Source of the DNA: Nitrospirota bacterium
Lineage (GTDB): Bacteria > Nitrospirota > Nitrospiria > Nitrospirales > Nitrospiraceae
DNA: 64,000 nucleotides
Direction: 5' to 3'
NCBI GenBank assembly: GCA_026387665.1
Contig: JAPLLG010000004.1
Coordinates: 1-64,000, forward strand
This document shows positions 1 through 64,000 of this stretch, in pieces; within the stretch, counting starts at the first letter, position 1, and each line of letters begins with the position of its first letter. The notes under the pieces are model-generated. The model saw only the letters and a program-made list of their open reading frames with translations, made no database searches and was not told where the DNA came from. The position numbers and the translations under genes were made by a program.

Positions 1-1
1 A

Positions 2-64
2 GAACAGCTGGTACAGGCGGGCGTGCCGCGGGAAAAGGTGCTGAGTCTCGGGCTGCGCGTATAA
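2..64 (+). CDS. C-terminal end of an unidentified protein (partial)
   Basis: The window opens inside a reading frame that runs for 20 codons and stops with TAA at 62-64. The visible tail includes the stretch AGVPREKVLSLGLRV, typical of a soluble alpha/beta protein terminus, but it is too short to assign to a family. It is separated from the next gene by a repeat-rich leader, so it probably belongs to the preceding transcription unit. Confidence 0.45.
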   Translation, partial: EQLVQAGVPREKVLSLGLRV

Positions 65-170
65 GGCGGAGCGCTTCTCTGCGTGGTCGACATTTTGTGT
101 GGTGCGTGCGATGTGGATCTGTAAGTGAAAGGGCGGAGCTGTGTCCGCAGTTGGTTTGTTTGGTGGAGGA

Positions 171-259
171 GGTTTGTTTAGTTTGTCTGGTTTGAAGAAT
201 CGGTGCAGTTAATCTTCAAACCCGCCCCAGTTAGATGAACCAGATAAACGAAACAAACC
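171..259. repeat. Nested inverted repeats in the leader of the polysaccharide locus
   Basis: The outer arms, 171-192 and 238-259, are complementary at 20 of 22 positions. They are built from a GTTTGT/CTGG word and its complement CCAGA/AAACAAACC. Inside lies a perfect 10-bp inverted repeat (189-198 with 213-222) enclosing a 14-nt loop. There is no T-tract, so it does not look like a standard intrinsic terminator. The same AAACCAGAC-type word recurs at about 689-712 on the far side of the four-helix-bundle pseudogene. The rest of 65-304 shows no gene. A leader RNA structure acted on by the NusG-like protein encoded just downstream is possible but unproven. Confidence 0.65.
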
Positions 260-304
260 AGAAAGACCAAATGAGCAAGGTCAACCAGAGAAGTCGATTC
301 TGAC

Positions 305-688
305 ATGAAGCTTACTCGCTTTGAAGAGTTAGACTGCTGAAAAGAAGCCAGGCGGCTGACGCGGCAAGTCTACGCAGGCATCGAGCAGAGCTCCGCATGG
401 AAAAGAGATGTGCGTCTCTGTGGTCAGATTCAGAGCGCTGCGGGTTCGGTGATGGCCAATATTGCGGAAGGGTTTGTGCGCCGCTCAAACAAGGAGTTCG
501 TGCAATTTCTGTTCATTGCTATGTCGTCATCTGCGGAAGTTCAAAGCCATCTGTATATCGCGGTAGATCAAGGGTACCTGTCCAAAGACGCATTCGAGTT
601 GATCTACGAGCAGGCCGACAAAACGGGGCGAATCATCTCCGGGCTCATCAAATATCTTCGCACCAAACAACTCAAACCAACGAAATGA
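305..688 (+). pseudogene. Four-helix-bundle (23S rRNA intervening-sequence type) protein, interrupted by an in-frame TGA
   Basis: Reading from ATG 305 gives MKLTRFEELDC, then TGA at 338-340, then KEARRLT and a long open frame to TGA 686-688. Ignoring that TGA, the product is about 127 residues with the hallmarks of the four-helix-bundle/S23 family: an N-terminal FEELxCWK motif, NIAEGFxRxSNKEFxQFL in the middle and a QGYLSK...E...Y..AD segment, ending in GLIKYLR. The family normally has tryptophan after the cysteine, so TGG to TGA is the simplest explanation. A shortened product could start at ATG 410 (92 residues) and would lack most of helix 1. The terminal TGA overlaps the ATG of the next gene, suggesting translational coupling. 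The function of free-standing members of this family is unknown. Confidence 0.75.
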
Positions 689-1197
689 ATCAGACAAACC
701 AGACCAACAATCTTCGTTGGTACGCCCTTCGGACGCGGTCTCGGTATGAGAAGGTCGTGCGGGACCAACTCCTGAGTCAGGGCATCGAGCCCTTACTGCC
801 AACGGTCAAACGTTTGAGCCAGTGGAAAGATCGCAAGAAGGAAATTGAGGTTCCGCTTTTTCCCGGATACTGCTTCGTTCGCTTTGCGTCGGATCATAAG
901 CTGACGGTGCTCAAGACCATAGGCGTGGTTGATATTGTCAGTGTCGGCCACCACCCTGAGCCGATCGCGGACGAGGAGATTGTGGCGCTCAGGACCTTGA
1001 TGGCCAGCGTGCTTCCTTATGACTCGCATCCCTATCTCCATGAAGGTATGACGGTCGAGGTGATTCGGGGGCCACTCCAAGGCGTCCGTGGAATTCTGTT
1101 GCGCAAAGAAAAACGCCACCGACTAGTGCTGGGTGTGCGCCTGATTCAGCAGGCGGCTGCAGTGGAGATCGATATTGCGGATGTTGCTCCGGTCTAG
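685..1197 (+). CDS. NusG/RfaH/UpxY-like transcription elongation factor
   Basis: This 170-residue protein begins MNQTNQTNNLRWYALRTRSR. The N-terminal NGN domain (about 9-105) shows WYALRTRSRYEKVV and the VPLFPGYCFVRF core; the C-terminal KOW domain (about 117-150) shows GMTVEVIRGPLQGVRGIL. Paralogues such as RfaH, UpxY and LoaP sit at the head of long polysaccharide operons, bind paused RNA polymerase and suppress termination. The position as the first intact gene of a ~37-kb surface-polysaccharide locus fits that role. The frame is open upstream to 397, but ATG 685 is chosen because the protein homology begins here and it overlaps the preceding stop (ATGA). The first nine residues are encoded by the leader's AAACCAGAC repeat word. 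It is not the housekeeping NusG, whose usual secE/rplK neighbours are absent. Confidence 0.88.
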   Translation: MNQTNQTNNLRWYALRTRSRYEKVVRDQLLSQGIEPLLPTVKRLSQWKDRKKEIEVPLFPGYCFVRFASDHKLTVLKTIGVVDIVSVGHHPEPIADEEIVALRTLMASVLPYDSHPYLHEGMTVEVIRGPLQGVRGILLRKEKRHRLVLGVRLIQQAAAVEIDIADVAPV

Positions 1198-1291
1198 CAG
1201 GTTGTTGGGACCGTCAGCCCGCAACGTTTTCGCGTCGCCTCCTCGCTTGCTGCGGCTTTGCTCCTGGCCGCTCCGTTTTAACGCTCTGCTA
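1197..1291. repeat. Degenerate copy of the hairpin repeat element (copy G)
   Basis: Directly at the stop codon of the NusG-like gene the sequence reads TAGCAGGTTGTTG, and about 90 nt later it ends TCTGCTAGG, so the outermost 7 bp (CTAGCAG/CTGCTAG) pair. The middle has CCTCGCTTGCTGCGGC and TGCTCCTGGC, which resemble the TCGCCTGCGGCCTTGCTGG half of the better copies at 43.8, 46.1, 47.6 and 53.1 kb. The central 7-bp hairpin is not recognisable. It is assigned as a decayed relative; chance resemblance is possible. Confidence 0.35.
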
Positions 1292-1299
1292 GGTTTCTC

Positions 1300-1776
1300 A
1301 TGACTCAGGATGAAGTGCTCACCATGTACGGAAGTGTCGTCGTGAATGGAGTGGGTGTGCGAGTAGGGGTGGGAGTGGTCATCCGTGGTTCTGGAGATAC
1401 GATTCTGTTAGAGAAGCGGCGTGATTGCGGGTGGTGGGGATTGCCCGGTGGGAAAGTCGAGCCGGGGGAGTCGCTCGTTGATGCGGCCGTACGGGAGGTG
1501 CGTGAGGAGACGGGGCTGGCGGTGGAGGTTACGCATCTTATCGGCGTGTATTCAGACCCTAGTGGACGCATCGTGACCTATCCGGACAATGGCGATGTTG
1601 TTCAATTGATCGACGTCATCGTCGGAGCGCGAGTACTGTCCGGGAGTCTTCTGTGTAGTCAGGAGAGTGAAGAGGTACGGTTTTTCACTCTGGCTCAATT
1701 GCCTGAAGAGATTGTGCCTCCGGCGCGGCAACCGATTACCGACGCATTTGCAGGCCAGCGTGGAGTCCTGCGCTAG
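1300..1776 (+). CDS. Nudix hydrolase
   Basis: This 158-residue protein has a complete Nudix box at residues 51-73, following the G-x5-E-x7-R-E-U-x-E-E-x-G-U pattern exactly (GKVEPGE ... REVREETGL). Such enzymes hydrolyse nucleoside diphosphates linked to another group, with Mg2+ held by the box glutamates. The substrate cannot be read from the sequence. Given the neighbouring nucleotide-sugar genes, a sugar nucleotide is plausible. An ATG at 1324 (residue 9) is an alternative start. The gene ends 12 nt before the flippase gene and probably shares its transcript. Confidence 0.88.
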   Translation: MTQDEVLTMYGSVVVNGVGVRVGVGVVIRGSGDTILLEKRRDCGWWGLPGGKVEPGESLVDAAVREVREETGLAVEVTHLIGVYSDPSGRIVTYPDNGDVVQLIDVIVGARVLSGSLLCSQESEEVRFFTLAQLPEEIVPPARQPITDAFAGQRGVLR

Positions 1777-1788
1777 GATGGACTCGTA

Positions 1789-3255
1789 ATGACATCATTT
1801 CAGGATCTCCTTATTCTCAGTCTTGGACGAGGACTCCAAGTTCTCGCGGGCCTTGTCACGATCAAGACTGCGACGACTCTGTTGTCTCCGAGCGATGTCG
1901 GTAGCATGAACCAACTGATGAGTCTTGCGGTTTTAGGGACCTCAGCCATCCTGACACCCGTAGCGGCGTATATCGGTCGAGGCTGTCTTGATTGGATGGA
2001 GGGTGGAACTTTGAGTCGAAGGCTTGGCTCTTACCTTCTCGTCGTTCTGGCTGTCGCGCCGATTCTTGGTTTCGTTGCCTGGGCGATCCAGAGCCAGTTG
2101 ATGGTCGTTGCGGGTGTTGGGGCGGCTTGGGTTGGAGGGTTGGTGGCGCTCTATACGCTGGGATTTTCACTCCATTCATTGGGGACCTCAGGGCTGAATC
2201 TGATGGGCCACCGGTTTCTGTACATTCTATTCGGGAACGTTGCGGCATGGGGGGGGCTGGCCTTGGCGGTGGGGTATTCGAAGGGCGAAGCAAGCCCGGA
2301 AACGTGGCTGCTTGGAATCTTTTGCGGATTTCTTCTCTCCTCCCTCTCCTACGCGCTCTTGGACCGGTATGCCAGAGTGAGTGTTCCTGCGCGTTCATCT
2401 GATGGGCCAGGTGTGCTCCCCTTCGATGGGTGGACGGTGTTCATGTTTGTGTGGCCGCAAGCAATGGTATTCATCTTTTGGTGGATCCAGTCGCAAAGTT
2501 ATCGGTTCGTTCTCACCTGGGTCGCCGACATTGCAACGGTTGGGTTGTTTGCGGCTGGGTATATGATTTGCTCCGTTCCCATGCAGACGTTTGAAACCTT
2601 ATTCAACGAGTTTTACAGCCCGACGTTGTATCGGGCGCTCAAGGGGCAAGACAGGGCGGGGATGGCGCGGGCATGGAATGCCTACGCTGCGGCCTATATC
2701 CCTGCCGTCATTCTCTTTGGCGCGTTCTTGGTCGGGAACGCAGCTTTCATGGTGAAGCTCCTCTTAGGTGAACAGTTCCAGGCGATCACGCCGATTCTCA
2801 TATGGCCTGCTTTGACGGAGACCTTTCGGGCCATCTCGTCCACACTGCACCAGCTAGGTTTGGCGAAGGTCGATATGACCGTGAGCGTCTTGCCGGTCGT
2901 GGTTGGCGCGCTCGTCGCGCCTACACTGGTGTACGTTCTGGCCCCCTATGAGCCGTTGTTGGGGACGGCGTTGGCGCTTCTGACGGCTGGGGTGGCCGTG
3001 TTTGCCGTAGTCGTTCCCATCAGTCGTCGTGCCTTGCCGGTTGCGTGGCCTGTCGGACGGATTCTGTATGCGGTAGCCTTAGGTATTCCGCTCTGTCTCC
3101 TGGGACGGGTGATGGGTGTGGGGTTCGGCATGTTATCCGAGAGCAAGGCCGTGGTCGCGTTGGTGATATCAGGCCTGGTGATGGCACTGCTCCAGTATGT
3201 CATGGCGAAAGAATGGCTTCTCGAGGTGCGCCCTGCGGCAAGGGGAAGCCTATGA
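1789..3255 (+). CDS. Wzx-like polysaccharide flippase (oligosaccharide exporter)
   Basis: This 488-residue polytopic protein has roughly 12-14 hydrophobic segments spread along its length, and its N-terminus (ILSLGRGLQVLAGLVTIKTATTLLSPSDVG) resembles those of MATE-like oligosaccharide flippases. Such proteins move undecaprenyl-diphosphate-linked repeat units from the cytoplasmic to the periplasmic face of the inner membrane. The O-antigen ligase or polymerase-like gene at 22.2 kb would act on the exported units, in line with a Wzx/Wzy-type pathway. The TGA stop overlaps the ATG of the following glycosyltransferase (ATGA at 3252-3255). Flippases diverge strongly, so the substrate cannot be inferred. 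Confidence 0.8.
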   Translation: MTSFQDLLILSLGRGLQVLAGLVTIKTATTLLSPSDVGSMNQLMSLAVLGTSAILTPVAAYIGRGCLDWMEGGTLSRRLGSYLLVVLAVAPILGFVAWAIQSQLMVVAGVGAAWVGGLVALYTLGFSLHSLGTSGLNLMGHRFLYILFGNVAAWGGLALAVGYSKGEASPETWLLGIFCGFLLSSLSYALLDRYARVSVPARSSDGPGVLPFDGWTVFMFVWPQAMVFIFWWIQSQSYRFVLTWVADIATVGLFAAGYMICSVPMQTFETLFNEFYSPTLYRALKGQDRAGMARAWNAYAAAYIPAVILFGAFLVGNAAFMVKLLLGEQFQAITPILIWPALTETFRAISSTLHQLGLAKVDMTVSVLPVVVGALVAPTLVYVLAPYEPLLGTALALLTAGVAVFAVVVPISRRALPVAWPVGRILYAVALGIPLCLLGRVMGVGFGMLSESKAVVALVISGLVMALLQYVMAKEWLLEVRPAARGSL

Positions 3256-4271
3256 AGACGCCGGGGCTTGTCACCATTATGGTGCCGGTTCTCAACGGTG
3301 AGCTTTTCCTGCCGTTGGCGCTGGATTCCTTGCTGGCGCAGGACTATCAGAATTTCGAGATTGTGATTCTTGACAATCAGTCGACGGATCGAACTGCGGA
3401 GATTTGCCGGGCGTACGCATGCCGCGATGGGCGTGTGAGGTACGTGATGGATACTGTCAATCGCATTTCGCACGATGCCGCAAACCATCTCGCCACATTC
3501 ATCGCCGGTGAGTTCTGCATGATTGCGTGTGATGATGATCTCTGGGCGCCGAATTTTCTCAGTACTCTAGTGAAGTATCTCCAGCGATATCCCGACGTGG
3601 GGCTGGCATTTCCTAATGCCTGTTATGTGGATGTAGAAGGGAATCGAGGAACTCAACGGTTGCTGTCCAGGCGGCATCTCTATGCGCGCGCCGATTCACC
3701 CTTGGCGAATGTGTGGCGCTACCTCGGGCAGCGGCGGGTTGTCCCGACGATCTTTGGTCTGTACCGGAGCGAAGCGTACCTGGTAGCCTTGCCGTTCGAC
3801 ACCTTCGATGAAACGATCGCCGATGTGGACAATTTGTTCCTTGTCAAATTGATGGTGCAGATCAAGGTCCACGCGATTGATGAGATTCTTTTCTTCTACC
3901 GCAACAAGTATCGAGGGTATGACCCTTCGTTGACGAGTGGCAGTCCCAAGGGGAAATCGGTTTTTCACGCGTGGTGGTTTTTCGTCCAGCATCAATGGCG
4001 CTTCGTTCAAAAGATTGTTCAGGTTGTGCATGCGTCTCAACTGAGCTGGCCCGTGAAATGCGCCTTGCAGGTGCGGGCCTACTATACGTTTTTGGTCACG
4101 ATCACCGTGCTTCGTTTGCGAGCATTGATTGGCCGGGTCCTGGTCCTGCTTCAGCTGAGAGAGGGGCCTCCACGTGAGAAAGATATTCATTTTGAGAAAC
4201 GATCCACCGCACTCCGTGCGGCGGGGTATGATCCGGTCGGAAAAAACGATGCCGGCAAGGAGCAGCCATAG
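3252..4271 (+). CDS. Glycosyltransferase family 2
   Basis: This 339-residue protein has a GT-A fold N-terminus (VTIMVPVLNGELFLPLALDSLL, then VILDNQSTDRT) and a DxD-type metal-binding segment in MIACDDDLW at about residue 93. It would add one sugar from a nucleotide-sugar donor to the lipid-linked repeat unit at the cytoplasmic membrane face. The ATG start overlaps the flippase stop; an upstream open frame exists within the flippase gene but lacks homology. The C-terminal third is basic and amphipathic, which may help membrane association. Donor and acceptor are unknown. Confidence 0.85.
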   Translation: MKTPGLVTIMVPVLNGELFLPLALDSLLAQDYQNFEIVILDNQSTDRTAEICRAYACRDGRVRYVMDTVNRISHDAANHLATFIAGEFCMIACDDDLWAPNFLSTLVKYLQRYPDVGLAFPNACYVDVEGNRGTQRLLSRRHLYARADSPLANVWRYLGQRRVVPTIFGLYRSEAYLVALPFDTFDETIADVDNLFLVKLMVQIKVHAIDEILFFYRNKYRGYDPSLTSGSPKGKSVFHAWWFFVQHQWRFVQKIVQVVHASQLSWPVKCALQVRAYYTFLVTITVLRLRALIGRVLVLLQLREGPPREKDIHFEKRSTALRAAGYDPVGKNDAGKEQP

Positions 4272-4346
4272 TGCGAAGAGCCGTTTTATCGATGGATAGA
4301 GGTGAGCAAGTGCTTGCTGTGATCATCCCCTGTATTCCCCGTTGTG

Positions 4347-5294
4347 ATGCACGGTAAGGTTGGTGAGGATCTGCGGGAAGTCGCGCAGCCGATGATCTCG
4401 GTTGTGACGCCGTCGCTCAATCATGGCCGTTTTCTGAGGCAAACGATTGAGAGTGTGGCGGCGCAGACGTTCCGAAGCTTCGAGCACATTGTCGTTGACG
4501 GGGGGTCGACGGATGGTACGGTGGAGATCCTCAAGGAGTTCCCTCATCTCCGGTGGGTATCTGAGCGGGACGATCATGTCGTGGAGGCCTATCAAAAGGC
4601 CTTGGCCATGGCAAGGGGACGGTACATTATTCAATGCTGTGTCTCGGATGGGTTTCTTGATCTGAATTGGTTCAAGAAGTGCGTCGATATTCTTGAGAAG
4701 GATGATGAGGTGTCGTTGGTATGGGGATTCGCCCAAACGATGTCCGAAGAGGGGGATCTGTTGAATGTCTCCTTCCAGGATTTTTTCGCTGATCCTCCTC
4801 CGCAAAAACGGGACTTTCTCGCGTTCTGGCTCGCGAGCGGGTTCCCCTTGCCCGAGGGGAACTATTGTGTGAGGAGCGAAGTGATTAAGCCGTGGTTCCC
4901 CGATGGACAATCGAGTGATTGGTTCAGGGTCTGTCCTCATCTTGGGTTCATGTATAAGTTCTTTACACAGGGATATAACCCATATTTTATTCCAGTGGTC
5001 GCCAATTTCGGCCGTACGCATCATGATCAGCGCAGTCAACGTTTAAGTAATGTTGAGAAGCCTGGACAGGCCGCCTACTTCAAGGCTGTGAAAGAGTACG
5101 GGAAGAATATTCTCAACGGAAGTGCGGTTCATCAGTTCCGCAATGGCCGTTCGCAGGTGATAGGGCACATTGCGCCGCACGAGCTCTCTTCACTGAGGAG
5201 GGATATATGGCGGCATCGGTTGCTCCGTTCCCGTCTGCTCCGAGTCGATCCGTATACGCTCGCGTTGAAGATCAAGGAGCGAGTATTCAGCTGA
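4347..5294 (+). CDS. Glycosyltransferase family 2
   Basis: The GT-A core is clear: ISVVTPSLNHGRFLRQTIESV, then HIVVDGGSTDGTVEIL. Where family members usually read LNSDD after the helical segment, this protein has CCVSDG, so the metal-binding motif is reduced to a single well-placed aspartate and the donor site may be atypical. Starts at GTG 4344, ATG 4347 or ATG 4392 are all in frame; none has a strong ribosome-binding site, and ATG 4392 begins immediately before the core. It is separated from its neighbours by about 70 nt on each side and probably belongs to the same transcript. Confidence 0.82.
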   Translation: MHGKVGEDLREVAQPMISVVTPSLNHGRFLRQTIESVAAQTFRSFEHIVVDGGSTDGTVEILKEFPHLRWVSERDDHVVEAYQKALAMARGRYIIQCCVSDGFLDLNWFKKCVDILEKDDEVSLVWGFAQTMSEEGDLLNVSFQDFFADPPPQKRDFLAFWLASGFPLPEGNYCVRSEVIKPWFPDGQSSDWFRVCPHLGFMYKFFTQGYNPYFIPVVANFGRTHHDQRSQRLSNVEKPGQAAYFKAVKEYGKNILNGSAVHQFRNGRSQVIGHIAPHELSSLRRDIWRHRLLRSRLLRVDPYTLALKIKERVFS

Positions 5295-5364
5295 GAGGGG
5301 CCGGGTTGCTTCCTGTGAGTGCGCTGTTCTGTCGTTGTCTTGGATCGGCTGCCCGGCATGATGC

Positions 5365-6978
5365 GTGGAGAATTCGCATGCAAGTTTTCCTGAGAAAATC
5401 AGAGGAGAGGTAAGGATATTGAAGCCCACACCGCGCATGCCTTCCCGAAGGCTGGATGTTCTCTTTGTCAATGCCGATTCATCCTTGCAGGCCTATCAAG
5501 GGTTGGCGAAGACCTATTCAGCCATTGAGCCGCCCACATGGGCCTTGTTGCTGGCACAGTCCTGTCGCGCGAAGGATTTCGGCGTGGCGATTCTGGATTG
5601 TGATGCGGAGAAGTTATCGCTGCCTGATGCGGTGAGCCGAATTCACAGCGCCAATCCTCGGCTGGTCGTTTTTGTGGTGTACGGGCAAAATCCGAACTCC
5701 GGGACGACGGGAATGATCGGGGCGAGTGCCCTTGCGAATGAGCTCAAGCAGCAGCATCCGGAGTTCCCTGTCTGTTTCACAGGCTCGCATACCAGTGCCT
5801 TGCCGCTCGAGGTCCTGCAACTTCCTTTCGTGGATTTTGTCTTATTGAATGAAGGCGTGTACGCTCTCCAGAATCTTCTGCGAACCGATCTGCGCTCCGG
5901 GTTAGGGGCTGTGCGAGGGGTCGGGTATAAGTCAGTCAGCCAATCAGGGGAGCGGCATCCGATCTTGAACGAGCCGCAGTCAGTGGTGCCGCAAGACCGT
6001 ATGGATATCGATATGCCAGGCTATGCCTGGGATCTCCTCCCCTACCGGTCTCGTCCGCTCGATTTGTATCGGGCGCATTTTTGGCATGCTGAGTTCGATC
6101 ATGACAAGCGTACTCCCTTCGCATCGATCTATACGTCGCTGGGGTGCACCTTCGCGTGCGATTTCTGCATGATCAACATCGTGAATCGCGCAGACAACGC
6201 GAGCGGGGTCGATGCCTCGCAGTCCCGCGGGATGCGGTTCTGGAGTTCCAAGTTGATTGCGGGCGAGCTGGAGGCACTTGCGAAGATGGGGGTGGAAACC
6301 ATTCGCATTAGCGACGAAATGTTTTTCTTGAATCGCAAATATTATGAGCCCCTCTTGCAGGACATCATCGAACGGGATCTCCGGTTGCGGATGTGGGCCT
6401 ATGCGCGAGTCGATACCGTGCGTCATGAATATATTGAATTGTTCAAGAAGGCCGGCATCAATTGGTTGGCGCTCGGGATCGAAGCCGGCAATCAAGCTGT
6501 GCGGCAGGAGGTGTCGAAAGGCTCCTTTCAAGAGGTCAATATTCGCGCGGTGTGCGAAAAGGTGCGGGCCGGCGGCATGAACATCATCAGTAACTACATC
6601 TTTGGGTTCCCGGACGATACGCGAGAGACGATGCAGGAAACGTTAGACCTGGCCTTGGAGCTGAATACGGAAATGGCCAATATGTACCCCTGCCAGGCGC
6701 TTCCGGGAAGTCCGATGTATCAGATGGCCAGGCAGAAGGGCTGGAAGTTGCCCGAGACCTATAGTGGTTATGCGTTTCTATCCTACGACAGCGAGCCGCT
6801 TCCCACGAAGTATGTCACGGCGGCGGAGGTGCTGAAGTTTCGAGATGAGGCGTGGCAACAGTATTTTTCTAACCCCGCATACTTGAAGTTAGTTGCGACC
6901 AAGTTCGGGGACAAAGAACGAGCGAATGTCGAAGATATGGCTAAAGTGCGGTTGCGCCGAAAACTACTCGGCGATTAG
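5365..6978 (+). CDS. Radical SAM protein with N-terminal B12-binding-like domain
   Basis: This protein is 537 residues from ATG 5365, or 519 from TTG 5419, which follows the purine-rich AGGAGAGGTAAGG and may be the true start. Residues ~30-210 resemble the cobalamin-binding domain (PTWALLLAQSCRAKDFGVAILDCD; FTGSHTSALPLEVL), although a canonical D-x-H-x-x-G cobalt-ligand motif is not obvious. The radical SAM cluster motif is C261-x3-C265-x2-C268. The later GIEAGNQAVRQEVSKG and NYIFGFPDDTRETMQETL segments are typical of this BchE/methylase-type group. These enzymes methylate or rearrange unactivated carbons. In a sugar cluster, C-methylation or another carbon-skeleton modification of a sugar is an inference. 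It stands just upstream of the heptose kinase gene. Confidence 0.83.
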   Translation: MENSHASFPEKIRGEVRILKPTPRMPSRRLDVLFVNADSSLQAYQGLAKTYSAIEPPTWALLLAQSCRAKDFGVAILDCDAEKLSLPDAVSRIHSANPRLVVFVVYGQNPNSGTTGMIGASALANELKQQHPEFPVCFTGSHTSALPLEVLQLPFVDFVLLNEGVYALQNLLRTDLRSGLGAVRGVGYKSVSQSGERHPILNEPQSVVPQDRMDIDMPGYAWDLLPYRSRPLDLYRAHFWHAEFDHDKRTPFASIYTSLGCTFACDFCMINIVNRADNASGVDASQSRGMRFWSSKLIAGELEALAKMGVETIRISDEMFFLNRKYYEPLLQDIIERDLRLRMWAYARVDTVRHEYIELFKKAGINWLALGIEAGNQAVRQEVSKGSFQEVNIRAVCEKVRAGGMNIISNYIFGFPDDTRETMQETLDLALELNTEMANMYPCQALPGSPMYQMARQKGWKLPETYSGYAFLSYDSEPLPTKYVTAAEVLKFRDEAWQQYFSNPAYLKLVATKFGDKERANVEDMAKVRLRRKLLGD

Positions 6979-7025
6979 AGAGGGAGCAGTTTCATGAACA
7001 GGCAATATGGCGATGTGGTGTTGAG

Positions 7026-8027
7026 ATGATCATCACCAGGACCCCGTTCCGCATTTCGTTTTTCGGCGGCGGCACAGACTATCCCGCGTGGTATCAGGAG
7101 CATGGCGGGGTCGTGCTGGCGACCTCGATCGACAAGTATTGCCATATTAGCTGCCGATACCTCCCGCCTTTCTTTGAGCATAAGCACCGCATCGTGTATT
7201 CGATTATTGAGAATGTGCAACGGGTTGAAGAGATCAAGCATCCTGCCGTTCGCGCCATTCTCGGTTGGGCCGGGTGCGACGATCAGGGGCTCGAAGTCCA
7301 TCACGATGGCGATTTGCCTGCGCGGTCTGGGCTTGGTTCCAGTTCGTCGTTTACGGTCGGACTGATTCATGCGCTGTCGGCCTTGCGGGGGAAGTACATC
7401 ACGAAAGACGATCTTGCCGCGCAAGCGATCCACATGGAGCAGCACATCATCAAGGAGAATGTCGGATCGCAAGATCAGATCACTGCCGCTTTTGGCGGGT
7501 TCAATCGAATCGACTTCAAGACCAATGATACATTCCAGGTCTCGCCCATCATCTTGACGAAAGACCGGTTGCATGAGTTCCAGTCGCATTTGATGTTGTG
7601 CTTTACGGGCTTCTCGAGAATTGCATCAGAGATAGCCAAATCGAAGATTGAGAACTTCAAGAACCGGGGAAATGAGCTGAATCGTATGGCAGAGATGGTC
7701 GATGAGGCGATTCAGATCCTTCAGAATACGAAAGCGCCTATCGAGGAGGTCGGCCGATTGCTTCATCAGAGCTGGCTGTGCAAGCGAAATCTTTCCGACA
7801 AGGTCTCGACGCCCGAGATCGATCACCTGTACGAGGAAGCCATGCGGGCTGGTGCTGTTGGAGGAAAGATTCTTGGGGCCGGCGGCGGGGGGTTCCTGTT
7901 GTTGTTCGTGAAGCCGGAATTGCAATCGAAAGTACGGGAGCGATTGAAACATCTCATCCATGTGCCGTTTGAGTTTGAAAACTCGGGCAGCCGAGTGGTC
8001 TTGTACCAGCCTGACGGGCTTTCCTGA
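7026..8027 (+). CDS. hddA: GHMP kinase, HddA-like D-glycero-D-manno-heptose-7-phosphate kinase
   Basis: This 333-residue GHMP kinase begins MIITRTPFRISFFGGGTDYP, has the phosphate-binding PARSGLGSSSSFTVG loop at ~99-113 and a C-terminal GAVGGKILGAGGGGFLL motif. This arrangement is typical of sugar-1-kinases of the HddA/FKP type, which phosphorylate C1 of heptose-7-phosphate before GDP activation. The HddC-like nucleotidyltransferase at 11,448 supports a GDP-heptose route. The frame ends 2 nt before the next gene. L-fucose kinase activity is the main alternative. The isomerase and C7 phosphatase of the pathway are not in this window. Confidence 0.8.
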   Translation: MIITRTPFRISFFGGGTDYPAWYQEHGGVVLATSIDKYCHISCRYLPPFFEHKHRIVYSIIENVQRVEEIKHPAVRAILGWAGCDDQGLEVHHDGDLPARSGLGSSSSFTVGLIHALSALRGKYITKDDLAAQAIHMEQHIIKENVGSQDQITAAFGGFNRIDFKTNDTFQVSPIILTKDRLHEFQSHLMLCFTGFSRIASEIAKSKIENFKNRGNELNRMAEMVDEAIQILQNTKAPIEEVGRLLHQSWLCKRNLSDKVSTPEIDHLYEEAMRAGAVGGKILGAGGGGFLLLFVKPELQSKVRERLKHLIHVPFEFENSGSRVVLYQPDGLS

Positions 8028-8029
8028 TT

Positions 8030-8974
8030 ATGCCGATGAAGAGCGACTCGGTAATTTATGTTGCGGGCCATGCCGGTCTCATCGGTTCGGCGGTTGTCCG
8101 ACGGTTGGAGCGTGACAGCTATCGAGGCCTTGTCACGCGAAGCCGAAATCAGCTGGATCTGCAGGATGGCGGGCGGGTTGCTGAATTCTTCGACGAGGTC
8201 CATCCGGAATATGTGGTCCTCGCTGCCGGCCGAGTGGGCGGGATCATAGAAAACCAGACATTTCCCGCCGATTTCATGGATGAGAATATCGCCATTCAGC
8301 TCAATGTGCTGAGGGCTGCACGCAAGGCTGGTGTGCGAAAGCTGATTCTCTTCGGCTCCTCCTGTATGTATCCAAGGGAATGTCCCCAGCCGATGGCTGA
8401 GGATGCCCTCTTGTCCGGCAAGCCAGAGCCGACGAGTCTTCCCTATGCCATTTCCAAGCTTGCAGGGACGTATATGTGTTTGGCCTATAACAAACAGGAT
8501 CATGACGCCAGATTCATCCCTGTCATTCCGAATAGTGCCTATGGTCCGCACGACAACTTCGATCCGAAATCCGGCCATGTCCTGTCTGCACTCATGGCAC
8601 GGTTTCATCAGGCCAAGGTGAGCGGCGCCGAATCCGTCACGCTGTGGGGGAGCGGCTCGCCGAGACGGGAGTTCATTCATGCGGACGATATCGCGGATGC
8701 GTGCGTGCATCTTTTGGCGCAGGGCAACGCAGCGATCGAGCTCCCCCTCAATATTGGCGTTGGTGCTGATGTGTCGATTAAGGAACTGGCTGAGTTGATT
8801 GCCGGAGTTGTGGGATACCAGGGGCGTCTGGAGTGGGACCTGACGAAGCCCGATGGTGCGCCACGGAAGCTCCTCGATAGTGCACGGATTCAGTCTCTCG
8901 GGTGGAAGCCCAAAGTCGGGCTTGCAGCCGGTCTAGAGAGTACCTACCAGTGGTATGTGGCCCATCAAATCTAA
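8030..8974 (+). CDS. GDP-L-fucose-synthase-like NAD(P)-dependent epimerase/reductase
   Basis: This 314-residue extended SDR has a Rossmann motif in IYVAGHAGLIGSAVVRRL and the GDP-fucose-synthase signatures LAAGRVGGI, LFGSSCMYP, the catalytic YAISK and NSAYGPHDNFD. Fcl enzymes epimerise and reduce GDP-4-keto-6-deoxy-mannose; relatives act on GDP-4-keto-6-deoxy-heptose. Because a heptose kinase lies immediately upstream and a guanylyltransferase downstream, a GDP-heptose-derived substrate is as likely as fucose. No GDP-mannose 4,6-dehydratase (gmd) that would make the usual substrate is seen in the window. Confidence 0.82.
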   Translation: MPMKSDSVIYVAGHAGLIGSAVVRRLERDSYRGLVTRSRNQLDLQDGGRVAEFFDEVHPEYVVLAAGRVGGIIENQTFPADFMDENIAIQLNVLRAARKAGVRKLILFGSSCMYPRECPQPMAEDALLSGKPEPTSLPYAISKLAGTYMCLAYNKQDHDARFIPVIPNSAYGPHDNFDPKSGHVLSALMARFHQAKVSGAESVTLWGSGSPRREFIHADDIADACVHLLAQGNAAIELPLNIGVGADVSIKELAELIAGVVGYQGRLEWDLTKPDGAPRKLLDSARIQSLGWKPKVGLAAGLESTYQWYVAHQI

Positions 8975-9022
8975 CAGGACAACCGTCTGCGCAATAGAGC
9001 GCAGCATGCGAAGGATGGTGAG

Positions 9023-9622
9023 ATGACGAAGGAAGAACTCATCGCGTTTGAGGAAGAGATCGCAGCCTTGTTCAACACAGGGAACATTCGCGCACCTGTC
9101 CATCTCTATTTCGGCAATGAAGAACAGATGATCGGCGTTTTTCGAACCATTCGTTCTCAGGATTGGGTATTTTGTTCGTGGCGATCGCACTATCAATGTC
9201 TGCTAAAGGGCGTACCCAAGGAATTGGTTCGCGAGGAGATTGTGGCGGGGCGATCGATCTCATTGTGTTTCCCGGAGCATCGTATCTATTCCTCGGCCAT
9301 TGTCGGCGGTGTGTTGCCGATTGCGGTCGGGGCGGCCATGTCGATTCAGCGACGAGGCGAGGACTCCAAAGTGTATTGTTTTTTGGGTGAGATGACGGCT
9401 GAGACAGGGATTGCTCATGAGGCGATCAAATACAGCCGAAACCATCGTCTGCCCATCCACTTCATCGTCGAAGACAATGCGAAATCGGTCTGCACCGACA
9501 CGAGGGAAGCCTGGAATCAGCCCCGTCTGAGTTTTGAAGGAGTGGCCGATGAGTATGTCAGCTACTACCGCTATGAAACCAAATATCCCCATGCCGGTGC
9601 CGGCGTGCGGGTCCAGTTCTAA
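9023..9622 (+). CDS. Thiamine-diphosphate enzyme, alpha-type subunit (minimal E1-alpha-like)
   Basis: This 199-residue protein matches the PP domain of 2-oxoacid dehydrogenase E1-alpha: VGGVLPIAVGAAMS, then the ThDP/Mg region GEMTAETGIAHEAIKYS ... LPIHFIVEDNAKS. E1-alpha proteins are usually over 300 residues with GDG...NN at the cofactor site; here the first acidic residue is Glu and the distal pair is Asp-Asn, so the cofactor site is a variant. The next gene supplies the matching Pyr-domain subunit, and no lipoyl E2 or E3 gene is nearby, arguing against an oxidative dehydrogenase complex. With a ColD-like dehydratase alongside, transfer of a two-carbon unit to a keto-sugar is a reasonable hypothesis. 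Oligomer and donor are unknown. Confidence 0.78.
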   Translation: MTKEELIAFEEEIAALFNTGNIRAPVHLYFGNEEQMIGVFRTIRSQDWVFCSWRSHYQCLLKGVPKELVREEIVAGRSISLCFPEHRIYSSAIVGGVLPIAVGAAMSIQRRGEDSKVYCFLGEMTAETGIAHEAIKYSRNHRLPIHFIVEDNAKSVCTDTREAWNQPRLSFEGVADEYVSYYRYETKYPHAGAGVRVQF

Positions 9623-9632
9623 GGTGAGGGTG

Positions 9633-10169
9633 ATGACATACTTTGACGAACTCAAGCGGTCGATGACATTCCTGGCGCAAGATCCGCGCACGATCTTTAT
9701 CGGACAAGCGGTGGCGGCGGCCGGGACCGCCATGACCAATACGCTGAAGGATGTGCCTCGTGATCGCCTCATCGAACTTCCTGTCGCCGAAGAAATGCAG
9801 ATGGGGATGACGACGGGTATGGCTCTGACCGGGCTCGTTCCCGTCAGCATCTTCCCGCGATGGAATTTCCTCTTATGCGCCATCAGCCAGCTGGTGAACC
9901 ATTTGGACAAAGTGCAAGTGATGTCCAATAACGGGTATAAGACCAAGGCGATCATTCGCACGGGTATTGGCTCTCAGCGCCCGTTGCACCCGCAGCATCA
10001 GCATGTGGGGGACTATACCGAGGCATTACGCGCCATGTGCAGCACCATTGAGGTGATTCGCCTTGAAGAACCCTCGGATATTTTTCCGGCCTATGAACGC
10101 GCGCTGCTCCGTGACGACGGGTGCAGCACGATCCTGGTCGAGTACGGTGATTATTACGGCGAGAAATAA
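9633..10169 (+). CDS. Thiamine-diphosphate enzyme, beta-type subunit (Pyr domain only)
   Basis: This 178-residue protein resembles the first half of E1-beta or transketolase Pyr domains: IGQAVAAAGTAMTNTL, the LIELPVAEEMQMGMTTGMAL segment that carries the glutamate needed to activate ThDP, and VSIFPRWNFLLCAISQLVNHL. It ends soon after, without the ~120-residue C-terminal transketolase domain of normal E1-beta chains. ATG 9633 is preceded by AAGGTGAGGG and lies 10 nt after the alpha-subunit stop, so the two are probably co-translated; the upstream extension of the frame overlaps the alpha gene and is rejected. The complementary cofactor halves on adjacent genes strongly suggest a heteromeric enzyme. 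Confidence 0.78.
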   Translation: MTYFDELKRSMTFLAQDPRTIFIGQAVAAAGTAMTNTLKDVPRDRLIELPVAEEMQMGMTTGMALTGLVPVSIFPRWNFLLCAISQLVNHLDKVQVMSNNGYKTKAIIRTGIGSQRPLHPQHQHVGDYTEALRAMCSTIEVIRLEEPSDIFPAYERALLRDDGCSTILVEYGDYYGEK

Positions 10170-10276
10170 GCACCGACTGTACCTGGCGATGGTGAGCCCT
10201 TGGGGCTGATCGCTTCGGCATCATTCGCGAATACGAGTATCATAAGACCAATACGTCACTGACTGGGTAGGAATGT

Positions 10277-11446
10277 ATGAAATATCCGTTGATGCGCAAC
10301 AATATTCTTCGCGAGGATCTCGACGCTGTGATCGAGCATCTCAAGCAGGAGGATCCGATCCTGACACATGGCGCCAATGTGCGGGCCTTTGAAGCCGAAT
10401 GGTCTGCGTGGTTGGGGGTAAAGCACAGCGTCTTCGTCAATTCCGGTGCATCGGCAAATCTCTTGACCATGGCCATCCTCAAGATCCGTCATCCTGAGGG
10501 AGGAGAGGTCATCGTGCCGCCGTTGGCATGGGTCTCTGATATCGCATCGGTGCTGCAGAATGGATTCACGCCGGTCTTTGCGGATATTGATCCCAGGACG
10601 TTGGGGATGGATCCCGCAAACATTCTTGCGGCGATCACGGATAAGACCCGAGCCGTATTCCTCACCCATGTGCAAGGGTTCAACGGGCTGACGGACGAAC
10701 TGATCGCCGAGCTCACGCGCCGCAATGTCCCGCTGATCGAAGACGTCTGTGAATCCCATGGCGCGACCCACAAGGGTAAGCGTTTGGGTAGCCTGGGCTG
10801 GATATCGAATTTTTCGTATTACTATGCCCACCACATGAGCACCATTGAGGGCGGCATGGTCTGCACCAATGACCCGGAGGTCTACCAGCAGGTTCGCATG
10901 CTGCGGTCCCATGGCATGGTACGAGAGTCGAACGACAACGATCTCCGCACCGCGTATCAGACTGAAAACCCTGAGCTGAACCAGGACTTCATCTTTGCCT
11001 ACGCAGCTTACAACACCAGAAATACCGAAATTGGCGGCATCATGGGGCGCAGCCAGCTCAAGCGCCTGGATCACATCGTCAAGCGCCGGACGGAAAACCT
11101 GCTTCGTTTCCTGACGCACATCGATTCGTCAAAGTACCGCACCGACTTCAAGCTGGAAGGATCCAGCAACTATGCCTTCAACCTCATTTTGAAGCATCCG
11201 GATGATGATCTGGTTCAGCGCCTCATGCAGAAGATGCGGGAGTCGGGCGTCGAGTTCCGGAGAGGCAGCGCCGGTGGTGGTAATCAGATTCGCCAACCCT
11301 ATCTGAAAGGTATTGTGCCGGACGGGCACCATCTGAAATTTCCCGAAACGGAACATGTCCACTTCTACGGCTTCTACATTGGCAACTTTCCGGATCTGAA
11401 AGATGTGGAAGTCGATCAACTCTGCGCGATTCTAAACTCGGCATAA
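10277..11446 (+). CDS. DegT/DnrJ/EryC1/StrS-family PLP/PMP protein with ColD-like active-site histidine
   Basis: This is a 389-residue fold-type I PLP protein. VNSGASANLL binds cofactor phosphate, PLIEDVCESHGA gives the aspartate that pairs with the pyridine nitrogen, and the segment that carries the Schiff-base lysine in aminotransferases reads YYYAHHMSTIEGG, with histidine (H185) at the lysine position. In ColD (GDP-4-keto-6-deoxymannose-3-dehydratase) the same replacement converts an aminotransferase into a 3-dehydratase using PMP. This protein is therefore more likely a sugar C3-dehydratase (RfbH/ColD-like) than an aminotransferase. It lies between the TPP pair and an HddC-like guanylyltransferase, so a GDP-linked 4-keto sugar is the probable substrate class. 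Confidence 0.85.
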   Translation: MKYPLMRNNILREDLDAVIEHLKQEDPILTHGANVRAFEAEWSAWLGVKHSVFVNSGASANLLTMAILKIRHPEGGEVIVPPLAWVSDIASVLQNGFTPVFADIDPRTLGMDPANILAAITDKTRAVFLTHVQGFNGLTDELIAELTRRNVPLIEDVCESHGATHKGKRLGSLGWISNFSYYYAHHMSTIEGGMVCTNDPEVYQQVRMLRSHGMVRESNDNDLRTAYQTENPELNQDFIFAYAAYNTRNTEIGGIMGRSQLKRLDHIVKRRTENLLRFLTHIDSSKYRTDFKLEGSSNYAFNLILKHPDDDLVQRLMQKMRESGVEFRRGSAGGGNQIRQPYLKGIVPDGHHLKFPETEHVHFYGFYIGNFPDLKDVEVDQLCAILNSA

Positions 11447-11447
11447 C

Positions 11448-12158
11448 GTGGCAGTCACGACAGCCATTATTCTCGCTGGTGGTTTGGGTACAAGACTTCG
11501 CAGTCTCGTGCCTGACCTGCCCAAGCCGATGGCGCCGATTGGTGGCCGCCCGTTCCTTGAATACCAGCTGGATTATTGGATCGCCCAAGGGATCGGCCGG
11601 TTTGTGCTGTCTGTCGGCTATAGGTACGAAGCCATCACAGCATATTTTGGGCCTCGTTACAAAGGCGTTGACCTTGAGTATGTCATTGAGGAGCGGACGT
11701 TAGGGACTGGCGGAGGGCTCCTGCTCGCCGCTGAGAAAGTCGGCCACGAGAGACCGTTTTTGCTCCTGAACGGGGATACCTATTTTGCGGCAGACTGGAA
11801 GGTGTTGAGTGCCTATGCGCTGGCGCATGACGCAGACTGGTGCCTCTCTCTTTTCCGGACCAGTGAAGGAGGGCGCTATATGGGCATCGAGGTGTCGCCT
11901 GACGGGCGGATCACGTCGTTGAAGTCAGGGAACGCGCAGGGTTCTCGCCTGGCCAATGGCGGCGTGTACTGGGTCCATCCGCGAGCCTTGCGTGGAGGTC
12001 GATTCGCTCCAGGCGAAAAGGCCTCCCTCGAAGATGACATTTTTCCTGTCGCGCTTGCGTCCGGCCAGCGTCTGTTCGGTGTCGAGTTTACTGGTACGTT
12101 CATCGATATCGGGGTACCGGAAGATTATCATCGAGCCGCGATCCTGTTGGCGGTCTAA
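11448..12158 (+). CDS. hddC: Nucleotidyltransferase, HddC-like D-glycero-D-manno-heptose 1-phosphate guanylyltransferase
   Basis: This 236-residue sugar-1-phosphate nucleotidyltransferase begins at GTG 11448, one base after the previous stop. AIILAGGLGTRLRSLVPDLPKPM is the nucleotide-binding signature, and LLLNGDTYF carries the metal-binding aspartate. The short form with LPKPM and GVPEDYHRA is typical of HddC and related guanylyl- or uridylyltransferases such as MurU. HddC converts heptose-1-phosphate to GDP-heptose. The co-occurring HddA-like kinase supports heptose; MurU-like specificity cannot be excluded. Confidence 0.78.
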   Translation: MAVTTAIILAGGLGTRLRSLVPDLPKPMAPIGGRPFLEYQLDYWIAQGIGRFVLSVGYRYEAITAYFGPRYKGVDLEYVIEERTLGTGGGLLLAAEKVGHERPFLLLNGDTYFAADWKVLSAYALAHDADWCLSLFRTSEGGRYMGIEVSPDGRITSLKSGNAQGSRLANGGVYWVHPRALRGGRFAPGEKASLEDDIFPVALASGQRLFGVEFTGTFIDIGVPEDYHRAAILLAV

Positions 12159-12337
12159 TGCGGAGGGGTTGTGGCCTCAATTGTACATCTAACGAATACC
12201 CGCCCAAGATTCATTGAAGCCCGGCACCAGTTGATGGCGAACGGGGAGTACCTATCTCCGGCCTCTAGCTCTTGTGGATGAGTTGAAGTAGCGATGTTCG
12301 CTGCATAACGGTTCGATCAGCAGGAAAGGAAACCTCT

Positions 12338-13276
12338 ATGAGTTGCAACATTCTTGTCACCGGCGGTGCCGGCTATCTTGGCTCCACCATGGTTCCGGAT
12401 CTCCTTCAGTTGGGCCATAAGGTGACGGTATTGGATAGCTTCATGTACAAGCAGTCCAGTTTGAACCATGTGTGCCATCATCCAAATTTTTCAGTCGTCA
12501 AAGGCGATATCCGTATTGAAGGCGTGATGGCCCCTTTGATCAAGAAGGCTGATATCGTGATTCCGTTGGCCGCCCTGGTGGGGGCGCCGATGTGCAGTCA
12601 GGACCCGGTGGGCGCCCAGACAGTCAATCACGACGCGATTGCCCTCATGTTGAAGTTGCTGTCAAAGCAGCAACTGGTGCTGATGCCAACCACCAATAGC
12701 GCCTACGGGACCGGCGACAAGAATAACTTTTGTACGGAAGAGTCTCCCTTGAACCCGATTTCGCTCTATGCGAAGGAAAAAGTGGAGATCGAGAAGGAAC
12801 TCATGCAGCGCGAGAACGCCATCAGTTTCCGGCTCGCCACCGTGTTCGGGATGTCGCCGCGCATGCGGATCGATCTGCTCGTGAACGATTTCACCTACCG
12901 TGCCGTCTACGATCGCTTCGTCGTCCTGTTCGAAAGCTCGTTCAAGCGCAACTATGTGCATGTGCGCGATGTTTCGCGAGTCTTCCAGCATGCCATCGCG
13001 AATTTCGACAAGATGAAAGGACAGATCTATAACGTTGGCCTATCCGATGCCAACGTGTCGAAGAAGGAGCTGTGTGAGCGCATCCAAAAGCAGGTTCCTG
13101 ATTTTGTCTTCCTCGATGCGCCGGTTGGGAAGGATCCGGATCAGCGCAATTACATTGTGTCCAATGCCAAGATTGAAGCGACGGGTTTTCAGCCGATCCA
13201 TTCACTCGATATGGGCATCAGCGATCTTATCAAGGGGTACACCATGATCAAGAACACCTGCTACGGCAATGTTTGA
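12338..13276 (+). CDS. NAD-dependent epimerase/dehydratase (extended SDR)
   Basis: This 312-residue protein begins with a Rossmann GGAGYLGSTMVP motif and has the catalytic triad in TTNSAYG and YAKEK (Tyr-x3-Lys). VGKDPDQRNYIVSNAKIEATGFQP is a common C-terminal signature of nucleotide-sugar SDRs. It could be an epimerase, reductase or 4,6-dehydratase; the sequence alone does not discriminate. A good ribosome-binding site, AGGAAAGG, precedes ATG 12338. The 179 nt before it contain no gene that I can support. As the last enzyme of the 7.0-13.3 kb sugar module, it may complete the GDP-sugar pathway. Confidence 0.82.
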   Translation: MSCNILVTGGAGYLGSTMVPDLLQLGHKVTVLDSFMYKQSSLNHVCHHPNFSVVKGDIRIEGVMAPLIKKADIVIPLAALVGAPMCSQDPVGAQTVNHDAIALMLKLLSKQQLVLMPTTNSAYGTGDKNNFCTEESPLNPISLYAKEKVEIEKELMQRENAISFRLATVFGMSPRMRIDLLVNDFTYRAVYDRFVVLFESSFKRNYVHVRDVSRVFQHAIANFDKMKGQIYNVGLSDANVSKKELCERIQKQVPDFVFLDAPVGKDPDQRNYIVSNAKIEATGFQPIHSLDMGISDLIKGYTMIKNTCYGNV

Positions 13277-13349
13277 TCGAGTGAGTGGTGGGTGCCACTC
13301 TTGTCTGGAGGCTCTGGTTGATTGAGTGTGGGCGCATTGCAGCAGTGGT

Positions 13350-14117
13350 ATGTTGAAATGGCTTTTTCGTAAAAGTGTTATGGCTCGGTGGGGTGGGGCG
13401 TTTCTCGGCCCGCATATTGTTGCGAATGTGAGGGCGTTACCTCGCTACTTCGCCGACTGGTTTGCCTATCAGGATGCTGCGCCAGGTCAGAAGATCTCTT
13501 TCGGCGATTCGTATCCCTGTTTGACTGATCGTGTAAGGGCGACCCCTTTCGATCCTCACTATTTCTTTCAGGCGGCATGGCTTGCGCGCCTGCTGCGGGA
13601 TCTCATGCCCCCGCTGCACGTCGATGTCGGGTCCAGTGCGATGATGATCAACGTGCTGAGCTCAAGTGTGAAAACGGTCTTCGTCGACTATCGTCCCCTC
13701 CGCGTGCGCTTGTCGAATTTGAATTCTCTTGCCGGAGACATTGTGCGGCTGCCCTTTCGTGACGCCAGTATTGCGTCGATATCCTGCTTGCATGTCATGG
13801 AGCACGTAGGGCTTGGTCGATACGGTGACCCACTGAATCCGGCCGGGAGCCAGCACGCTGCAGCGGAACTGCAGCGCGTGTTGCAGCCAGGCGGGAGGCT
13901 GTTCCTCTCAGTGCCGGTCGGACGGGAGCGGGTCTGTTTCAATGCGCACCGGGTATTTTCTCCCAGTACGGTCAGATCATTCTTTCATGAGCTGCAGCTC
14001 CAATCGTTTTCTCTCGTCGATGATTCTGGACAGTTTAACGAGGGTGTTACCCTTGAGGCCGCGGGCGGTCTTGAGTACGGCTGCGGCCTGTTCGAGTTTG
14101 TGAGGGCGCGTGGGTAA
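13350..14117 (+). CDS. Methyltransferase-like protein
   Basis: This protein is about 255 residues from ATG 13350; GTG 13326 would add eight. It contains LHVDVGSSAMMINVLS, a degenerate SAM-binding loop, the class I pattern SISCLHVMEHVGLGRYGD and LQRVLQPGGRLFLSVPVGRE. The C-terminal GGLEYGCGLFEF is reminiscent of DUF268-type proteins found in sugar clusters. It may methylate a sugar or be a degenerate relative. Its stop lies inside the start region of the next methyltransferase gene (8-nt overlap). Confidence 0.72.
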   Translation: MLKWLFRKSVMARWGGAFLGPHIVANVRALPRYFADWFAYQDAAPGQKISFGDSYPCLTDRVRATPFDPHYFFQAAWLARLLRDLMPPLHVDVGSSAMMINVLSSSVKTVFVDYRPLRVRLSNLNSLAGDIVRLPFRDASIASISCLHVMEHVGLGRYGDPLNPAGSQHAAAELQRVLQPGGRLFLSVPVGRERVCFNAHRVFSPSTVRSFFHELQLQSFSLVDDSGQFNEGVTLEAAGGLEYGCGLFEFVRARG

Positions 14118-14865
14118 CGGTCTCAGGAGCCGCCTGGTCCAGAGCGAGCTGTTTTCATTCAACCTTGTCAGGCGGGACCGATGGATTGCGGGGCAGGCCG
14201 CGCAGCTGCCGGTCGGAACCAAAGTGCTTGATGTCGGCGCAGGATCCTGTCCCTATCGAGATCTGTTTGCACACTGCGAGTACCGAACCCAGGATCTGGC
14301 TCCGTTGCGGGGCGATCAACTGCGGCACGGTGCATATGGCCAGCTCGACTATGTGTCAGACCTCGCGGTAATTCCGGTTCCTGATGGGAGTTTTGGCGCG
14401 GTTCTTTGCACGGAAGTGCTGGAGCACCATCCAGAACCGATTGCCGTCGTGAAGGAGCTGGCGCGGATTCTTGAGCCAGGTGGGACGCTCATCCTGACGG
14501 CACCCCTTGGATCAGGCATTCATCAGGAGCCCTACCATTACTATGGTGGATACACGCCCTGGTGGTATGAGCGGTTTTTGGAGGCAGCGGGGTTTACCGA
14601 TATCAGCATTGAACCCAATGAGGGATCATTGCGGTTTTTCGGACAGGAAGCGCTGAGATTTGTCCTGACCACGAATCCCTTCAAGATGGATCTTCCGTTC
14701 GCGATACGACTGTTTTGGTTTCCGGTATGGATGGCGCTTCTTCCCTTGCTAGGCCTCGCGGTCCCAATTCTTTGCAAGTTCCTGGACCGGTTCGATCGTG
14801 AACGACGGTTTACGGTGGGGTACCATGTGACCGCTCGGCGTACCGCGACGGCTCCCGCGCCATGA
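14110..14865 (+). CDS. Class I SAM-dependent methyltransferase with C-terminal hydrophobic segment
   Basis: This 251-residue protein starts at GTG 14110. VLDVGAGSCPYRDLF is a clear SAM-binding motif I; CTEVLEHHPEPIAVVKELARILEPGGTLILTAP gives the later class I motifs. A hydrophobic segment near residues 197-223 (FWFPVWMALLPLLGLAVPILC) could anchor it to the membrane. It may O-methylate the glycan or its lipid-linked precursor. The ATG of the following glycosyltransferase overlaps its stop (ATGA at 14862-14865). Confidence 0.85.
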   Translation: MGNGLRSRLVQSELFSFNLVRRDRWIAGQAAQLPVGTKVLDVGAGSCPYRDLFAHCEYRTQDLAPLRGDQLRHGAYGQLDYVSDLAVIPVPDGSFGAVLCTEVLEHHPEPIAVVKELARILEPGGTLILTAPLGSGIHQEPYHYYGGYTPWWYERFLEAAGFTDISIEPNEGSLRFFGQEALRFVLTTNPFKMDLPFAIRLFWFPVWMALLPLLGLAVPILCKFLDRFDRERRFTVGYHVTARRTATAPAP

Positions 14866-16067
14866 ACATCCTTTGCGTATTTGGCGAGCATGCCTATGGT
14901 GATCCCGCCCGAGGTGAGGGCTATGAATACGTGAATTTCCTTCCCGCGTTGAGGAGGCTGGGGCATCGTGTCAGTTTTTTTGAGTCGTTTTCCCGTGAGC
15001 CCTATGCCGATTTTGCCGGGTTGAACCGCGCCCTCTTGAAGCAGGTGGAAGAGACGTCTCCAGATATCGTGTTCTGTGTGCTGATGCAGTACGAAGTCTG
15101 GATCGAGACGATGCGCCTGATCCGGAAGAGCGGCCCTCTTCTGGTTAATTGGTCGACCGATGATTCGTGGAAGTATCCGATGTTCTCACGGTTGATCGGA
15201 GCAGAATGGGATTTTACCGTGACGACCTATCCTCGCGCGGTGGGGTGGTATCAGCGTGATGGCATCGGCAAACCCTATCTCTCTCAATGGGCGGCGAATG
15301 TAGAGACATTAACTCCGCCGCTCCCCGCTGCTGCCTGCCGGTATCCCGTGAGTTTCGTCGGCGCCGCCTATGGGAATCGTCCCGCGATGGTCGAGGTGTT
15401 GCGTCGCGAAGGAATTGACGTGGCTTGTTTCGGTCACGGGTGGCCTGCTGGGCCGGTGGAGGCCCAACGGATTTCGGAGATTGTCCGGGCCTCTCAGGTC
15501 AGTCTGAATTTCAGCGAGGGTTCTCGAAAAGGCACGGGAGGCACGGAAGATCGTCAGATCAAAGCGCGGGTTTTTGAAGTCCCCGGATATGGAGGATGTC
15601 TGTTGACCGAGCAGGCACCAAATCTAGAGAAATACTTTCGCCTCGGCGAGGAGGTTCTTACCTTCGAAGGCCGCGCCGAATTGGTCGGTACCGTCAAGTC
15701 GCTGTTGGCTGATTCCGATCGTCGGGATACCATCGCTCGTCGTGGATTTGAACGAGTCAGCCAGGACCATACCTACGATCGACGATTCGATGAACTGCTG
15801 GAAGCGTTGGCTCAGCAAGTCGCTCAGCGGCCTCATCGAGCCATCGACTGGCCCGAGTTTGAAACAATAGCCCGTCGGCACAGGTTCGGTCCGTCCTTGA
15901 AGCTGCTCAGAGCCCTGATTGTCGTCTGTGCGTCTTTGTTCTGGGGCAAGCAGCGAGGGGCTCGTGCCGCACGCAGAATAGTGTTTGAGCTGTCCTGGCG
16001 CCTCTTCGGTGCGCACACCTATGCTGCTGCTGGCTGGCCTGGGCGGATGTTTTACCGGGAAAGTTGA
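14862..16067 (+). CDS. CgeB-like glycosyltransferase
   Basis: This 401-residue GT-B-like protein has an N-terminal MNILCVFGEHAYGDPARGEGYEY and a central NWSTDDSWKY, typical of the CgeB/DUF3880 group. Its C-terminal nucleotide-sugar half includes LNFSEGSRKG, IKARVFEVPGYGGCLLTEQAPNLEKYF and EVLTFEGRAEL. These resemble GT4-type donor-site segments used by CgeB relatives in surface glycan and flagellin glycosylation loci. Donor and acceptor are unknown. It overlaps the methyltransferase upstream by 4 nt and the GT2 frame downstream. Confidence 0.8.
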   Translation: MNILCVFGEHAYGDPARGEGYEYVNFLPALRRLGHRVSFFESFSREPYADFAGLNRALLKQVEETSPDIVFCVLMQYEVWIETMRLIRKSGPLLVNWSTDDSWKYPMFSRLIGAEWDFTVTTYPRAVGWYQRDGIGKPYLSQWAANVETLTPPLPAAACRYPVSFVGAAYGNRPAMVEVLRREGIDVACFGHGWPAGPVEAQRISEIVRASQVSLNFSEGSRKGTGGTEDRQIKARVFEVPGYGGCLLTEQAPNLEKYFRLGEEVLTFEGRAELVGTVKSLLADSDRRDTIARRGFERVSQDHTYDRRFDELLEALAQQVAQRPHRAIDWPEFETIARRHRFGPSLKLLRALIVVCASLFWGKQRGARAARRIVFELSWRLFGAHTYAAAGWPGRMFYRES

Positions 16068-16069
16068 TC

Positions 16070-16972
16070 ATGGCCGATCCTCTAGTCACAGTCGCGATGT
16101 CGGTCCACAATGCGGCCTCTACCCTGGAGTCAGCGCTCCGATCCATCCTATGGCAGACATTTTCAGATTGGGAATTGATCGTCGTCGATGATGGGTCCAC
16201 GGATCAGACAGGCCTGATCCTTAGTCGATTCAGCGACGCTCGAATTCACGTGGTGCATGGAGCCGGTGGGCAACAGGGGCTGGCGACACGCTTGAATCAG
16301 TGCATTGAGCTTGCCCGGGGAAAGTATATCGCCAGGATGGATGCGGATGACGTGGCCTATCCCGAGCGGCTTGAGCGGCAGGTGCGGTACCTTGAGGCGC
16401 ACCCAGACATCGATCTGCTCGGACATGGGGCCGTCCTGTTCAAGGAAGATGGCCAGGTGCTCGGCGTATATCCTACTGCGAGTGAGCACGAGGATATCTG
16501 TCGACGACCTTGGTGGGGTTTTCCCCTTGCCCATCCAACCTGGATGGGCAAGCGATCATGGTTTGCTCGTCACCGCTATAGGGACAAGCTGACCAAGGGA
16601 CAGGATCAGGATCTGCTGCTACGAAGCTATCGTGCCAGTTGCTTTGCCGCCCTCCCTGACATTCTGCTGGGATATCGGATGGAGGGAATTTCTGCTGGGA
16701 AATCAGGCCGAGGACGCTTGAATTATTGCCATCAGTTGGTGGAGCAGGTCAGTGACGTTCCGTCAGCGCTGACAGCGGTGCGAGGAGTCCTGATTCACAG
16801 TCTGGCGCTGGGCCGCGACGTCCTTCTGGATGTCACGGGAAGCATGAGCCAGCGGTCGCGACAATCATTTCGGGCTGCGAACGACGAGGTGCGCATGCAC
16901 TGGCAGCGGGTGTGGAGTTGTGTGACTTCAGAGGGCACGCTTGCCGGCGAATCTCCCTCCCTACGGGCTTAA
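16070..16972 (+). CDS. Glycosyltransferase family 2
   Basis: This 300-residue GT-A enzyme shows VAMSVHNAASTLESALRSIL, LIVVDDGSTDQTG and the metal-binding YIARMDADDVAYPERL, all strong GT2 motifs. ATG 16070 is preferred; the frame can also be read from TTG 16064, overlapping the upstream stop. It would transfer one sugar to the growing repeat unit on the cytoplasmic face. It lies directly before asnB. Confidence 0.87.
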   Translation: MADPLVTVAMSVHNAASTLESALRSILWQTFSDWELIVVDDGSTDQTGLILSRFSDARIHVVHGAGGQQGLATRLNQCIELARGKYIARMDADDVAYPERLERQVRYLEAHPDIDLLGHGAVLFKEDGQVLGVYPTASEHEDICRRPWWGFPLAHPTWMGKRSWFARHRYRDKLTKGQDQDLLLRSYRASCFAALPDILLGYRMEGISAGKSGRGRLNYCHQLVEQVSDVPSALTAVRGVLIHSLALGRDVLLDVTGSMSQRSRQSFRAANDEVRMHWQRVWSCVTSEGTLAGESPSLRA

Positions 16973-17005
16973 TAATAGGAAATCAGTGATTCTGGTATTC
17001 ACGTA

Positions 17006-18979
17006 ATGTGTGGCGTTGTCGGGGTCTTAAACTATCGCGAGTCAGAGCCGAATCGTCTCGTGTCCGAGATGATCGGAGCGATTCGTTATCGAGGCCCTGA
17101 CGACTCCGGCGTCTGGTGCGATGAACGAGTCGGGGTCGGCCTCGGTCATGCGCGGCTCTCTATCTTGGATTTGTCGCCTGAGGGCCATCAGCCAATGCTG
17201 TCCTCAAGCGGGCGCTACGTTCTCTCCTACAATGGCGAGGTCTATAATTTTGCTGAGCTGCGGTCTGAGCTGGAGATCGCCGGTGCGAAGTTTCGTGGGC
17301 ATTCGGATACAGAGGTCATGCTCGCCGCCTTCGAGGAGTGGGGCATTGAGAGCGCAGTGCGTCGATTTGTGGGGATGTTTGCCTTCGCCCTTTGGGACCG
17401 GGAGAAACGAGTTCTGACGCTTGTTCGCGACAGAATCGGAATCAAACCGCTGTATTTCGGATGGGCCGGAAAGACGTTTTTGTTTGGTTCAGAGCTGAAG
17501 GCGCTCCGAGCGCACAAGGGCTTCCACGCAGAGATTGACCGCGGGGCTCTAGCCTCATTTATGAGAGTAGGGTATGTGCCAGCGCCACTGTCGATCTATA
17601 AGCATGTTTACAAGTTGTCGGCTGGTTGTGTGTTGACCGTGGGGGAAAGGGAGCTCGAAGCAGCTGAGGGATTTTCGCCTGACCCGGATGCCCGTCATGC
17701 GGCATGGAGGCCGGTTCGTTATTGGTCCGCGAAGGAACGTGTTGAGGCAGGCTGTGCCTCCCCATTCAAAGGATCAGACGCGGAGGCGGTCGAGCAACTC
17801 GATGGGCTCCTGCGCAACGCCGTGGGGTTACGGATGATCGCGGATGTCCCCTTGGGTGCGTTTCTGTCCGGCGGGATCGATTCATCGCTGGTCGTGGCGC
17901 TCATGCAGGCGCAGAGCAATCGTCCGATTCGGACATTTACGGTCGGATTTCATGAGGCGGAATACAATGAAGCGATTCATGCTAGAAAAGTGGCAGAACA
18001 TGTAGGGACGGATCATACGGAACTGTATGTGTCTCCTGAGCAGGCGCGAGCGGTTATTCCACGGTTGCCGGCTATGTATGATGAGCCGTTTGCCGACTCA
18101 TCTCAAATCCCGACATTTTTAGTCTCTGAGCTGGCGCGCAGGCATGTGACGGTGGCCTTATCCGGCGATGGCGGCGACGAATTGTTTGCGGGGTATAACC
18201 GGTATTTCTGGGGAAGGCGATTGTGGAGATACCTGGACCTGGTGCCTCCGTCAATCCGGCGTGGCTTGGCCGGAGGGATCACGTCCTTGTCGCCGGCAGC
18301 CTGGGCGAATTTCTTTGAACAGTTTGGACGGTTTCTTCCCGTGGTGGCGAAGCCCGGTGACAAGTTGCACAAGCTCGCGGCTCTGCTGGCGCTGCCGGAC
18401 CCGGACACCATGTATCTGGGCATGATCTCGCTCTGGAAAGATCCAGCCGAGATTGTGGTGCAGGGGGTGGAGCCGTTGACTCCTGTCACAGACCGAGCTA
18501 ATTGGGCGACTCTTCAGGATTTCACCATGCGCATGATGTATCTCGATCTGATCACGTATCTCCCGGATGATATTCTCACGAAAGTCGATCGGGCTAGCAT
18601 GGCGGTGGGTCTGGAAGCGCGCGTGCCGTTGCTTGATCATCGAGTCGTGGAGTTTGCCTGGCGGCTTCCGCTTTCGTTCAAGATCCGTCAAGAGGGCGAG
18701 GGGAAATGGCTCCTGCGGCGCGTCCTCGACCGGTATGTGCCCAGGCAGTTGATCGAGCGGCCCAAGATGGGGTTTGGTGTGCCATTGGACTCCTGGTTGC
18801 GCGGGCCGTTGCGTGAGTGGGCCGAGGAGCTGCTCGATGAGCAGCGACTCCGCCGTGAAGGCTATTTGCACCCTGTCCCGATCCGGGAAAAGTGGGCGGA
18901 GCATCTTTCCGGCAAGCGGAACTGGCAATATCTTTTGTGGAATGTGCTGATGTTCCAGGCCTGGGTTGAACGTGAATGA
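17006..18979 (+). CDS. asnB: Asparagine synthase-type amidotransferase (glutamine-hydrolysing)
   Basis: This 657-residue protein begins with the glutaminase nucleophile Cys2 (MCGVVGVLNY) and RGPDDSGVW. Its synthetase domain has the ATP-binding SGGIDSS at about 288 and LSGDGGDELFAGYNRYFWG. The full length fits AsnB. In polysaccharide loci such enzymes often amidate uronic acids or sugar-linked carboxylates instead of making free asparagine. Placement among glycosyltransferases suggests that role here, but no uronic-acid dehydrogenase is seen in the window. Its stop overlaps the next ATG (ATGA at 18976-18979). Confidence 0.9.
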   Translation: MCGVVGVLNYRESEPNRLVSEMIGAIRYRGPDDSGVWCDERVGVGLGHARLSILDLSPEGHQPMLSSSGRYVLSYNGEVYNFAELRSELEIAGAKFRGHSDTEVMLAAFEEWGIESAVRRFVGMFAFALWDREKRVLTLVRDRIGIKPLYFGWAGKTFLFGSELKALRAHKGFHAEIDRGALASFMRVGYVPAPLSIYKHVYKLSAGCVLTVGERELEAAEGFSPDPDARHAAWRPVRYWSAKERVEAGCASPFKGSDAEAVEQLDGLLRNAVGLRMIADVPLGAFLSGGIDSSLVVALMQAQSNRPIRTFTVGFHEAEYNEAIHARKVAEHVGTDHTELYVSPEQARAVIPRLPAMYDEPFADSSQIPTFLVSELARRHVTVALSGDGGDELFAGYNRYFWGRRLWRYLDLVPPSIRRGLAGGITSLSPAAWANFFEQFGRFLPVVAKPGDKLHKLAALLALPDPDTMYLGMISLWKDPAEIVVQGVEPLTPVTDRANWATLQDFTMRMMYLDLITYLPDDILTKVDRASMAVGLEARVPLLDHRVVEFAWRLPLSFKIRQEGEGKWLLRRVLDRYVPRQLIERPKMGFGVPLDSWLRGPLREWAEELLDEQRLRREGYLHPVPIREKWAEHLSGKRNWQYLLWNVLMFQAWVERE

Positions 18980-20145
18980 GCACTCGTCCTCGTCTTCTTT
19001 TTCTGATCACCGAAGATTGGTATTTCTGGTCCCATCGACTCGATCTCGCGCGGGCTGCACGGGATGCGGGGTTCGAGGTCATAATTGCAACTCGAGTCAC
19101 CGGCCACGGAGAACAGATTCGGAATGAAGGTTTTCGGCTATTGCCCATCACTTTGCTCCGTCGCAGCCGAAACCCTTTCAGCGAGCTGCGGGCGATTATG
19201 CAGCTGGTTTGGCTCTATCGGCGTGAGCGGCCTGACATCGTCCACCATGTGGCCCTCAAGCCGATTCTGTACGGCTCCTTTGCCGCATGGATCGCGCGTG
19301 TTCCCGCCGTTATCAATGCGTTTGCCGGTCTCGGTTATACGTTTACCGATCGATCTGACCAGTCAGTCTGCCTTCAGCTTGGTGTTCGATGGGGACTCAA
19401 GACCGCGTTTTCCCTCAATCATCGTTCGCTCGCATTATTCCAAAACAGCGAAGATCGCGATCGGTTGGTCCAAGAGGGGATCGTCGTGTCTAGCCGCTCA
19501 CGGATCATTCCTGGATCGGGTGTCGACGTCGAACGATTTTGCCCGCGCGAAGTGACAGAGGGAGTGCCGGTCGTTATGCTGGCGTCTCGCATGTTATGGG
19601 ACAAAGGCGTGGGCGAATTTGTTCAGGCCGCCCGTCGGCTGAAGGAGCGGGCAGTGCAGGCCCGCTTCGTGCTTGTCGGGCGATGCGATGAGGATAACCC
19701 TGCGGCAATCGAGCGACATCAATTGCAGCAGTGGGGGCATGAGGGCGTTATCGAATGGTGGGAACATCGAGACGATATGCCCGTAGTGTTGGCTTCGGCG
19801 ACAGTGGTCACGTTGCCGTCTTATCGGGAAGGGCTTCCCAAGGTTTTGCTGGAGGCAGCAGCATGCGGGAAACCGATCGTGGCAGCGGATGTGCCAGGGT
19901 GCCGTGAGGTCGTTCGTCATCACGTCAACGGGTTGTTAGTTCCAGTAAAGAACCCAGCCGCGCTTGCGGAGGCCATTGGGTTCTTGCTTGACCATCCCGC
20001 CCAATGTGCCGCAATGGGTGTTGCGGCACGAGAAATAGTGGTCCGGGAATATTCCGTACCCAAGGTTGCCAGCCAAATGCTAGATTTCTACCGGGAATTG
20101 TTAGGTCAGAGCTGGGAGGGCCGATCCTCCCTCCGAAATGTATGA
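18976..20145 (+). CDS. Glycosyltransferase family 4
   Basis: This 389-residue GT-B enzyme has an N-terminal acceptor domain (LLFLITEDWYFWSHRLDLARAARDAGFEV) and a C-terminal donor domain. SRMLWDKGVGEFVQAAR precedes LPSYREGLPKVLLEAAACGKPIVA, the E-x7-E retaining motif. HHVALKPILYG resembles WbpH/CapM-type amino-sugar transferases acting early after the initiating phosphosugar transferase. That fits the downstream reductase and WbpL-like genes. It overlaps its neighbours on both sides by 4 nt, indicating tight translational coupling. Confidence 0.88.
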   Translation: MSTRPRLLFLITEDWYFWSHRLDLARAARDAGFEVIIATRVTGHGEQIRNEGFRLLPITLLRRSRNPFSELRAIMQLVWLYRRERPDIVHHVALKPILYGSFAAWIARVPAVINAFAGLGYTFTDRSDQSVCLQLGVRWGLKTAFSLNHRSLALFQNSEDRDRLVQEGIVVSSRSRIIPGSGVDVERFCPREVTEGVPVVMLASRMLWDKGVGEFVQAARRLKERAVQARFVLVGRCDEDNPAAIERHQLQQWGHEGVIEWWEHRDDMPVVLASATVVTLPSYREGLPKVLLEAAACGKPIVAADVPGCREVVRHHVNGLLVPVKNPAALAEAIGFLLDHPAQCAAMGVAAREIVVREYSVPKVASQMLDFYRELLGQSWEGRSSLRNV

Positions 20146-21131
20146 CACGCGTACTCGTCACAGGAGCTGCTGGATTTCTCGGAGAGCATCTGGTCAAAGA
20201 ACTCCATGGCGCGGGATATGTTGTTCGTGCTCTCGTGCGGGAGCGATCCCTTACAGTATCGTTCCCGGCAGATGTCGAAGTCGCGGTGGGTGACTTGCTC
20301 GATGCCCGAGCCATGCGAGCTGTAACAGCTGGTTGTGCTGGCGTGGTGCATTTGGCTGGCAAAGCTCATGTCCTGGACGAGAAGCAGTCGGCTGCCCTGG
20401 ATTTCCACGGCATTAATGTCGCGGGAACACGGAATGTCTTAGAAGGGGCTGTTGCGGGTGGGGCATCCCGTGTGGTGTTTGCAAGCACGGTGAAGGTGTT
20501 CGGCGAGACGACGGTAGGCTGTGTGGATGAGTCCCAGCCGCCGTTTCCAGAAACTCTCTATGGGCAGTCGAAATGGGCCGCTGAACAGTTAGTCATGGAC
20601 TATGCGGAAAAAGCTGGATTCATCGCCGTGTCGCTTCGTTTGCCGATGGTCTATGGGCCCACTCAGAAGGGCAATCTCTTTCGGATGATCGCTGCAATCG
20701 ATCAGGGTCGCTTTCCCCCTCTGCCTCACGTGAATAACGTCCGAAGTATGCTCCATGTCGGCAATTTTGTGCATGCGACGATGTTGGCGCTCCAACAGCC
20801 AAGAATCGGGCAGCCAGCGTATGTGGTGACGGACGAGAAGCCGTACGAGATTTCTGCGATCTATGATTTGCTGCGGATGGGGCTTGGGAAGACTATCCCG
20901 AAGCGGCGGGTGCCCCTCTGGATGCTGAAGATGGGGGCAGCCTGTGGGGATATTATTCAGGCTGCGACGAGGCGATCGGTTCCGGTCAGTTCATCAACGC
21001 TAGAGAAACTGATCGGGTCCGCATGGTATAGCGCAGCGGCCATCACGCGAGATCTAGGGTATTGCCCTCCGTATAGGTTCAATGACGCTGTGCCGGAGAT
21101 GATCCGCTTCTATCAGGCAAGTCGACGATGA
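20142..21131 (+). CDS. WbpV-like NAD-dependent nucleotide-sugar reductase/epimerase
   Basis: This 329-residue extended SDR has RVLVTGAAGFLGEHLVKEL, FASTVKVFGE and the catalytic YGQSK; PPFPETLYGQSKWAAEQ is typical of the enzymes that reduce UDP-4-keto-QuiNAc or epimerise UDP-GlcNAc next to WbpL genes. With the WbpM-like 4,6-dehydratase at 23.5 kb, a UDP-QuiNAc or UDP-FucNAc route is the best guess. ATG 20142 overlaps the previous stop; a longer open frame upstream lies within the GT4 gene and lacks homology. Confidence 0.83.
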   Translation: MTRVLVTGAAGFLGEHLVKELHGAGYVVRALVRERSLTVSFPADVEVAVGDLLDARAMRAVTAGCAGVVHLAGKAHVLDEKQSAALDFHGINVAGTRNVLEGAVAGGASRVVFASTVKVFGETTVGCVDESQPPFPETLYGQSKWAAEQLVMDYAEKAGFIAVSLRLPMVYGPTQKGNLFRMIAAIDQGRFPPLPHVNNVRSMLHVGNFVHATMLALQQPRIGQPAYVVTDEKPYEISAIYDLLRMGLGKTIPKRRVPLWMLKMGAACGDIIQAATRRSVPVSSSTLEKLIGSAWYSAAAITRDLGYCPPYRFNDAVPEMIRFYQASRR

Positions 21132-22192
21132 TGCTTACGGGGCTTGTTTTTGGCGTTGGGGCTTTGTCTTGCTGGCTAACCTGGCGCTTGACGCGCCTTG
21201 ACTCTTTCTTGTGTTTATTGGACCACCCCAATGAGCGTTCTCTTCATGATGTGCCGATTCCGCGGACGGGAGGTCTGGCGATTATCGGGAGCCTTTTTCT
21301 TGGTTTGATCGCTGCCCGAGTTCTTGGACTTCTGGTTATGAGAGAGGGCCTATCGTGGCCGGGGTGGGGTCATCTGGAAAGCTGGATTCTTGGCCTGACC
21401 ATGCTGTTAGGTTTCGTGTCTTTCATGGATGACCGTGGAGGAGTGCCGGTATGGCTTCGACTTGGGTGTCAGGTTGCTGTATCTGGCATCCTCGCCCTCG
21501 GAGCGGGCCTCCTCTTTCCGGTTATTCAGCTCCCATTCTTTGGAGCAATCGAACTGGGATGGATGGGGTCCACGATCACCATTCTGTTTTTGGTATGGTT
21601 CACCAATCTCTACAACTTTATGGATGGAATGGACGGATTTGCTGGAGGGATGACTACTCTCGGATGTGGGTTCATGGCGTACTTTGCCTGGAAGGCGGGA
21701 CACGAATTTATTTTGGTCTCGGCACTTCTCTTGTCCGCGGCCTCAGCGGGATTTCTTGCGTATAATTTTCCCCCAGCCAAGATTTTCATGGGAGATGTGG
21801 GGAGCGTTGTGAGTGGATTTTTGTGCGGCGCCTTGATTGTTTTAGGTTGTCGGGATGGAGTGTTCGACGTGTGGGTGCCGTTTATCTTGTTTTCGCCATT
21901 CATTCTGGATGCGACTGTTACGCTGATCCGTCGGGTCTGGCAAGGAGAGAAGGTCTGGGTCGCCCATCGGACGCACTATTATCAGCGGCTGGTGCTCAGC
22001 GGCTGGGGGCATCGCAAGACTGTGTTAGCCGAATATGCTCTCATGGCTTTCTGCGGAGGCGTCGCAATGCTGTATCAGCATGCAGCGGAGGAATGGCGGG
22101 TCGCTATCCTCTGTGGGTGGGTGATGCTGTTTGTTTTCCTTGTCCTCGCAGTGAGGGACAGGGAGCAACGGATGCAGCCAGTCGGTTCTTGA
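21128..22192 (+). CDS. WbpL/WecA-like undecaprenyl-phosphate sugar-1-phosphate transferase
   Basis: This 354-residue integral membrane protein has about ten transmembrane segments. Cytoplasmic loops carry DHPNERSLHDVPIPRTGG, the catalytic YNFMDGMDGFAGG, FMGDVGSVVSG and THYYQRLVLSGWGHRKT, all signature motifs of the MraY/WecA/WbpL superfamily. It starts repeat-unit assembly by moving a HexNAc-type sugar-1-phosphate onto undecaprenyl phosphate. A partner reductase gene overlaps it upstream and a WbpM-like gene follows, pointing to QuiNAc or FucNAc as the first sugar. Confidence 0.9.
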   Translation: MMLTGLVFGVGALSCWLTWRLTRLDSFLCLLDHPNERSLHDVPIPRTGGLAIIGSLFLGLIAARVLGLLVMREGLSWPGWGHLESWILGLTMLLGFVSFMDDRGGVPVWLRLGCQVAVSGILALGAGLLFPVIQLPFFGAIELGWMGSTITILFLVWFTNLYNFMDGMDGFAGGMTTLGCGFMAYFAWKAGHEFILVSALLLSAASAGFLAYNFPPAKIFMGDVGSVVSGFLCGALIVLGCRDGVFDVWVPFILFSPFILDATVTLIRRVWQGEKVWVAHRTHYYQRLVLSGWGHRKTVLAEYALMAFCGGVAMLYQHAAEEWRVAILCGWVMLFVFLVLAVRDREQRMQPVGS

Positions 22193-22202
22193 GAGGATTG
22201 CG

Positions 22203-23495
22203 ATGACACCGACTTCCTTCAGCGCCATGCCGTCATCCGAGCGGGTGGCCTATTTTGATACCATTATCCGCGTGGTATTGGCGGTGTATATCGCAGTGCT
22301 TCCCTTCAAATCATTACTCATTGTTGAGCGAAACGGGTTTATTCTTCTCCTTGGGTTGCTGGTTGGGTGGTGTGTCACCAATCGGCGACTTTTCTATTCC
22401 CGGACACCATACGACATGCTCCTCTTGGCTTTTGTCGTCTGGGTTGGACTCACGATCCCCTTTGCGGTGGTTCCGTCCTATAGTCTGAAGGAGTATGGCA
22501 AGTTGCTTCAGCATATGGTGGTTTTCTATTCGGTCATCTACTTCTTCAACGAGCTACGCTATCGGCAGGTACTCTTGGGGCTGATCGGGATTGTCGCTAT
22601 CGTTGTCACGGCCTATGGACTCTCACAGTTTAACCTTCACAATCCTCAAGCCGTGGTTTCGTTTTTTTCTGCTGAAGTGTGGCTGACCACATTTCTCGTC
22701 ATGGTCATTCCTTTTGCGTTGGTTTTGGCATTAGGGGAGGGGCCTCCAGAAGTGAAAAGTGCCGGTGTAATTGCGGTAGGAATGATGATGGTCTGCCTGC
22801 TTGCGACTCAGTCGCGCGCAGGGTTGGTCGCCCTGGTTGGAGAGCTATGGGTGATTGCCTGGTTCATCCGTTCGGTCTCCGCCAAGATTGTTGCCGCGCT
22901 TGTGACGGTATGTGTGATTGCCGCGGTCCTGCTGGTTTCCAACGAGGGGGCAATACCTGTCGCGGGAGTGAGTACAGACATTGTGAACGCGCTTCCTGCT
23001 AATAGAGGGTTTTCATCTGTGTTTCATCGGTTTGAAATTTGGGGGTTTACCTTGTCCGAGATTGCCAAGCACTGGTTGGTTGGGATCGGATATGGAAACC
23101 TCAGCTATCTTTCATTGTATGGCCAGGGTCAAGAAGTTGTCATTGGTCAGTATGGCGTCTCGCGTGCAGGGACACATAATATTTTTCTTTATCTCGCTCT
23201 CCATGTCGGGCTTCCAGGGCTACTGCTCTTCGGGTGGTTCATCGCGCGGGTTATGCTGAAGACTGCTGAGGAGTACCGCCGTGCTCATGAGTGGATGCCT
23301 AAAGCTATGCTCCTGGGGACCGTTGGCAGTGTTACAGGGTTGATGCTACGGTTGCAGTTCGATCAAATGCTGGTTGGGTCGTTGGCCATATTTTTCTGGG
23401 TGCTTCTAGCGCTGGCCGTCTTGAGCTACCCTTCCTGTGATGGGCGAGGGAAGGATTCCTGCGGCAGAAGATCTGGCGTGTCGGTGGAAGCGTAA
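22203..23495 (+). CDS. O-antigen ligase/polymerase (WaaL/Wzy-type) membrane protein
   Basis: This 430-residue polytopic protein has about 11-12 transmembrane helices. The periplasmic loop near residues 255-330 ends with GTHNIFLYLALHVGLPGLLLF, the conserved H-N-x-x-L segment of O-antigen ligase family proteins. ATQSRAGLVALVG is the other common motif. Family members either ligate O-antigen to lipid A-core or polymerise repeat units; sequence alone does not decide. It follows wbpL after 10 nt. Confidence 0.83.
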   Translation: MTPTSFSAMPSSERVAYFDTIIRVVLAVYIAVLPFKSLLIVERNGFILLLGLLVGWCVTNRRLFYSRTPYDMLLLAFVVWVGLTIPFAVVPSYSLKEYGKLLQHMVVFYSVIYFFNELRYRQVLLGLIGIVAIVVTAYGLSQFNLHNPQAVVSFFSAEVWLTTFLVMVIPFALVLALGEGPPEVKSAGVIAVGMMMVCLLATQSRAGLVALVGELWVIAWFIRSVSAKIVAALVTVCVIAAVLLVSNEGAIPVAGVSTDIVNALPANRGFSSVFHRFEIWGFTLSEIAKHWLVGIGYGNLSYLSLYGQGQEVVIGQYGVSRAGTHNIFLYLALHVGLPGLLLFGWFIARVMLKTAEEYRRAHEWMPKAMLLGTVGSVTGLMLRLQFDQMLVGSLAIFFWVLLALAVLSYPSCDGRGKDSCGRRSGVSVEA

Positions 23496-23530
23496 CTGCT
23501 AGTCCCCGCGATTAGGCTGAGAATAAGCAT

Positions 23531-25438
23531 ATGCAAAAAGTTGTGATTTCACTGTTTCATCGTGTCGTCCATCACTATGGGCAGTTAGTGCTTCAGCATA
23601 GGTCAGCTTTTGTGGTCTGTATACAGCTCGGACTGATTGCTGCGGCGAATGTGACGGCCTTTGCGCTTCGATTCGAAGGGGACATTCCCCCCGACCAGGC
23701 AAGGCTGTTCCTCAGGAGCCTGCCTATCGTATTGGTCATCTATGGTGTCGGTCTTGCCGCATTTGGTATTCAGCGTGGGCTTTGGCGTTATGTCGGCCTT
23801 CATGATTTGGGCCGTATCCTCTGGGCCTCCGTCGCCAGTTCTGCGGTGTTTTACGGTGTGGTACATGGTCTCCTCGGGTGGGTCTCCTATCCCCGTTCGG
23901 TTATTATTCTTACAGGTGTGTTTAGCGGGCTTTTCCTTGCTGGTATTCGGTTGGCCGTTCGCTGGTTCCGCGAATGGCTTCAGGTCGTAAGTCCTACGGC
24001 TCGAAGGGTGTTGGTGGTTGGAGCTGGCCATGCCGGTGAGTTGCTGGTCAGGGATATGTTGAGCGACGGAGGGGGGCACTATAGACCTGTTGGATTGGTG
24101 GACGACGATCCGGTCAAGCGGAAGATGAAAATTCACGGGGTACCGGTCGTGGGGGCGATTGGGGATATTCCCGCTCTGGCGCACGAGCTGGTCGCGCATG
24201 AGATTATTGTGGCGATTCCCTCTGCTTCGACCGGACTAAAGCAACGAATCCTCGCAGCCTCGGAGGGGTGCAAGGTTCCCATCAAGATCTTGCCGAGCAT
24301 GAAACAACTGCTGGCGAATCCTGAGGCGCTGAGACAGGTCAGGCCGATGAGTCTGGAGGATCTCCTGCAACGTGAACCGATTCAGATGGATCGGCAGGAG
24401 TTGCATCCGTTGCTCGAAGGGAAACGAGTGCTTGTGACCGGCGCCGGGGGCTCGATCGGGTCTGAGCTCTGCAGGCAGATCGCTCGCTACCAACCGGCTT
24501 CGTTGATTCTCTTTGAGCGGTATGAGAATGGACTCTATGCGTTAGATCTTGAGCTGCGGATGCAATTTCCGAAAGTCAGGATCGTTCCGGCGGTGGGAGA
24601 TGTCACAGTACAGGACCGGGTGATTGAGGTATTGAAGCAGACGGACCCTGAGCTTGTCTTTCATGCTGCGGCGCATAAGCATGTGCCGTTGATGGAGCTC
24701 AATCCTAAGGAGGCCGTTCGCAATAACATCTTTGGGACAAAAGTTGTGGCCGAGGCGGCATTGGCTTACGGGGTCAATCGTTTCGTGCTCATTTCCACCG
24801 ACAAGGCGGTGAATCCGACAAGTGTCATGGGTGCCACGAAACGGGTAGCTGAAGACCTGTTGCAGAGCCTGAGTCGTCGAGGCCAGACGAAGTTTACGGT
24901 GGTTCGGTTTGGAAACGTGCTGGGCAGTAACGGGAGTGTCGTTCCATTATTTGCGGACCAGATTCGAAGGGGAGGACCGGTTACGGTGACTCACCCCGAG
25001 ATCAAACGGTTCTTCATGACGATTCCGGAAGCGGTGCAATTGGTGCTGCAGGCCAGCCTGTTGGGACGGGGCGGCGAGGTGTTCGTGCTGGATATGGGAG
25101 AGCAGGTTAAAGTAGCCGATTTGGCTAGGAATATGATTGTCTTGTCCGGTCTTGTGCCTGATCAGGATATTCAGATTGTGTACAGCGGCTTACGTCCAGG
25201 CGAAAAATTGTACGAAGAACTTTTTGAAGAGACGGAACGGGTTGAGCCCACGCAACATGCAAAGATCCGACGCGCCATCAGTCCCCCGGCGATGCAATCG
25301 GATCGCCTCAATCGGGCGATCGTTCAGCTTGAAGTTGCGGTGAGCCAGGGTGATGACGATGAGCTGCTTCGCCGGCTCAAGGAGGCTGTCCCGACCTATA
25401 CTCCGGCATCGTCCTGCAGCATTGAGCACATCCATTAA
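23531..25438 (+). CDS. WbpM/CapD-like nucleoside-diphosphate-sugar 4,6-dehydratase
   Basis: This 635-residue protein has four N-terminal transmembrane helices (about 20-130), a first Rossmann-like domain (VLVVGAGHAGELLVRDM) and a C-terminal catalytic SDR domain starting GAGGSIGSELCRQIARY. The active site reads STDKAVNPTSVMGATKR: the SDR tyrosine is replaced by Met, as in WbpM/FlaA1 inverting and non-inverting UDP-GlcNAc 4,6-dehydratases. RPGEKLYEELF lies near the end. It would make UDP-4-keto-6-deoxy-GlcNAc for the reductase at 20.1 kb. It is anchored at the inner membrane. Confidence 0.92.
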   Translation: MQKVVISLFHRVVHHYGQLVLQHRSAFVVCIQLGLIAAANVTAFALRFEGDIPPDQARLFLRSLPIVLVIYGVGLAAFGIQRGLWRYVGLHDLGRILWASVASSAVFYGVVHGLLGWVSYPRSVIILTGVFSGLFLAGIRLAVRWFREWLQVVSPTARRVLVVGAGHAGELLVRDMLSDGGGHYRPVGLVDDDPVKRKMKIHGVPVVGAIGDIPALAHELVAHEIIVAIPSASTGLKQRILAASEGCKVPIKILPSMKQLLANPEALRQVRPMSLEDLLQREPIQMDRQELHPLLEGKRVLVTGAGGSIGSELCRQIARYQPASLILFERYENGLYALDLELRMQFPKVRIVPAVGDVTVQDRVIEVLKQTDPELVFHAAAHKHVPLMELNPKEAVRNNIFGTKVVAEAALAYGVNRFVLISTDKAVNPTSVMGATKRVAEDLLQSLSRRGQTKFTVVRFGNVLGSNGSVVPLFADQIRRGGPVTVTHPEIKRFFMTIPEAVQLVLQASLLGRGGEVFVLDMGEQVKVADLARNMIVLSGLVPDQDIQIVYSGLRPGEKLYEELFEETERVEPTQHAKIRRAISPPAMQSDRLNRAIVQLEVAVSQGDDDELLRRLKEAVPTYTPASSCSIEHIH

Positions 25439-25574
25439 TTGTCGGGGCCCTGGGCCTGTTGCGTGCCTTGTTTCCCGAATTATTTTCCCTGTCTGCCCGG
25501 GTGTGGCCCTGGTACAATCTTCAGCAGTCACAAGGCAGGGTTCGGAAGCCCGGTGTGGGAGGAGTGTGTAGAGG

Positions 25575-26303
25575 ATGAGAGGCGTCGTTCTGGCTGGTGG
25601 ATTAGGGAGCAGGTTGCTTCCGCTCACCAAAGTCACCAATAAACATTTGCTGCCGGTCTACGATCGGCCCATGATTTACTATCCCATTCAGGCGTTGGCC
25701 AATGCCGGGATCGATGAAATCATGCTGGTCACGGGCGGCAACAGCGCGGGAGATTTTCTGAGATTGCTGGGTAACGGGAAAGACTTCGGTCTGAAGCGGC
25801 TGAACTATACCTACCAAGAGGGTGAAGGCGGGATTGCCGATGCTCTCAGATTGGCCGAGCATTTTGCGGATGGTGAATCGATCTGTGTGATCTTGGGTGA
25901 CAATATTATCGAAGGCAACATCGCCCGCGCCGCCGACGCGTTTCGGAAGCAGCAGCAGGGGGCGAAAATTCTATTGAAGGACGTGAAGGACCCGCAACGG
26001 TTCGGGGTGCCGATCCTTGAAGGGAATTGGGTTGTGAAGATCGAGGAGAAACCGGCGAACCCCCGATCTTCCTATGCGGTCACGGGCATGTATTTTTATG
26101 ATGCGCACGTATTCGATATCATCAAGACCCTCAAGCCGTCCGGCCGTGGCGAACTTGAAATTACCGACGTCAATAATGCCTACATCGCGGAAGGAACATT
26201 GACCTGGGATATTTTGGAGGGCTGGTGGACTGACGCCGGGACGATCGAATCCCTTCATCAGGCCAATTTGCTGGTGGCGAAAACCGGCGCGAATAAATTG
26301 TAA
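25575..26303 (+). CDS. rfbA: Glucose-1-phosphate thymidylyltransferase
   Basis: This 242-residue short-form RmlA-type enzyme shows VVLAGGLGSRLLPLTKVTNKHLLPVYDRPMIYYP at its N-terminus and the CVILGDNII metal site. It activates glucose-1-phosphate with dTTP, the first step of dTDP-deoxysugar synthesis. It is shorter than classical 290-residue RmlA, like several sugar-locus relatives. A 136-nt gap precedes it, which may hold a promoter, though no convincing -35 box is visible. rfbB and rfbD follow. Confidence 0.88.
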   Translation: MRGVVLAGGLGSRLLPLTKVTNKHLLPVYDRPMIYYPIQALANAGIDEIMLVTGGNSAGDFLRLLGNGKDFGLKRLNYTYQEGEGGIADALRLAEHFADGESICVILGDNIIEGNIARAADAFRKQQQGAKILLKDVKDPQRFGVPILEGNWVVKIEEKPANPRSSYAVTGMYFYDAHVFDIIKTLKPSGRGELEITDVNNAYIAEGTLTWDILEGWWTDAGTIESLHQANLLVAKTGANKL

Positions 26304-26354
26304 GACTCTCGTGACCATGGATCTCGAACTTCGAACCCTGAACAAGGTTTTGAG

Positions 26355-27389
26355 ATGCGAATTCTCGTAACCGGCGGAGCCGGATTCATCGGATCACATC
26401 TCGTCCGTCGCCTGGTTGTACAAGGCGGTCATGAGGTGGTGAATCTGGATGCGCTGAAATACTCCGGCAATCTCACAAACCTCAAGGCGATCGAGGCCCA
26501 TGTCCGTCATACCTTTGTGCATGGGGACATTGGCGATCAGTCCTTGGTCGAACGTCTTATTCGGGAGCATCGGATCGAAGGGGTGATCAATGCCGCGGCG
26601 GAGACCCACGTGGATCGGTCGATTCTCGATCCGGGGGCCTTTGCCAGGACCGATGTGGTGGGGACTGGCGTGTTGCTTGAGGAAGCCCGTCGTGCAGGCC
26701 TGCAGCGGTTTTTGCAAGTCAGCACAGACGAAGTCTACGGCAGTGTCGAGACTGGGATGTCGACCGAGAACGATTGCCTGGCCCCTCGCAGTCCCTATTC
26801 TGCCAGCAAAGCTGGTGGAGACCTCTTGGCCCTCAGCTACTGGACAACTTATCGGTTTCCCGTGATGGTGACTCGTGGCAGCAATACCTATGGGCCGAAT
26901 CAGTACCCGGAGAAATTCGTCCCCCTTTTTATCACCAATGCGATCGACAGCCAGCTCCTTCCGCTCTATGGAGATGGACGTCAGCGCCGCGATTGGCTGG
27001 CAGTGCAGGACCATTGTGCGGCGATCGAGCATGTGTTTCTTCGAGGTGAGCCGGGGCAGATCTACAATGTCGGCGGAGGCAATGAACGGGAAAACATTAC
27101 CGTGGCCGAACAGATTGTCGGCCATCTTGGTAAACCCCGTGACCTCATTCGATCGGTGCAGGATCGACCGGGGCATGATCGCCGCTACGCGGTGGATTGT
27201 AGTAAGTTGTGCCAATTGGGGTGGAGCCCAGCCGTGCCGTTCGAAGAGGGACTGAAATCGACTATCCAATGGTACCAGGAGCATGAGGATTGGTGGCGTT
27301 CGATCAAGTCAGGCGCGTTTCGCCAGTACTATGAACAGCAGTATGGGAAGCGGCTCAAAGAAGGTTCGAGGTTCGAAGTTGAAAGATAA
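26355..27389 (+). CDS. rfbB: dTDP-glucose 4,6-dehydratase
   Basis: This 344-residue SDR has GGAGFIGSHLVRRL, AAETHVDRSI, STDEVYGSV and the catalytic YSASK, followed by NTYGPNQYPEKFVP. It converts dTDP-glucose to dTDP-4-keto-6-deoxyglucose. The last nine residues are encoded by a GGTTCGAGGTTCGAAGTTG repeat that continues into the intergenic region, so the natural C-terminus seems extended by the repeat. It lies between rfbA and rfbD. Confidence 0.95.
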   Translation: MRILVTGGAGFIGSHLVRRLVVQGGHEVVNLDALKYSGNLTNLKAIEAHVRHTFVHGDIGDQSLVERLIREHRIEGVINAAAETHVDRSILDPGAFARTDVVGTGVLLEEARRAGLQRFLQVSTDEVYGSVETGMSTENDCLAPRSPYSASKAGGDLLALSYWTTYRFPVMVTRGSNTYGPNQYPEKFVPLFITNAIDSQLLPLYGDGRQRRDWLAVQDHCAAIEHVFLRGEPGQIYNVGGGNERENITVAEQIVGHLGKPRDLIRSVQDRPGHDRRYAVDCSKLCQLGWSPAVPFEEGLKSTIQWYQEHEDWWRSIKSGAFRQYYEQQYGKRLKEGSRFEVER

Positions 27390-27481
27390 AGAGCGTCACT
27401 GGGCCGACCAACTTCGAATATCCAACCAGGAACCTCCAAATCTTGTTAACCTCGAACATCGCACTATGAACCTCGAACACT
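27364..27481. repeat. TTCGAAC-type low-complexity repeat with a 10-bp inverted repeat
   Basis: Words GGTTCGAGGTTCGAAGTTG (27363-27381) and AACCTCGAAC recur in opposite orientations between rfbB and rfbD. TTCGAAGTTG (27372-27381) and CAACTTCGAA (27409-27418) are perfect complements. A related word, CTCGAACTTCGAACC, is found between rfbA and rfbB near 26,322-26,340. The repeat covers the last codons of rfbB. It has the look of a small replicative intergenic repeat and no coding function. Confidence 0.6.
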
Positions 27482-27482
27482 T

Positions 27483-28319
27483 ATGCGGGTTCTGATCACC
27501 GGCGCGCAGGGGCAATTGGGTCAGGCGCTCCAGCGGGCCTTCTCGGGAGAAGATCTGATTCTCAAAGACTTGCCGGAGTTTGACCTCACGCATGCTGACT
27601 GCGAATTCCAGATTGTGGCTGCCCGTCCCTCGGTCATCCTGCATGTTGGCGCCTATACCAATGTTGATGGGGCTGAGCGAGAGCCAGATCGCGCGATGGC
27701 GGTGAACGCGCAAGGCACCGCCTTTGTGGCCCGTGCCGCTGCGACGCTCAATGCGAGATTAATCTATGTATCGACGGACTATGTGTTCGATGGAATTCAG
27801 ACAACTCCCTATCGTGAAGAGGACCAGCCCCATCCTATCAATGCGTATGGGCAATCCAAGCGCGAAGGGGAGCTCGCCGCATTGAAGGGCTGTCCCAACA
27901 CGTTGGTGGTTCGAACCGCCTGGCTCTATGGACATGCGGGGAGTAATTTCGTGAAGACCATCATGAGGCTGGCCCGTGAGAAGCCCTTCCTTGAGGTGGT
28001 GGGAGATCAGCGAGGCTGCCCGACCAATGCAGACGATCTGGCTCTAGCCTTGAAAGATCTCGTTGCGAGTGACCTGCGAGGAATCTGTCACGTGACGAAT
28101 CGCGGCGACTGTACCTGGCATGAATTCGCCGAGGCCATCGTCAGCCTCATGGGCCTCTCAACCCCGGTTCGGCCTATTACGACTGAGCAGATGGGACGTC
28201 CCGCGAGGCGACCCGCCTATTCTGTCCTTGCTCAGGAGCGCCTCCATGGTTTTGGATTCAGCATGCCCTCCTGGCAGGATGCCCTGCAACGGTTTGTCAG
28301 CGGGGTTCGGGAACAGTAA
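27483..28319 (+). CDS. rfbD: dTDP-4-dehydrorhamnose reductase
   Basis: This 278-residue RmlD-type SDR has ITGAQGQLGQALQRAF, VGAYTNVDGAEREPD, STDYVFDG and the catalytic YGQSKREGE. RTAWLYGHAGSNFVKTI is characteristic. It reduces dTDP-4-keto-L-rhamnose to dTDP-L-rhamnose. The 3,5-epimerase gene rfbC, which normally sits beside it, is not found in the window, so it may be encoded elsewhere or the pathway product may differ. Confidence 0.92.
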   Translation: MRVLITGAQGQLGQALQRAFSGEDLILKDLPEFDLTHADCEFQIVAARPSVILHVGAYTNVDGAEREPDRAMAVNAQGTAFVARAAATLNARLIYVSTDYVFDGIQTTPYREEDQPHPINAYGQSKREGELAALKGCPNTLVVRTAWLYGHAGSNFVKTIMRLAREKPFLEVVGDQRGCPTNADDLALALKDLVASDLRGICHVTNRGDCTWHEFAEAIVSLMGLSTPVRPITTEQMGRPARRPAYSVLAQERLHGFGFSMPSWQDALQRFVSGVREQ

Positions 28320-28859
28320 CTACGGAGAAAGAAGATCGCTGCGCGTTGAAACGGGCACTCTGCCGGATGGGCGACCTGATAACCACGGATCAGGGGTGAG
28401 TGTGCGCTCGTCCAGGCTCTTGGCGCCAAGTGCTCAACCCTGGGGCGCATTCACAACGTGATCTGGCCCCAAATTTCTCGCGAGACTACCAACAGCTACT
28501 GCGAGAGCTGAGGGGCGCTCAAGGAAGGACTGGTGCACGATTGAAGCTCTGAGGCTCAGCGCAGGCTCGGAGGGAGGTCACTGTGTACCTCGGATCTTCT
28601 GCAACCGCTAGCGGCGGCAATCGAGGCGTGCGAATCTCTTGCCAGCGGTGGCCCAACAGTACGACTCTCAGCAGCCGGTAGCCATGAGGCTGCTTATGAC
28701 TGCCACTATTGACGACCGGGCGCACTCCGCAAATTCTGATTTCTTGGTCGGTTGTGATTCCGGTGGGAAAAATATGGTGATGCTTTCTGCTAGTTCTAGA
28801 TCGATGGGTGCAGTGTTTCCGCTAAATCTGTTTAGTTCCAAGATGTCGAGAGTTATTTA
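28320..28859. other. 540-nt stretch with no supportable gene, left edge of the AT-rich block
   Basis: Several short frames exist, the longest being 73 codons at 28639-28860, but none has recognisable domains or a convincing ribosome-binding site. No terminal repeats or transposase fragments are visible. Base composition shifts from GC-rich to more AT-rich towards the right-hand end, where the lower-GC membrane protein begins. It may be decayed sequence at an integration boundary. Confidence 0.5.
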
Positions 28860-30398
28860 ATGGCAGAACGTAATTGGTTGCGATTCAGGATGGTGTTTTC
28901 CCATCCATATAGTTTGATCGTCTTGTTTTGGAGCCTTTGCTACATATGGCGCCCATTGTATTTTGGCTTTTATAGTGATGACTATACTGTCTTGTTTGAG
29001 CCCCTAAAATTTCATCCAGCTTCTGAGTGGCTGGATTATTACACTAATCTTTATTCAAACCGCATTCTCGCTGGTGTGTTCAGCTATGTCCTTCTGGGTG
29101 CGTTTAAGGTGAATCCATTCCTGTGGCAGCTCTATGGCGCTATTGTCGTCCTTGCCGAGAGCCTCCTGTTTTTTAAGGCGCTGCAAACGCTGAACGCGCT
29201 GCAGACGGCAAGGCTGGATCGCAAGATTATTGCCCTAATCGCATGTCTGTGGATCATCAACCCGTTTTCGTTTGGATTTACTGCTTGGCCTGCCCACATG
29301 GTTACAGGCTTGTGCGTGGTGGCGTTTCTGCTGGCGTTTATTGCGTATTTCCAGGAACGGTTTCTAGCTTCGTTTATTTTTTATTCGATCAGTTGTCTGA
29401 CTCTTGAGGCCTACTACTTTCAGTTTATTCTTTTCCTTGGATTGTCCTGGATCTATCAGCATAGGTTTTCCTTGAAGCGCACTAGGCTCGTCTACCATCT
29501 CGTGGTCTTTTCTTTCCTTCAGTTGTCCTTTATTCTTTATAATCGCTTGATTCAGAATGGAACAAGAAAGAGCTTCAATCCCGATTTCATTTTCACGAGA
29601 GTCCTCGGAGTCCTGCGGAATCCAATGTATTGGATTGAAGCACTGATCCCTTTCTTGATTGGAGCCTTCTTTGTGGCTCTATTGATTCGGAATGTGAGGA
29701 AGATACGAAATCGCAGTATCGAGCCACACCATGCGGCCTTGTTGTTGCTAGGTTTTTGCGCACTAGTGAACTTGCTCATGTATATGTCCGTTGGTTACTC
29801 GATCCGTCCGTTCGGAATAGCTTCGAAAACCACCATCGCAATTTCCGCACTTTTTATTTTCATTGTGTTTGTTCTGGCGCAGAGATTTCCCAGGAGGGCC
29901 CGTCTAGTTTTGGTAATAGTAATATTGTCTTTTGCTCCTATTTTCATCCAGCAGACCAAAGATTGGGCAGACAGTTGGTCGCTTCAACAGAAAGTGATCC
30001 ATGCTTTTCCCGCCGAAGTGATTGCACGGGAAGGTCGTGAGAAAATCTTGCTGGCAATCGTGCCTAACCGAGTGAATTCCGTTCTGGTCTTTGAAGAGTC
30101 TTGGGCGCTCGGCCCGGCACTTCGTGCCCACTATTCGGTTCTGAATGAGGTGAAGGTCGAATATATAACTCATAAGTTTGGCACTTTCAGCGCCACCAGA
30201 ACAGTTTATGATGGTGGTCAGGTTACGCAAGTTGGCCGATTAAGCGGCCATGTTTATTCGGGTCTTGAGAGCCAAAATGAACTGTTGCTGTGGAATTACT
30301 TTGATGGAACATTAAGGCGAGTCGATCATCCCTTCGTTTTGGAGGAAGATTTGTCTTCGGACTATCTAAGCTCAATTTCTACGGTCTTAATAGAGTGA
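28860..30398 (+). CDS. Polytopic membrane protein, probable GT-C-type glycosyltransferase
   Basis: This 512-residue protein has about 10-11 hydrophobic helices, then a soluble C-terminal domain from about residue 370. The first periplasmic loop carries FYSDDYTVLFEP, an Asp-Asp motif in the position of the catalytic acidic pair of GT-C polyprenyl-phosphate-dependent transferases such as GtrII and ArnT relatives. The next gene encodes a GtrB-like enzyme that would make the undecaprenyl-phosphate sugar donor, which supports this reading. Codons are noticeably AT-richer than in the flanking genes. It could modify the O-antigen with a side-branch sugar in the periplasm. No closer family is recognised. 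Confidence 0.6.
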   Translation: MAERNWLRFRMVFSHPYSLIVLFWSLCYIWRPLYFGFYSDDYTVLFEPLKFHPASEWLDYYTNLYSNRILAGVFSYVLLGAFKVNPFLWQLYGAIVVLAESLLFFKALQTLNALQTARLDRKIIALIACLWIINPFSFGFTAWPAHMVTGLCVVAFLLAFIAYFQERFLASFIFYSISCLTLEAYYFQFILFLGLSWIYQHRFSLKRTRLVYHLVVFSFLQLSFILYNRLIQNGTRKSFNPDFIFTRVLGVLRNPMYWIEALIPFLIGAFFVALLIRNVRKIRNRSIEPHHAALLLLGFCALVNLLMYMSVGYSIRPFGIASKTTIAISALFIFIVFVLAQRFPRRARLVLVIVILSFAPIFIQQTKDWADSWSLQQKVIHAFPAEVIAREGREKILLAIVPNRVNSVLVFEESWALGPALRAHYSVLNEVKVEYITHKFGTFSATRTVYDGGQVTQVGRLSGHVYSGLESQNELLLWNYFDGTLRRVDHPFVLEEDLSSDYLSSISTVLIE

Positions 30399-30559
30399 AG
30401 GGCTGCGACTGGCGTGAGTTGAACACCATCCCCCATTGGCTCATCATCTGACCGAGGAAGCGTCTCAACCTGGCTGTGTCATTGTGGCATCATTTGCCCG
30501 GTGCACTTGGCGTGTGACACCACTCAAATATTTTTGCGCGCTGTGAATTGAGGAGAAGT

Positions 30560-31495
30560 ATGGATACGCCTGTCATTTCGATAGTGTTTTCATTCAGAAA
30601 TGAGGAGGAGGTTCTTCCTGAGCTTGTGCACCGTGTTGTGGCCGTTGTGGAGACAATCGGGGACTACGAACTCATATTTGTGAATGATGATTCTACGGAT
30701 CGCTCTCTAGATGTTCTGCAAAGTCTCCGAGCGGAAAATAGCCGAATCAAGATTATTAATATGTCGAGACGCTTTGGGGTCTCTCCTTGCGTGATTGCCG
30801 GTCTTGCTGCCAGCAGAGGAGATGCTGCCATTTACATGGATTCTGATTTGCAGGATCCTCCTGAAATCATTCCCCAGATGGTGCGCGAATGGAAGAATGG
30901 TGCAGACATTGTGCATACGGTGCGGACTCACAGGCATGGAGAAAGCGCCGCGAAAATGTGGATCACGAAGATGGCGTACAAGGCCATCAACGCTTTCTCG
31001 GATATTTCTCTTCTCGAAAACGCGGGTGATTTTAAGCTTCTCAGTAGGCGGGTCGTCGAGGAGATCCTGCAACTAGGTGAGATGGATCCTTACCTGCGAG
31101 GCCTCTCGGTGTGGGTCGGTTTTAATCAAGCTGTTGTCAAATACGAAAGAGATGCTAGGTCCGCCGGCCAGTCGAAATTTGGATTGTTCACGAGTCTGAA
31201 TCCATACAAAGAGTTTTTGCGAGGCATTACGTCGTTCTCCACGGTGCCTCTGTATTTTGCGTTGTTCTTTGGCCTCACAGTCTCGATGATCTCATTTGTT
31301 CTGCTTTGCTATATCATTGTTATGAAAATTGCGGGCATGAACTTGCCTGGGTGGACTGCTATCATGTCGGCCATCCTGTTTCTTTCCGGGGTCATTTTGG
31401 GCACGATCGGCCTACTTGGAATCTATGTCGGCAGGATCTACGATCAAGTTCGGAGCAGGCCAAAGTATATTATCAAGAAGCAAATAGGGTTTTAG
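30560..31495 (+). CDS. GtrB/DPM1-like polyprenyl-phosphate glycosyltransferase
   Basis: This protein is 311 residues from ATG 30560, which has AGGAG at 30551-30555; a TTG at 30548 is in frame but inside the ribosome-binding region. The GT2 core reads ISIVFSFRNEEEVLPELVHRV, FVNDDSTDRS and MDSDLQDPPEIIP, as in bactoprenol glucosyltransferases. Two C-terminal transmembrane helices follow (about 230-295). It should load a sugar on undecaprenyl phosphate for a periplasmic GT-C partner, most simply the product of the preceding gene. A GtrA-type flippase was not seen. Confidence 0.85.
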   Translation: MDTPVISIVFSFRNEEEVLPELVHRVVAVVETIGDYELIFVNDDSTDRSLDVLQSLRAENSRIKIINMSRRFGVSPCVIAGLAASRGDAAIYMDSDLQDPPEIIPQMVREWKNGADIVHTVRTHRHGESAAKMWITKMAYKAINAFSDISLLENAGDFKLLSRRVVEEILQLGEMDPYLRGLSVWVGFNQAVVKYERDARSAGQSKFGLFTSLNPYKEFLRGITSFSTVPLYFALFFGLTVSMISFVLLCYIIVMKIAGMNLPGWTAIMSAILFLSGVILGTIGLLGIYVGRIYDQVRSRPKYIIKKQIGF

Positions 31496-31529
31496 TTAAC
31501 CTTAAGCTGGTTCGAGGGACGGTATCCCT

Positions 31530-32558
31530 ATGCTCACGAAATATTCATTTCTGAAGGTCCGCTTGCTTTTTTTGATGCTGCGGAAAGGCAAGCTGACCAT
31601 AAGGAAAATTTTTAATACGGCGAGATGCTATGCGGCGTATCGTTTTAAATTGGATCGGTCCGGTCGAACCCCGATTGTGATTAATTTCGAACTTTCTAAT
31701 CACTGCAATGAGAATTGTGTATTTTGCCGGTCGGAAAAAGGGGAGATTCCTGATCTTAACCCCGGAAATGCAGGTCAGATTATTCCTAAGGGGACGATGA
31801 AGTTTGAGATAGTCGAGTCCATCTTGCGGCAAACCAAGGATACGCTGTTGATGGCTGTGCCTTATGTGAATGGTGAGCCCTTCATTTACCAACGGTTGGA
31901 TGAAGTCTTGAGAGTTGCCAGGGAGTGCAACGTGGCAACTATGATTTCAAGCAATGGAGTGTTGCTTAACCAGGAAAACATTGACAAGATTCTCGATCAT
32001 GATTTGGATTTCTTGAAAGTGCATGTGTCCGGTTTTACTACTGATGTTCACAGAATCCAACATCGAGTTGGAGATGTGGAGGAGATAAAGCAAAACTTGC
32101 GGTTGCTGTTGAAATCGATCAGGGAGCGCAACGCACGTCTTTTGGTACTCATTGACTATATTCTCTATAAGCACAATGCCCACCAAGTTGATCAATTCAA
32201 GGCGTTTGCGCACGATTTGGGATTTTTATTTAGTGTGCGGCCAGGGAATCCTCTCGGTATGGAAGGGCAGGAGGATGCACAGCCTGTCCAGTTTCCGTCT
32301 GCGCAGAATATTCCATGTGATTGGCTATGGAAGGTTCTAACTGTAAATTGGAATGGGGATTTGTTGCCCTGTTGCGACTATGTGGTTTACGGAAATGCTG
32401 ACGGTTATGGTTCATTCAAGGAGCATGAGACGGATGTGCTCGGCGTTTGGAATGGTTCTCGCGTTGTGCAGATGCGGAAAACTCATCGTGAGCAGGGCCG
32501 TAAACCTATTCCAATCTGCTCCAAATGCAATCGGGTTGGTGTCGAATTTAAATACTAA
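31530..32558 (+). CDS. Radical SAM/SPASM-domain protein
   Basis: This 342-residue protein has the radical SAM cluster motif C59-x3-C63-x2-C66 in LSNHCNENCVFCRSEKG, preceded by a basic, hydrophobic N-terminus that may touch the membrane. A C-terminal SPASM-like segment has IPCDWLW, LLPCCDY and ICSKC, enough cysteines for at least one auxiliary Fe-S cluster. Family members modify peptides or sugars by radical chemistry. In this location, between GtrB-like and VTT membrane protein genes, the substrate may be a lipid-linked sugar, but that is a guess. The gene is AT-rich like its neighbours. Confidence 0.82.
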   Translation: MLTKYSFLKVRLLFLMLRKGKLTIRKIFNTARCYAAYRFKLDRSGRTPIVINFELSNHCNENCVFCRSEKGEIPDLNPGNAGQIIPKGTMKFEIVESILRQTKDTLLMAVPYVNGEPFIYQRLDEVLRVARECNVATMISSNGVLLNQENIDKILDHDLDFLKVHVSGFTTDVHRIQHRVGDVEEIKQNLRLLLKSIRERNARLLVLIDYILYKHNAHQVDQFKAFAHDLGFLFSVRPGNPLGMEGQEDAQPVQFPSAQNIPCDWLWKVLTVNWNGDLLPCCDYVVYGNADGYGSFKEHETDVLGVWNGSRVVQMRKTHREQGRKPIPICSKCNRVGVEFKY

Positions 32559-32686
32559 GTCAGTAGTGTCCCAACGTTAATCGAATAGAATGGGTTGCTG
32601 CTGCCGATTTGGTTGACACCAGCCTGCGCTAATTCCGCCTACGCTTAGAACTCCATCTGACTGAAATAATCAACGGGACGATCGGT

Positions 32687-32700
32687 TTCGATGCATCGAA
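32687..32700. repeat. Perfect 14-bp palindrome upstream of the VTT gene
   Basis: TTCGATGCATCGAA is fully self-complementary and lies 7 nt before the ATG of the next gene, within a 149-nt non-coding gap. Its position next to the start codon could suit an operator or a translation-affecting hairpin. A single instance cannot support a specific regulator. Confidence 0.3.
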
Positions 32701-32707
32701 TAGCACA

Positions 32708-33445
32708 ATGATAGACTCAACTCTTGACCAGCGAAAATCTCTGGCCGATATTGTTCGGTCATGGCCTAAAGTGTTCGGACTGGAGATTAAGTATTGGCGG
32801 GTAACGCTTGGTATTGCGCTGGTAATGGGCACTGCAGCGGTGTATGTGCTTCAGCATCATGGTTATGTGACTCCGGAAAACATTATGTCGCTTCTTCGGG
32901 CGCATCCCTTTTTGGCGCCGATCGTGTTTCTTGCTATCTATGTGTTGTCAGTCATGTGTTTTATACCCACACTGCCGCTAAACCTCGGTGCAGGGCTGAT
33001 CTGGGGACCATATTGGGGAGGTCTACTGACCGTTTTAGGGGCGACTGCCGGTGCAGTAGGTGCCTTCCTCGCCGCGCGGTACCTTGCGGCTGATTATTTG
33101 AATGCCTGGTTTAGTAATCGGATTTGGAGCTGGTTGAGAGGTGAGGTTCTCAAGAAGGGCTGGAAAATGGTCGTGTTTGTACGCATTAATCCTATTTTCC
33201 CCTTTGGCCCTGCAAGCTATTTATTTGGATTAACCTCTATAAAATTCAGACATTATTTCCTGACCACGATGCTTTCTATCGTCCCGTTGAGTGTCGCCTT
33301 TGCGGCCGTTGGGCACTCTCTTGGTAGCATCGTTCTGGAAGGCCATGCAGGCGCTTTGTTCACCGACATTCTGGTAGTGTCGCTCGCTGCGACCACTCTA
33401 GCGTTTCTGAGAATAGCGTTTAGACGGATGACGAAATTATCGTGA
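32708..33445 (+). CDS. VTT/TVP38/TMEM64-family membrane protein
   Basis: This 245-residue protein has five or six hydrophobic segments and the family core: FIPTLPLNLGAGLIWGPYWGGLLTVLGATAGAVGAFLAARYL, then FVRINPIFPFGPASYLFGLT. VTT/DedA-type proteins are linked to lipid scrambling, including undecaprenyl-phosphate recycling. Within a glycan locus a role in recycling or flipping a polyprenyl carrier is plausible; no direct evidence is available. It is the last gene of the AT-rich block. Confidence 0.83.
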   Translation: MIDSTLDQRKSLADIVRSWPKVFGLEIKYWRVTLGIALVMGTAAVYVLQHHGYVTPENIMSLLRAHPFLAPIVFLAIYVLSVMCFIPTLPLNLGAGLIWGPYWGGLLTVLGATAGAVGAFLAARYLAADYLNAWFSNRIWSWLRGEVLKKGWKMVVFVRINPIFPFGPASYLFGLTSIKFRHYFLTTMLSIVPLSVAFAAVGHSLGSIVLEGHAGALFTDILVVSLAATTLAFLRIAFRRMTKLS

Positions 33446-33801
33446 CGTCTACATGTCCAAAAACTTGGTCTGGTAATCTTGAAGTGTGGTGCGGCTGGGG
33501 CTATGTGTGGAAGTATGTCGATGCCAGGTGGATGCTGCTTCCGTGGGGCGAGTCGGTCAATGGCGTGATTGCTACTGGTGAGCAACGCATGGTTTTTGAA
33601 TTTTGAGGTTGCACGTTCCCCTATGGAGGATTCTCGGTTGCCGCAATCACAGGGGGTTTGATTCTTAGTTGATCCGTCCATTTGAAATGGAGTTGTTGCT
33701 GGGGGTGGACCTGCAGTTTCTGGAGAGGGTACGCACTCGGTGAGTGCGTTCGTGCAAGTGGAGGTATTGAACGTTCACTGAATCATTTTGGTACACCGGT
33801 T
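33446..33801. other. 356-nt stretch with no supportable gene, right edge of the AT-rich block
   Basis: An open frame from 33682 runs in phase into kdsC but has no homology and poor codon use before ATG 33802. A short perfect hairpin (GCACTC/GAGTGC) lies near 33,733-33,747 without a T-tract. No other gene, repeat or RNA gene is evident. Together with 28,320-28,859 it brackets the AT-rich genes. Confidence 0.45.
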
Positions 33802-34392
33802 ATGGGAAATTTACGATGTAACACAGGCAAGCGAGGCGCGAGGCGAGTATCGCTAGAGCAAGCTCTTAAGCGAATTCGTTTGTTTGCCACTGATGTCGAC
33901 GGCGTCTTGACGGATGCCGGGATGTACTATGCCGAGTCCGGCGATGAGTGGAAGAAGTTTAATACGCGGGATGGCATGGGGCTCAAATTGTTGCAGAAGG
34001 CTGGCATTATCACCGCCATCGTGACGCAGGAACGGACCAAGCTGGTGGCGCGGCGCGCGGAGAAGCTCGCGATTCCTGAGCTGCACCAAGGGGTGCTGGA
34101 CAAGTTGTCCCTCGTCTGTGAAATGGCGGCACGTCATGGGCTGACCCTGAGCCAGGTCGCCTATATCGGGGACGATGTCAACGATTTGGAGACGCTGAAA
34201 GAAGTGGGGTTTTCCGCTGCCCCGGCCGATGGAATGCCCCAGATCGCGGCAGTGGTCGACTATGTCTGTCAGAAGAAGGGCGGGGAGGGGGCGGTTCGAG
34301 AAATTTGCGAGATGATTCTGGGAGTACAAAGTCGAAAGTCGAAAGTCCGAAATTCTAAGGTGCACGTTCAGGAAAGCGCTCGCAAGAAATAA
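33802..34392 (+). CDS. kdsC: KdsC-type HAD phosphatase (3-deoxy-D-manno-octulosonate 8-phosphate phosphatase)
   Basis: The protein is about 196 residues from ATG 33802. RLFATDVDGVLTDAGMYY carries the nucleophile aspartate of C0-type HAD phosphatases; VTQERTKLVARRAEKL and YIGDDVNDLETLKEVGFSAAPADG complete the KdsC pattern. The usual substrate is Kdo-8-phosphate; related enzymes act on N-acylneuraminate-9-phosphate. The last ~20 residues (basic, QSRKSKVRNSKV) are encoded by a GTCGAAA repeat and exceed the usual family end. manC follows after 11 nt. Confidence 0.83.
   Translation: MGNLRCNTGKRGARRVSLEQALKRIRLFATDVDGVLTDAGMYYAESGDEWKKFNTRDGMGLKLLQKAGIITAIVTQERTKLVARRAEKLAIPELHQGVLDKLSLVCEMAARHGLTLSQVAYIGDDVNDLETLKEVGFSAAPADGMPQIAAVVDYVCQKKGGEGAVREICEMILGVQSRKSKVRNSKVHVQESARKK
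34327..34357 (+). repeat. GTCGAAA tandem repeat within the 3' end of kdsC
   Basis: Three imperfect units (AGTCGAAAGTCGAAAGTCCGAAA) lie inside the final codons of kdsC and encode the basic tail SRKSKVRNSK. The word is unrelated to the conserved part of the gene and resembles the other short gene-end repeats in this locus. Confidence 0.55.
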
Positions 34393-34403
34393 GAGATCAG
34401 TTT

Positions 34404-35885
34404 ATGGCTTTTTCTAAACGACCAACCCCGAACCTCAAACGCGAGAACCATATCTACCCCGTGATTATGGCCGGTGGCAGCGGCACCAGGTTTTGGCCAT
34501 TGAGTCGGCAGTTGTTCCCCAAGCAGCTGCTGCGGATCATGGGAGATGAAACGTTGATTCAGCAGACCATGCGCCGCGTGGTCTGCGCGTCAGCGCCCGA
34601 TCGGGTGATGATCTCCACGAATCCAGCCCAAGCAGAGTCCATTCGCGCCCAGCTGGGTGAGTGGAAAGACGCGCTGTCAGACAATTTCGTGCTGGAGCCT
34701 GAAGGGCGTAATACCGCTCCAGCTATTGCCTTGGTGGCCTTGGAACTGGTCCGTCGTGATCCTGCCGCAATTATGCTGGTGGTGCCGGCCGATCATATTA
34801 TTAAAGGCCAGCGAGCCTTTGATGCGGCTGTCTCAATGGCTGCGACATTGGCGAAGCAGGATTATCTGGTGACCTTCGGCATCCAGCCGATCCGTCCGGA
34901 AACTGGCTATGGCTACATTAGGCCCAATCGGAAAGTGACGCTGGGGAAACAGGGCACGCTCAAGGGCCATCCCGTCAGCCGATTCGTGGAAAAGCCCAAT
35001 GCCACCAAGGCTGCGCAGTATCTCAAAGCCGGGGACTATTACTGGAATAGCGGCATGTTTGTGTGGCGGGCTGCGGCGATTCTCGATGAGATTAAACGCC
35101 ACCAACCGGCTCTCTCTCTCGGGATCGAACGGATCGGCCACTTGATGGGGTCTGGCGCGACCAGACAGTCCATCGATGAGGCCTATCGGGCGCTCACGCC
35201 GGTTTCGATCGACACGGGAGTGATGGAGCAATCGAAGAAGGCTGCGATCGTGCCAGTCTCCTTTCAATGGTCCGACGTCGGGAGCTGGGGCAGTTTGGAT
35301 GAAGTCGCGCCGAAGGATAAGGCAGGTAATGTCGTGGTCGGTCGGGTGGTCGATGTCGGCAGCCGCCGGTCCATTGTCTACGGGGATCGTCGGCTCGTGG
35401 CAACGATCGGACTCACCGATATGGTGGTGGTCGATACGCCGGATGCCACATTGGTCTGCCCAAAATCCCGCGCGCAAGATGTGAAACAGTTGGTCGATAT
35501 TCTTAAACGGCAGAAAGCGCCGGAGCATCTGGAGCATCTGACCGTGCATCGTCCCTGGGGCTCCTATACGATTCTGGAAGAGGGACTGGGCTACAAAGTG
35601 AAGCGGGTGACGGTCAAGCCTGGAGGGCGGCTCTCGCTCCAGCTCCACCATCGACGGAGCGAACATTGGGTGGTGATCACTGGGACGGCGCGGGTGACCA
35701 GAGGCGACGAGGTCTTTGATCTCAAGACGGGGCATAGTACCGAAATTCCTCTCGAAACCAGGCACCGGTTGGAAAATCCTGGCCAAGAGACCCTGCACAT
35801 CATTGAAGTGCAAAACGGGCCTTATCTTGGGGAAGATGATATTGTCCGGTTTCAGGATGATTACGGGCGAAACATCAAACCGTGA
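34404..35885 (+). CDS. manC: Mannose-1-phosphate guanylyltransferase/mannose-6-phosphate isomerase
   Basis: This 493-residue bifunctional enzyme has the guanylyltransferase domain first (VIMAGGSGTRFWPLSRQLFPKQLL, then VVPADHII and FVEKPN). From about residue 375 it has a cupin-type isomerase domain with RPWGSYTILEEG, KPGGRLSLQLHHRRSEHW and RHRLENPG. It makes GDP-mannose from mannose-1-phosphate and interconverts fructose-6-P and mannose-6-P. With the following phosphomannomutase it forms a complete GDP-mannose supply for the polysaccharide genes. Confidence 0.95.
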   Translation: MAFSKRPTPNLKRENHIYPVIMAGGSGTRFWPLSRQLFPKQLLRIMGDETLIQQTMRRVVCASAPDRVMISTNPAQAESIRAQLGEWKDALSDNFVLEPEGRNTAPAIALVALELVRRDPAAIMLVVPADHIIKGQRAFDAAVSMAATLAKQDYLVTFGIQPIRPETGYGYIRPNRKVTLGKQGTLKGHPVSRFVEKPNATKAAQYLKAGDYYWNSGMFVWRAAAILDEIKRHQPALSLGIERIGHLMGSGATRQSIDEAYRALTPVSIDTGVMEQSKKAAIVPVSFQWSDVGSWGSLDEVAPKDKAGNVVVGRVVDVGSRRSIVYGDRRLVATIGLTDMVVVDTPDATLVCPKSRAQDVKQLVDILKRQKAPEHLEHLTVHRPWGSYTILEEGLGYKVKRVTVKPGGRLSLQLHHRRSEHWVVITGTARVTRGDEVFDLKTGHSTEIPLETRHRLENPGQETLHIIEVQNGPYLGEDDIVRFQDDYGRNIKP

Positions 35886-35961
35886 GGAGTGATCAGTGAT
35901 GGGTGATGGGTTGGGACATTCTCTGTACCGCATGACTGATCACGCTTCACTCATCACTCAT
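35886..35961. repeat. GTGATCAGTGATGGG-type inverted repeat between manC and manB
   Basis: The 90-nt intergenic space is almost entirely repeat: GTGATCAGT (35889-35897) pairs perfectly with ACTGATCAC (35935-35943), and GATGGGTGATGGG is matched by CATCACTCATCAC further right. Such self-complementary words occur between genes in many bacterial genomes. The transcript could fold here into a long hairpin, affecting the manC/manB ratio. There is no T-run. Confidence 0.6.
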
Positions 35962-35975
35962 CACAGGGGTTAGGA

Positions 35976-37376
35976 ATGGGACTTTTTCGCGAATACGATT
36001 TACGCGGTATCGTGGGCCAGGAACTGACCGATGCGATTGCGGAGCAGGTGGGGCTGGCCTACTGCACCTATGTCAAAGACCGGGGGGTGAAGACGATTTC
36101 AGTCGGGCGGGATGGCAGGCTAAGTTCGCCTGGGCTTCACAAGGCTCTCGTGCGGGGGCTCCTCGCCGGTGGAATGAACGTCATAGACATTGGAGTCTGT
36201 CCCTCGCCGCTGGTGTATTTCTCGTTGTTTCAGCTGCCGGTTGACGGCGGCATCATGATCACCGGGAGCCACAATGCGGCAGAGTACAACGGATTCAAGA
36301 TCTGCATCGGAAAAGACACGATTCATGGAGAGGAGATCCAGGCCCTTCGAGTGGTGATGGAGGCTGGCTCCTTTGTGTCTGGCGCCGGGCAGCTCTCGGA
36401 ACATCCCATCATTCCCGACTATCTGGCCTATATCAAGAAAAGCTTTGCCCACGTTAATGCGAAGCGCCTGCATGTTGTCATCGACTGTGGGAACGGTGTG
36501 GCGGCCTTGGTGGCGAAAGAGGCCTTGGAATTTTTGGGCTGTCATGTCACAGGGCTCTATTGCGATCTCGACGGGCGATTCCCCAACCATCATCCAGACC
36601 CCACGGTCTTAGAGAATCTCGACGATCTGATTCAGGCCGTCAAACAGCACAAGGCCGATGTCGGGATCGGCTATGACGGAGATGCCGATCGCATCGGGAC
36701 CATCGACGAGCAGGGGGATGTGTTGTGGGGTGACCGTCTGATGGTGGTCTACGCACGCGATATTCTGGCGGCAATGCCAGGGAGCACCATCATCTCTGAG
36801 GTCAAATCGTCACAGAGCCTCTATGACGATATTGCGAAGCAGGGGGGCCGTCCGATCATGTGGAAGACCGGCCATTCCTTGATCAAAGCGAAGATGAAGA
36901 GCGAGCAGGCGGTCTTGGCCGGCGAAATGTCCGGGCATATGTTTTTTGCCGATCGGTACTTCGGGTACGACGACGCGATTTACGCCTCATGCCGGTTAGT
37001 GGAGATTTTGGCCAAGACCACTCAGCCGCTCTCTGCCTTGGTCGCGGACCTTCCGAAGACCTCTGTTACTCCTGAGATCAGGGTTGACGTGTCGGACTCC
37101 ATCAAGTTCAAGCTGGTCAAATATGTGCAGGATCGGTTGGCAATCTGTCTGAAGACCCGCGAAGCGCTCGGTCCTGCCAAGTTGGTGCTACGCGATGTCG
37201 TCACGATTGATGGGGTCCGCGCTATTTTCGACGAGGGCTGGGGCCTAATTCGAGCCTCGAATACCCAGCCGGCCCTCGTGTTGCGGTTTGAAGCCACCTC
37301 GCCGGAGCGATTGGCCACGATCCGCGCAGTGATCGAAGGCGAATTAACTGCAGCCAAGCAAACCCTTGGCTCCTAG
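35976..37376 (+). CDS. manB: Phosphomannomutase/phosphoglucomutase
   Basis: This 466-residue alpha-D-phosphohexomutase begins MGLFREYDLRGIVG. The active phosphoserine is in GIMITGSHNAAEYNGFK, the Mg2+ loop is GYDGDADRIGTIDE and the sugar-binding loop is GEMSGHMFF. TGSHNAAEYNG replaces the more usual TASHNPxxYNG but the serine and histidine are kept. It supplies mannose-1-phosphate to ManC and possibly glucose-1-phosphate to RfbA. Confidence 0.92.
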   Translation: MGLFREYDLRGIVGQELTDAIAEQVGLAYCTYVKDRGVKTISVGRDGRLSSPGLHKALVRGLLAGGMNVIDIGVCPSPLVYFSLFQLPVDGGIMITGSHNAAEYNGFKICIGKDTIHGEEIQALRVVMEAGSFVSGAGQLSEHPIIPDYLAYIKKSFAHVNAKRLHVVIDCGNGVAALVAKEALEFLGCHVTGLYCDLDGRFPNHHPDPTVLENLDDLIQAVKQHKADVGIGYDGDADRIGTIDEQGDVLWGDRLMVVYARDILAAMPGSTIISEVKSSQSLYDDIAKQGGRPIMWKTGHSLIKAKMKSEQAVLAGEMSGHMFFADRYFGYDDAIYASCRLVEILAKTTQPLSALVADLPKTSVTPEIRVDVSDSIKFKLVKYVQDRLAICLKTREALGPAKLVLRDVVTIDGVRAIFDEGWGLIRASNTQPALVLRFEATSPERLATIRAVIEGELTAAKQTLGS

Positions 37377-38196
37377 TCGGCACCAGCCAGCGAGTTTTCT
37401 TTTTCGATATGTGTTGGCTCCTGCCTGGCTCGTCCTGGCATGCCTGATCTTGGGTGCCATGAGCGACGCGGTCTCATGGACTGGGCCTAGCGGCGATCCT
37501 CCATCAGTGAGACCCTTCCAAGTCGGAGAACGTTTCACCTACGAGATCTCTTGGCTGAATATCACAGCCGCCACAGCGGTGCTGGAAGTAACTGCTGCTG
37601 GCACGGACGGAGATCAGCCGCTGGTGAAACTGGTCACCACGGCACACTCGAGTCCCACGGTCACCAAATTCTTTCCCGTAGATAATCGGGTAGAGTCAAT
37701 ACTGGATCCCGCTACGCTGCTTCCGGAGCACTTGACCTTCAAGCGGCGAGAAGGGAAGAAGAAAGAAGACATCGAGTACACATTCCATCAGAAAGAGGGG
37801 TCGGTCACGGCGGTCAAAGGTGGGACGACGGAAATGTTTCAGATCCCACCTGGCACCCAAGACGTCATCTCCTGTCTCTATTATGCGCGCAGCGCATTGT
37901 CGTTACAGCCAGGCTCTTCTCTGACGATGAACGTGCATCACGATAAGAAGAACCACAAGCTGGACGTACGTGTTGAGGAGATCGAGACCATCAGCAGTCT
38001 ATGGGGTAAGGTCGAAACGGCCCGCGTGTTGGTCGTCATGCCGTTCCAAGGTGTCTTCCTCAACCAGGGCAACATCCGGGTATGGTTTACCAACGATGAC
38101 CGACGCATTCCTGTCAGGATGAAGGCGAAGGTGATCATCGGGTCGATTGTGGCGGATCTTGTGAGCGGGTTGCCCTCGGCGGCTCCTGTGAAGTGA
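37366..38196 (+). CDS. DUF3108-family secreted protein
   Basis: This protein is up to 276 residues, starting at TTG 37366 inside the end of manB; GTG or ATG codons further in are possible. A hydrophobic signal segment (FLFRYVLAPAWLVLACLILGAMS) precedes a beta-rich domain with FQVGERFTYEISWLNITAATAVLEV and RVWFTNDDRRIPVRMKAKVIIGSIVADLV, the hallmark of DUF3108. The function of the family is unknown; members are periplasmic or lipid-associated and often occur near cell-envelope genes. It appears to be the last gene of the polysaccharide unit. Confidence 0.8.
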   Translation: MAPSRHQPASFLFRYVLAPAWLVLACLILGAMSDAVSWTGPSGDPPSVRPFQVGERFTYEISWLNITAATAVLEVTAAGTDGDQPLVKLVTTAHSSPTVTKFFPVDNRVESILDPATLLPEHLTFKRREGKKKEDIEYTFHQKEGSVTAVKGGTTEMFQIPPGTQDVISCLYYARSALSLQPGSSLTMNVHHDKKNHKLDVRVEEIETISSLWGKVETARVLVVMPFQGVFLNQGNIRVWFTNDDRRIPVRMKAKVIIGSIVADLVSGLPSAAPVK

Positions 38197-38212
38197 AGGA
38201 CTGGAAGTTCCA

Positions 38213-38241
38213 TTGCCCACCTCACATAAAACAGCTATACT
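38213..38241 (+). promoter_or_regulatory. Sigma70-type promoter for fbp
   Basis: TTGCCC (38213-38218) and TATACT (38236-38241) are separated by 17 nt, a near-consensus arrangement. They lie 60 nt before the ATG of fbp, in a 105-nt gap after the DUF3108 gene. This marks a probable transcription start separating the housekeeping genes from the polysaccharide unit. Confidence 0.6.
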
Positions 38242-38301
38242 TGCGCCAGGTTAGGTCATTTTTCGCGGTCTTGTAACGAGTAAGGATCACCGTACTGATT
38301 C

Positions 38302-39306
38302 ATGGCACAGCAGGCTCTTACCCTCGAACGGTTTATCAGCCTTAACCAGCCAGCATTTCCAGGGGGGGCTAGTGTCCTCACGGGGTTGCTGTCTCAGATC
38401 GGCCTTGTCGGGAAATACCTGGCTCATGATCTTCGCCGCGCCGCGCTCCTGGATATGCTCGGCACGACCGGTACGACCAATGTTCAGGGCGAAACGGTTA
38501 AGAAGCTCGACGAGATTGCCAATGAGACCTTTGTCAGGCTGTTGCAACAGAATGGGCAGGTTTGTGCCTTGGCCTCTGAAGAGATGGAGCAGCCGATCAT
38601 CCTGCCGCGTAGCGGGGCGCAGGGATCCTATATGGTCCTGTTCGATCCCTTGGACGGCTCGTCCAATACGGATGTGAACATGCCACTTGGCTCGATCTTT
38701 TCCATCGTCATAAAACAGAGGCCTGATGACGTGCTGAGCGAGAGTGATCTTGTGCGGAAGGGGACAGAGCAAGTCGTAGCAGGCTATCTCCTCTTTGGCG
38801 CCAGCACGATGCTGGTCTTTACCACGGGCCAGGGGGTGCATGGGTTTACGCTGGACCCGGAGAGTGGAGACTATCTCCTCTCCCACAAAGCGATCACCAT
38901 GCCGGCTCGGGGGAAGGTCTATGCGGCCAACGAGGGGAATTACCACAAGTGGCCTGGCGGAACGCAGAAGTATTTCGACTATCTGAAAGTCAAAGATAAG
39001 GCGACCGGGCGACCCTACAGTGGGCGCTACTCCGGTTGTTTAGTCGCGGATGTGCATCGGATCCTTCTCGGGGGAGGGATCTATCTCTATCCCGGTGAGC
39101 TGGACAAACCGGAGGGAAAGCTTCGGTTGCTGTATGAAGCGAATCCCTTGGCCTGGATTGTGGAGCAGGCAGGCGGGCGGGCCAGTACCGGCACGATGCG
39201 CATCCTCGACGTGGAGGCCAAGCAGCTTCATCAGCGGGTGCCGTTGATCATCGGCAGCATGGACGACGTGCTGGAAGCGGAACGTCATATTCAAGGTCAA
39301 GCGTAA
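38302..39306 (+). CDS. fbp: Class I fructose-1,6-bisphosphatase
   Basis: This 334-residue protein contains the class I motifs: CALASEEMEQPI, the metal-binding LFDPLDGSSNTDVN, YSGRYSGCLVADVHRILLGGGIYLYPG and LLYEANPLAWIVEQAGG. It removes the 1-phosphate from fructose-1,6-bisphosphate in gluconeogenesis or the reductive pentose pathway. It is followed by aldolase after 28 nt, giving a two-gene unit that makes fructose-6-phosphate, the entry point for the ManC and GlmS reactions. Confidence 0.95.
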   Translation: MAQQALTLERFISLNQPAFPGGASVLTGLLSQIGLVGKYLAHDLRRAALLDMLGTTGTTNVQGETVKKLDEIANETFVRLLQQNGQVCALASEEMEQPIILPRSGAQGSYMVLFDPLDGSSNTDVNMPLGSIFSIVIKQRPDDVLSESDLVRKGTEQVVAGYLLFGASTMLVFTTGQGVHGFTLDPESGDYLLSHKAITMPARGKVYAANEGNYHKWPGGTQKYFDYLKVKDKATGRPYSGRYSGCLVADVHRILLGGGIYLYPGELDKPEGKLRLLYEANPLAWIVEQAGGRASTGTMRILDVEAKQLHQRVPLIIGSMDDVLEAERHIQGQA

Positions 39307-39334
39307 CGACAAGAGCCGTTTGAGGAGGGGACAC

Positions 39335-40258
39335 ATGGCAGATCGCGTACAGGACATTCTCAGCTGGTACAGCAACGACAACGCCGGAACGAAAACAAAT
39401 ATTGCCAGGCTATTGCGGCATGGCAAGTTGGCTGGGACCGGCAAGCTGGTGATTCTCCCGGTGGACCAGGGATTCGAGCATGGCCCGGCCAGGAGTTTCG
39501 CCGTCAACCCAGGCGGCTATAATCCTCTCTATCATTTTCAGTTGGCCATCGACGCTGGCTGTAATGGCTATGCGGCGCCGCTGGGATTTCTGGAAGCAGG
39601 AGCCGCGCAGCATGCCGGGCAAATCCCGCTCATCCTGAAGCTCAACAGCCACGATTCTTTGCATGACGACAAGGATCCCATGCCGTCAGTCACGGGGAGC
39701 GTCTCGGATGCTTTGCGTCTGGGCTGTGTCGCCGTGGGGTTCACGATCTATCCAGGCTCCGCCCATTGCAATGCGATGTATGAACAGCTTCGCGAAATTG
39801 CAGAAGACGCCAAGGCCTGCGGATTGGCGGTCGTTGTCTGGTCCTACCCCCGTGGTTCTGCCTTGAGCAAGGAAGGGGAAACGGCGATCGATGTGGTGGC
39901 TTATGCGGCTCAGATTGCCGCCCAGCTCGGCGCCCATATCATTAAGGTCAAGCTGCCTTCGGCGCATCTGGAGCAGGCCGCGGCGAAGAAGGTCTATGAA
40001 GCGACGCAATTGCCGATCAAGACGTTGACAGAGCGGGTCAAGCACGTGGTGCAGAGCGCGTTCGACGGACGGCGCATTGTGATTTTCTCCGGCGGCGCCA
40101 AGAGCGAAGATCAGAACGTGTTCGAGGAAGCGCGCGCGATTCGCGACGGCGGCGGGTTCGGTTCCATCATCGGGCGGAACTCGTTCCAGCGTCCCAAGCC
40201 GGAGGCGATTAAATTTCTCCACACCATCATGGGGATCTATTCCGGCGAGAGTAAGTAA
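39335..40258 (+). CDS. fbaB: Class I fructose-bisphosphate aldolase (DhnA/FbaB type)
   Basis: This 307-residue protein from ATG 39335, which follows GAGGAGGGG. Signatures include LVILPVDQGFEHGPARSF, the YPRGS segment, AHIIKVKLPS with the Schiff-base lysine and VIFSGGAKSEDQNVFEEARAIRDGGGFGSIIGRN. It cleaves or condenses fructose-1,6-bisphosphate without a metal ion. Being next to FBPase suggests a gluconeogenic or carbon-fixing use. Confidence 0.92.
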   Translation: MADRVQDILSWYSNDNAGTKTNIARLLRHGKLAGTGKLVILPVDQGFEHGPARSFAVNPGGYNPLYHFQLAIDAGCNGYAAPLGFLEAGAAQHAGQIPLILKLNSHDSLHDDKDPMPSVTGSVSDALRLGCVAVGFTIYPGSAHCNAMYEQLREIAEDAKACGLAVVVWSYPRGSALSKEGETAIDVVAYAAQIAAQLGAHIIKVKLPSAHLEQAAAKKVYEATQLPIKTLTERVKHVVQSAFDGRRIVIFSGGAKSEDQNVFEEARAIRDGGGFGSIIGRNSFQRPKPEAIKFLHTIMGIYSGESK

Positions 40259-40297
40259 GGCGTCGGCGTTTCGCGCCACGAATGGTGGATCGGTCGT

Positions 40298-41836
40298 ATG
40301 AAGCATGAAGGATCGTTGATACCTATGAAGTCACGTCGGCCTTGGGTTGTTCCGTTCACGCTGATTGCCGTGGGCATCGTCATCGGGATTGTGGTGGCGT
40401 CCGATATGGGCTGGCTGCCGAACGGCACAGCCGGGCCAGAGCCGGTTCTTGCCCCCCTCGCTCGTCCCGTGGCCACGGTGCCACAGTTGCCGATGTCCGG
40501 AGGAAGCGGGAAGAACTTCGTCGAGATTGCGAAGTCGGTTAAGCCGGCTGTCGTCAACATTGCCGCGACACGCACCGGCAAAGCGGGAGAGGGCCCTCAA
40601 GGCTCACCCTTCGATGATCCCTTCTTTCGGCGCTTTTTCGGAGACGAACTCAAGCGCGATATGCCGAAAGAACGCAAGGAAAAGGGCCAGGGGTCCGGGG
40701 TCATTGTGGATCCCAGCGGATTGATCATTACCAATAATCATGTGGTGAACAAGGCAGACGATATTCGCGTCGTGCTGTCCGATAAGCGCGAGTTTAAGGC
40801 CAAGCTGATCGGCACGGACTCGAAAACAGATATTGCCGTGATCAAGATCGAGGCGACGGGCCTGTCGCCCATCGCCTGGGCCGATTCCGATCAATTGGAA
40901 GTCGGCGAGTTCGTGCTGGCGGTGGGCAGTCCATTTGGTCTGACCCAGACTGTAACGATGGGTATTGTCAGCGCGGTCGGGCGAGCCAGTATGGGGATCG
41001 CCGAATATGAAGACTTCATCCAGACCGATGCGGCGATCAATCCGGGTAATTCAGGCGGAGCCCTGGTGAATGTTCGCGGGGAGCTGGTCGGCATCAATAC
41101 GGCCATCTTCAGCCAGAGTGGCGGGAATATGGGAATCGGGTTTGCCGTCCCCAGCAACCTGGCGCATTCGATTATGGATCAGCTGGTTCGAACAGGAAAA
41201 GTCGTGCGCGGCTGGCTAGGCGTATCGATTCAAGAGCTGTCGCCTGAGTTGGCGGCGCAATTCGGCATTACAGAAACGAAGGGCGTGCTCGTCAGCGATG
41301 TGATGGATGACAGCCCGGCAAAGAAGGCGGGATTCGAACGGGCGGATGTGATCGTGGAATTCGACGGCAAGCCGATGGATTCCCCTACGCATCTGCGCAA
41401 CGCCGTCGCGCAAACTCCGCTCGGGAAAAAGGTCTCGATCAAACTGATCAGAGACAAGAAACACAAGACGTTGGACGTGACGATCGTCGAGCAGCCCAAG
41501 TCGATGACGCAGTCCGGATCAGAGGAGAGCGAGGAGTCGATCGCGCCGACCGGGGTCCTCTCCGATCTTGAGGTGCATGAGCTCACGGAGGAGTTGGCTA
41601 GCCGGTACGGGATCAAGTCGTCCGAGCGAGGTGTGGTCGTGACGCGGGTCAAGCCAGGCAGCACGGCTGAGGAAATCGGCGTGAGGGAAGGCGACATTAT
41701 TCTGGAAGTGAATCGAAAGGCTGTGACCTCGCTCAAGACCTATGAACGGCTGCGGTCCGGTCTGTCCAAAGATCAAGCGGTCCTCTTGTTGGTCAAGCGG
41801 CAGGGCCGATCCCTCTATCTCACGCTCAGGCCCTGA
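40298..41836 (+). CDS. Do-type (DegP/DegQ) periplasmic serine endoprotease
   Basis: This 512-residue protein begins with a signal/anchor helix (FTLIAVGIVIGIVVASD). The trypsin-like domain has H148 in ITNNHVVN, D178 in KTDIAVIKI and S252 in INPGNSGGALVN. Two PDZ domains follow, at about 300-385 and 420-505, as in DegP/DegQ. It degrades or refolds misfolded envelope proteins. ATG 40325 is an alternative start nearer the signal segment. ispD follows after 5 nt. Confidence 0.93.
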   Translation: MKHEGSLIPMKSRRPWVVPFTLIAVGIVIGIVVASDMGWLPNGTAGPEPVLAPLARPVATVPQLPMSGGSGKNFVEIAKSVKPAVVNIAATRTGKAGEGPQGSPFDDPFFRRFFGDELKRDMPKERKEKGQGSGVIVDPSGLIITNNHVVNKADDIRVVLSDKREFKAKLIGTDSKTDIAVIKIEATGLSPIAWADSDQLEVGEFVLAVGSPFGLTQTVTMGIVSAVGRASMGIAEYEDFIQTDAAINPGNSGGALVNVRGELVGINTAIFSQSGGNMGIGFAVPSNLAHSIMDQLVRTGKVVRGWLGVSIQELSPELAAQFGITETKGVLVSDVMDDSPAKKAGFERADVIVEFDGKPMDSPTHLRNAVAQTPLGKKVSIKLIRDKKHKTLDVTIVEQPKSMTQSGSEESEESIAPTGVLSDLEVHELTEELASRYGIKSSERGVVVTRVKPGSTAEEIGVREGDIILEVNRKAVTSLKTYERLRSGLSKDQAVLLLVKRQGRSLYLTLRP

Positions 41837-41841
41837 GGACC

Positions 41842-42591
41842 GTGGAAGATCCCGCGCGAGAGGAGCCAGTGGCCAATCAGGTGATCGCTCTCGTGCCCGC
41901 TGCCGGGCGCGGGCTCAGGATGGGCGGTTCGACCCCTAAACAGTTTTTGGCGCTGGGCGGCGAGCCGCTCATCATCCAGTCTTTGTTGGCCTTGCAAGCC
42001 GCAGCGGTGGTTGACCAGATCATTCTCGCCGTTCCGTCCGCGGACATCGACTATTGCCAGCGTGAGATCGTCGCGAAGCATCGATTCACAAAAGTGACGA
42101 AGGTGGTGGCCGGCGGCGCTGAACGTCAGGATTCGGTGCGGCATGCGCTGGCGGAAGTTCCCTCAGGCACAGAGATCGTGCTCGTCCATGACGCGGTCAG
42201 ACCCTTTCTGACCCAAGGGATGATCGACGAGGTGGTGGCAGTGGCGAGGAAGCATGGCGCGGCGATCGTCGCCCTTCCCATGAGGGATACGGTGAAACAG
42301 GTCCGGCCTGATGGGATGATCGAACGAACGGTCGATCGGACGCCCTTGTGGCTCGCGCAGACTCCGCAGGCCTTTCGACGGGATTGGATCGAGGAAGCTC
42401 ATCGGAAAGCGCATGCCGAAGGGGTGCGGGCTACGGATGACGCCTTCCTGGTGGAATGGCTCGGGCATGCTGTGGCGGTGGTCGAGGGGAGCGGGGAGAA
42501 TATCAAAGTGACGAGGCCTGAAGATCTGGTGATCGGCGAGGCCATTCTGGCATCGAGGGTGAAGGCACGTGGAACTGGCATCTCTCACTGA
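41842..42591 (+). CDS. ispD: 2-C-methyl-D-erythritol 4-phosphate cytidylyltransferase
   Basis: This 249-residue protein from GTG 41842. ALVPAAGRGLRMGGSTPKQFLALGGEPLI is the CTP-binding signature; VLVHDAVRPFLT and the later RTPLWLAQTPQAFRRD and ATDDAFLVEWLGHAVAVVEG are conserved. It makes CDP-methylerythritol in the non-mevalonate isoprenoid pathway, which also supplies undecaprenyl carrier. A GTG start inside a short spacer after the protease gene suggests joint transcription with it. Confidence 0.93.
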   Translation: MEDPAREEPVANQVIALVPAAGRGLRMGGSTPKQFLALGGEPLIIQSLLALQAAAVVDQIILAVPSADIDYCQREIVAKHRFTKVTKVVAGGAERQDSVRHALAEVPSGTEIVLVHDAVRPFLTQGMIDEVVAVARKHGAAIVALPMRDTVKQVRPDGMIERTVDRTPLWLAQTPQAFRRDWIEEAHRKAHAEGVRATDDAFLVEWLGHAVAVVEGSGENIKVTRPEDLVIGEAILASRVKARGTGISH

Positions 42592-42624
42592 CGAACGGCG
42601 CATGGCGAATTACGAGGAGAGCCT

Positions 42625-43113
42625 ATGACGATGCGGGTTGGTTGCGGGTACGATATCCATCCCTTGGGAGCAGGGCGCAAGCTGATTCTTGGCGGGGTCG
42701 AGGTGCCGCACAGCAAGGGACTGTTGGGCCATTCCGATTCCGACGCTTTGGTCCATGCCCTCTGCGATGCCTTGCTCGGTGCGATGGGGGAGGGAGATTT
42801 GGGGCGGCACTATCCCAGCTCCGATCAACGGTTCAAAGATATTTCAAGCCTCAAGCTGCTGGAGGATGTGGTCGGGAAGCTGCGGGCCAAGGGGTATCGC
42901 ATTGTGAACGTGGACACCATCGTGATCGCGCAAGCCCCCAGGCTCAGTTCCTACTTGACGGCGATGCAGAAGCAGATGGCGCTAGTGCTCGGGGTTGATC
43001 CGGATCTGGTCAATGTGAAGGTCAAGAGCGGCGAGGGCATTGGCATGATCGGTCGGGAGGAAGGGATCGCCGCCCAGGCGGTCTGTTTGATCGAACGGGC
43101 TTCTGCAGCGTAA
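42625..43113 (+). CDS. ispF: 2-C-methyl-D-erythritol 2,4-cyclodiphosphate synthase
   Basis: This 162-residue protein has the metal-binding [38 protein letters not shown] and [11 protein letters not shown] motifs of IspF. The usual K-A-T-T-T-E-x-L-G segment reads K-V-K-S-G-E-G-I-G here, so the phosphate-contacting threonines are substituted while the glutamate is retained. It works directly after IspD and IspE in isoprenoid synthesis. ispE is not in the window. Confidence 0.93.
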
Positions 43114-43123
43114 GGTAGCCTTT

Positions 43124-43777
43124 ATGCTTCTCAAAACCATTCAAGAAGATCTTCGTGCAATATTCGACCGGGACCCCTCGGCGACCAGCTGGTTTGAAGT
43201 CGTGCTGACCTATGCCGGCTTCCATGCCATGTTGGCCTATCGCGTGTCCCATTGGCTCAAGGCCCATCGCGTTCCGTTTCTCCCTCGTTTCATTTCTCAG
43301 CTCGCCCGTTGGCTGACGGGGATCGAGATCCATCCGTCGGCGAAGATCGGCCGGGGATTCTTTATCGACCATGGCATGGGTGTCGTGATCGGCGAGACGG
43401 CGGAGATCGGGGACTTTGTGACGCTCTTTCAAGGCGTGACGCTCGGCGGAACGGGCAAAGAGCGGGGCAAGCGGCATCCGACGGTGGGGAACCATGTCGT
43501 GGTCGGAGCCGGAGCCAAGATTCTGGGCGGAATCACGATCGGCGATAATGTGAAGATCGGCGCCAATTCGGTGGTGCTGAAGAATGTCGCGGCTAACTCC
43601 ACCGTGATTGGCGTGCCGGCCCGCGTGATTAAAACGCAGGGCGAGCGGCTACCAGATGCCACCATGGACCATATCAACCTGCCAGACCCCATTAGTGACA
43701 GACTCTTGTCGCTCGAACAGGAGTTGATCGAACTTCGCAAGAAGCTGGAGAGTCAGGATTCCCCCCGCCTGTTCTAG
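43124..43777 (+). CDS. cysE: Serine O-acetyltransferase
   Basis: This 217-residue left-handed beta-helix acetyltransferase of the short EpsC type has an N-terminal helical region ([15 protein letters not shown]), then [57 protein letters not shown] and hexapeptide repeats. It forms O-acetylserine for cysteine synthesis. Its TAG stop is also the first bases of hairpin repeat copy A. Confidence 0.93.
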
Positions 43778-43903
43778 CAGGATGCTGAAAAAGGCTGCCA
43801 GCTTCGTTCTCAGCTCATCGAAATCCTCACCGTACCCCTGAGGGTACGCCTCCGGTTTCGACTCGCCTGCGGCCTTGCTGACAGCCTTTTTGAGCATCCT
43901 GCG
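43777..43903. repeat. Hairpin repeat element, copy A
   Basis: Outer arms 43777-43797 and 43883-43903 pair at 20 of 21 positions (GCAGGATGCTGAAAAAGGCTG and its complement). A second, bulged pairing joins CGAAATCC with GGTTTCG, and a central hairpin CGTACCC-CTGA-GGGTACG occupies 43831-43848. It lies between the convergent genes cysE and truA. The outer stem with its T5 run could end transcription in both directions. Four well-preserved copies, one short copy and one divergent relative are in this window. Confidence 0.85.
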
Positions 43904-43929
43904 AGTCTGCCTGCCACCACGATCCCCCG

Positions 43930-44667
43930 CTAGTCATAATCCACCCGCGTGAGACAGAGTCCATGAGGCGGAGCGGTTACTCCTGCTGCTCGCCGGTCCT
44001 TGGCCTTCAGGACCTCTGTCAGGCTGTGGGGCGTCCGTTTACCCAACCCGACTTCGACGACCGTTCCCACCATCGCGCGAACCATATGTTTCAGAAACCG
44101 ATCGGCATAGGCTTCAATACGGATTTCCTCGCCCTGACGCAGAATGGCAAATCGCTGTAGCTGGCAGATGGGATTGGTGTTGTCCGTGAGACTTCCCTCG
44201 AAGGAGGAAAAGTCCTGCGTTCCGATGAGCGAAGCCGCCGCCTCTTGCATGGCCGCTTCGTCCAGTGGCCGGTAGATGTGCCAGACGAACGCACGATCGA
44301 GGGTGGGCTTGGGCTGGCGATGGAGGATTCGATAGGTGTAGAGCTTGCCTCGCGCGTCGTGCTGGGCATGAAAGCGGTCGTCCATGAGGGAAGCGGCGCG
44401 CACGGCAATATCGTTCGGCAACACGGCATTGAGCGATCGCATCCAGCTGGTCGCGGGCCAATCGCAGCCGGTGCGAAAGCTGGCGACTTGTCCGAGCGCA
44501 TGCACGTCGGAGTCCGTGCGGCCTGCGCCGATGATAGCGACCGTGGCGTGGCTGACCTGGTGGATGGCTTGTTCGATGGCCGCTTGGACCGTGGGTTGGT
44601 CAGGCTGACGTTGCCAGCCTGCATAGCCGGTTCCGTCATACTCGACGACTAACTTTACGGTTGGCAT
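43930..44667 (-). CDS. truA: tRNA pseudouridine(38-40) synthase
   Basis: This 245-residue protein begins MPTVKLVVEYDGTGYAGWQRQ. The catalytic aspartate is D52 in GAGRTDSDVHALGQ (most TruA proteins have GRTDAGVHA), and RFLKHMVRAMVGTVVEVG and GVTAPPHGLCL are conserved. It modifies uridines in the anticodon arm of tRNAs. The frame is open upstream into the amidase gene, but homology begins at CAT 44665-44667. It lies 28 nt downstream of the amidase gene and is probably co-transcribed. Confidence 0.93.
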   Translation of the reverse strand: MPTVKLVVEYDGTGYAGWQRQPDQPTVQAAIEQAIHQVSHATVAIIGAGRTDSDVHALGQVASFRTGCDWPATSWMRSLNAVLPNDIAVRAASLMDDRFHAQHDARGKLYTYRILHRQPKPTLDRAFVWHIYRPLDEAAMQEAAASLIGTQDFSSFEGSLTDNTNPICQLQRFAILRQGEEIRIEAYADRFLKHMVRAMVGTVVEVGLGKRTPHSLTEVLKAKDRRAAGVTAPPHGLCLTRVDYD

Positions 44668-44695
44668 GGCTGTCGTAGGAGGAACGGCGCGGCGA

Positions 44696-45979
44696 TCATC
44701 GCGTGGCCAGCTTGGCTGAGCCGAGGAACGTTTTGACGCTTTCCTCCAACGCTTCCGCGACGCGCGTCGTGAAGAGCCCGGTTCGGAGCATCTCTTCTTC
44801 GGACGCATTCGAGATATAGGCGATTTCAGCCAGGATGCTGGGCATGCTGGTGAAGCGGAGCACATAGAACGGCGCGGTCTTGACGCCATGGTCCACCAGC
44901 GTATAGTGGCTGTTCAGGGTCGTCACCATGGCTTCCTTGGCGGTCCAGGCCAGTTCGAGGGATTCTTCGATTTTCTTCGACGTGAGGAGATCAGCCACGA
45001 GGTATTCCCATCCCACGCCGGTGTTGCTGAGCGGAGTGCCGTTTTCGCGGGCCGCGACTTCGAGCGCCCGTTGATCCTTGGCTGCGCCGAAATGGTAGAT
45101 TTCAATGCCCTTGACGGAGCGTTTGGTGTGGGAATTGACATGGATCGAGACGAAGAGATCCGCATCCTGTGCATTGGCGAATTTTGCGCGGTTCTCCAGC
45201 TCGATGAATTCGTCCCGTTCACGGGTCATGAGGACGCGGATTCCCGGTTGCTTGCTTAGGAGATCGCGCAGCTTCAGCGCTACCTTCAGCGTAATGTCTT
45301 TCTCTTCCGTTCCCCGTTGCCCCAAGGCGCCAGGGTCTTTCCCTCCATGCCCTGGATCGATCACGACGGTCTTCACTGGCTTGGTTTGGGGCTGAGTCGG
45401 CTGTGGCGGAGCGGTGAGTGATGGCGTCCGGTCAGGCAAGGGTTCTGCAACCAGCGTCGCCAGGGACTCTCTGGGGGGCACGGCATCGATGACCAGCCTG
45501 GGAGGGTTGGCCAAGGTGAGTATTTTGTAACTCTGAAATGAACCGGTCGGGAGAGAGATGTCGACCGATCGCTCCGACGTCTGGGTGATGATGAAGGGCT
45601 TGGATCGTTCGCCTGATGCAAGTTTCGCTTTGGCGGATGGACTCAATGTGGTGTTGGGAATGGTGATCGTCACTCCCTCGGCCTGAAGAATGGGCTGTTT
45701 GCTTGGACGGGCTTTCGAGTCGAGGTCGAGGACGAGCCTCGTCAATCCCGGTGAGCTGGCGGTTCGGACATCTTGAACCGTCACCAGGCCTGGGGCCTGG
45801 GGCGTGAGCCGTATTTGGGAGGTATGAGGTTTCTTGGGCTTGGCTGGAGATTTCTGCCGCGCCTCATTCGTGGCGGCAGCGGCGTGGATCAGGTGGAACG
45901 GATCGAGGGCAAGACCTGGGAGGCCGAAGAGTCCGACCAGGAAGGCGATGGTGAAGATGCGCCACAAAGCTGATCGCAT
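44696..45979 (-). CDS. amiC: N-acetylmuramoyl-L-alanine amidase (AMIN plus Amidase_3)
   Basis: This 427-residue exported protein. A signal peptide (LWRIFTIAFLVGLFGLPGLALD) is followed by an AMIN domain (about 60-165, VQDVRTASSPGLTRLVLDLDS), a Pro/Gln-rich linker and the zinc amidase domain from about 200, with VVIDPGHGGKDPGALG, RAKFANAQDADLFVSIHVNSH and SMPSILAEIAYISNASEE. It cleaves the bond between MurNAc and the stem peptide during septum splitting. Confidence 0.93.
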   Translation of the reverse strand: MRSALWRIFTIAFLVGLFGLPGLALDPFHLIHAAAATNEARQKSPAKPKKPHTSQIRLTPQAPGLVTVQDVRTASSPGLTRLVLDLDSKARPSKQPILQAEGVTITIPNTTLSPSAKAKLASGERSKPFIITQTSERSVDISLPTGSFQSYKILTLANPPRLVIDAVPPRESLATLVAEPLPDRTPSLTAPPQPTQPQTKPVKTVVIDPGHGGKDPGALGQRGTEEKDITLKVALKLRDLLSKQPGIRVLMTRERDEFIELENRAKFANAQDADLFVSIHVNSHTKRSVKGIEIYHFGAAKDQRALEVAARENGTPLSNTGVGWEYLVADLLTSKKIEESLELAWTAKEAMVTTLNSHYTLVDHGVKTAPFYVLRFTSMPSILAEIAYISNASEEEMLRTGLFTTRVAEALEESVKTFLGSAKLATR

Positions 45980-46314
45980 GGGTGTTGACTGCCTGTAATG
46001 GGATATAGAGTTTTTTCTCAGATGTATGCCCCATTGTCAAGGGGATTGGAGGTACGAACCTCTGCGGGGCCGATTGACAGAGGGCGATACGAGCAGTAGG
46101 GTCTCTTGCAGGATGCTGAAACAGTCCGCCAGCTTCGTTCTCGCATCGTTCAGACCCTCAACGTACCCCAGGGGTACGCCTCGGGCATTCACTCGCTGCG
46201 GCCTTGCTGGACGAACTGTTTGAGCATCCTGCGGGACGATGCTTATGTGGTGGCACCTGTGCGGACTTTCCAAATCCTTGTTTGCCAGAATCTTTCTTCG
46301 ACAGGTCTTCGGCC
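45980..46314. other. Divergent intergenic region between amiC and the NYN-domain gene
   Basis: This 335-nt stretch separates genes that point away from each other, so it should hold promoters for both. A TTGACA lies on the minus strand (46035-46040), but no -10 box at suitable spacing was found. Over a third of the region is hairpin repeat copy B. No small gene is supported. Confidence 0.45.
46108..46232. repeat. Hairpin repeat element, copy B
   Basis: The arms GCAGGATGCTGAAACAGTCC and its near-complement GGACGAACTGTTTGAGCATCCTGC bound the element. In this copy the outer stem has ACAGT/ACTGT where others have AAAGG/CCTTT, a paired change. The central hairpin (46162-46178) is CGTACCC-CAG-GGGTACG. 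Unlike copies A and D it lies upstream of two divergent genes, so a terminator role is not obvious here. Confidence 0.82.
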
Positions 46315-46848
46315 ATGGCACTCCATTTGATCGTTGATGGGTACAATCTCCTGGCTCAGACGAGTCGGATCGGCGGCGGGGTGAGCCTGCATTCCGAGCA
46401 GGCGCGCGAAGCCCTGCTACGCGATCTGGCTGCCTACCGTCAGAGAAAGTCCCATGCCATCACCGTGGTCTTCGATGGATGGCAGCAGGGCTGGGGCACG
46501 GAGCGGCGTGAACATCGGCTCGGTCTTGAGGTGATCTTTTCCCGGCGGGGAGAAAAGGCCGATCAGGTGATCCAGCGTCTGGCTGCCGAATATGGGTCCG
46601 ACTGCGCGGTGGTGAGTTCCGATCGGGAGATCGTCGACTTTGCTAGGGCGCAGGGCGCCTTCGTGATGAAGGCGCAGGAGTTTTCCGGAAAGCTACAGGG
46701 GGCGTCGGCCCAGACCGGCGTATTGCTACATAAAGAACTGGATACGGGAGAGGATCTTCGACCGAAACGGGGGCCAGAGAAGCGTGGAAATCCTCGGAAA
46801 CTGCCCAAGGCGCAGCGTCAGCGCAGCCGGCAGCTCAAACGATTTTGA
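46315..46848 (+). CDS. NYN-domain (YacP-like) predicted ribonuclease
   Basis: This 177-residue protein has LHLIVDGYNLLAQ at the start, then TVVFDGWQQG and CAVVSSDREIVDFARAQGAFVM, the acidic-residue pattern of NYN/PIN-like nucleases of the YacP group. The C-terminal ~45 residues are strongly basic and could bind RNA. YacP (Rae1) cleaves mRNA on the ribosome in Bacillus; whether this relative does so is unknown. Its 3' end overlaps the convergent tatD by 14 nt. Confidence 0.82.
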   Translation: MALHLIVDGYNLLAQTSRIGGGVSLHSEQAREALLRDLAAYRQRKSHAITVVFDGWQQGWGTERREHRLGLEVIFSRRGEKADQVIQRLAAEYGSDCAVVSSDREIVDFARAQGAFVMKAQEFSGKLQGASAQTGVLLHKELDTGEDLRPKRGPEKRGNPRKLPKAQRQRSRQLKRF

Positions 46849-47614
46849 ACAGGCGTTTCGCGTTCTCGGTCGTGATGCGGCCGATGGTTTCGATCGACAT
46901 GCCTGGCGTCTCGGCGTGAAGCTCCGCCAGCTTCTGCGCGACGAGGGCCACGTAGGCCGGTTCGTTTCGTTTGCCTCTGTGAGGGATGGGCGTGAGGTAG
47001 GGGCAGTCGGTTTCGATCAGGAGCCGGTCCAGCGGAGCGGTCTTGGCGATGTCCCGGAGCGTCGCCGCGCTCTGAAAGGTGAGAATGCCGGAGAAGGAGA
47101 GATAGAATCCCAGGTCCAGCGCTTCTTTCGCCAGCCAGGCATCCCCTGAGAAACAGTGAAATACCCCGCCGATTTCCGTCGCGCGCTCCTCTTTTAGAAT
47201 CGCAATCGTATCCTCTTGGGCCTCTCGCGTGTGAATGATCACGGGAAGGCACAGCTCGCGTGCGAGCTGGATCTGCTCGCGGAATCGCTCGCGCTGTTCT
47301 TGGGGCGATGAGTGGTTGTAGTGGTAGTCGAGGCCGATCTCTCCATAGGCGACGACTTTTTTGTTCTGCGCCAGACGGCGGAGCTCGTCGTACCAGCCAT
47401 CGAGGATATGTTTCACTTCATGGGGGTGGACGCCGATGGAGGCATAGACGAAGGGATGTTGTGCCGCTAGCGCCGCCGCTGCTTGGCTGGTGGCCAGATC
47501 GCAGCCGATGGTCACGAAGGCCTCGACGCCTGCTTCCCTGGCGCGGGCAATCATGGCCTCACGGTCCTCATTGTAGCGGGCATCGTCCAGATGGGTATGG
47601 GTGTCGATGAGCAT
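46835..47614 (-). CDS. tatD: TatD-family metal-dependent hydrolase (DNase)
   Basis: This 259-residue TIM-barrel protein begins MLIDTHTHLDDARY. Metal ligands are visible in DTHTHLD, GEIGLDYHY, PVIIHTREA, GVFHCFSGD and IETDCPYLTP. TatD proteins are 3'-to-5' exonucleases or deoxyribonucleases. It is downstream of the DAHP synthase gene on the same strand, with repeat copy C between them. Confidence 0.93.
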   Translation of the reverse strand: MLIDTHTHLDDARYNEDREAMIARAREAGVEAFVTIGCDLATSQAAAALAAQHPFVYASIGVHPHEVKHILDGWYDELRRLAQNKKVVAYGEIGLDYHYNHSSPQEQRERFREQIQLARELCLPVIIHTREAQEDTIAILKEERATEIGGVFHCFSGDAWLAKEALDLGFYLSFSGILTFQSAATLRDIAKTAPLDRLLIETDCPYLTPIPHRGKRNEPAYVALVAQKLAELHAETPGMSIETIGRITTENAKRLFKIV

Positions 47615-47626
47615 GCGGGTCTTTAT

Positions 47627-47751
47627 CAGGATGCTGAAAAAGGCCGCCAGCTTCGTTCTCGGCTCATCGAAATCCTCAACGTACCCCTGAGGGTACGCCT
47701 CCGGTTTCGATTCGCCTGCGGCCTTGCTGGACAGCCTTTTTGAGCATCCTG
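47627..47751. repeat. Hairpin repeat element, copy C
   Basis: CAGGATGCTGAAAAAGGC (47627-47644) pairs with GCCTTTTTGAGCATCCTG at the right-hand end, and the centre is CGTACCC-CTGA-GGGTACG (47680-47697). It lies 108 nt after the minus-strand DAHP synthase stop and just upstream of tatD, so it could terminate the aroG transcript. Confidence 0.85.
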
Positions 47752-47859
47752 TGGTTATTGCGGCTTTAATACTGTACGAAATATTCTCGCATATGTTTCG
47801 TGCACACCGAGTTTTTCCGCAACCTGCTAGTGGGGGATCGGCTGAAGACCGAAGTGGTG

Positions 47860-48918
47860 CTACGCGGGCTTGGTCACGATCGTGTCGGCCAGTTCGTTGA
47901 GGAGCGATTCGGTCTCCTCCCAGCCGAGGCAGGCATCGGTGATGGAAACGCCGTGGGCCAGTGTTTTGCCCTGCTGCCAGGTTTGTTTGCCGGGATTGAG
48001 GTTGCTTTCGAGCATCAGGCCCATGATGGACTGGCGGCCTTCGCGGAACTGTTTGAGGACATCTCTGGCGACGAGGCTTTGGCGCCGGTGGTCCTTGCTC
48101 GAATTGTCGTGCGAACAGTCGATCATGATGGGACGGGCGATGCCGTCGCCTGCCACGACCGCTTCCGCGCGGGCCACATGTTCGGCTTCGTAATTGGTTT
48201 TGCCTCCGCCGCCTCGAAGCACGATATGGCGGTCCGGGTTGCCCGTGGTCTTGATGATCGAGGTGAGCCCGTCGGCATTGATGCCCAGAAAATGATGCGG
48301 CTGCTTCGCGGCCACCATCGCGTTCCAGGCTACGAGAAGATCGCCCCCTGTGCCGTTCTTGAATCCGACCGGCATCGACAGGCCGCTAGCCATTTCCCGG
48401 TGCGGCTGGCTCTCGGTGGTGCGGGCGCCGATGGCGACCCAGCTCCAGAGATCGGCTATATATTGAGGCGACACCGGGTCCAAGGCTTCCGCTGCGCAGG
48501 GGATCCCGCGTTTATTGATGTTGAGCAGGATCGTCCGGGCCAGTTCCAGGCCTGTTCCAATATCGCAGGTGCCGTCTAGGTGTGGATCGTTGATGAGGCC
48601 CTTCCAGCCAACCGTGGTGCGGGGCTTTTCAAAGTAGGTTCGCATGACGATCAGTAATCGGTCGCGCAACGCATCGGTCACCGGTTTCAATCGGTCGGCA
48701 TACTCATAGGCGGCCTCAGGATCATGGATTGAACAGGGCCCGACGATGACGAGCAGGCGCTCACGGTCTTGCCCGTGCAGGATGCGGCGAATGGCCTCTC
48801 TGGTTTCGATGACCAGGGTGGCGGCTTGGTCGGTAATCGGCAGTTTTGACTTGATCGTCCGCGGCGAGGGCAGCGGTTTGATTTCAAGGATATGTTGGTT
48901 ATCGAGCGGTTGATTCAT
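47860..48918 (-). CDS. aroG: 3-deoxy-7-phosphoheptulonate (DAHP) synthase, class I
   Basis: This 352-residue protein begins MNQPLDNQHILEIKPLPSP. Typical segments are VIVGPCSIHDPEAAYEYA, the catalytic MRTYFEKPRTTVGWKG, GFKNGTGGD and DCSHDNSSKDHRRQ. It condenses PEP and erythrose-4-phosphate, opening the shikimate pathway. The frame is open to 49161, but homology starts here. Which AroF/G/H feedback type it is cannot be told. Confidence 0.93.
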   Translation of the reverse strand: MNQPLDNQHILEIKPLPSPRTIKSKLPITDQAATLVIETREAIRRILHGQDRERLLVIVGPCSIHDPEAAYEYADRLKPVTDALRDRLLIVMRTYFEKPRTTVGWKGLINDPHLDGTCDIGTGLELARTILLNINKRGIPCAAEALDPVSPQYIADLWSWVAIGARTTESQPHREMASGLSMPVGFKNGTGGDLLVAWNAMVAAKQPHHFLGINADGLTSIIKTTGNPDRHIVLRGGGGKTNYEAEHVARAEAVVAGDGIARPIMIDCSHDNSSKDHRRQSLVARDVLKQFREGRQSIMGLMLESNLNPGKQTWQQGKTLAHGVSITDACLGWEETESLLNELADTIVTKPA

Positions 48919-48953
48919 CGCGCAGCCTTTTTGCAAAGAAATAATGAGTGCAA

Positions 48954-48962
48954 AGTATACCA
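48954..48962 (-). promoter_or_regulatory. Extended -10 promoter element upstream of aroG
   Basis: On the minus strand the sequence reads TGGTATACT, an extended -10 box (TGn plus TATACT), about 36 nt before the aroG start codon. No good -35 box is present, as is usual for extended -10 promoters. The stretch from 48919 to 49165 otherwise contains no gene. Confidence 0.45.
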
Positions 48963-49165
48963 GAGCTCTCAGTCGAAATCTATGGACGGAGCTCGTAAGA
49001 CCTTCAATAGCTAAGGGATTTGAGTAATTCGGAAGGGGGCCTGGCGGCCGCAGGACATCAATAATGTGCGGGAATGAGGGGCTCTGTCTGCCTGGCGTCT
49101 CCTGCCTTTTGTGGCTGAAATCGTTGGTGGAAGGAGCCCTTCCGTTTGACGGGTTTCTCAAGGGT

Positions 49166-49507
49166 ATGGTAGTTCAATTGGGTATGAAGCGATGGTTTAC
49201 TCACTCTGTCAGTCTTCGAGTCTTGGCCTCCCTGGGCCTGATTCTCTTACTGCTGACGATCGCTCCCTTTGCGGCCGCGCAGGATGTGCATCATGAGTTA
49301 GCCGCGGCTGACCATGATGGGCACGAACATTCCGACACTGACCTCTGCCAGTGGGTGCAACACCATACGGCTGGCTCTCTCGATGTCGGGGCTCCTCTCC
49401 TGACCGCCTGCGAACTCGTCAATCTATTAGAGCTTCCGGCTGACTCAGTCCTGCTCTCCTTCGAACTCTCCACTCCCGGCCCTTCCCGCGCTCCTCCCCT
49501 CGGCTAA
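49166..49507 (+). CDS. Small secreted histidine-rich protein (DUF2946-like)
   Basis: This protein is about 113 residues from ATG 49166; ATG 49184 or a start at 49064 are alternatives. A signal peptide (VLASLGLILLLLTIAPFAAAQ) is followed by DVHHELAAADHDGHEHSDTDLCQWVQHHTAG, rich in His and Asp, and ends with a short hydrophobic region. Such proteins often precede TonB-dependent receptor genes for metals; DUF2946 is the closest family that comes to mind. A periplasmic role in binding Cu, Zn, Ni or Co is inferred from composition and from the neighbouring receptor, CobW and CDF genes. Confidence 0.6.
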   Translation: MVVQLGMKRWFTHSVSLRVLASLGLILLLLTIAPFAAAQDVHHELAAADHDGHEHSDTDLCQWVQHHTAGSLDVGAPLLTACELVNLLELPADSVLLSFELSTPGPSRAPPLG

Positions 49508-49606
49508 TCACGTCACTTCGGCTTGCTCCATACGTGGGATTGTTGCCGTGTGGCCATCCTCGATGGGTGCTGGCGTTTTTTTACTGCGTGATCGGTAGAG
49601 GGTTTC

Positions 49607-52027
49607 ATGGGACCTAGTTGCTGTCGTTTCCTATTTCGTTCTATCTATTTTTGCCTGTGCTGGAGCTTGCTCGCTCATGCGCAGGTTCTTGCAGCCGAGT
49701 CTACCCTCATTGCCGGATCGGTCCAGAGTCAGGACCTCCGCCGAGTGGGGCAGGTGCTTGTCGAGGTGAAGGATCAAGAGGGAGCTTTGGTCGCGACCGG
49801 CCTCTCGAATGAGGCGGGGGAGTTCAGGATTTCCGTTCCTGCCGATGGAACCTATTCCGTCAGCGCCAGACAGGATAGCTATCGAAGCGAATACGTCGTG
49901 ATGAAGATCGGGACCGAGCCGCCCGGTCCCGTTGTTTTGACCCTCTCCAAGACCAGAGAGATCGCCCTCGAAGTACGGTCGTCCCTGGCTCCGATTCACG
50001 ACAAGCTGTCGAGTGAGACCTATGCGGTCAGCCGCAAAGACATCGAAGAATTGCCGCGCGGCAACAATGTGGAGTTGCAGGACGTGTTGCTCACGATTCC
50101 AAGCGCTTCCTATGGCTCGCTCAAACAAGTCCATATCCGGCAGGACCATGCCAATCTCCAGTTGCGGATCGACGGGGTGCCGATTCCCGATACCGTGTCG
50201 TCTACCTTCTCCGATGTGATCTCGCCGCGGGCCTGGGAACGGGCGGATATTATTCTGGGCGGTATGGAAGCCCAGTATGGAAATAAGACGGCTGCGGTGC
50301 TGGACATTACGACCAAGAGCGGTACCAAGCCTGGCTTCGGGTCGGCGCAAATGTTCGGCGGGTCGAATCAGACGGCCAGTCCCTCGTTCGAATATGGCGG
50401 CACGGTCGGCGAGAAGTTCCGGTTCTACGTCTTGAATAGTTATACCTCGACGAATCGCGGCATCGAGCCTCCGACGCTGGGCCATTCGATCTTTCACGGG
50501 CAAAGCGAGCGGAACCAGACGTTCATGCGCGGCGACTATCAGCACGACAATGCGAACAACTTTTCCTGGGTGTTCTTGAATTCCGTCGCGAAGTATCAGA
50601 TTCCGACCATGCCAGGCCGGGCGCTCGATCCCAGCGGGCAGATGCTGCCGCTGCTCCGGGCGAGCAGGCCGGGATTCACGCCGGTGGCGTCCCAGGCCAT
50701 CGACGAGAACCAACAAGAGAATAACCAGTATGGCCACATGGTCTGGCGGCACGATGTGAACAGCAGTAATTTCTTCAACCTCTCCGGCTATGTTCGCCAG
50801 ACGAGGGCCACGTTCAAGACGGACCCATTCAACCTGCTTGCCTATACGGCAGATCCGACCGCGCAATTTTCCGCCGGGAGCCAGGATCGGAGCGCCAATT
50901 CGAGCGGAGCCCGGTTCGACCACACCTATGTTCCATCCAAGGAGCATGTGGTCAAGGCCGGATTTCAGGTCGATCGGACTCAGACGGTGAACAAGACGCG
51001 ACTGTTCACTTTTGCAGACGACGGGGTGGGCAATCCGACGGGAACGATGTTGGAGCGGAACGCCGACAACCGTCTGATCGGCTGGCGTCAAGAATTCTGG
51101 GTGCAGGATCAGTGGAGTCCGAACGATCGTTGGACGTTCAACCTCGGCGTGAGGGGCGACGCAGTGCAGTATCAGCGCCATGAGGGGCAGCTCAGCCCAC
51201 GGGTTGGGGTGGCGTACAAGGCCGATCAGTCCAATGTGTTTCACGTCTTCTACGGACGGCAGTTTACGCCGCCGAATCTCGAAGCGATTTCCTTTGCGAA
51301 GCTCAATACGGCCGGCACGAAGGCGGCGCCGGAAAATACGATGAACAATATCGTCAGGGCCGAGCGGGCTCATTATTTCGAGGCTGGGAGCGACCATGCT
51401 CTTTCACGCTGGGCGACCCTGCAATTGACCGGCTACTACAAGCTCTCGCATTTTTTGTCTGACGCGGGCCAGTTCGGCACGACCCCCCTCTTGAACTACT
51501 TTGCTTTTGAGCGGGGCTGGCAGCGCGGTATCGATGCAGCGCTAAAGCTGCAGTTGCGGGAGGATCTGACTGCGAGGGGGAGCATGGCTTGGGGGCAATG
51601 TAAGGGCTATGGTCTTCAATCGGGTCACGTTCTTCTGGATCAAAAGACGATCAACGATATCAACTCCACCGGCGGAGTGTTCTGCGATCACTCGCAGACG
51701 CTCACGAGTTCCAGCCTAGTGGCCTATCGGTTCAAGGAGCGGACGACTCTTTCTGGACAGATGCTCTACGCGTCCGGGCTGCGTGCGGCAGAAGAGGGGG
51801 CCAAGACCAATTCGACCCACAGCCCCTCCTATACGATTTATAACCTCTCCCTCACTCACGTCATCCCCTTGCCCTGGGACAATCAGAAGTTTCTCTTGGG
51901 CTTTGACGTCATCAATCTGCTGGATCAAAAGTATCTCATCAATCAAGGTGAGGGCAGTATCGGCCTGGGAGTGTCGCATGCCGGGATGCCGAGGTCGTTC
52001 TTCTTCCGGGGCCAGTGGTTTTTCTGA
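49607..52027 (+). CDS. TonB-dependent outer-membrane receptor with N-terminal carboxypeptidase-regulatory-like domain
   Basis: This 806-residue protein. A signal peptide (to about residue 30) is followed by a beta-sandwich (LIAGSVQSQDLRRVGQVLVEVKDQEGALVATGLSNEAGEFRISVP), a plug domain (IEELPRGNNVELQDVLLTIPSA, then HIRQDHANLQLRIDGVPIPDT) and a 22-strand-type barrel that ends in FFFRGQWFF with the terminal aromatic residue expected for outer-membrane insertion. The substrate is not deducible from sequence; a nearby CobW GTPase, a CDF exporter and a His-rich protein hint at a transition metal. An antisense frame of 588 codons overlaps it and is a shadow. Confidence 0.9.
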   Translation: MGPSCCRFLFRSIYFCLCWSLLAHAQVLAAESTLIAGSVQSQDLRRVGQVLVEVKDQEGALVATGLSNEAGEFRISVPADGTYSVSARQDSYRSEYVVMKIGTEPPGPVVLTLSKTREIALEVRSSLAPIHDKLSSETYAVSRKDIEELPRGNNVELQDVLLTIPSASYGSLKQVHIRQDHANLQLRIDGVPIPDTVSSTFSDVISPRAWERADIILGGMEAQYGNKTAAVLDITTKSGTKPGFGSAQMFGGSNQTASPSFEYGGTVGEKFRFYVLNSYTSTNRGIEPPTLGHSIFHGQSERNQTFMRGDYQHDNANNFSWVFLNSVAKYQIPTMPGRALDPSGQMLPLLRASRPGFTPVASQAIDENQQENNQYGHMVWRHDVNSSNFFNLSGYVRQTRATFKTDPFNLLAYTADPTAQFSAGSQDRSANSSGARFDHTYVPSKEHVVKAGFQVDRTQTVNKTRLFTFADDGVGNPTGTMLERNADNRLIGWRQEFWVQDQWSPNDRWTFNLGVRGDAVQYQRHEGQLSPRVGVAYKADQSNVFHVFYGRQFTPPNLEAISFAKLNTAGTKAAPENTMNNIVRAERAHYFEAGSDHALSRWATLQLTGYYKLSHFLSDAGQFGTTPLLNYFAFERGWQRGIDAALKLQLREDLTARGSMAWGQCKGYGLQSGHVLLDQKTINDINSTGGVFCDHSQTLTSSSLVAYRFKERTTLSGQMLYASGLRAAEEGAKTNSTHSPSYTIYNLSLTHVIPLPWDNQKFLLGFDVINLLDQKYLINQGEGSIGLGVSHAGMPRSFFFRGQWFF

Positions 52028-52028
52028 T

Positions 52029-52110
52029 CGGATGCCGAACAAGGTCGCCAGCATCGTTCTCAGTCGCCGGGCTCCTTGCGGCCTTGTTGCTGGCCCGTTT
52101 GAGCATCCGC
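52029..52110. repeat. Short hairpin repeat element, copy E
   Basis: CGGATGCCGAACAAGGTCGCCAGC at the left is matched by GCCTTGTTGCTGGCCCGTTTGAGCATCCGC at the right, and TTCGTTCTC becomes ATCGTTCTC. The copy is shortened to about 82 nt and has lost the central CGTACCC hairpin. It starts two bases after the receptor's stop codon and separates it from the TonB-C-like gene. Confidence 0.7.
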
Positions 52111-52135
52111 AATCAATAGGGTAGGATGCGCGGTG

Positions 52136-52564
52136 ATGAGATTATTTTTCGCGATATCTATTGCAGTGGTGTTGGCCTGGCCTGCCTTTGCCTATGCGGT
52201 GGCTGGTGACGAGGCTACTCATGCGGACGATCACCATGAAGATGTGCTGGAGTTGCCCGAGGTCCATGTCCATGGCCTGCCGCTCAACAAAGACCAGCAA
52301 GTAGGTCCTGTCCCTAAAGCGACGCCCTGGCCTGCCATTCCCTCGTCGCTGGATGGACGAGAGCTCGACGATTGGATGAAGGTGCGTATGTTGGTTTCCA
52401 AGGGTGCGGCTGTGACCGTCGTGGTCTTGGAGCCGGCGAGGCACCGTGAACTGACCATCGCAGGCATGGCCGCTCTGAGTAAATGGACCTTCGATCCTCA
52501 GTTGAAAGGTGATGAGCCGATTGATGGGGAGCTCACCGTACGGATCCATTTTCGCACTCGCTAA
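52136..52564 (+). CDS. Short periplasmic TonB-C-like protein, histidine-rich
   Basis: This 142-residue protein from ATG 52136 (GTG 52133 also possible). The first ~22 residues form a signal peptide or short anchor; DDHHEDVLELPEVHVHG follows. The remainder (about 70-142) resembles a TonB C-terminal domain: VRMLVSKGAAVTVVVLEPARHRELTIAGMAALSKWTFDPQLKGDEPIDGELTVRIHF. It lacks the long Pro-rich spacer of a normal TonB, so it may not energise the receptor by itself. Its position directly after the receptor suggests a dedicated partner. Confidence 0.68.
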   Translation: MRLFFAISIAVVLAWPAFAYAVAGDEATHADDHHEDVLELPEVHVHGLPLNKDQQVGPVPKATPWPAIPSSLDGRELDDWMKVRMLVSKGAAVTVVVLEPARHRELTIAGMAALSKWTFDPQLKGDEPIDGELTVRIHFRTR

Positions 52565-52575
52565 GAAACGCTGAT

Positions 52576-53106
52576 ATGAACATCGACGAATCGCTCTTTC
52601 GCGCTATCAACGGTTTTGCCGGACAGTCGGCATGGCTGGACCAATGGGCGCTCAATTTCTCAGACCCGGGCCTCTTGTGGGCTCCTTGCATACTCATGAC
52701 CGGTTATTGGATCTGGTTGTCTTGGCGGGAAGCGGTGATGGCAGCTCCAGTGTTGGCTGCTTCCATCGGCTTGTTGGATTTTCTCGGGGCGAGGATCAAG
52801 GATCTTGTGGCTCGGCCGCGGCCTTGCATGGCACTTCCTGATATCCACCAGATTGAAGGCTGCGGCAAGACGTTTGGATTTCCATCGAACCACGCGATCA
52901 ATACTGCGACCGCTGCGGCGTTTCTTCATGTGCTCTATCCGCGATCTGGATGGGTGAGTTGGCCGTTGGTCGGACTGATCGGGCTATCGCGTGTCTATAT
53001 CGGGGCTCACTATGTCACGGATGTGCTGGGGGGCTGGATGATCGGTGGATTGCTCGGAGCTGGATCGGCTTGGTTATTGTTGCGCTACTCCCGTTTCCGC
53101 TCCTAG
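52576..53106 (+). CDS. PAP2-family membrane phosphatase
   Basis: This 176-residue protein with about five transmembrane helices and all three phosphatase motifs: KDLVARPRPC, FPSNHAINT and SRVYIGAHYVTDVLGG. Members dephosphorylate phosphatidate or undecaprenyl diphosphate at the membrane. It follows the TonB-C-like gene by 11 nt. Its stop TAG overlaps repeat copy D. Confidence 0.9.
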   Translation: MNIDESLFRAINGFAGQSAWLDQWALNFSDPGLLWAPCILMTGYWIWLSWREAVMAAPVLAASIGLLDFLGARIKDLVARPRPCMALPDIHQIEGCGKTFGFPSNHAINTATAAAFLHVLYPRSGWVSWPLVGLIGLSRVYIGAHYVTDVLGGWMIGGLLGAGSAWLLLRYSRFRS

Positions 53107-53231
53107 CAGGATGCTGAAAAAGCCCGCCAGCTTCGTTCTCGGCTCATCGAAATCCTCAACGTACCCCTGAGGGTACGCCTCCGGTTTCGACTCGCCTGCG
53201 GCCTTGCTGGACGGACTTTTTGAGCATCCTG
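53106..53231. repeat. Hairpin repeat element, copy D
   Basis: Starts with the final G of the PAP2 stop codon (TAGCAGGATGCTGAAAAAGCCCG) and ends CGGACTTTTTGAGCATCCTG. The centre at 53160-53177 is CGTACCC-CTGA-GGGTACG. It lies between the convergent PAP2 and CobW-like genes and could serve as a bidirectional terminator. Its inner sequence is nearly identical to copy C. Confidence 0.85.
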
Positions 53232-53271
53232 AAGAAACTCTGCCATGCGCAGAGAGTTTCCACTCAGCCTG

Positions 53272-54228
53272 CTACTTCTCCAGACAGTTCAATAATTCTG
53301 CTTGGCACCGTTCCTGGTCGTAGCCTCGTCCAATCAAGACGATCGCGTGCCTCGGTTCGTCGAGCAGGGTGATCGGCGTGATGGTCGCATTGCCTGGCGG
53401 GGCATATTGAAATTCTTGCAGCTCCGGTCCCTTGGCGAAGCGGAAGAAGCCCTTTGCCCGTTCAAGCTCAGGGGGCAGGGTCTTCATCCAGCGCAGGAAT
53501 CGCTCAAAGTTCAAGGGGCCTGGCAGCAACACCGTTGTGGCAATCGGGTGGTAGGAGGCTCGCTTGTTCGTTGCGGGCGAGCGAGGCACGCCGAATTCCA
53601 CATTGATCGCTGGGGGCGGGGCAATGCGGGTGATCGGTTCGAGCAGTGAGAAGGGATCGACCCTGGCCTGGCTGGTTTCCCAGACCCTGGCATAGGGATT
53701 CTGCTTGGTGATCGAGTCCTTGAATCCCTCCCAATGGCCTGCGACGTAGAGATCTTTTTTATTGAGGATCAACTCGTCAGCGCAGCGAATCGCCTGTGTC
53801 GTCACGAAGCCAGCCATGCTCTCCCGGTCGGTCGGGATCGGATGCAGCAAGGCGATGACTTTATCCAGCCGTGCGAGCTGTGCGGTGTAGAGATCGGTGA
53901 CGGCATCGATGACTTCGGCTGGGTCTGCCATGCCGGAACATTCGAGGATGATGACATCCGACTCATAGTCCCGCACCAGTTGGGCGATGCCCCAGGACAG
54001 GTCTTCTTTCGTATCGCAGCAGACGCAGCCGCCCGCGAGGTTCATGACCTGTTCTGCGATGGTGCCGGCGCGGGGACCGTCGATGCTGACCTCGCCTGCT
54101 TCGTTCATCAAGACGCCGGCTCGCTTGCCCTGGCTCTTCCAATGTTCAAGGAGCCTCATGAGGAGGGTGGTTTTGCCTGCGCCGAGGGAGCCGCAGAGAA
54201 TGTAAAAAGGAATCGGGCTTGTGGTCAT
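53272..54228 (-). CDS. CobW/G3E-family GTPase, putative metallochaperone
   Basis: This 318-residue protein has a P-loop at residues 13-20 (GSLGAGKT), the zinc-binding GCVCC motif at 67-71, the ECSGMADP segment and LNKKDL as the base-specificity motif. A CobW C-terminal domain follows (KRASYHPIATTVLLPGPLNFERFLRWMKTL). Such GTPases deliver Zn, Co or Ni to client proteins. It is next to a CDF exporter on the same strand. Confidence 0.88.
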   Translation of the reverse strand: MTTSPIPFYILCGSLGAGKTTLLMRLLEHWKSQGKRAGVLMNEAGEVSIDGPRAGTIAEQVMNLAGGCVCCDTKEDLSWGIAQLVRDYESDVIILECSGMADPAEVIDAVTDLYTAQLARLDKVIALLHPIPTDRESMAGFVTTQAIRCADELILNKKDLYVAGHWEGFKDSITKQNPYARVWETSQARVDPFSLLEPITRIAPPPAINVEFGVPRSPATNKRASYHPIATTVLLPGPLNFERFLRWMKTLPPELERAKGFFRFAKGPELQEFQYAPPGNATITPITLLDEPRHAIVLIGRGYDQERCQAELLNCLEK

Positions 54229-54285
54229 GGTCTCACGTATGAATTGTGAACGAGACGAATAGGCTGCTGCACGATAAGAGATCGA

Positions 54286-55230
54286 TCAGTGGTGCACGTG
54301 TACGAGCCCTTCATCCCGGTGGTGCTTGGCCAGCGTGGTGAGATCGCAGTGGATCTCGTTCGGCTGGCAGCAGGCAGTGCCCATCTGAATCGTCAGGTGC
54401 TTGATGCCGAACTCGGCGCTGACCTTGGTTCGGATGGTCTGGAGCAGGCCATTGGTCATGGCCGAATCGTCTCCATCGACGAGGATATGGCAGGTCAGCA
54501 TGATCAACCGTGGTTCCACGGCCCAGATATGGAGGTCGTGGACGTTCTTGACGCCGGGAATAGCTTCGATCGTGGTTGCCACATGCGTGGCGCTGATATG
54601 GGACGGCGTCGATTCCAGCAAGACCTCCAGTGATTCTCTGAATAGCGGCCAGGCTCCTTTGGCAATGGCCACGACGACCAGCAAGCTGATGAGCGGATCG
54701 AAAATGGTCCATCCGGCGAAGAGGATGGCGGCGCCGCTGATCACGACTCCCAGCGACACCCAGGCGTCGCCCAGCATGTGCCAGAAGGCGCTGCGGATAT
54801 TGAGATCGTCCTTGGCTCCATGCTGCAAGAGCAATGCAATGCTGAGATTGGCTGCGAAGCTGAGCGCCGCGATCGCCATGACCCAGGCTCCGTCCACCGG
54901 GACTGGTTGCAGCAGCCGATTGATTCCCACGACTGTGATGCCAATGGCCGTGAGCAACAGGATAAACGAATTCAGAAATGCCGCAATGATGCCGGCCCTG
55001 TGATAGCCGAACGTTCTGGCTTCTGTGGCAGGCCTGGCCGTGAGGAGATGGGCATAGAGGGCCAGAAAGAGCGAACCCTGGTCGACGAGGTTATGGCCCG
55101 CGTCGCTCATGAGTCCGATGCTGTTGAGGATCCATCCGCCGATGAACTCAGCGACGATGATCGCGGCGTTCAGCGCCAGGGCGAGCGTCAGCCGGGAGCG
55201 GAGATGTTCGTAGGAGGCCGGAGTAGACAT
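54286..55230 (-). CDS. Cation diffusion facilitator (CzcD/ZitB-type) exporter
   Basis: This 314-residue protein from CAT 55228-55230, with six transmembrane helices. The metal-site pairs are visible in helix II (SDAGHNLVD, H46/D50) and helix V (HMLGDAW, His/Asp), the H-x3-D pattern usual for Zn/Co transport. A C-terminal cytoplasmic domain (VKNVHDLHIWAVEP) and a final HHRDEGLVHVHH follow. It expels divalent cations from the cytoplasm. Confidence 0.92.
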   Translation of the reverse strand: MSTPASYEHLRSRLTLALALNAAIIVAEFIGGWILNSIGLMSDAGHNLVDQGSLFLALYAHLLTARPATEARTFGYHRAGIIAAFLNSFILLLTAIGITVVGINRLLQPVPVDGAWVMAIAALSFAANLSIALLLQHGAKDDLNIRSAFWHMLGDAWVSLGVVISGAAILFAGWTIFDPLISLLVVVAIAKGAWPLFRESLEVLLESTPSHISATHVATTIEAIPGVKNVHDLHIWAVEPRLIMLTCHILVDGDDSAMTNGLLQTIRTKVSAEFGIKHLTIQMGTACCQPNEIHCDLTTLAKHHRDEGLVHVHH

Positions 55231-55311
55231 TGATGATAGTTTCGCACGGCCGTTGCGTCTCAGCAAGCCTTCAGGGGAGGGGCAGCCGCCTGGCTGTGGC
55301 CACCGCCAGGG

Positions 55312-57327
55312 TTACTTTACCTTGGTGCCTGGGTCCACTTCTTCGAGGATGGTGGCAAGACCGCGCACTTCGCTGTCCCCTGCGGCCAGGACCATGCCTT
55401 GCGATTCGACGCCCATGAGTTTCGCCGGCTTCAGGTTCGCGACAATGATGATCATCTTGCCGATCAGGGCCTCCGGCTCGTATTTCTTGCCGATGCCTGC
55501 GACGATCTGCCGTTGTTCCCCTCCCTCGCCAAGACTGACTTGCAGTTTGAGGAGCTTTTCCGACTTCGGCACCCGCTCCGCGCTGATGACCTTCGCGGTC
55601 TTGAGCTGAATCTTCATGAAGTCGTCGATAGTGATCTGGGCCGGCGCGGCTGGCGCAGCAGCAGCGGCTGCTGGTTGCGGGGCGGGAATGGCCGGCGTGG
55701 GGATCGCTGCTGTCGGTTGCGGGGGAATGGTTGCGTCGCTCACGGTCTTCGCTCCTTGTGGTTTTGTTTCGATGCGGGGGAACAGGCCGGGGCCTTTGCA
55801 AATCTTTGTCTCGGGAAACGGCGCGTCCCATTCGTAGGCTGTCTGCGGTAGCGGTTTTGAAAAGTCGAACGAGAGGCCGAGTTGCTGGGCTAGCTGCCCG
55901 GCCGTCTGGGGCATGTAGGGATAGAGGAGGACAGAGATTAAGCGCAGCGCCCTTGAGGCTGTATGCAGGACTGTATTGAGGCGCGGGTGGTTCTCCGGAT
56001 TCTTGGCCAGTTGCCAGGGCGCAGCCTTGTCGATGTATTCGTCGCAGAGGCCGATCAGTTCCCAAATGGCCTGGAGATTTTCCCGGAAGGCGAGCGCACG
56101 GAATCCATGCTCGATTTTTTCCGGCAGGCTGGTCGCGGTTGCGGCGATCCTGTCTTCCAGCTCCGGAAGGGCCGGAGTGCCAGGCGCGGGAATCGTGCCG
56201 ATGGCGAACCGCTCGATCATGGTCAATGTGCGGCTCAACAGATTGCCGACCCCGTTGGCCAAGTCGCTGTTGATGATGGTGACCATGGTGGATTGCGAAA
56301 AGTCTCCGTCCTGTCCGAACGGGACTTCCCGAAACAAGAAATGCCGGAACGCATCGGCGCCGATGGTCTCGATCATCTTGTGCGGGTCCACGACATTGCC
56401 GCGGCTCTTCGACATCTTTTCCCCGTCGACGGTCCACCAGCCGTGAGCGAAGATCGTTTTCGGCAGCGGCAGGTTCAGGGCCATGAGCATCGTGGACCAG
56501 TAGACTGCGTGGGTCGTCAGAATATCTTTCCCGACCAGATGGACCGAGGCAGGCCAGAACTGATCGAAGGAGGGCTTCTTCGGGAGATATTCCAAGGCTG
56601 AGACATAGTTCACCAGCGCGTCGAACCAGACGTAGGTCACGCAGTCTTTGTCGAAGGGGAGTTCAATGCCCCAGGAGAGTCTTGATTTAGGCCGGGAGAT
56701 CGAGAGGTCGCCGAGGGTTTGCGTCGTCAGAAATCCAAGGACTTCATTGCGCCGGGATTCTGGGCGGATGAAGTCAGGATGTTGTTTGATGTGGTCGATC
56801 AGGCGTTCCTGATACTGCCCCATCTTGAAAAAGTAGTTGTGTTCGCTGAGCTGCTCTACCGGGCGTTTGCAGTCGGGGCAGAGGCCGCCTGTGACATCCT
56901 TCTCGGTCCAGAACCGTTCGTCGAAGGTGCAGTACCAGCCAGTGTAATCGGCTTTGTAAATCAAGCCCGCATCGAAGAGCTCTTGAAGATATCGCTGGAC
57001 GACTGACTTGTGCGGGGCATCGGTCGTCCTGATGAAGGCGTCGTGCGAGATGTTCAGTCGTTTCCAGAGTTCCTGAAACTGGGGCGCGAGCTTGTCGCAA
57101 TGGGCTTGCGGGTCGATGCCGGCTTTGGCGGCGGCCTGCTGAACCTTTTGCCCATGCTCGTCGAGCCCTGTGAGGAAAAAGACGTCGCGCCCCCGCAAGC
57201 GCCAGTAGCGGGCCAGGACGTCGGCCGCCACGGTGGTATAGGCATGCCCGATATGGGGCACGTCGTTCACGTAATAGATCGGCGTCGTGATGTAGAAGCT
57301 GTTGGGATTACTCATGGGGCGTGACAA
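55312..57327 (-). CDS. metG: Methionyl-tRNA synthetase
   Basis: This protein is 671 residues from CAT at 57327, or 667 from the next in-frame Met. It has the class I signature PHIGHAYT, the CPDC zinc knuckle, the KMSKS motif in GEKMSKSRGNVVDP and a C-terminal tRNA-binding domain (about 575-671) for dimerisation. Between catalytic and tRNA-binding parts lies a ~40-residue Pro/Ala-rich linker (about 535-575) of low complexity. Confidence 0.95.
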   Translation of the reverse strand: MSRPMSNPNSFYITTPIYYVNDVPHIGHAYTTVAADVLARYWRLRGRDVFFLTGLDEHGQKVQQAAAKAGIDPQAHCDKLAPQFQELWKRLNISHDAFIRTTDAPHKSVVQRYLQELFDAGLIYKADYTGWYCTFDERFWTEKDVTGGLCPDCKRPVEQLSEHNYFFKMGQYQERLIDHIKQHPDFIRPESRRNEVLGFLTTQTLGDLSISRPKSRLSWGIELPFDKDCVTYVWFDALVNYVSALEYLPKKPSFDQFWPASVHLVGKDILTTHAVYWSTMLMALNLPLPKTIFAHGWWTVDGEKMSKSRGNVVDPHKMIETIGADAFRHFLFREVPFGQDGDFSQSTMVTIINSDLANGVGNLLSRTLTMIERFAIGTIPAPGTPALPELEDRIAATATSLPEKIEHGFRALAFRENLQAIWELIGLCDEYIDKAAPWQLAKNPENHPRLNTVLHTASRALRLISVLLYPYMPQTAGQLAQQLGLSFDFSKPLPQTAYEWDAPFPETKICKGPGLFPRIETKPQGAKTVSDATIPPQPTAAIPTPAIPAPQPAAAAAAPAAPAQITIDDFMKIQLKTAKVISAERVPKSEKLLKLQVSLGEGGEQRQIVAGIGKKYEPEALIGKMIIIVANLKPAKLMGVESQGMVLAAGDSEVRGLATILEEVDPGTKVK

Positions 57328-57354
57328 AAGATAGCAGGTAATAAACGGCGAAAG

Positions 57355-57543
57355 CTAGGAGCCTGTCCGGCATTGCTGTTCGTTACGAGGCGGAGAAGGC
57401 GCGGGTAGATGCGCGACCGCAGGTTCCGAAAAACCGGAGGCGTATTCGAGGAATACGTTGAGGGTTTTTCGGGGCCGAGAACAAGGCAGATGCCCGTGCA
57501 TTATCCGACGCAGTAGAACGGCCAATGCCGGATAGGTTCCTAG
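57355..57543. repeat. Large inverted-repeat element, copy F (divergent relative of the hairpin element)
   Basis: The arms CTAGGAGCCTGTCCGGCATT (57355-57374) and AATGCCGGATAGGTTCCTAG (57524-57543) pair at 18 of 20 positions. Inside, CCGAAAAACC (57426-57435) and GGTTTTTCGG (57463-57472) are perfect complements, and the centre CGTATTC-GAG-GAATACG (57441-57457) is a 7-bp hairpin. On the minus strand, CCTCAACGTA...TACGCCTCCGG matches the core of copies A to D, but the arms differ completely. The right arm overlaps the holB stop codon. Confidence 0.75.
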
Positions 57544-58568
57544 GCTGGCAGAGGGGCGGACGACAGGGTGAGCGCGTCGCGCAGGCGGAGCAGGATCATT
57601 TCCAGGGCCATCTGGAGATTGAGATGGCGCGTGGCTCGCTGCTCGGTCAGTTCGATTTCGCGGAGCAGGCCCAGCAATGCATCGGTATCGGCCTGCTGCG
57701 CGTAGGCTTCCAGTGTGCTGAGATCGTCGAGGTTGAGTATCTGGTCGCGATCTCCTCCGACCTGGATCAAGACGAGGTCGCGGATCCAACGAGTTAGCCA
57801 GGCGAGGATGTCCTGGGCCCGGTCTGCCTTGGCAATTGCTTCCGCCGAAGACAGGATGGATCCGATCGATTGCAAGGATTGGGGCCGGACCAAGTCCACG
57901 AGTTCTTGCTGGCGCGCGCGCGTGTCTTTCACGTCGGACGTGAGGGCTTCTCCGATACGGCCCTCGCTGATGATGGCGAGGAATCGCGCGTCTGCCGGGG
58001 GGATTTCTCGCTTCAGGATGAGCGCGGCCTCCACCTGGGTGCGGGCCGGGGTCGTGAAGCGTAGGGCCTGACAGCGCGACCGGATGGTCGCAGGGAGGGC
58101 CGCGGGGCGGCTGGAGATCAGGAGGAAGAGACTGTGTCCGGGCGGCTCTTCCAATGTTTTCAGCAAGGCGTTGGCCGCGCCGATCGTCATGCGGTCTGCG
58201 TCGTTAATCAGGCAGATTTTCCGCTCGCCGATGAGCGGACGATACATGATCTGGTGCTCGATCTCGCGGACCTGTTCGATCTTGATTTGCTGGGTGGCCT
58301 GTTCCGGATCCGGTTCGATGACGAAAAAGTCCGGATGGGTGCGGGCTTCGATTTGTTGGCAGGAGCGGCAGATGCCGCAACTGTCGAGGCCTTCTGTTTC
58401 TGGCGGCCGTTCGCAGCTGAGCGCTTGCGCGAAACGAATCGCCGTCAATCGTTTCCCGATCGCCTCCTCGCCATGGAACAGGTAGGCGTGAGCCAATTGC
58501 TCATGGGCGACGGCAGCTTGTAAGAGCGTAATGGATTGCTGATGGCCGATGCAGTCGCGAAAGGGCAT
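57540..58568 (-). CDS. holB: DNA polymerase III delta-prime subunit
   Basis: This 342-residue AAA+ clamp-loader protein. HAYLFHGEEAIGKRLTAIRFAQAL is the modified P-loop region, C-x-C-type zinc ligands follow (LDSCGICRSC), then RKICLINDADRMTIGAANALLKTLEEPPGHSLFLLISSRPAALPATIRSRCQ, the conserved delta-prime/SRC motif. It helps load the beta clamp. It ends where repeat copy F begins and is 2 nt from tmk. Confidence 0.88.
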   Translation of the reverse strand: MPFRDCIGHQQSITLLQAAVAHEQLAHAYLFHGEEAIGKRLTAIRFAQALSCERPPETEGLDSCGICRSCQQIEARTHPDFFVIEPDPEQATQQIKIEQVREIEHQIMYRPLIGERKICLINDADRMTIGAANALLKTLEEPPGHSLFLLISSRPAALPATIRSRCQALRFTTPARTQVEAALILKREIPPADARFLAIISEGRIGEALTSDVKDTRARQQELVDLVRPQSLQSIGSILSSAEAIAKADRAQDILAWLTRWIRDLVLIQVGGDRDQILNLDDLSTLEAYAQQADTDALLGLLREIELTEQRATRHLNLQMALEMILLRLRDALTLSSAPLPA

Positions 58569-58569
58569 G

Positions 58570-59247
58570 TTAGCTCCGGCAGCGTGACGATCGACGCGGT
58601 TTCGCTATCCAGCCTAGCACGATCTCTGTGAGCTCGTCCCGGACTTCTTGCGCGGGGCGATTCGCATCCACGATCTTCATGCGGCCCGGTTCTTCTGCCG
58701 CGAGAGCCAGAAACCCCCGGCGTACTTTTCGATGGAAACGTTCTGCCTCCCGGTCCAGCCGATTCTGCTGGCCACGATCGGCTCGCCTCCTGGCCAAGCC
58801 CACTGAAATGGGGAGGTCGAGGACGAGGGTGAGGTTCGGCGCCAGTCCGTCTGTTGCGACGTCGTTGGCTTTCCGAAGCCATTGCAGATCAAGACCCCGC
58901 GCGAATCCTTGGTAGGCCAGGGTGGAATCGGAAAACCGGTCGCAGAGCACGACGGTGCCGTTCCGTAATGCCGGTTCGATGAGATGCGTGACGTGCTGGC
59001 TTCTCGCGGCCAGAATCAGCAGGGCCTCCGCTTGCGGTGTGACCGGTTCTTTTGACGAGGCAGTGAGGAGAATATGGCGGATTGCTTCGGCTGTCGCGGT
59101 GCCGCCCGGTTCTCTCGTTTGGAGTACGCGATAGCCTGCCTTGGTCAGCACCTTGGCGAGGTGGCTGATCTGGGTGCTTTTCCCGCTGCCCTCGACTCCC
59201 TCCAGGGTAATGAAGAGACCGCGAGTCTGTCGCTTTTTTGTGCCCAT
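58570..59247 (-). CDS. tmk: Thymidylate kinase
   Basis: This 225-residue protein from CAT 59245-59247. LFITLEGVEGSGKSTQISHL is the P-loop, LCDRFSDSTLAYQGFARGL the DR motif and the LID region carries RRADRGQQNRLDRE. It phosphorylates dTMP. The frame is open to 59313 without homology. The gene lies directly upstream of holB on the same strand, a common bacterial arrangement. Confidence 0.93.
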   Translation of the reverse strand: MGTKKRQTRGLFITLEGVEGSGKSTQISHLAKVLTKAGYRVLQTREPGGTATAEAIRHILLTASSKEPVTPQAEALLILAARSQHVTHLIEPALRNGTVVLCDRFSDSTLAYQGFARGLDLQWLRKANDVATDGLAPNLTLVLDLPISVGLARRRADRGQQNRLDREAERFHRKVRRGFLALAAEEPGRMKIVDANRPAQEVRDELTEIVLGWIAKPRRSSRCRS

Positions 59248-59346
59248 TGAGCTGGTTCTCTCACCGGTGAAGAAAACGGGCGGGATGGTATTCCAAGTTG
59301 TTGAAAATAGCAAGAAAAGGCTTGCGAGGCCGTCATCATTCTCTGT

Positions 59347-60048
59347 ATGATGACGGCCTACTTCCGGCGGCTCTCATTTATGCTGAAAACCTCGCTAAAA
59401 CGCTACTTTCTGACAGGCCTGCTGGTGATTATCCCCCTGTGGGGAACCGTCCTCATTTTGAAGACCCTTTTCGTGGCGGTGGATGGGATTTTGGGAGACC
59501 TCCTGGTCCGGTTGGTGCCGAGTCATTATGTGCCGGGATTGGGGATTCTTTCGTTGATTCTGTTGGTGCTGGTGACCGGGCTTTTTGCCACGAACTTCAT
59601 GGGCAAACAAATCGTGAAGTGGTGGGAGGACTGGTTGAACCGTGTGCCGCTCGTGCGGGGGATCTACTCGACCTTGAAGTCCATGATGGACATTTTGTCC
59701 TTTTCCGACCATCCGTCCTATAACCGCGTCGTGCTGATTCAGTTTCCCAAGAGCGGCAACTATTGTTTCGCCTTCGTGACCGGCGCGACCAAAGGAGAGA
59801 TGCAAGATCTCGCGCAGGAGCCTTTGATCCATGTCTATGTGCCGACGTCGCCGAATCCGACGTCCGGCTATTTCCTCCTGGTGCCGGAACATGAAGTTGC
59901 CGCTATCGATATGAGCGTAGAAGAGGCGATGAAGCTCATCGTCTCAGGCGGGCTCTGTTCGCCCTCCACGTCCCTGTCCTCGGCCGTGATGGCCGCGACG
60001 AAGCAGAGCATGGTCAAGCAGCCTGAATCGGGAGTGCCGATCGGATGA
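59347..60048 (+). CDS. DUF502-family membrane protein
   Basis: This 233-residue protein with two N-terminal transmembrane helices (about 19-43 and 65-85). Diagnostic segments are LKRYFLTGLLVIIPLWGTVLIL, RVPLVRGIYSTLKSM and VYVPTSPNPTSGYFLLVPEHEV, the DUF502 pattern. Function is unknown; relatives are predicted envelope proteins. ATG 59380 is an alternative start. It overlaps glmU by 4 nt (ATGA at 60045-60048). Confidence 0.88.
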   Translation: MMTAYFRRLSFMLKTSLKRYFLTGLLVIIPLWGTVLILKTLFVAVDGILGDLLVRLVPSHYVPGLGILSLILLVLVTGLFATNFMGKQIVKWWEDWLNRVPLVRGIYSTLKSMMDILSFSDHPSYNRVVLIQFPKSGNYCFAFVTGATKGEMQDLAQEPLIHVYVPTSPNPTSGYFLLVPEHEVAAIDMSVEEAMKLIVSGGLCSPSTSLSSAVMAATKQSMVKQPESGVPIG

Positions 60049-61592
60049 GCCGCTCACGCGCGACTGAAGCCACAACGGTGAAGAAGCCGGCCGGGGCAGA
60101 CCGGCAGGGACGGATTGCCGGCCTGGCGGTCGTCGTGATGGCTGCGGGCTTGGGAAAGCGGATGCATTCAAAGCAGGCGAAGGTGCTGCATCCTGTGGCG
60201 GGCCAGGCGATGGTGCTCTATTCGGTCGGACTCGGATTGCGCATCGCCGGAGAGCCTGTGGCGGTCGTGGTCGGCCATCAGGCAGAGCTGGTTCGCCAGG
60301 CGATCGATCGGGCTGTGTCTGGCAAGAGCGGCGCGCGAGTGTCGATCGTCGAGCAACGGAAGCAATTGGGCACGGGCCATGCGGTGTTGCAGAGCCGTCC
60401 GGTGTTCGGGGTGGGCAAGCGGGGCGCTCCCTCCAGCTATTTGATTCTGAACGGCGATACGCCGCTGCTCCGGGAAGAGACCGTGCGTGAACTCCTGCGC
60501 GTGCATGAAGCGGAGCGCGCGACCGTGACTCTTCTGACCGCGGAGCTGGACGACGCGAGCGGCTATGGGCGGGTTGTCCGTGCTCCTTCAGCCGAACGGA
60601 GCGTCGTTCGCATCGTCGAGGATCGTGATGCCAATGATACGGAGCGATCGATCCATGAAATCAACGTGGGCACCTATGTGGTCGACGGGGAGTTTCTTTT
60701 CAGCGCGCTGGAAAAGCTCGACCCCAGCAATGCCCAAGGGGAATATTATTTGACGGATATCGTCCGGCTCGCGGAACGCGCCGGACGGCGTATCGCAGCG
60801 GTCGTGCTCGACGATCCCGATGAAGGACTGGGCGTCAATACCAGGCGGCAGCTCGCCGAGGCGGAGCAGGTGGTGCGATGGCAGATCCGGGACCGGTGGC
60901 TGGATGCGGGGGTGACGATGATCGATCCTGCCTCGACCTGGATCGACGCGACCGTCACGATCGGGAAAGACACGGTGCTCTATCCCAACGTGACGCTCGA
61001 AGGGGCGACGGTCATCGGGGAAGATTGCCTGCTACGTTCCCATACGCGACTGACGGATTGTACTATTGGCAACGGGGTCGAGATTCTGGACCATTGCCTG
61101 TTTGCCGGCTCGCAGATCGAGGACGGCGCGCGATTGGGCCCCTTCGTGCATCTGCGGCCAGGCGTGGTGGTGCGGAAGAAGGCGAAGGTTGGGAACTTTG
61201 TCGAGATGAAGAAGACTGACTTGGGTGAAGGGTCGCAGGCGAACCATCTGAGTTACCTGGGGGATGCGAAGATCGGGAAAGGGGTGAACGTCGGCGCCGG
61301 CACCATCACCTGTAACTACGACGGGTCGCGGAAGTTTCAGACGGTCATTGGCGACGGAGTTTTTCTCGGGAGCGATATTCAGCTGGTCGCGCCGGTGACG
61401 GTGGGGGAAGGAGCCGTCATTGCAGCCGGCACCACGGTCACGGAGGATGTGCCGGCTCATGCGCTGGCGATCGGGCGGGTGGTGCAAGTGAATCGTGCTG
61501 GATGGGCGGCGCGCCGCCGAGCCTTGGTGACGGCAGTACCGGCCAAGGCGGCGAAGAAGCCCGCGGCAAGCCAACCCAAGAAGCGGAAATAG
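60045..61592 (+). CDS. glmU: Bifunctional N-acetylglucosamine-1-phosphate uridylyltransferase/glucosamine-1-phosphate acetyltransferase
   Basis: This 515-residue protein. A basic 28-residue N-terminal extension precedes the uridylyltransferase domain (VVVMAAGLGKRMHSKQAKVLHPVAG, ILNGDTPLL). The left-handed beta-helix domain begins near residue 300 (ITIGKDTV-type hexapeptides; NFVEMKKTDLGEGSQANHLSYLGDAKIG). It produces UDP-GlcNAc for peptidoglycan, lipid A and the QuiNAc-type sugars of the polysaccharide locus. It is followed 10 nt later by glmS, as in many bacteria. Confidence 0.95.
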   Translation: MSRSRATEATTVKKPAGADRQGRIAGLAVVVMAAGLGKRMHSKQAKVLHPVAGQAMVLYSVGLGLRIAGEPVAVVVGHQAELVRQAIDRAVSGKSGARVSIVEQRKQLGTGHAVLQSRPVFGVGKRGAPSSYLILNGDTPLLREETVRELLRVHEAERATVTLLTAELDDASGYGRVVRAPSAERSVVRIVEDRDANDTERSIHEINVGTYVVDGEFLFSALEKLDPSNAQGEYYLTDIVRLAERAGRRIAAVVLDDPDEGLGVNTRRQLAEAEQVVRWQIRDRWLDAGVTMIDPASTWIDATVTIGKDTVLYPNVTLEGATVIGEDCLLRSHTRLTDCTIGNGVEILDHCLFAGSQIEDGARLGPFVHLRPGVVVRKKAKVGNFVEMKKTDLGEGSQANHLSYLGDAKIGKGVNVGAGTITCNYDGSRKFQTVIGDGVFLGSDIQLVAPVTVGEGAVIAAGTTVTEDVPAHALAIGRVVQVNRAGWAARRRALVTAVPAKAAKKPAASQPKKRK

Positions 61593-61601
61593 GTAGCTCG
61601 T

Positions 61602-63431
61602 ATGTGTGGAATCGTCGGATATGTGGGAGATCAGGAGGCGGTGCCGATTCTCATCGGTGGCCTGGCCAAGCTGGAGTATCGAGGATATGACTCGGCCGGC
61701 GTCGCGGTGCTGCAGGGCGAGAAGATTGAAGTCCGGCGCAGCGTCGGTAAGCTCGCCAATCTTCAGAAGTCGCTTAAGGAAAAAGAGCTGAGCGGCACCG
61801 TGGGGATCGGCCACACACGTTGGGCGACGCACGGGAAGCCCTCGGAGCAAAATGCCCATCCGCACCGCTCGAAGGGTTGTGTACTCGTGCATAACGGCAT
61901 CATCGAAAACTATCAGCCGTTGAAACAGCAATTGGAGAACGAGGGGTACAAGTTTCACTCGGAAACGGATACGGAAGTGGTCGCGCACCTGATCGACAAA
62001 TATTTCCAGCCTGGCGTGAAGCTGGCTGAGGCAGTGCGAGCTGCGACGAAGGACGTACGAGGGAGTTATGCGCTTGCCGTCATTTCGGAGCGGGAACCGG
62101 GGACGATGATCGCGGCGCGCGCGGGCTGCCCGCTGGTCGTGGGCACCACGGCCACAGCCTCCTTCGTCGCCTCCGACGTCATGGCGATGCTGGCCCATAC
62201 CCGTGATGTGACGTATCTCGAAGAGGGGGATTTGGCGGTTGTGACCGCGGCGGATATCCATCTCATTGACATCGAGGGACGCCCGGTGAAACGGAAATTG
62301 ACGAAGATCACCTGGGATGCCTCCGCGGCGGAAAAGGGCGGCTTTCCGCATTTCATGCTGAAGGAAATTCACGAGCAGCCGCAGACGATCCTCGATACGA
62401 TGCGCGGGCGCTATTCCTATGATACCGGCGAGGCGGATCTGCCAGATATCGGCTTGACGCCAAAAGAGTTTGCCGCAGTCGGCCGGATTTGGATCGTGGC
62501 TTGCGGCACGTCGTGGCACGCGGGGCTGGTGGGGAAGTATCTGCTGGAGGAGATGGTCCGTACGCCGGTGCAGGTGGATATCGCCAGCGAATTCCGTTAT
62601 CGCGATCCGCTGGTCGAGAAAGACGATCTCTTTATCACGATCTCGCAGTCCGGCGAGACGGCGGACACGCTGGCCGCAGCGCGTGAGGCGAAGGAAAAGG
62701 GAGCGCGGGTCGTGTCGATCGTGAACGTGGTGGGCAGCACTCTGGCCCGCGAATCGGACGGAGTGCTCTATACCCATTGCGGGCCGGAGATCGGCGTCGC
62801 CTCGACCAAGGCCTTCACCGCGCAACTCACGGCGCTCTACATGTTGGCGCTGCATTTAGGCCGCGTGCGCGGAACCCTGGCGGTTGCGGACGGCAAGGCC
62901 TGGCTTGATCGCCTTGTCCGGCTTCCTGTATTGGTCGAGCAGGTGCTCGGTCGGGAGGCGGAGATCGTGGCGATTGCCAAGCGCTATCACAAGAAGCGAA
63001 ATTTTTTGTTCCTCGGGCGCGGCATCAACTATCCGATCGCGCTCGAAGGAGCCTTGAAGCTGAAAGAAGTGTCCTATATCCATGCCGAAGGTTATGCGGC
63101 GGGAGAGATGAAGCATGGCCCGATCGCGCTCATCGACAAGGACATGCCAGTCGTTGTGTTGGCGCCGAAAGACCGGTTGTATGAAAAGACCGTGAGCAAT
63201 CTGATGGAAGTGAAGGCCCGGCATGCGCCGGTCATTGCGTTGGTGGCGGAAGGCGAACGGGAGCTGGGAAAGATCGCCGATGCGGTCTTCACGATTCCCG
63301 ACACCCATCCCCTGTTGTCGCCGATTTTGTTTACGATTCCCTTGCAGCTTTTAGCCTATCATGTCGCAGTGTTGCGAGGGGCGGATGTGGATCAGCCTCG
63401 GAACTTGGCCAAAAGTGTGACGGTTGAATGA
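61602..63431 (+). CDS. glmS: Glutamine-fructose-6-phosphate aminotransferase (isomerising)
   Basis: This 609-residue protein. Its glutaminase domain begins with the nucleophile Cys2 (MCGIVGYVGD) and RGYDSAGVAVL. Two SIS domains follow (ACGTSWHAGLVGKYLLEE, ISQSGETADTLAAAREAKEKGA and FLGRGINYPIALEGALKLKEVSYIHAEGYAAGEMKHGPIALID), and the C-terminus is PRNLAKSVTVE. It forms glucosamine-6-phosphate. An antisense frame of 607 codons across glmU/glmS is a shadow. Confidence 0.96.
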   Translation: MCGIVGYVGDQEAVPILIGGLAKLEYRGYDSAGVAVLQGEKIEVRRSVGKLANLQKSLKEKELSGTVGIGHTRWATHGKPSEQNAHPHRSKGCVLVHNGIIENYQPLKQQLENEGYKFHSETDTEVVAHLIDKYFQPGVKLAEAVRAATKDVRGSYALAVISEREPGTMIAARAGCPLVVGTTATASFVASDVMAMLAHTRDVTYLEEGDLAVVTAADIHLIDIEGRPVKRKLTKITWDASAAEKGGFPHFMLKEIHEQPQTILDTMRGRYSYDTGEADLPDIGLTPKEFAAVGRIWIVACGTSWHAGLVGKYLLEEMVRTPVQVDIASEFRYRDPLVEKDDLFITISQSGETADTLAAAREAKEKGARVVSIVNVVGSTLARESDGVLYTHCGPEIGVASTKAFTAQLTALYMLALHLGRVRGTLAVADGKAWLDRLVRLPVLVEQVLGREAEIVAIAKRYHKKRNFLFLGRGINYPIALEGALKLKEVSYIHAEGYAAGEMKHGPIALIDKDMPVVVLAPKDRLYEKTVSNLMEVKARHAPVIALVAEGERELGKIADAVFTIPDTHPLLSPILFTIPLQLLAYHVAVLRGADVDQPRNLAKSVTVE

Positions 63432-63477
63432 GCATCCTTGTTTGAAGATCCTTGAAGAATAGAGGGGAATGAGACGC

Positions 63478-63780
63478 GTGGAAATTACCAAACAGGAAGT
63501 GGAGAAGGTCGCGAAGCTGGCGCGGCTGGAGTTGACGGAGAGTGAGAAGGCGGCCTTTGCCAAGCAGCTGAGCCAGATCCTCACGCATGTGGAAACGCTG
63601 AAACAGTACGATACCACTGGCGTTGAGCCGACGGCCACGGTGTTGGGGCAGGCCAATGTGTTCCGCCCCGATGAGGCGCGGCCGTCTCTATCTGTCGATC
63701 GAGCGGTGGCCAATGCGCCGGAGTCGGCCGACGGGTTCTTTGTAGTGCCAAAAATTATTGAAGATCGCCAACCCCTTTAA
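63478..63780 (+). CDS. gatC: Glutamyl/aspartyl-tRNA amidotransferase subunit C
   Basis: This protein is about 100 residues from GTG 63478; ATG 63469 would add three. It has the GatC pattern EITKQEVEKVAKLARLELTESEKAAFAKQLSQILTHVETL, then FRPDEARPSL and PESADGFFVVPKII. It stabilises the GatA/GatB amidotransferase that corrects Glu-tRNA(Gln). gatA and gatB are not within this window. panD follows after 19 nt. Confidence 0.9.
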   Translation: MEITKQEVEKVAKLARLELTESEKAAFAKQLSQILTHVETLKQYDTTGVEPTATVLGQANVFRPDEARPSLSVDRAVANAPESADGFFVVPKIIEDRQPL

Positions 63781-63799
63781 GCAAGCAAGCGAGGTTTGA

Positions 63800-64000
63800 A
63801 TGTTCAGGCAAATGTTGCGGTCGAAAATTCATCGGGCCACGGTCACGGAGTCCTGCCTCGATTATGAAGGCAGCCTCACGATCGATGAGAATCTGATGGA
63901 AGCAGCGGGGATTTTGCCCTATGAGGCGATTGTCTGTTCCAATCTGAATAACGGCGAGCGGTTCATGACCTATGCGATGGCGGGCAAGCGCGGCGCGGGC
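63800..64000 (+). CDS. panD: Aspartate 1-decarboxylase (partial, runs off the window)
   Basis: The frame from ATG 63800 is open to the window end (67 codons). [29 protein letters not shown] matches the PanD N-terminus, including the Gly-Ser pair at which the proenzyme self-cleaves to form its pyruvoyl group. [29 protein letters not shown] continues the match. It makes beta-alanine for pantothenate. The C-terminal half is outside the window. Confidence 0.9.

What the first reader, a model, noticed from the sequence alone, without database searches (positions are those of the whole stretch)
57355..57543. Second element with unrelated arms but the same central core
Copy F has different outer arms (CTAGGAGCCTGTCCGGCATT) yet its minus strand carries CCTCAACGTATTC...GAATACGCCTCCGG, matching the core of copies A-D while changing CCC/GGG to TTC/GAA in a way that keeps the 7-bp stem. 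This modular design suggests the core is the recognised part and the arms are exchangeable.
Basis: seen in the sequence. Interest (0 to 1): 0.55.

Follow-up and report, generated by a model that had tools for sequence, protein, structure and literature searches.

The report
Mobile DNA hairpin with swappable arms
A short mobile DNA hairpin without genes sits between two genes of a nitrite-oxidiser-like bacterium; its tip is nearly letter-identical in repeats of very distant bacteria while its outer arms differ, so something still unknown seems to hold the tip constant.

Summary
Copy F is real and not chance. It is a 189-bp mobile element (57355-57543), bounded by two CTAG copies, between a holB stop codon and metG. 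Relatives lack it and carry one CTAG there, so it is a clean insertion with a 4-bp duplication. Its ends match a full-length IS1182-type insertion sequence in a relative. Copies A-D belong to a different miniature-element family, with ends like IS5-type insertion sequences. Both families carry the same apical hairpin: 64 exact cores in this genome, reversed control 0. The core also occurs, with unrelated self-complementary arms, in contigs labelled Rokubacteria, Methylomirabilota, Planctomycetota, Deltaproteobacteria, Treponema and Clostridia. Stems covary strongly (183 double-change cells against 60 in shuffles). So the modular reading holds, but 'the core is the recognised part' is not shown: the arms carry the ends that transposases of this kind use, and why the core is kept is unknown. 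RAYT mobilisation was tested and not supported. Verdict: MITEs (a known kind) that share a cross-phylum apical module (a new variant).

The parts
57355..57543 (-). Copy F: 189-bp MITE, strand given for the core reading
   Evidence: CTAG at both ends; 19 of 23 readable relatives have no insert and a single CTAG at this junction, the other 4 hold an unrelated insert or an F-type copy elsewhere in the gap; family of ~189-bp paired ends in relatives
57355..57358 (.). CTAG, one copy of the target duplication
57540..57543 (.). CTAG, other copy; holds the holB stop codon (CTA = TAG on minus)
57359..57375 (+). terminal inverted repeat GAGCCTGTCCGGCATTG
   Evidence: first 11 nt identical to the 18-nt ends of the IS1182-type element L354
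57523..57539 (-). other terminal inverted repeat (GAACCTATCCGGCATTG on minus)
57434..57463 (-). apical core CCTCAACGTATTCCTCGAATACGCCTCCGG
43774..43905 (+). Copy A, hairpin of the A-type family directly behind CTAG (stop codon of a cysE-like gene); core with one mismatch
46105..46235 (+). Copy B, A-type hairpin; core with one mismatch
   Evidence: empty site in relatives
47623..47830 (+). Copy C, full-length A-type MITE (208 bp with flanking TTAT and CTAG): left end, hairpin, tail, right end TTTTTCCGCAACCTG
53103..53275 (+). Copy D, A-type hairpin (core 53154-53184) behind CTAG, with a short tail and a degenerate right end beside CTAC
   Evidence: the right end is my reading

Best explanation
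Copy F is a miniature inverted-repeat transposable element (MITE): no gene of its own, terminal inverted repeats, 4-bp CTAG duplication. It was most likely moved in trans by an IS1182-type DDE transposase. Copies A-D are a second MITE family whose ends match IS5-type elements with the same YTAR/CTAG preference. Insertion at a CTAG that holds a stop codon leaves the gene whole because the duplication restores the stop, which explains why copies so often abut stop codons. Both families carry the same folded passenger: a long hairpin whose stems change in compensating ways while the apical CTCAACGTA/TACGCCTC recurs unchanged. Shown: insertion, duplication, matching ends, covarying stems, cross-phylum core. 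Inferred: movement by those transposases. Not shown: what keeps the core constant; my guess is recognition of the folded strand (transcript or extruded single-stranded DNA) by a widespread factor.
For: Empty sites with one CTAG in 19 of 23 readable relatives. F-type paired ends about 189 bp apart in relatives. IS1182-type element L354 with perfect 18-nt ends GAGCCTGTCCGAGTAATG beside CTAG; IS5-type L369 with CAGGCTGCGGAAAAA ends, the same 15 nt as A-type right ends. A-type full-length elements of 205-210 bp. YTAR directly before the left end in 25 of 62 own copies against 0.3% background. Covariation: 183 double-change cells against 60.1, 0 of 500 shuffles. Core in several phyla with self-complementary unrelated arms.
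Against: The own genome has no PF01609 transposase, so a resident mover is missing. L354's transposase is frame-broken, and only its first 11-12 end positions agree with F-type ends. Many A-type copies show CTAG on one side only and no clear right end (22 of 160 hairpin matches, both readings of a palindrome counted, score 15 or more). No duplication was found by script in the Rokubacterium or G017 copies. A MITE does not need a covarying interior.
Confidence: 0.8

Rival explanations
1. A REP-like palindrome moved as single-stranded DNA by a RAYT/IS200-type Y1 transposase that recognises the hairpin and a tag at its foot.
For: One-sided YTAR tag at many A-type copies; hairpin with conserved mismatches; exact-core copies lean to one replication-strand sense (48 of 64 with positive flank GC skew).
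Against: No Y1_Tnp in the own genome and none in 11 of 36 genomes checked, T. vincentii and G005 among them although both hold the core. Of 30 RAYT loci only one has a core-like hairpin nearby. F shows CTAG on both sides and a clean empty site. Length 120-190 bp.
Confidence: 0.06
2. A functional RNA element (terminator, mRNA stabiliser or processing site) that selection keeps at gene ends; mobility is only how it spread.
For: Covarying stems; 35 of 64 copies start within 5 nt of an upstream stop codon; an A-tract/T-tract flanks the A-type stem like a two-way terminator (direct reading).
Against: No gene-strand preference: 40 of 64 upstream genes point at the element, 39 of 64 downstream genes point back. 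A terminator needs no conserved tip. No Rfam match. Stop-codon location is already explained by YTAR targets.
Confidence: 0.3
3. Simple common descent: one old MITE family spread across phyla, arms drifting with compensation (or by template switching between arms), tip conserved only because the search demanded it.
For: A-type, L110 (a deltaproteobacterium) and L124/G017 share a TGAAAAA motif in the outer arm as well as the tip. The search required a perfect tip, so decayed tips were not counted.
Against: Arms are unrelated and AT-rich in Treponema and Clostridia while the tip stays letter-perfect. Template switching would also repair the fixed mismatches and loops, which persist. No exact match in 2.9 million viral contigs; F has no plasmid match.
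Confidence: 0.25

Closest known systems
Bacterial MITEs such as ERIC (RU-1), Correia/NEMIS, YPAL (review PMC2229807, passages seen)
   Same: 100-200 bp, no gene, inverted ends, short target duplication, long hairpin, mostly intergenic
   Different: Those are tabulated there for one genus or related groups, often with TA at the termini; here CTAG/YTAR, two end types in one genus, and one apical module in several phyla
IS1182-family insertion sequences
   Same: F-type ends agree over the first 11-12 nt with IS1182-type element L354 and both have CTAG on both sides; a captured IS1182 element ISPse1 is listed with 16-bp ends and a 4-bp duplication (PMC3281130, passages seen)
   Different: No transposase gene; the interior is not derived from L354, which lacks the core
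IS5-family insertion sequences
   Same: A-type right end CAGGCTGCGGAAAAA beside CTAG equals the ends of L369, transposase above the NCBIfam IS5 cut-off
   Different: No transposase gene; interior unrelated
REP/REPIN palindromes with RAYT (search listings and abstracts' beginnings seen)
   Same: Many dispersed hairpins with a short tag at one foot
   Different: 120-190 bp against 20-40 bp; no linked Y1 transposase; CTAG duplication in F

Membership tests
MITE | short, no transposase gene | tested here: met
   189 bp (F), 205-210 bp (full-length A-type)
MITE | terminal inverted repeats | tested here: met
   F: GAGCCTGTCCGGCATTG / GAACCTATCCGGCATTG; A-type: CAGGATGCTGAAAAA / CAGGCTGCGGAAAAA
MITE | target duplication and empty site | tested here: met
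   F: CTAG duplication, single CTAG in 19 of 23 relatives. A-type: CTAG both sides only in full-length copies; empty sites seen for A and B but junctions less clean
MITE | ends shared with an autonomous element | tested here: met
   8 of 25 PF01609 loci: L354 for F (first 11-12 nt); L355, L361 (one end seen), L364, L365, L367, L368, L369 for A-type
MITE | moved by that transposase | not testable with these tools
   needs a transposition assay
MITE (families outside Nitrospirota) | target duplication | tested here: inconclusive
   seen by eye at two G013 copies (CTAAG, CTAAC); script found none in G004 and G017 copies
REP/RAYT | RAYT (Y1_Tnp) in the genome, flanked by the palindromes | tested here: not met
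   0 in own genome; 25 of 36 genomes have one, but a core-like hairpin lies near only 1 of 30 RAYT loci
REP/RAYT | 20-40 bp with GTAG or CGTC tag | tested here: not met
   120-190 bp; preceding tetramer TTAG 11, CTAG 9, GTAG 2 of 62
Rfam RNA families | match above gathering score | tested here: not met
   window 42000-60000, no match above gathering, none at the elements
integron attC sites | core-site boxes, gene cassettes, integrase | not tested
   considered only; dispersed copies beside housekeeping genes make it unlikely

The most novel reading that the evidence does not exclude
The apical hairpin is an independent nucleic-acid module, kept letter-perfect in many phyla and carried by unrelated MITE families whose ends belong to different transposases: a passenger with its own function, recognised as a folded strand by a widespread unknown factor, perhaps giving these elements an orientation preference relative to replication.
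Probability: 0.35. Interest if true: 0.78.

Novelty: new variant of a known kind. Interest (0 to 1): 0.56.

Why it matters
MITEs are usually thought to need only their ends. Here part of the inside recurs: one hairpin tip appears in distant phyla under different arms and with different insertion-sequence partners, and its stems are kept paired by compensating changes. If it has a function of its own, it points to a common recognition system not yet known and gives a ready tag (CTCAACGTA..TACGCCTC) to look for it. It also accounts for a large repeat population in this bacterial family (my count 55 of 58 sampled genomes carry the looser core) and warns annotators about hairpins fused to stop codons.

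Tried and rejected
RAYT/Y1 mobilisation: searched in the own genome and in 36 genomes, flanks scanned; rejected as main reading. A pattern for whole A-type elements had the wrong gap range and found one copy with another interior. Possible autonomous copies between two A-type ends in L170 and L149 turned out to hold ordinary reading frames, no transposase recognised by eye. A scan for a core interrupted by a gene gave only pairs of different copies or weak pairings. A sense-strand 3'-UTR role was tested through gene orientation and not supported. Replication strand: a lean in the 64 exact-core copies, none in the 40 A-type arm loci without the exact core; in the complete Ca. Nitrospira defluvii record (G003) 18 of 26 copies agree if the origin is at base 1 and the terminus at mid-length (my count, both positions assumed), about p 0.08. 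Papers: text search for six core and arm strings gave 34 papers, 20 listed, none of whose titles concerns such repeats. Searches on Nitrospira with palindromes, MITEs with CTAG/IS5, IS1182 with MITE, Nitrospira with MITEs, ERIC/NEMIS, and YTAR with stop codons listed no paper that describes this family; I read passages only of PMC12306157, PMC3281130, PMC12542641 and PMC2229807. Most subscription papers are not held. [quoted passage not shown]

Full report
WHAT IS THERE. Copy F occupies 57355-57543. On the plus strand it reads CTAG-GAGCCTGTCCGGCATTG...CAATGCCGGATAGGTTC-CTAG, 189 bp with both CTAG. The minus strand carries the core CCTCAACGTATTCCTCGAATACGCCTCCGG at 57463-57434. The element folds as one long imperfect hairpin (RNA -84.6 kcal/mol, z -7.1; DNA z -4.75; 0 of 200 shuffles as good each time). 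It lies between the stop codon of a holB-like gene (57540-58568, minus) and the start of a metG gene (55312-57327, minus); names from NCBIfam.

INSERTION. Relatives show the empty place. At the metG/holB junction 19 of 23 readable relatives have no insert and a single CTAG (for example GGCGAAAGCTAGGTTGATAG in L178), where this genome has AAAG-CTAG-F-CTAG-GCTGG; of the other four, two hold an unrelated insert (L193, L195) and two hold another F-type copy at a different point of the same gap (L190, L201) (counts mine from its output). So F arrived as a unit, with a 4-bp duplication or with a CTAG carried at one end; one site cannot tell these apart. The CTAG at 57540-57543 holds the holB stop codon, so the insertion left the gene whole.

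TWO ARM FAMILIES, ONE CORE. F-type ends (CTAGGAGCCTGTCCGNNATTG, up to 2 mismatches) occur in 19 of 31 genomes tested, up to 31+28 ends in G033; paired ends lie about 189 bp apart in several genomes; the own genome has 3 such ends. A-type arms (25-nt pattern, up to 3 mismatches) occur 172 times in the own genome. Full-length A-type elements measure about 207 bp: YTAR, CAGGATGCTGAAAAA, hairpin, a tail of about 60 nt, TTTTTCCGCAGCCTG, CTAG; window copy C (47623-47830) is one. A right end scoring 15 or more of 19 was found behind 22 of 160 hairpin matches (both readings of a palindrome counted), 20 of the 22 at 59-66 nt, while the control stretch never passed 14. The other A-type copies show CTAG on one side or a right end I could not recognise. 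The left end stands directly behind YTAR in 25 of 62 copies against 0.3% of background positions. The exact core occurs 64 times in this genome (control 0), a looser core 114 times; in a sample of the phylum 76 of 195 genomes have the looser core, by my count 55 of the 58 of the same family. That family includes the record of Ca. Nitrospira defluvii, recognised by identical match positions.

PARTNERS. Of 25 loci with a PF01609 match in relatives, L354 has perfect 18-nt inverted ends GAGCCTGTCCGAGTAATG beside CTAG and two reading-frame pieces that match the NCBIfam IS1182 model (each below its whole-protein cut-off). F-type ends agree with these over the first 11-12 nt and then differ. L369 has CAGGCTGCGGAAAAA ends beside CTAG and CTAA and an IS5-family transposase well over the cut-off (267 against 140 bits). 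L355, L364, L365, L367 and L368 have similar ends and L361 shows one. A scan for the core in the eight elements' loci printed none for the seven examined, so the MITE interior is not a leftover of these elements. The own genome has no PF01609 and no PF01797 match. Movement by these transposases is inference.

STRUCTURE. On 63 A-type copies of the own genome the consensus structure has 36 pairs; 95.1% of cells pair (shuffled 86.2), 18 pairs and 183 cells change on both sides (shuffled 10.8 and 60.1), 0 of 500 shuffles reach any of the five measures, and sliding the partner by one column drops pairing to about 40%. These copies were chosen for an exact core, so invariance of the core here is by construction. 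Variant tips exist (GAGG-CTCAACGTA...TACGCCTCG-CCTC), which narrows the shared part to CTCAACGTA/TACGCCTC. The same outer arm also occurs with other interiors.

OTHER PHYLA. Several of these genomes hold it many times: 19 in G004 (Rokubacteria), 9 in G001 (Planctomycetota), 4 in T. vincentii, 18 in G019. With 21 fixed bases and 13 gap lengths one or two chance hits are expected in the whole collection (my arithmetic). Arms differ completely. In 24 representatives (one of 25 was dropped for short flanks; L054 among them has F-type arms) the 5' flank pairs with its own 3' flank at -30 kcal/mol on average against -17 with others', 0 of 10000 permutations as good; own partner is best in 16 of 24; first and last loop bases can pair in 23 of 24 and in 93 of 94 distinct loops overall; T stands before the core in 21 of 24. 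The exact core is absent from 2.9 million viral contigs, and F has no match among 72,556 plasmids. Flanking duplications are visible by eye at two G013 copies (CTAAG, CTAAC) but a script found none in G004 and G017, so outside the Nitrospira family the MITE label is provisional.

PLACE. In the own genome 23 of 64 exact-core copies begin exactly at the stop codon of the upstream gene and 35 within 5 nt; 40 of 64 upstream genes point at the element and 39 of 64 downstream genes point back (longest-ORF gene calls, not a gene finder). So copies sit at gene ends without gene-strand preference, as YTAR targets at stop codons would give. Yet with the exact core read forward the flanks have positive GC skew in 48 of 64 (p 8e-5), against 22 positive and 17 negative in 40 A-type arm loci without the exact core (shorter flanks there). 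I have no explanation for this.

VERDICT. F is best read as a MITE of IS1182 type and A-D as MITEs of IS5 type. What is unusual is the shared apical module across end types and phyla. 'The core is the recognised part' stays a hypothesis: for mobility the evidence points to the ends; for the core it points to an unknown function.

Noticed in passing
L229-L232, L236, L211, L234 (relatives of the window): A second dispersed palindrome family, roughly TTTGGTTTGTTTGGTTGAACCAAACAAACCAAATAAAC, sits in the same gene gaps and inside an A-type pair of ends.
   Followed up: no
L317, L323, L328, L337: A-type outer arms enclosing a different inner palindrome (GTGAAACGTGAAACG-like) in place of the core.
   Followed up: partly
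L055, L105, L134, L143, L345: A-type arms partly replaced by a recurring GC-rich stretch containing GGTTGGGCGGGTGAGAA or close to it.
   Followed up: no
L057 5180-5514: Three cores in tandem within about 340 bp with a repeated arm, in a genome with 19 exact cores; looks like an array.
   Followed up: no
own genome G000, 64 exact-core copies: Copies lean to one strand relative to GC skew (48 of 64), while A-type arm loci without the exact core do not.
   Followed up: partly
A-type and G017 outer arms: A G.G mismatch (CTGAAA against TTTGAG) is kept in nearly all A-type stems and also in G017.
   Followed up: no
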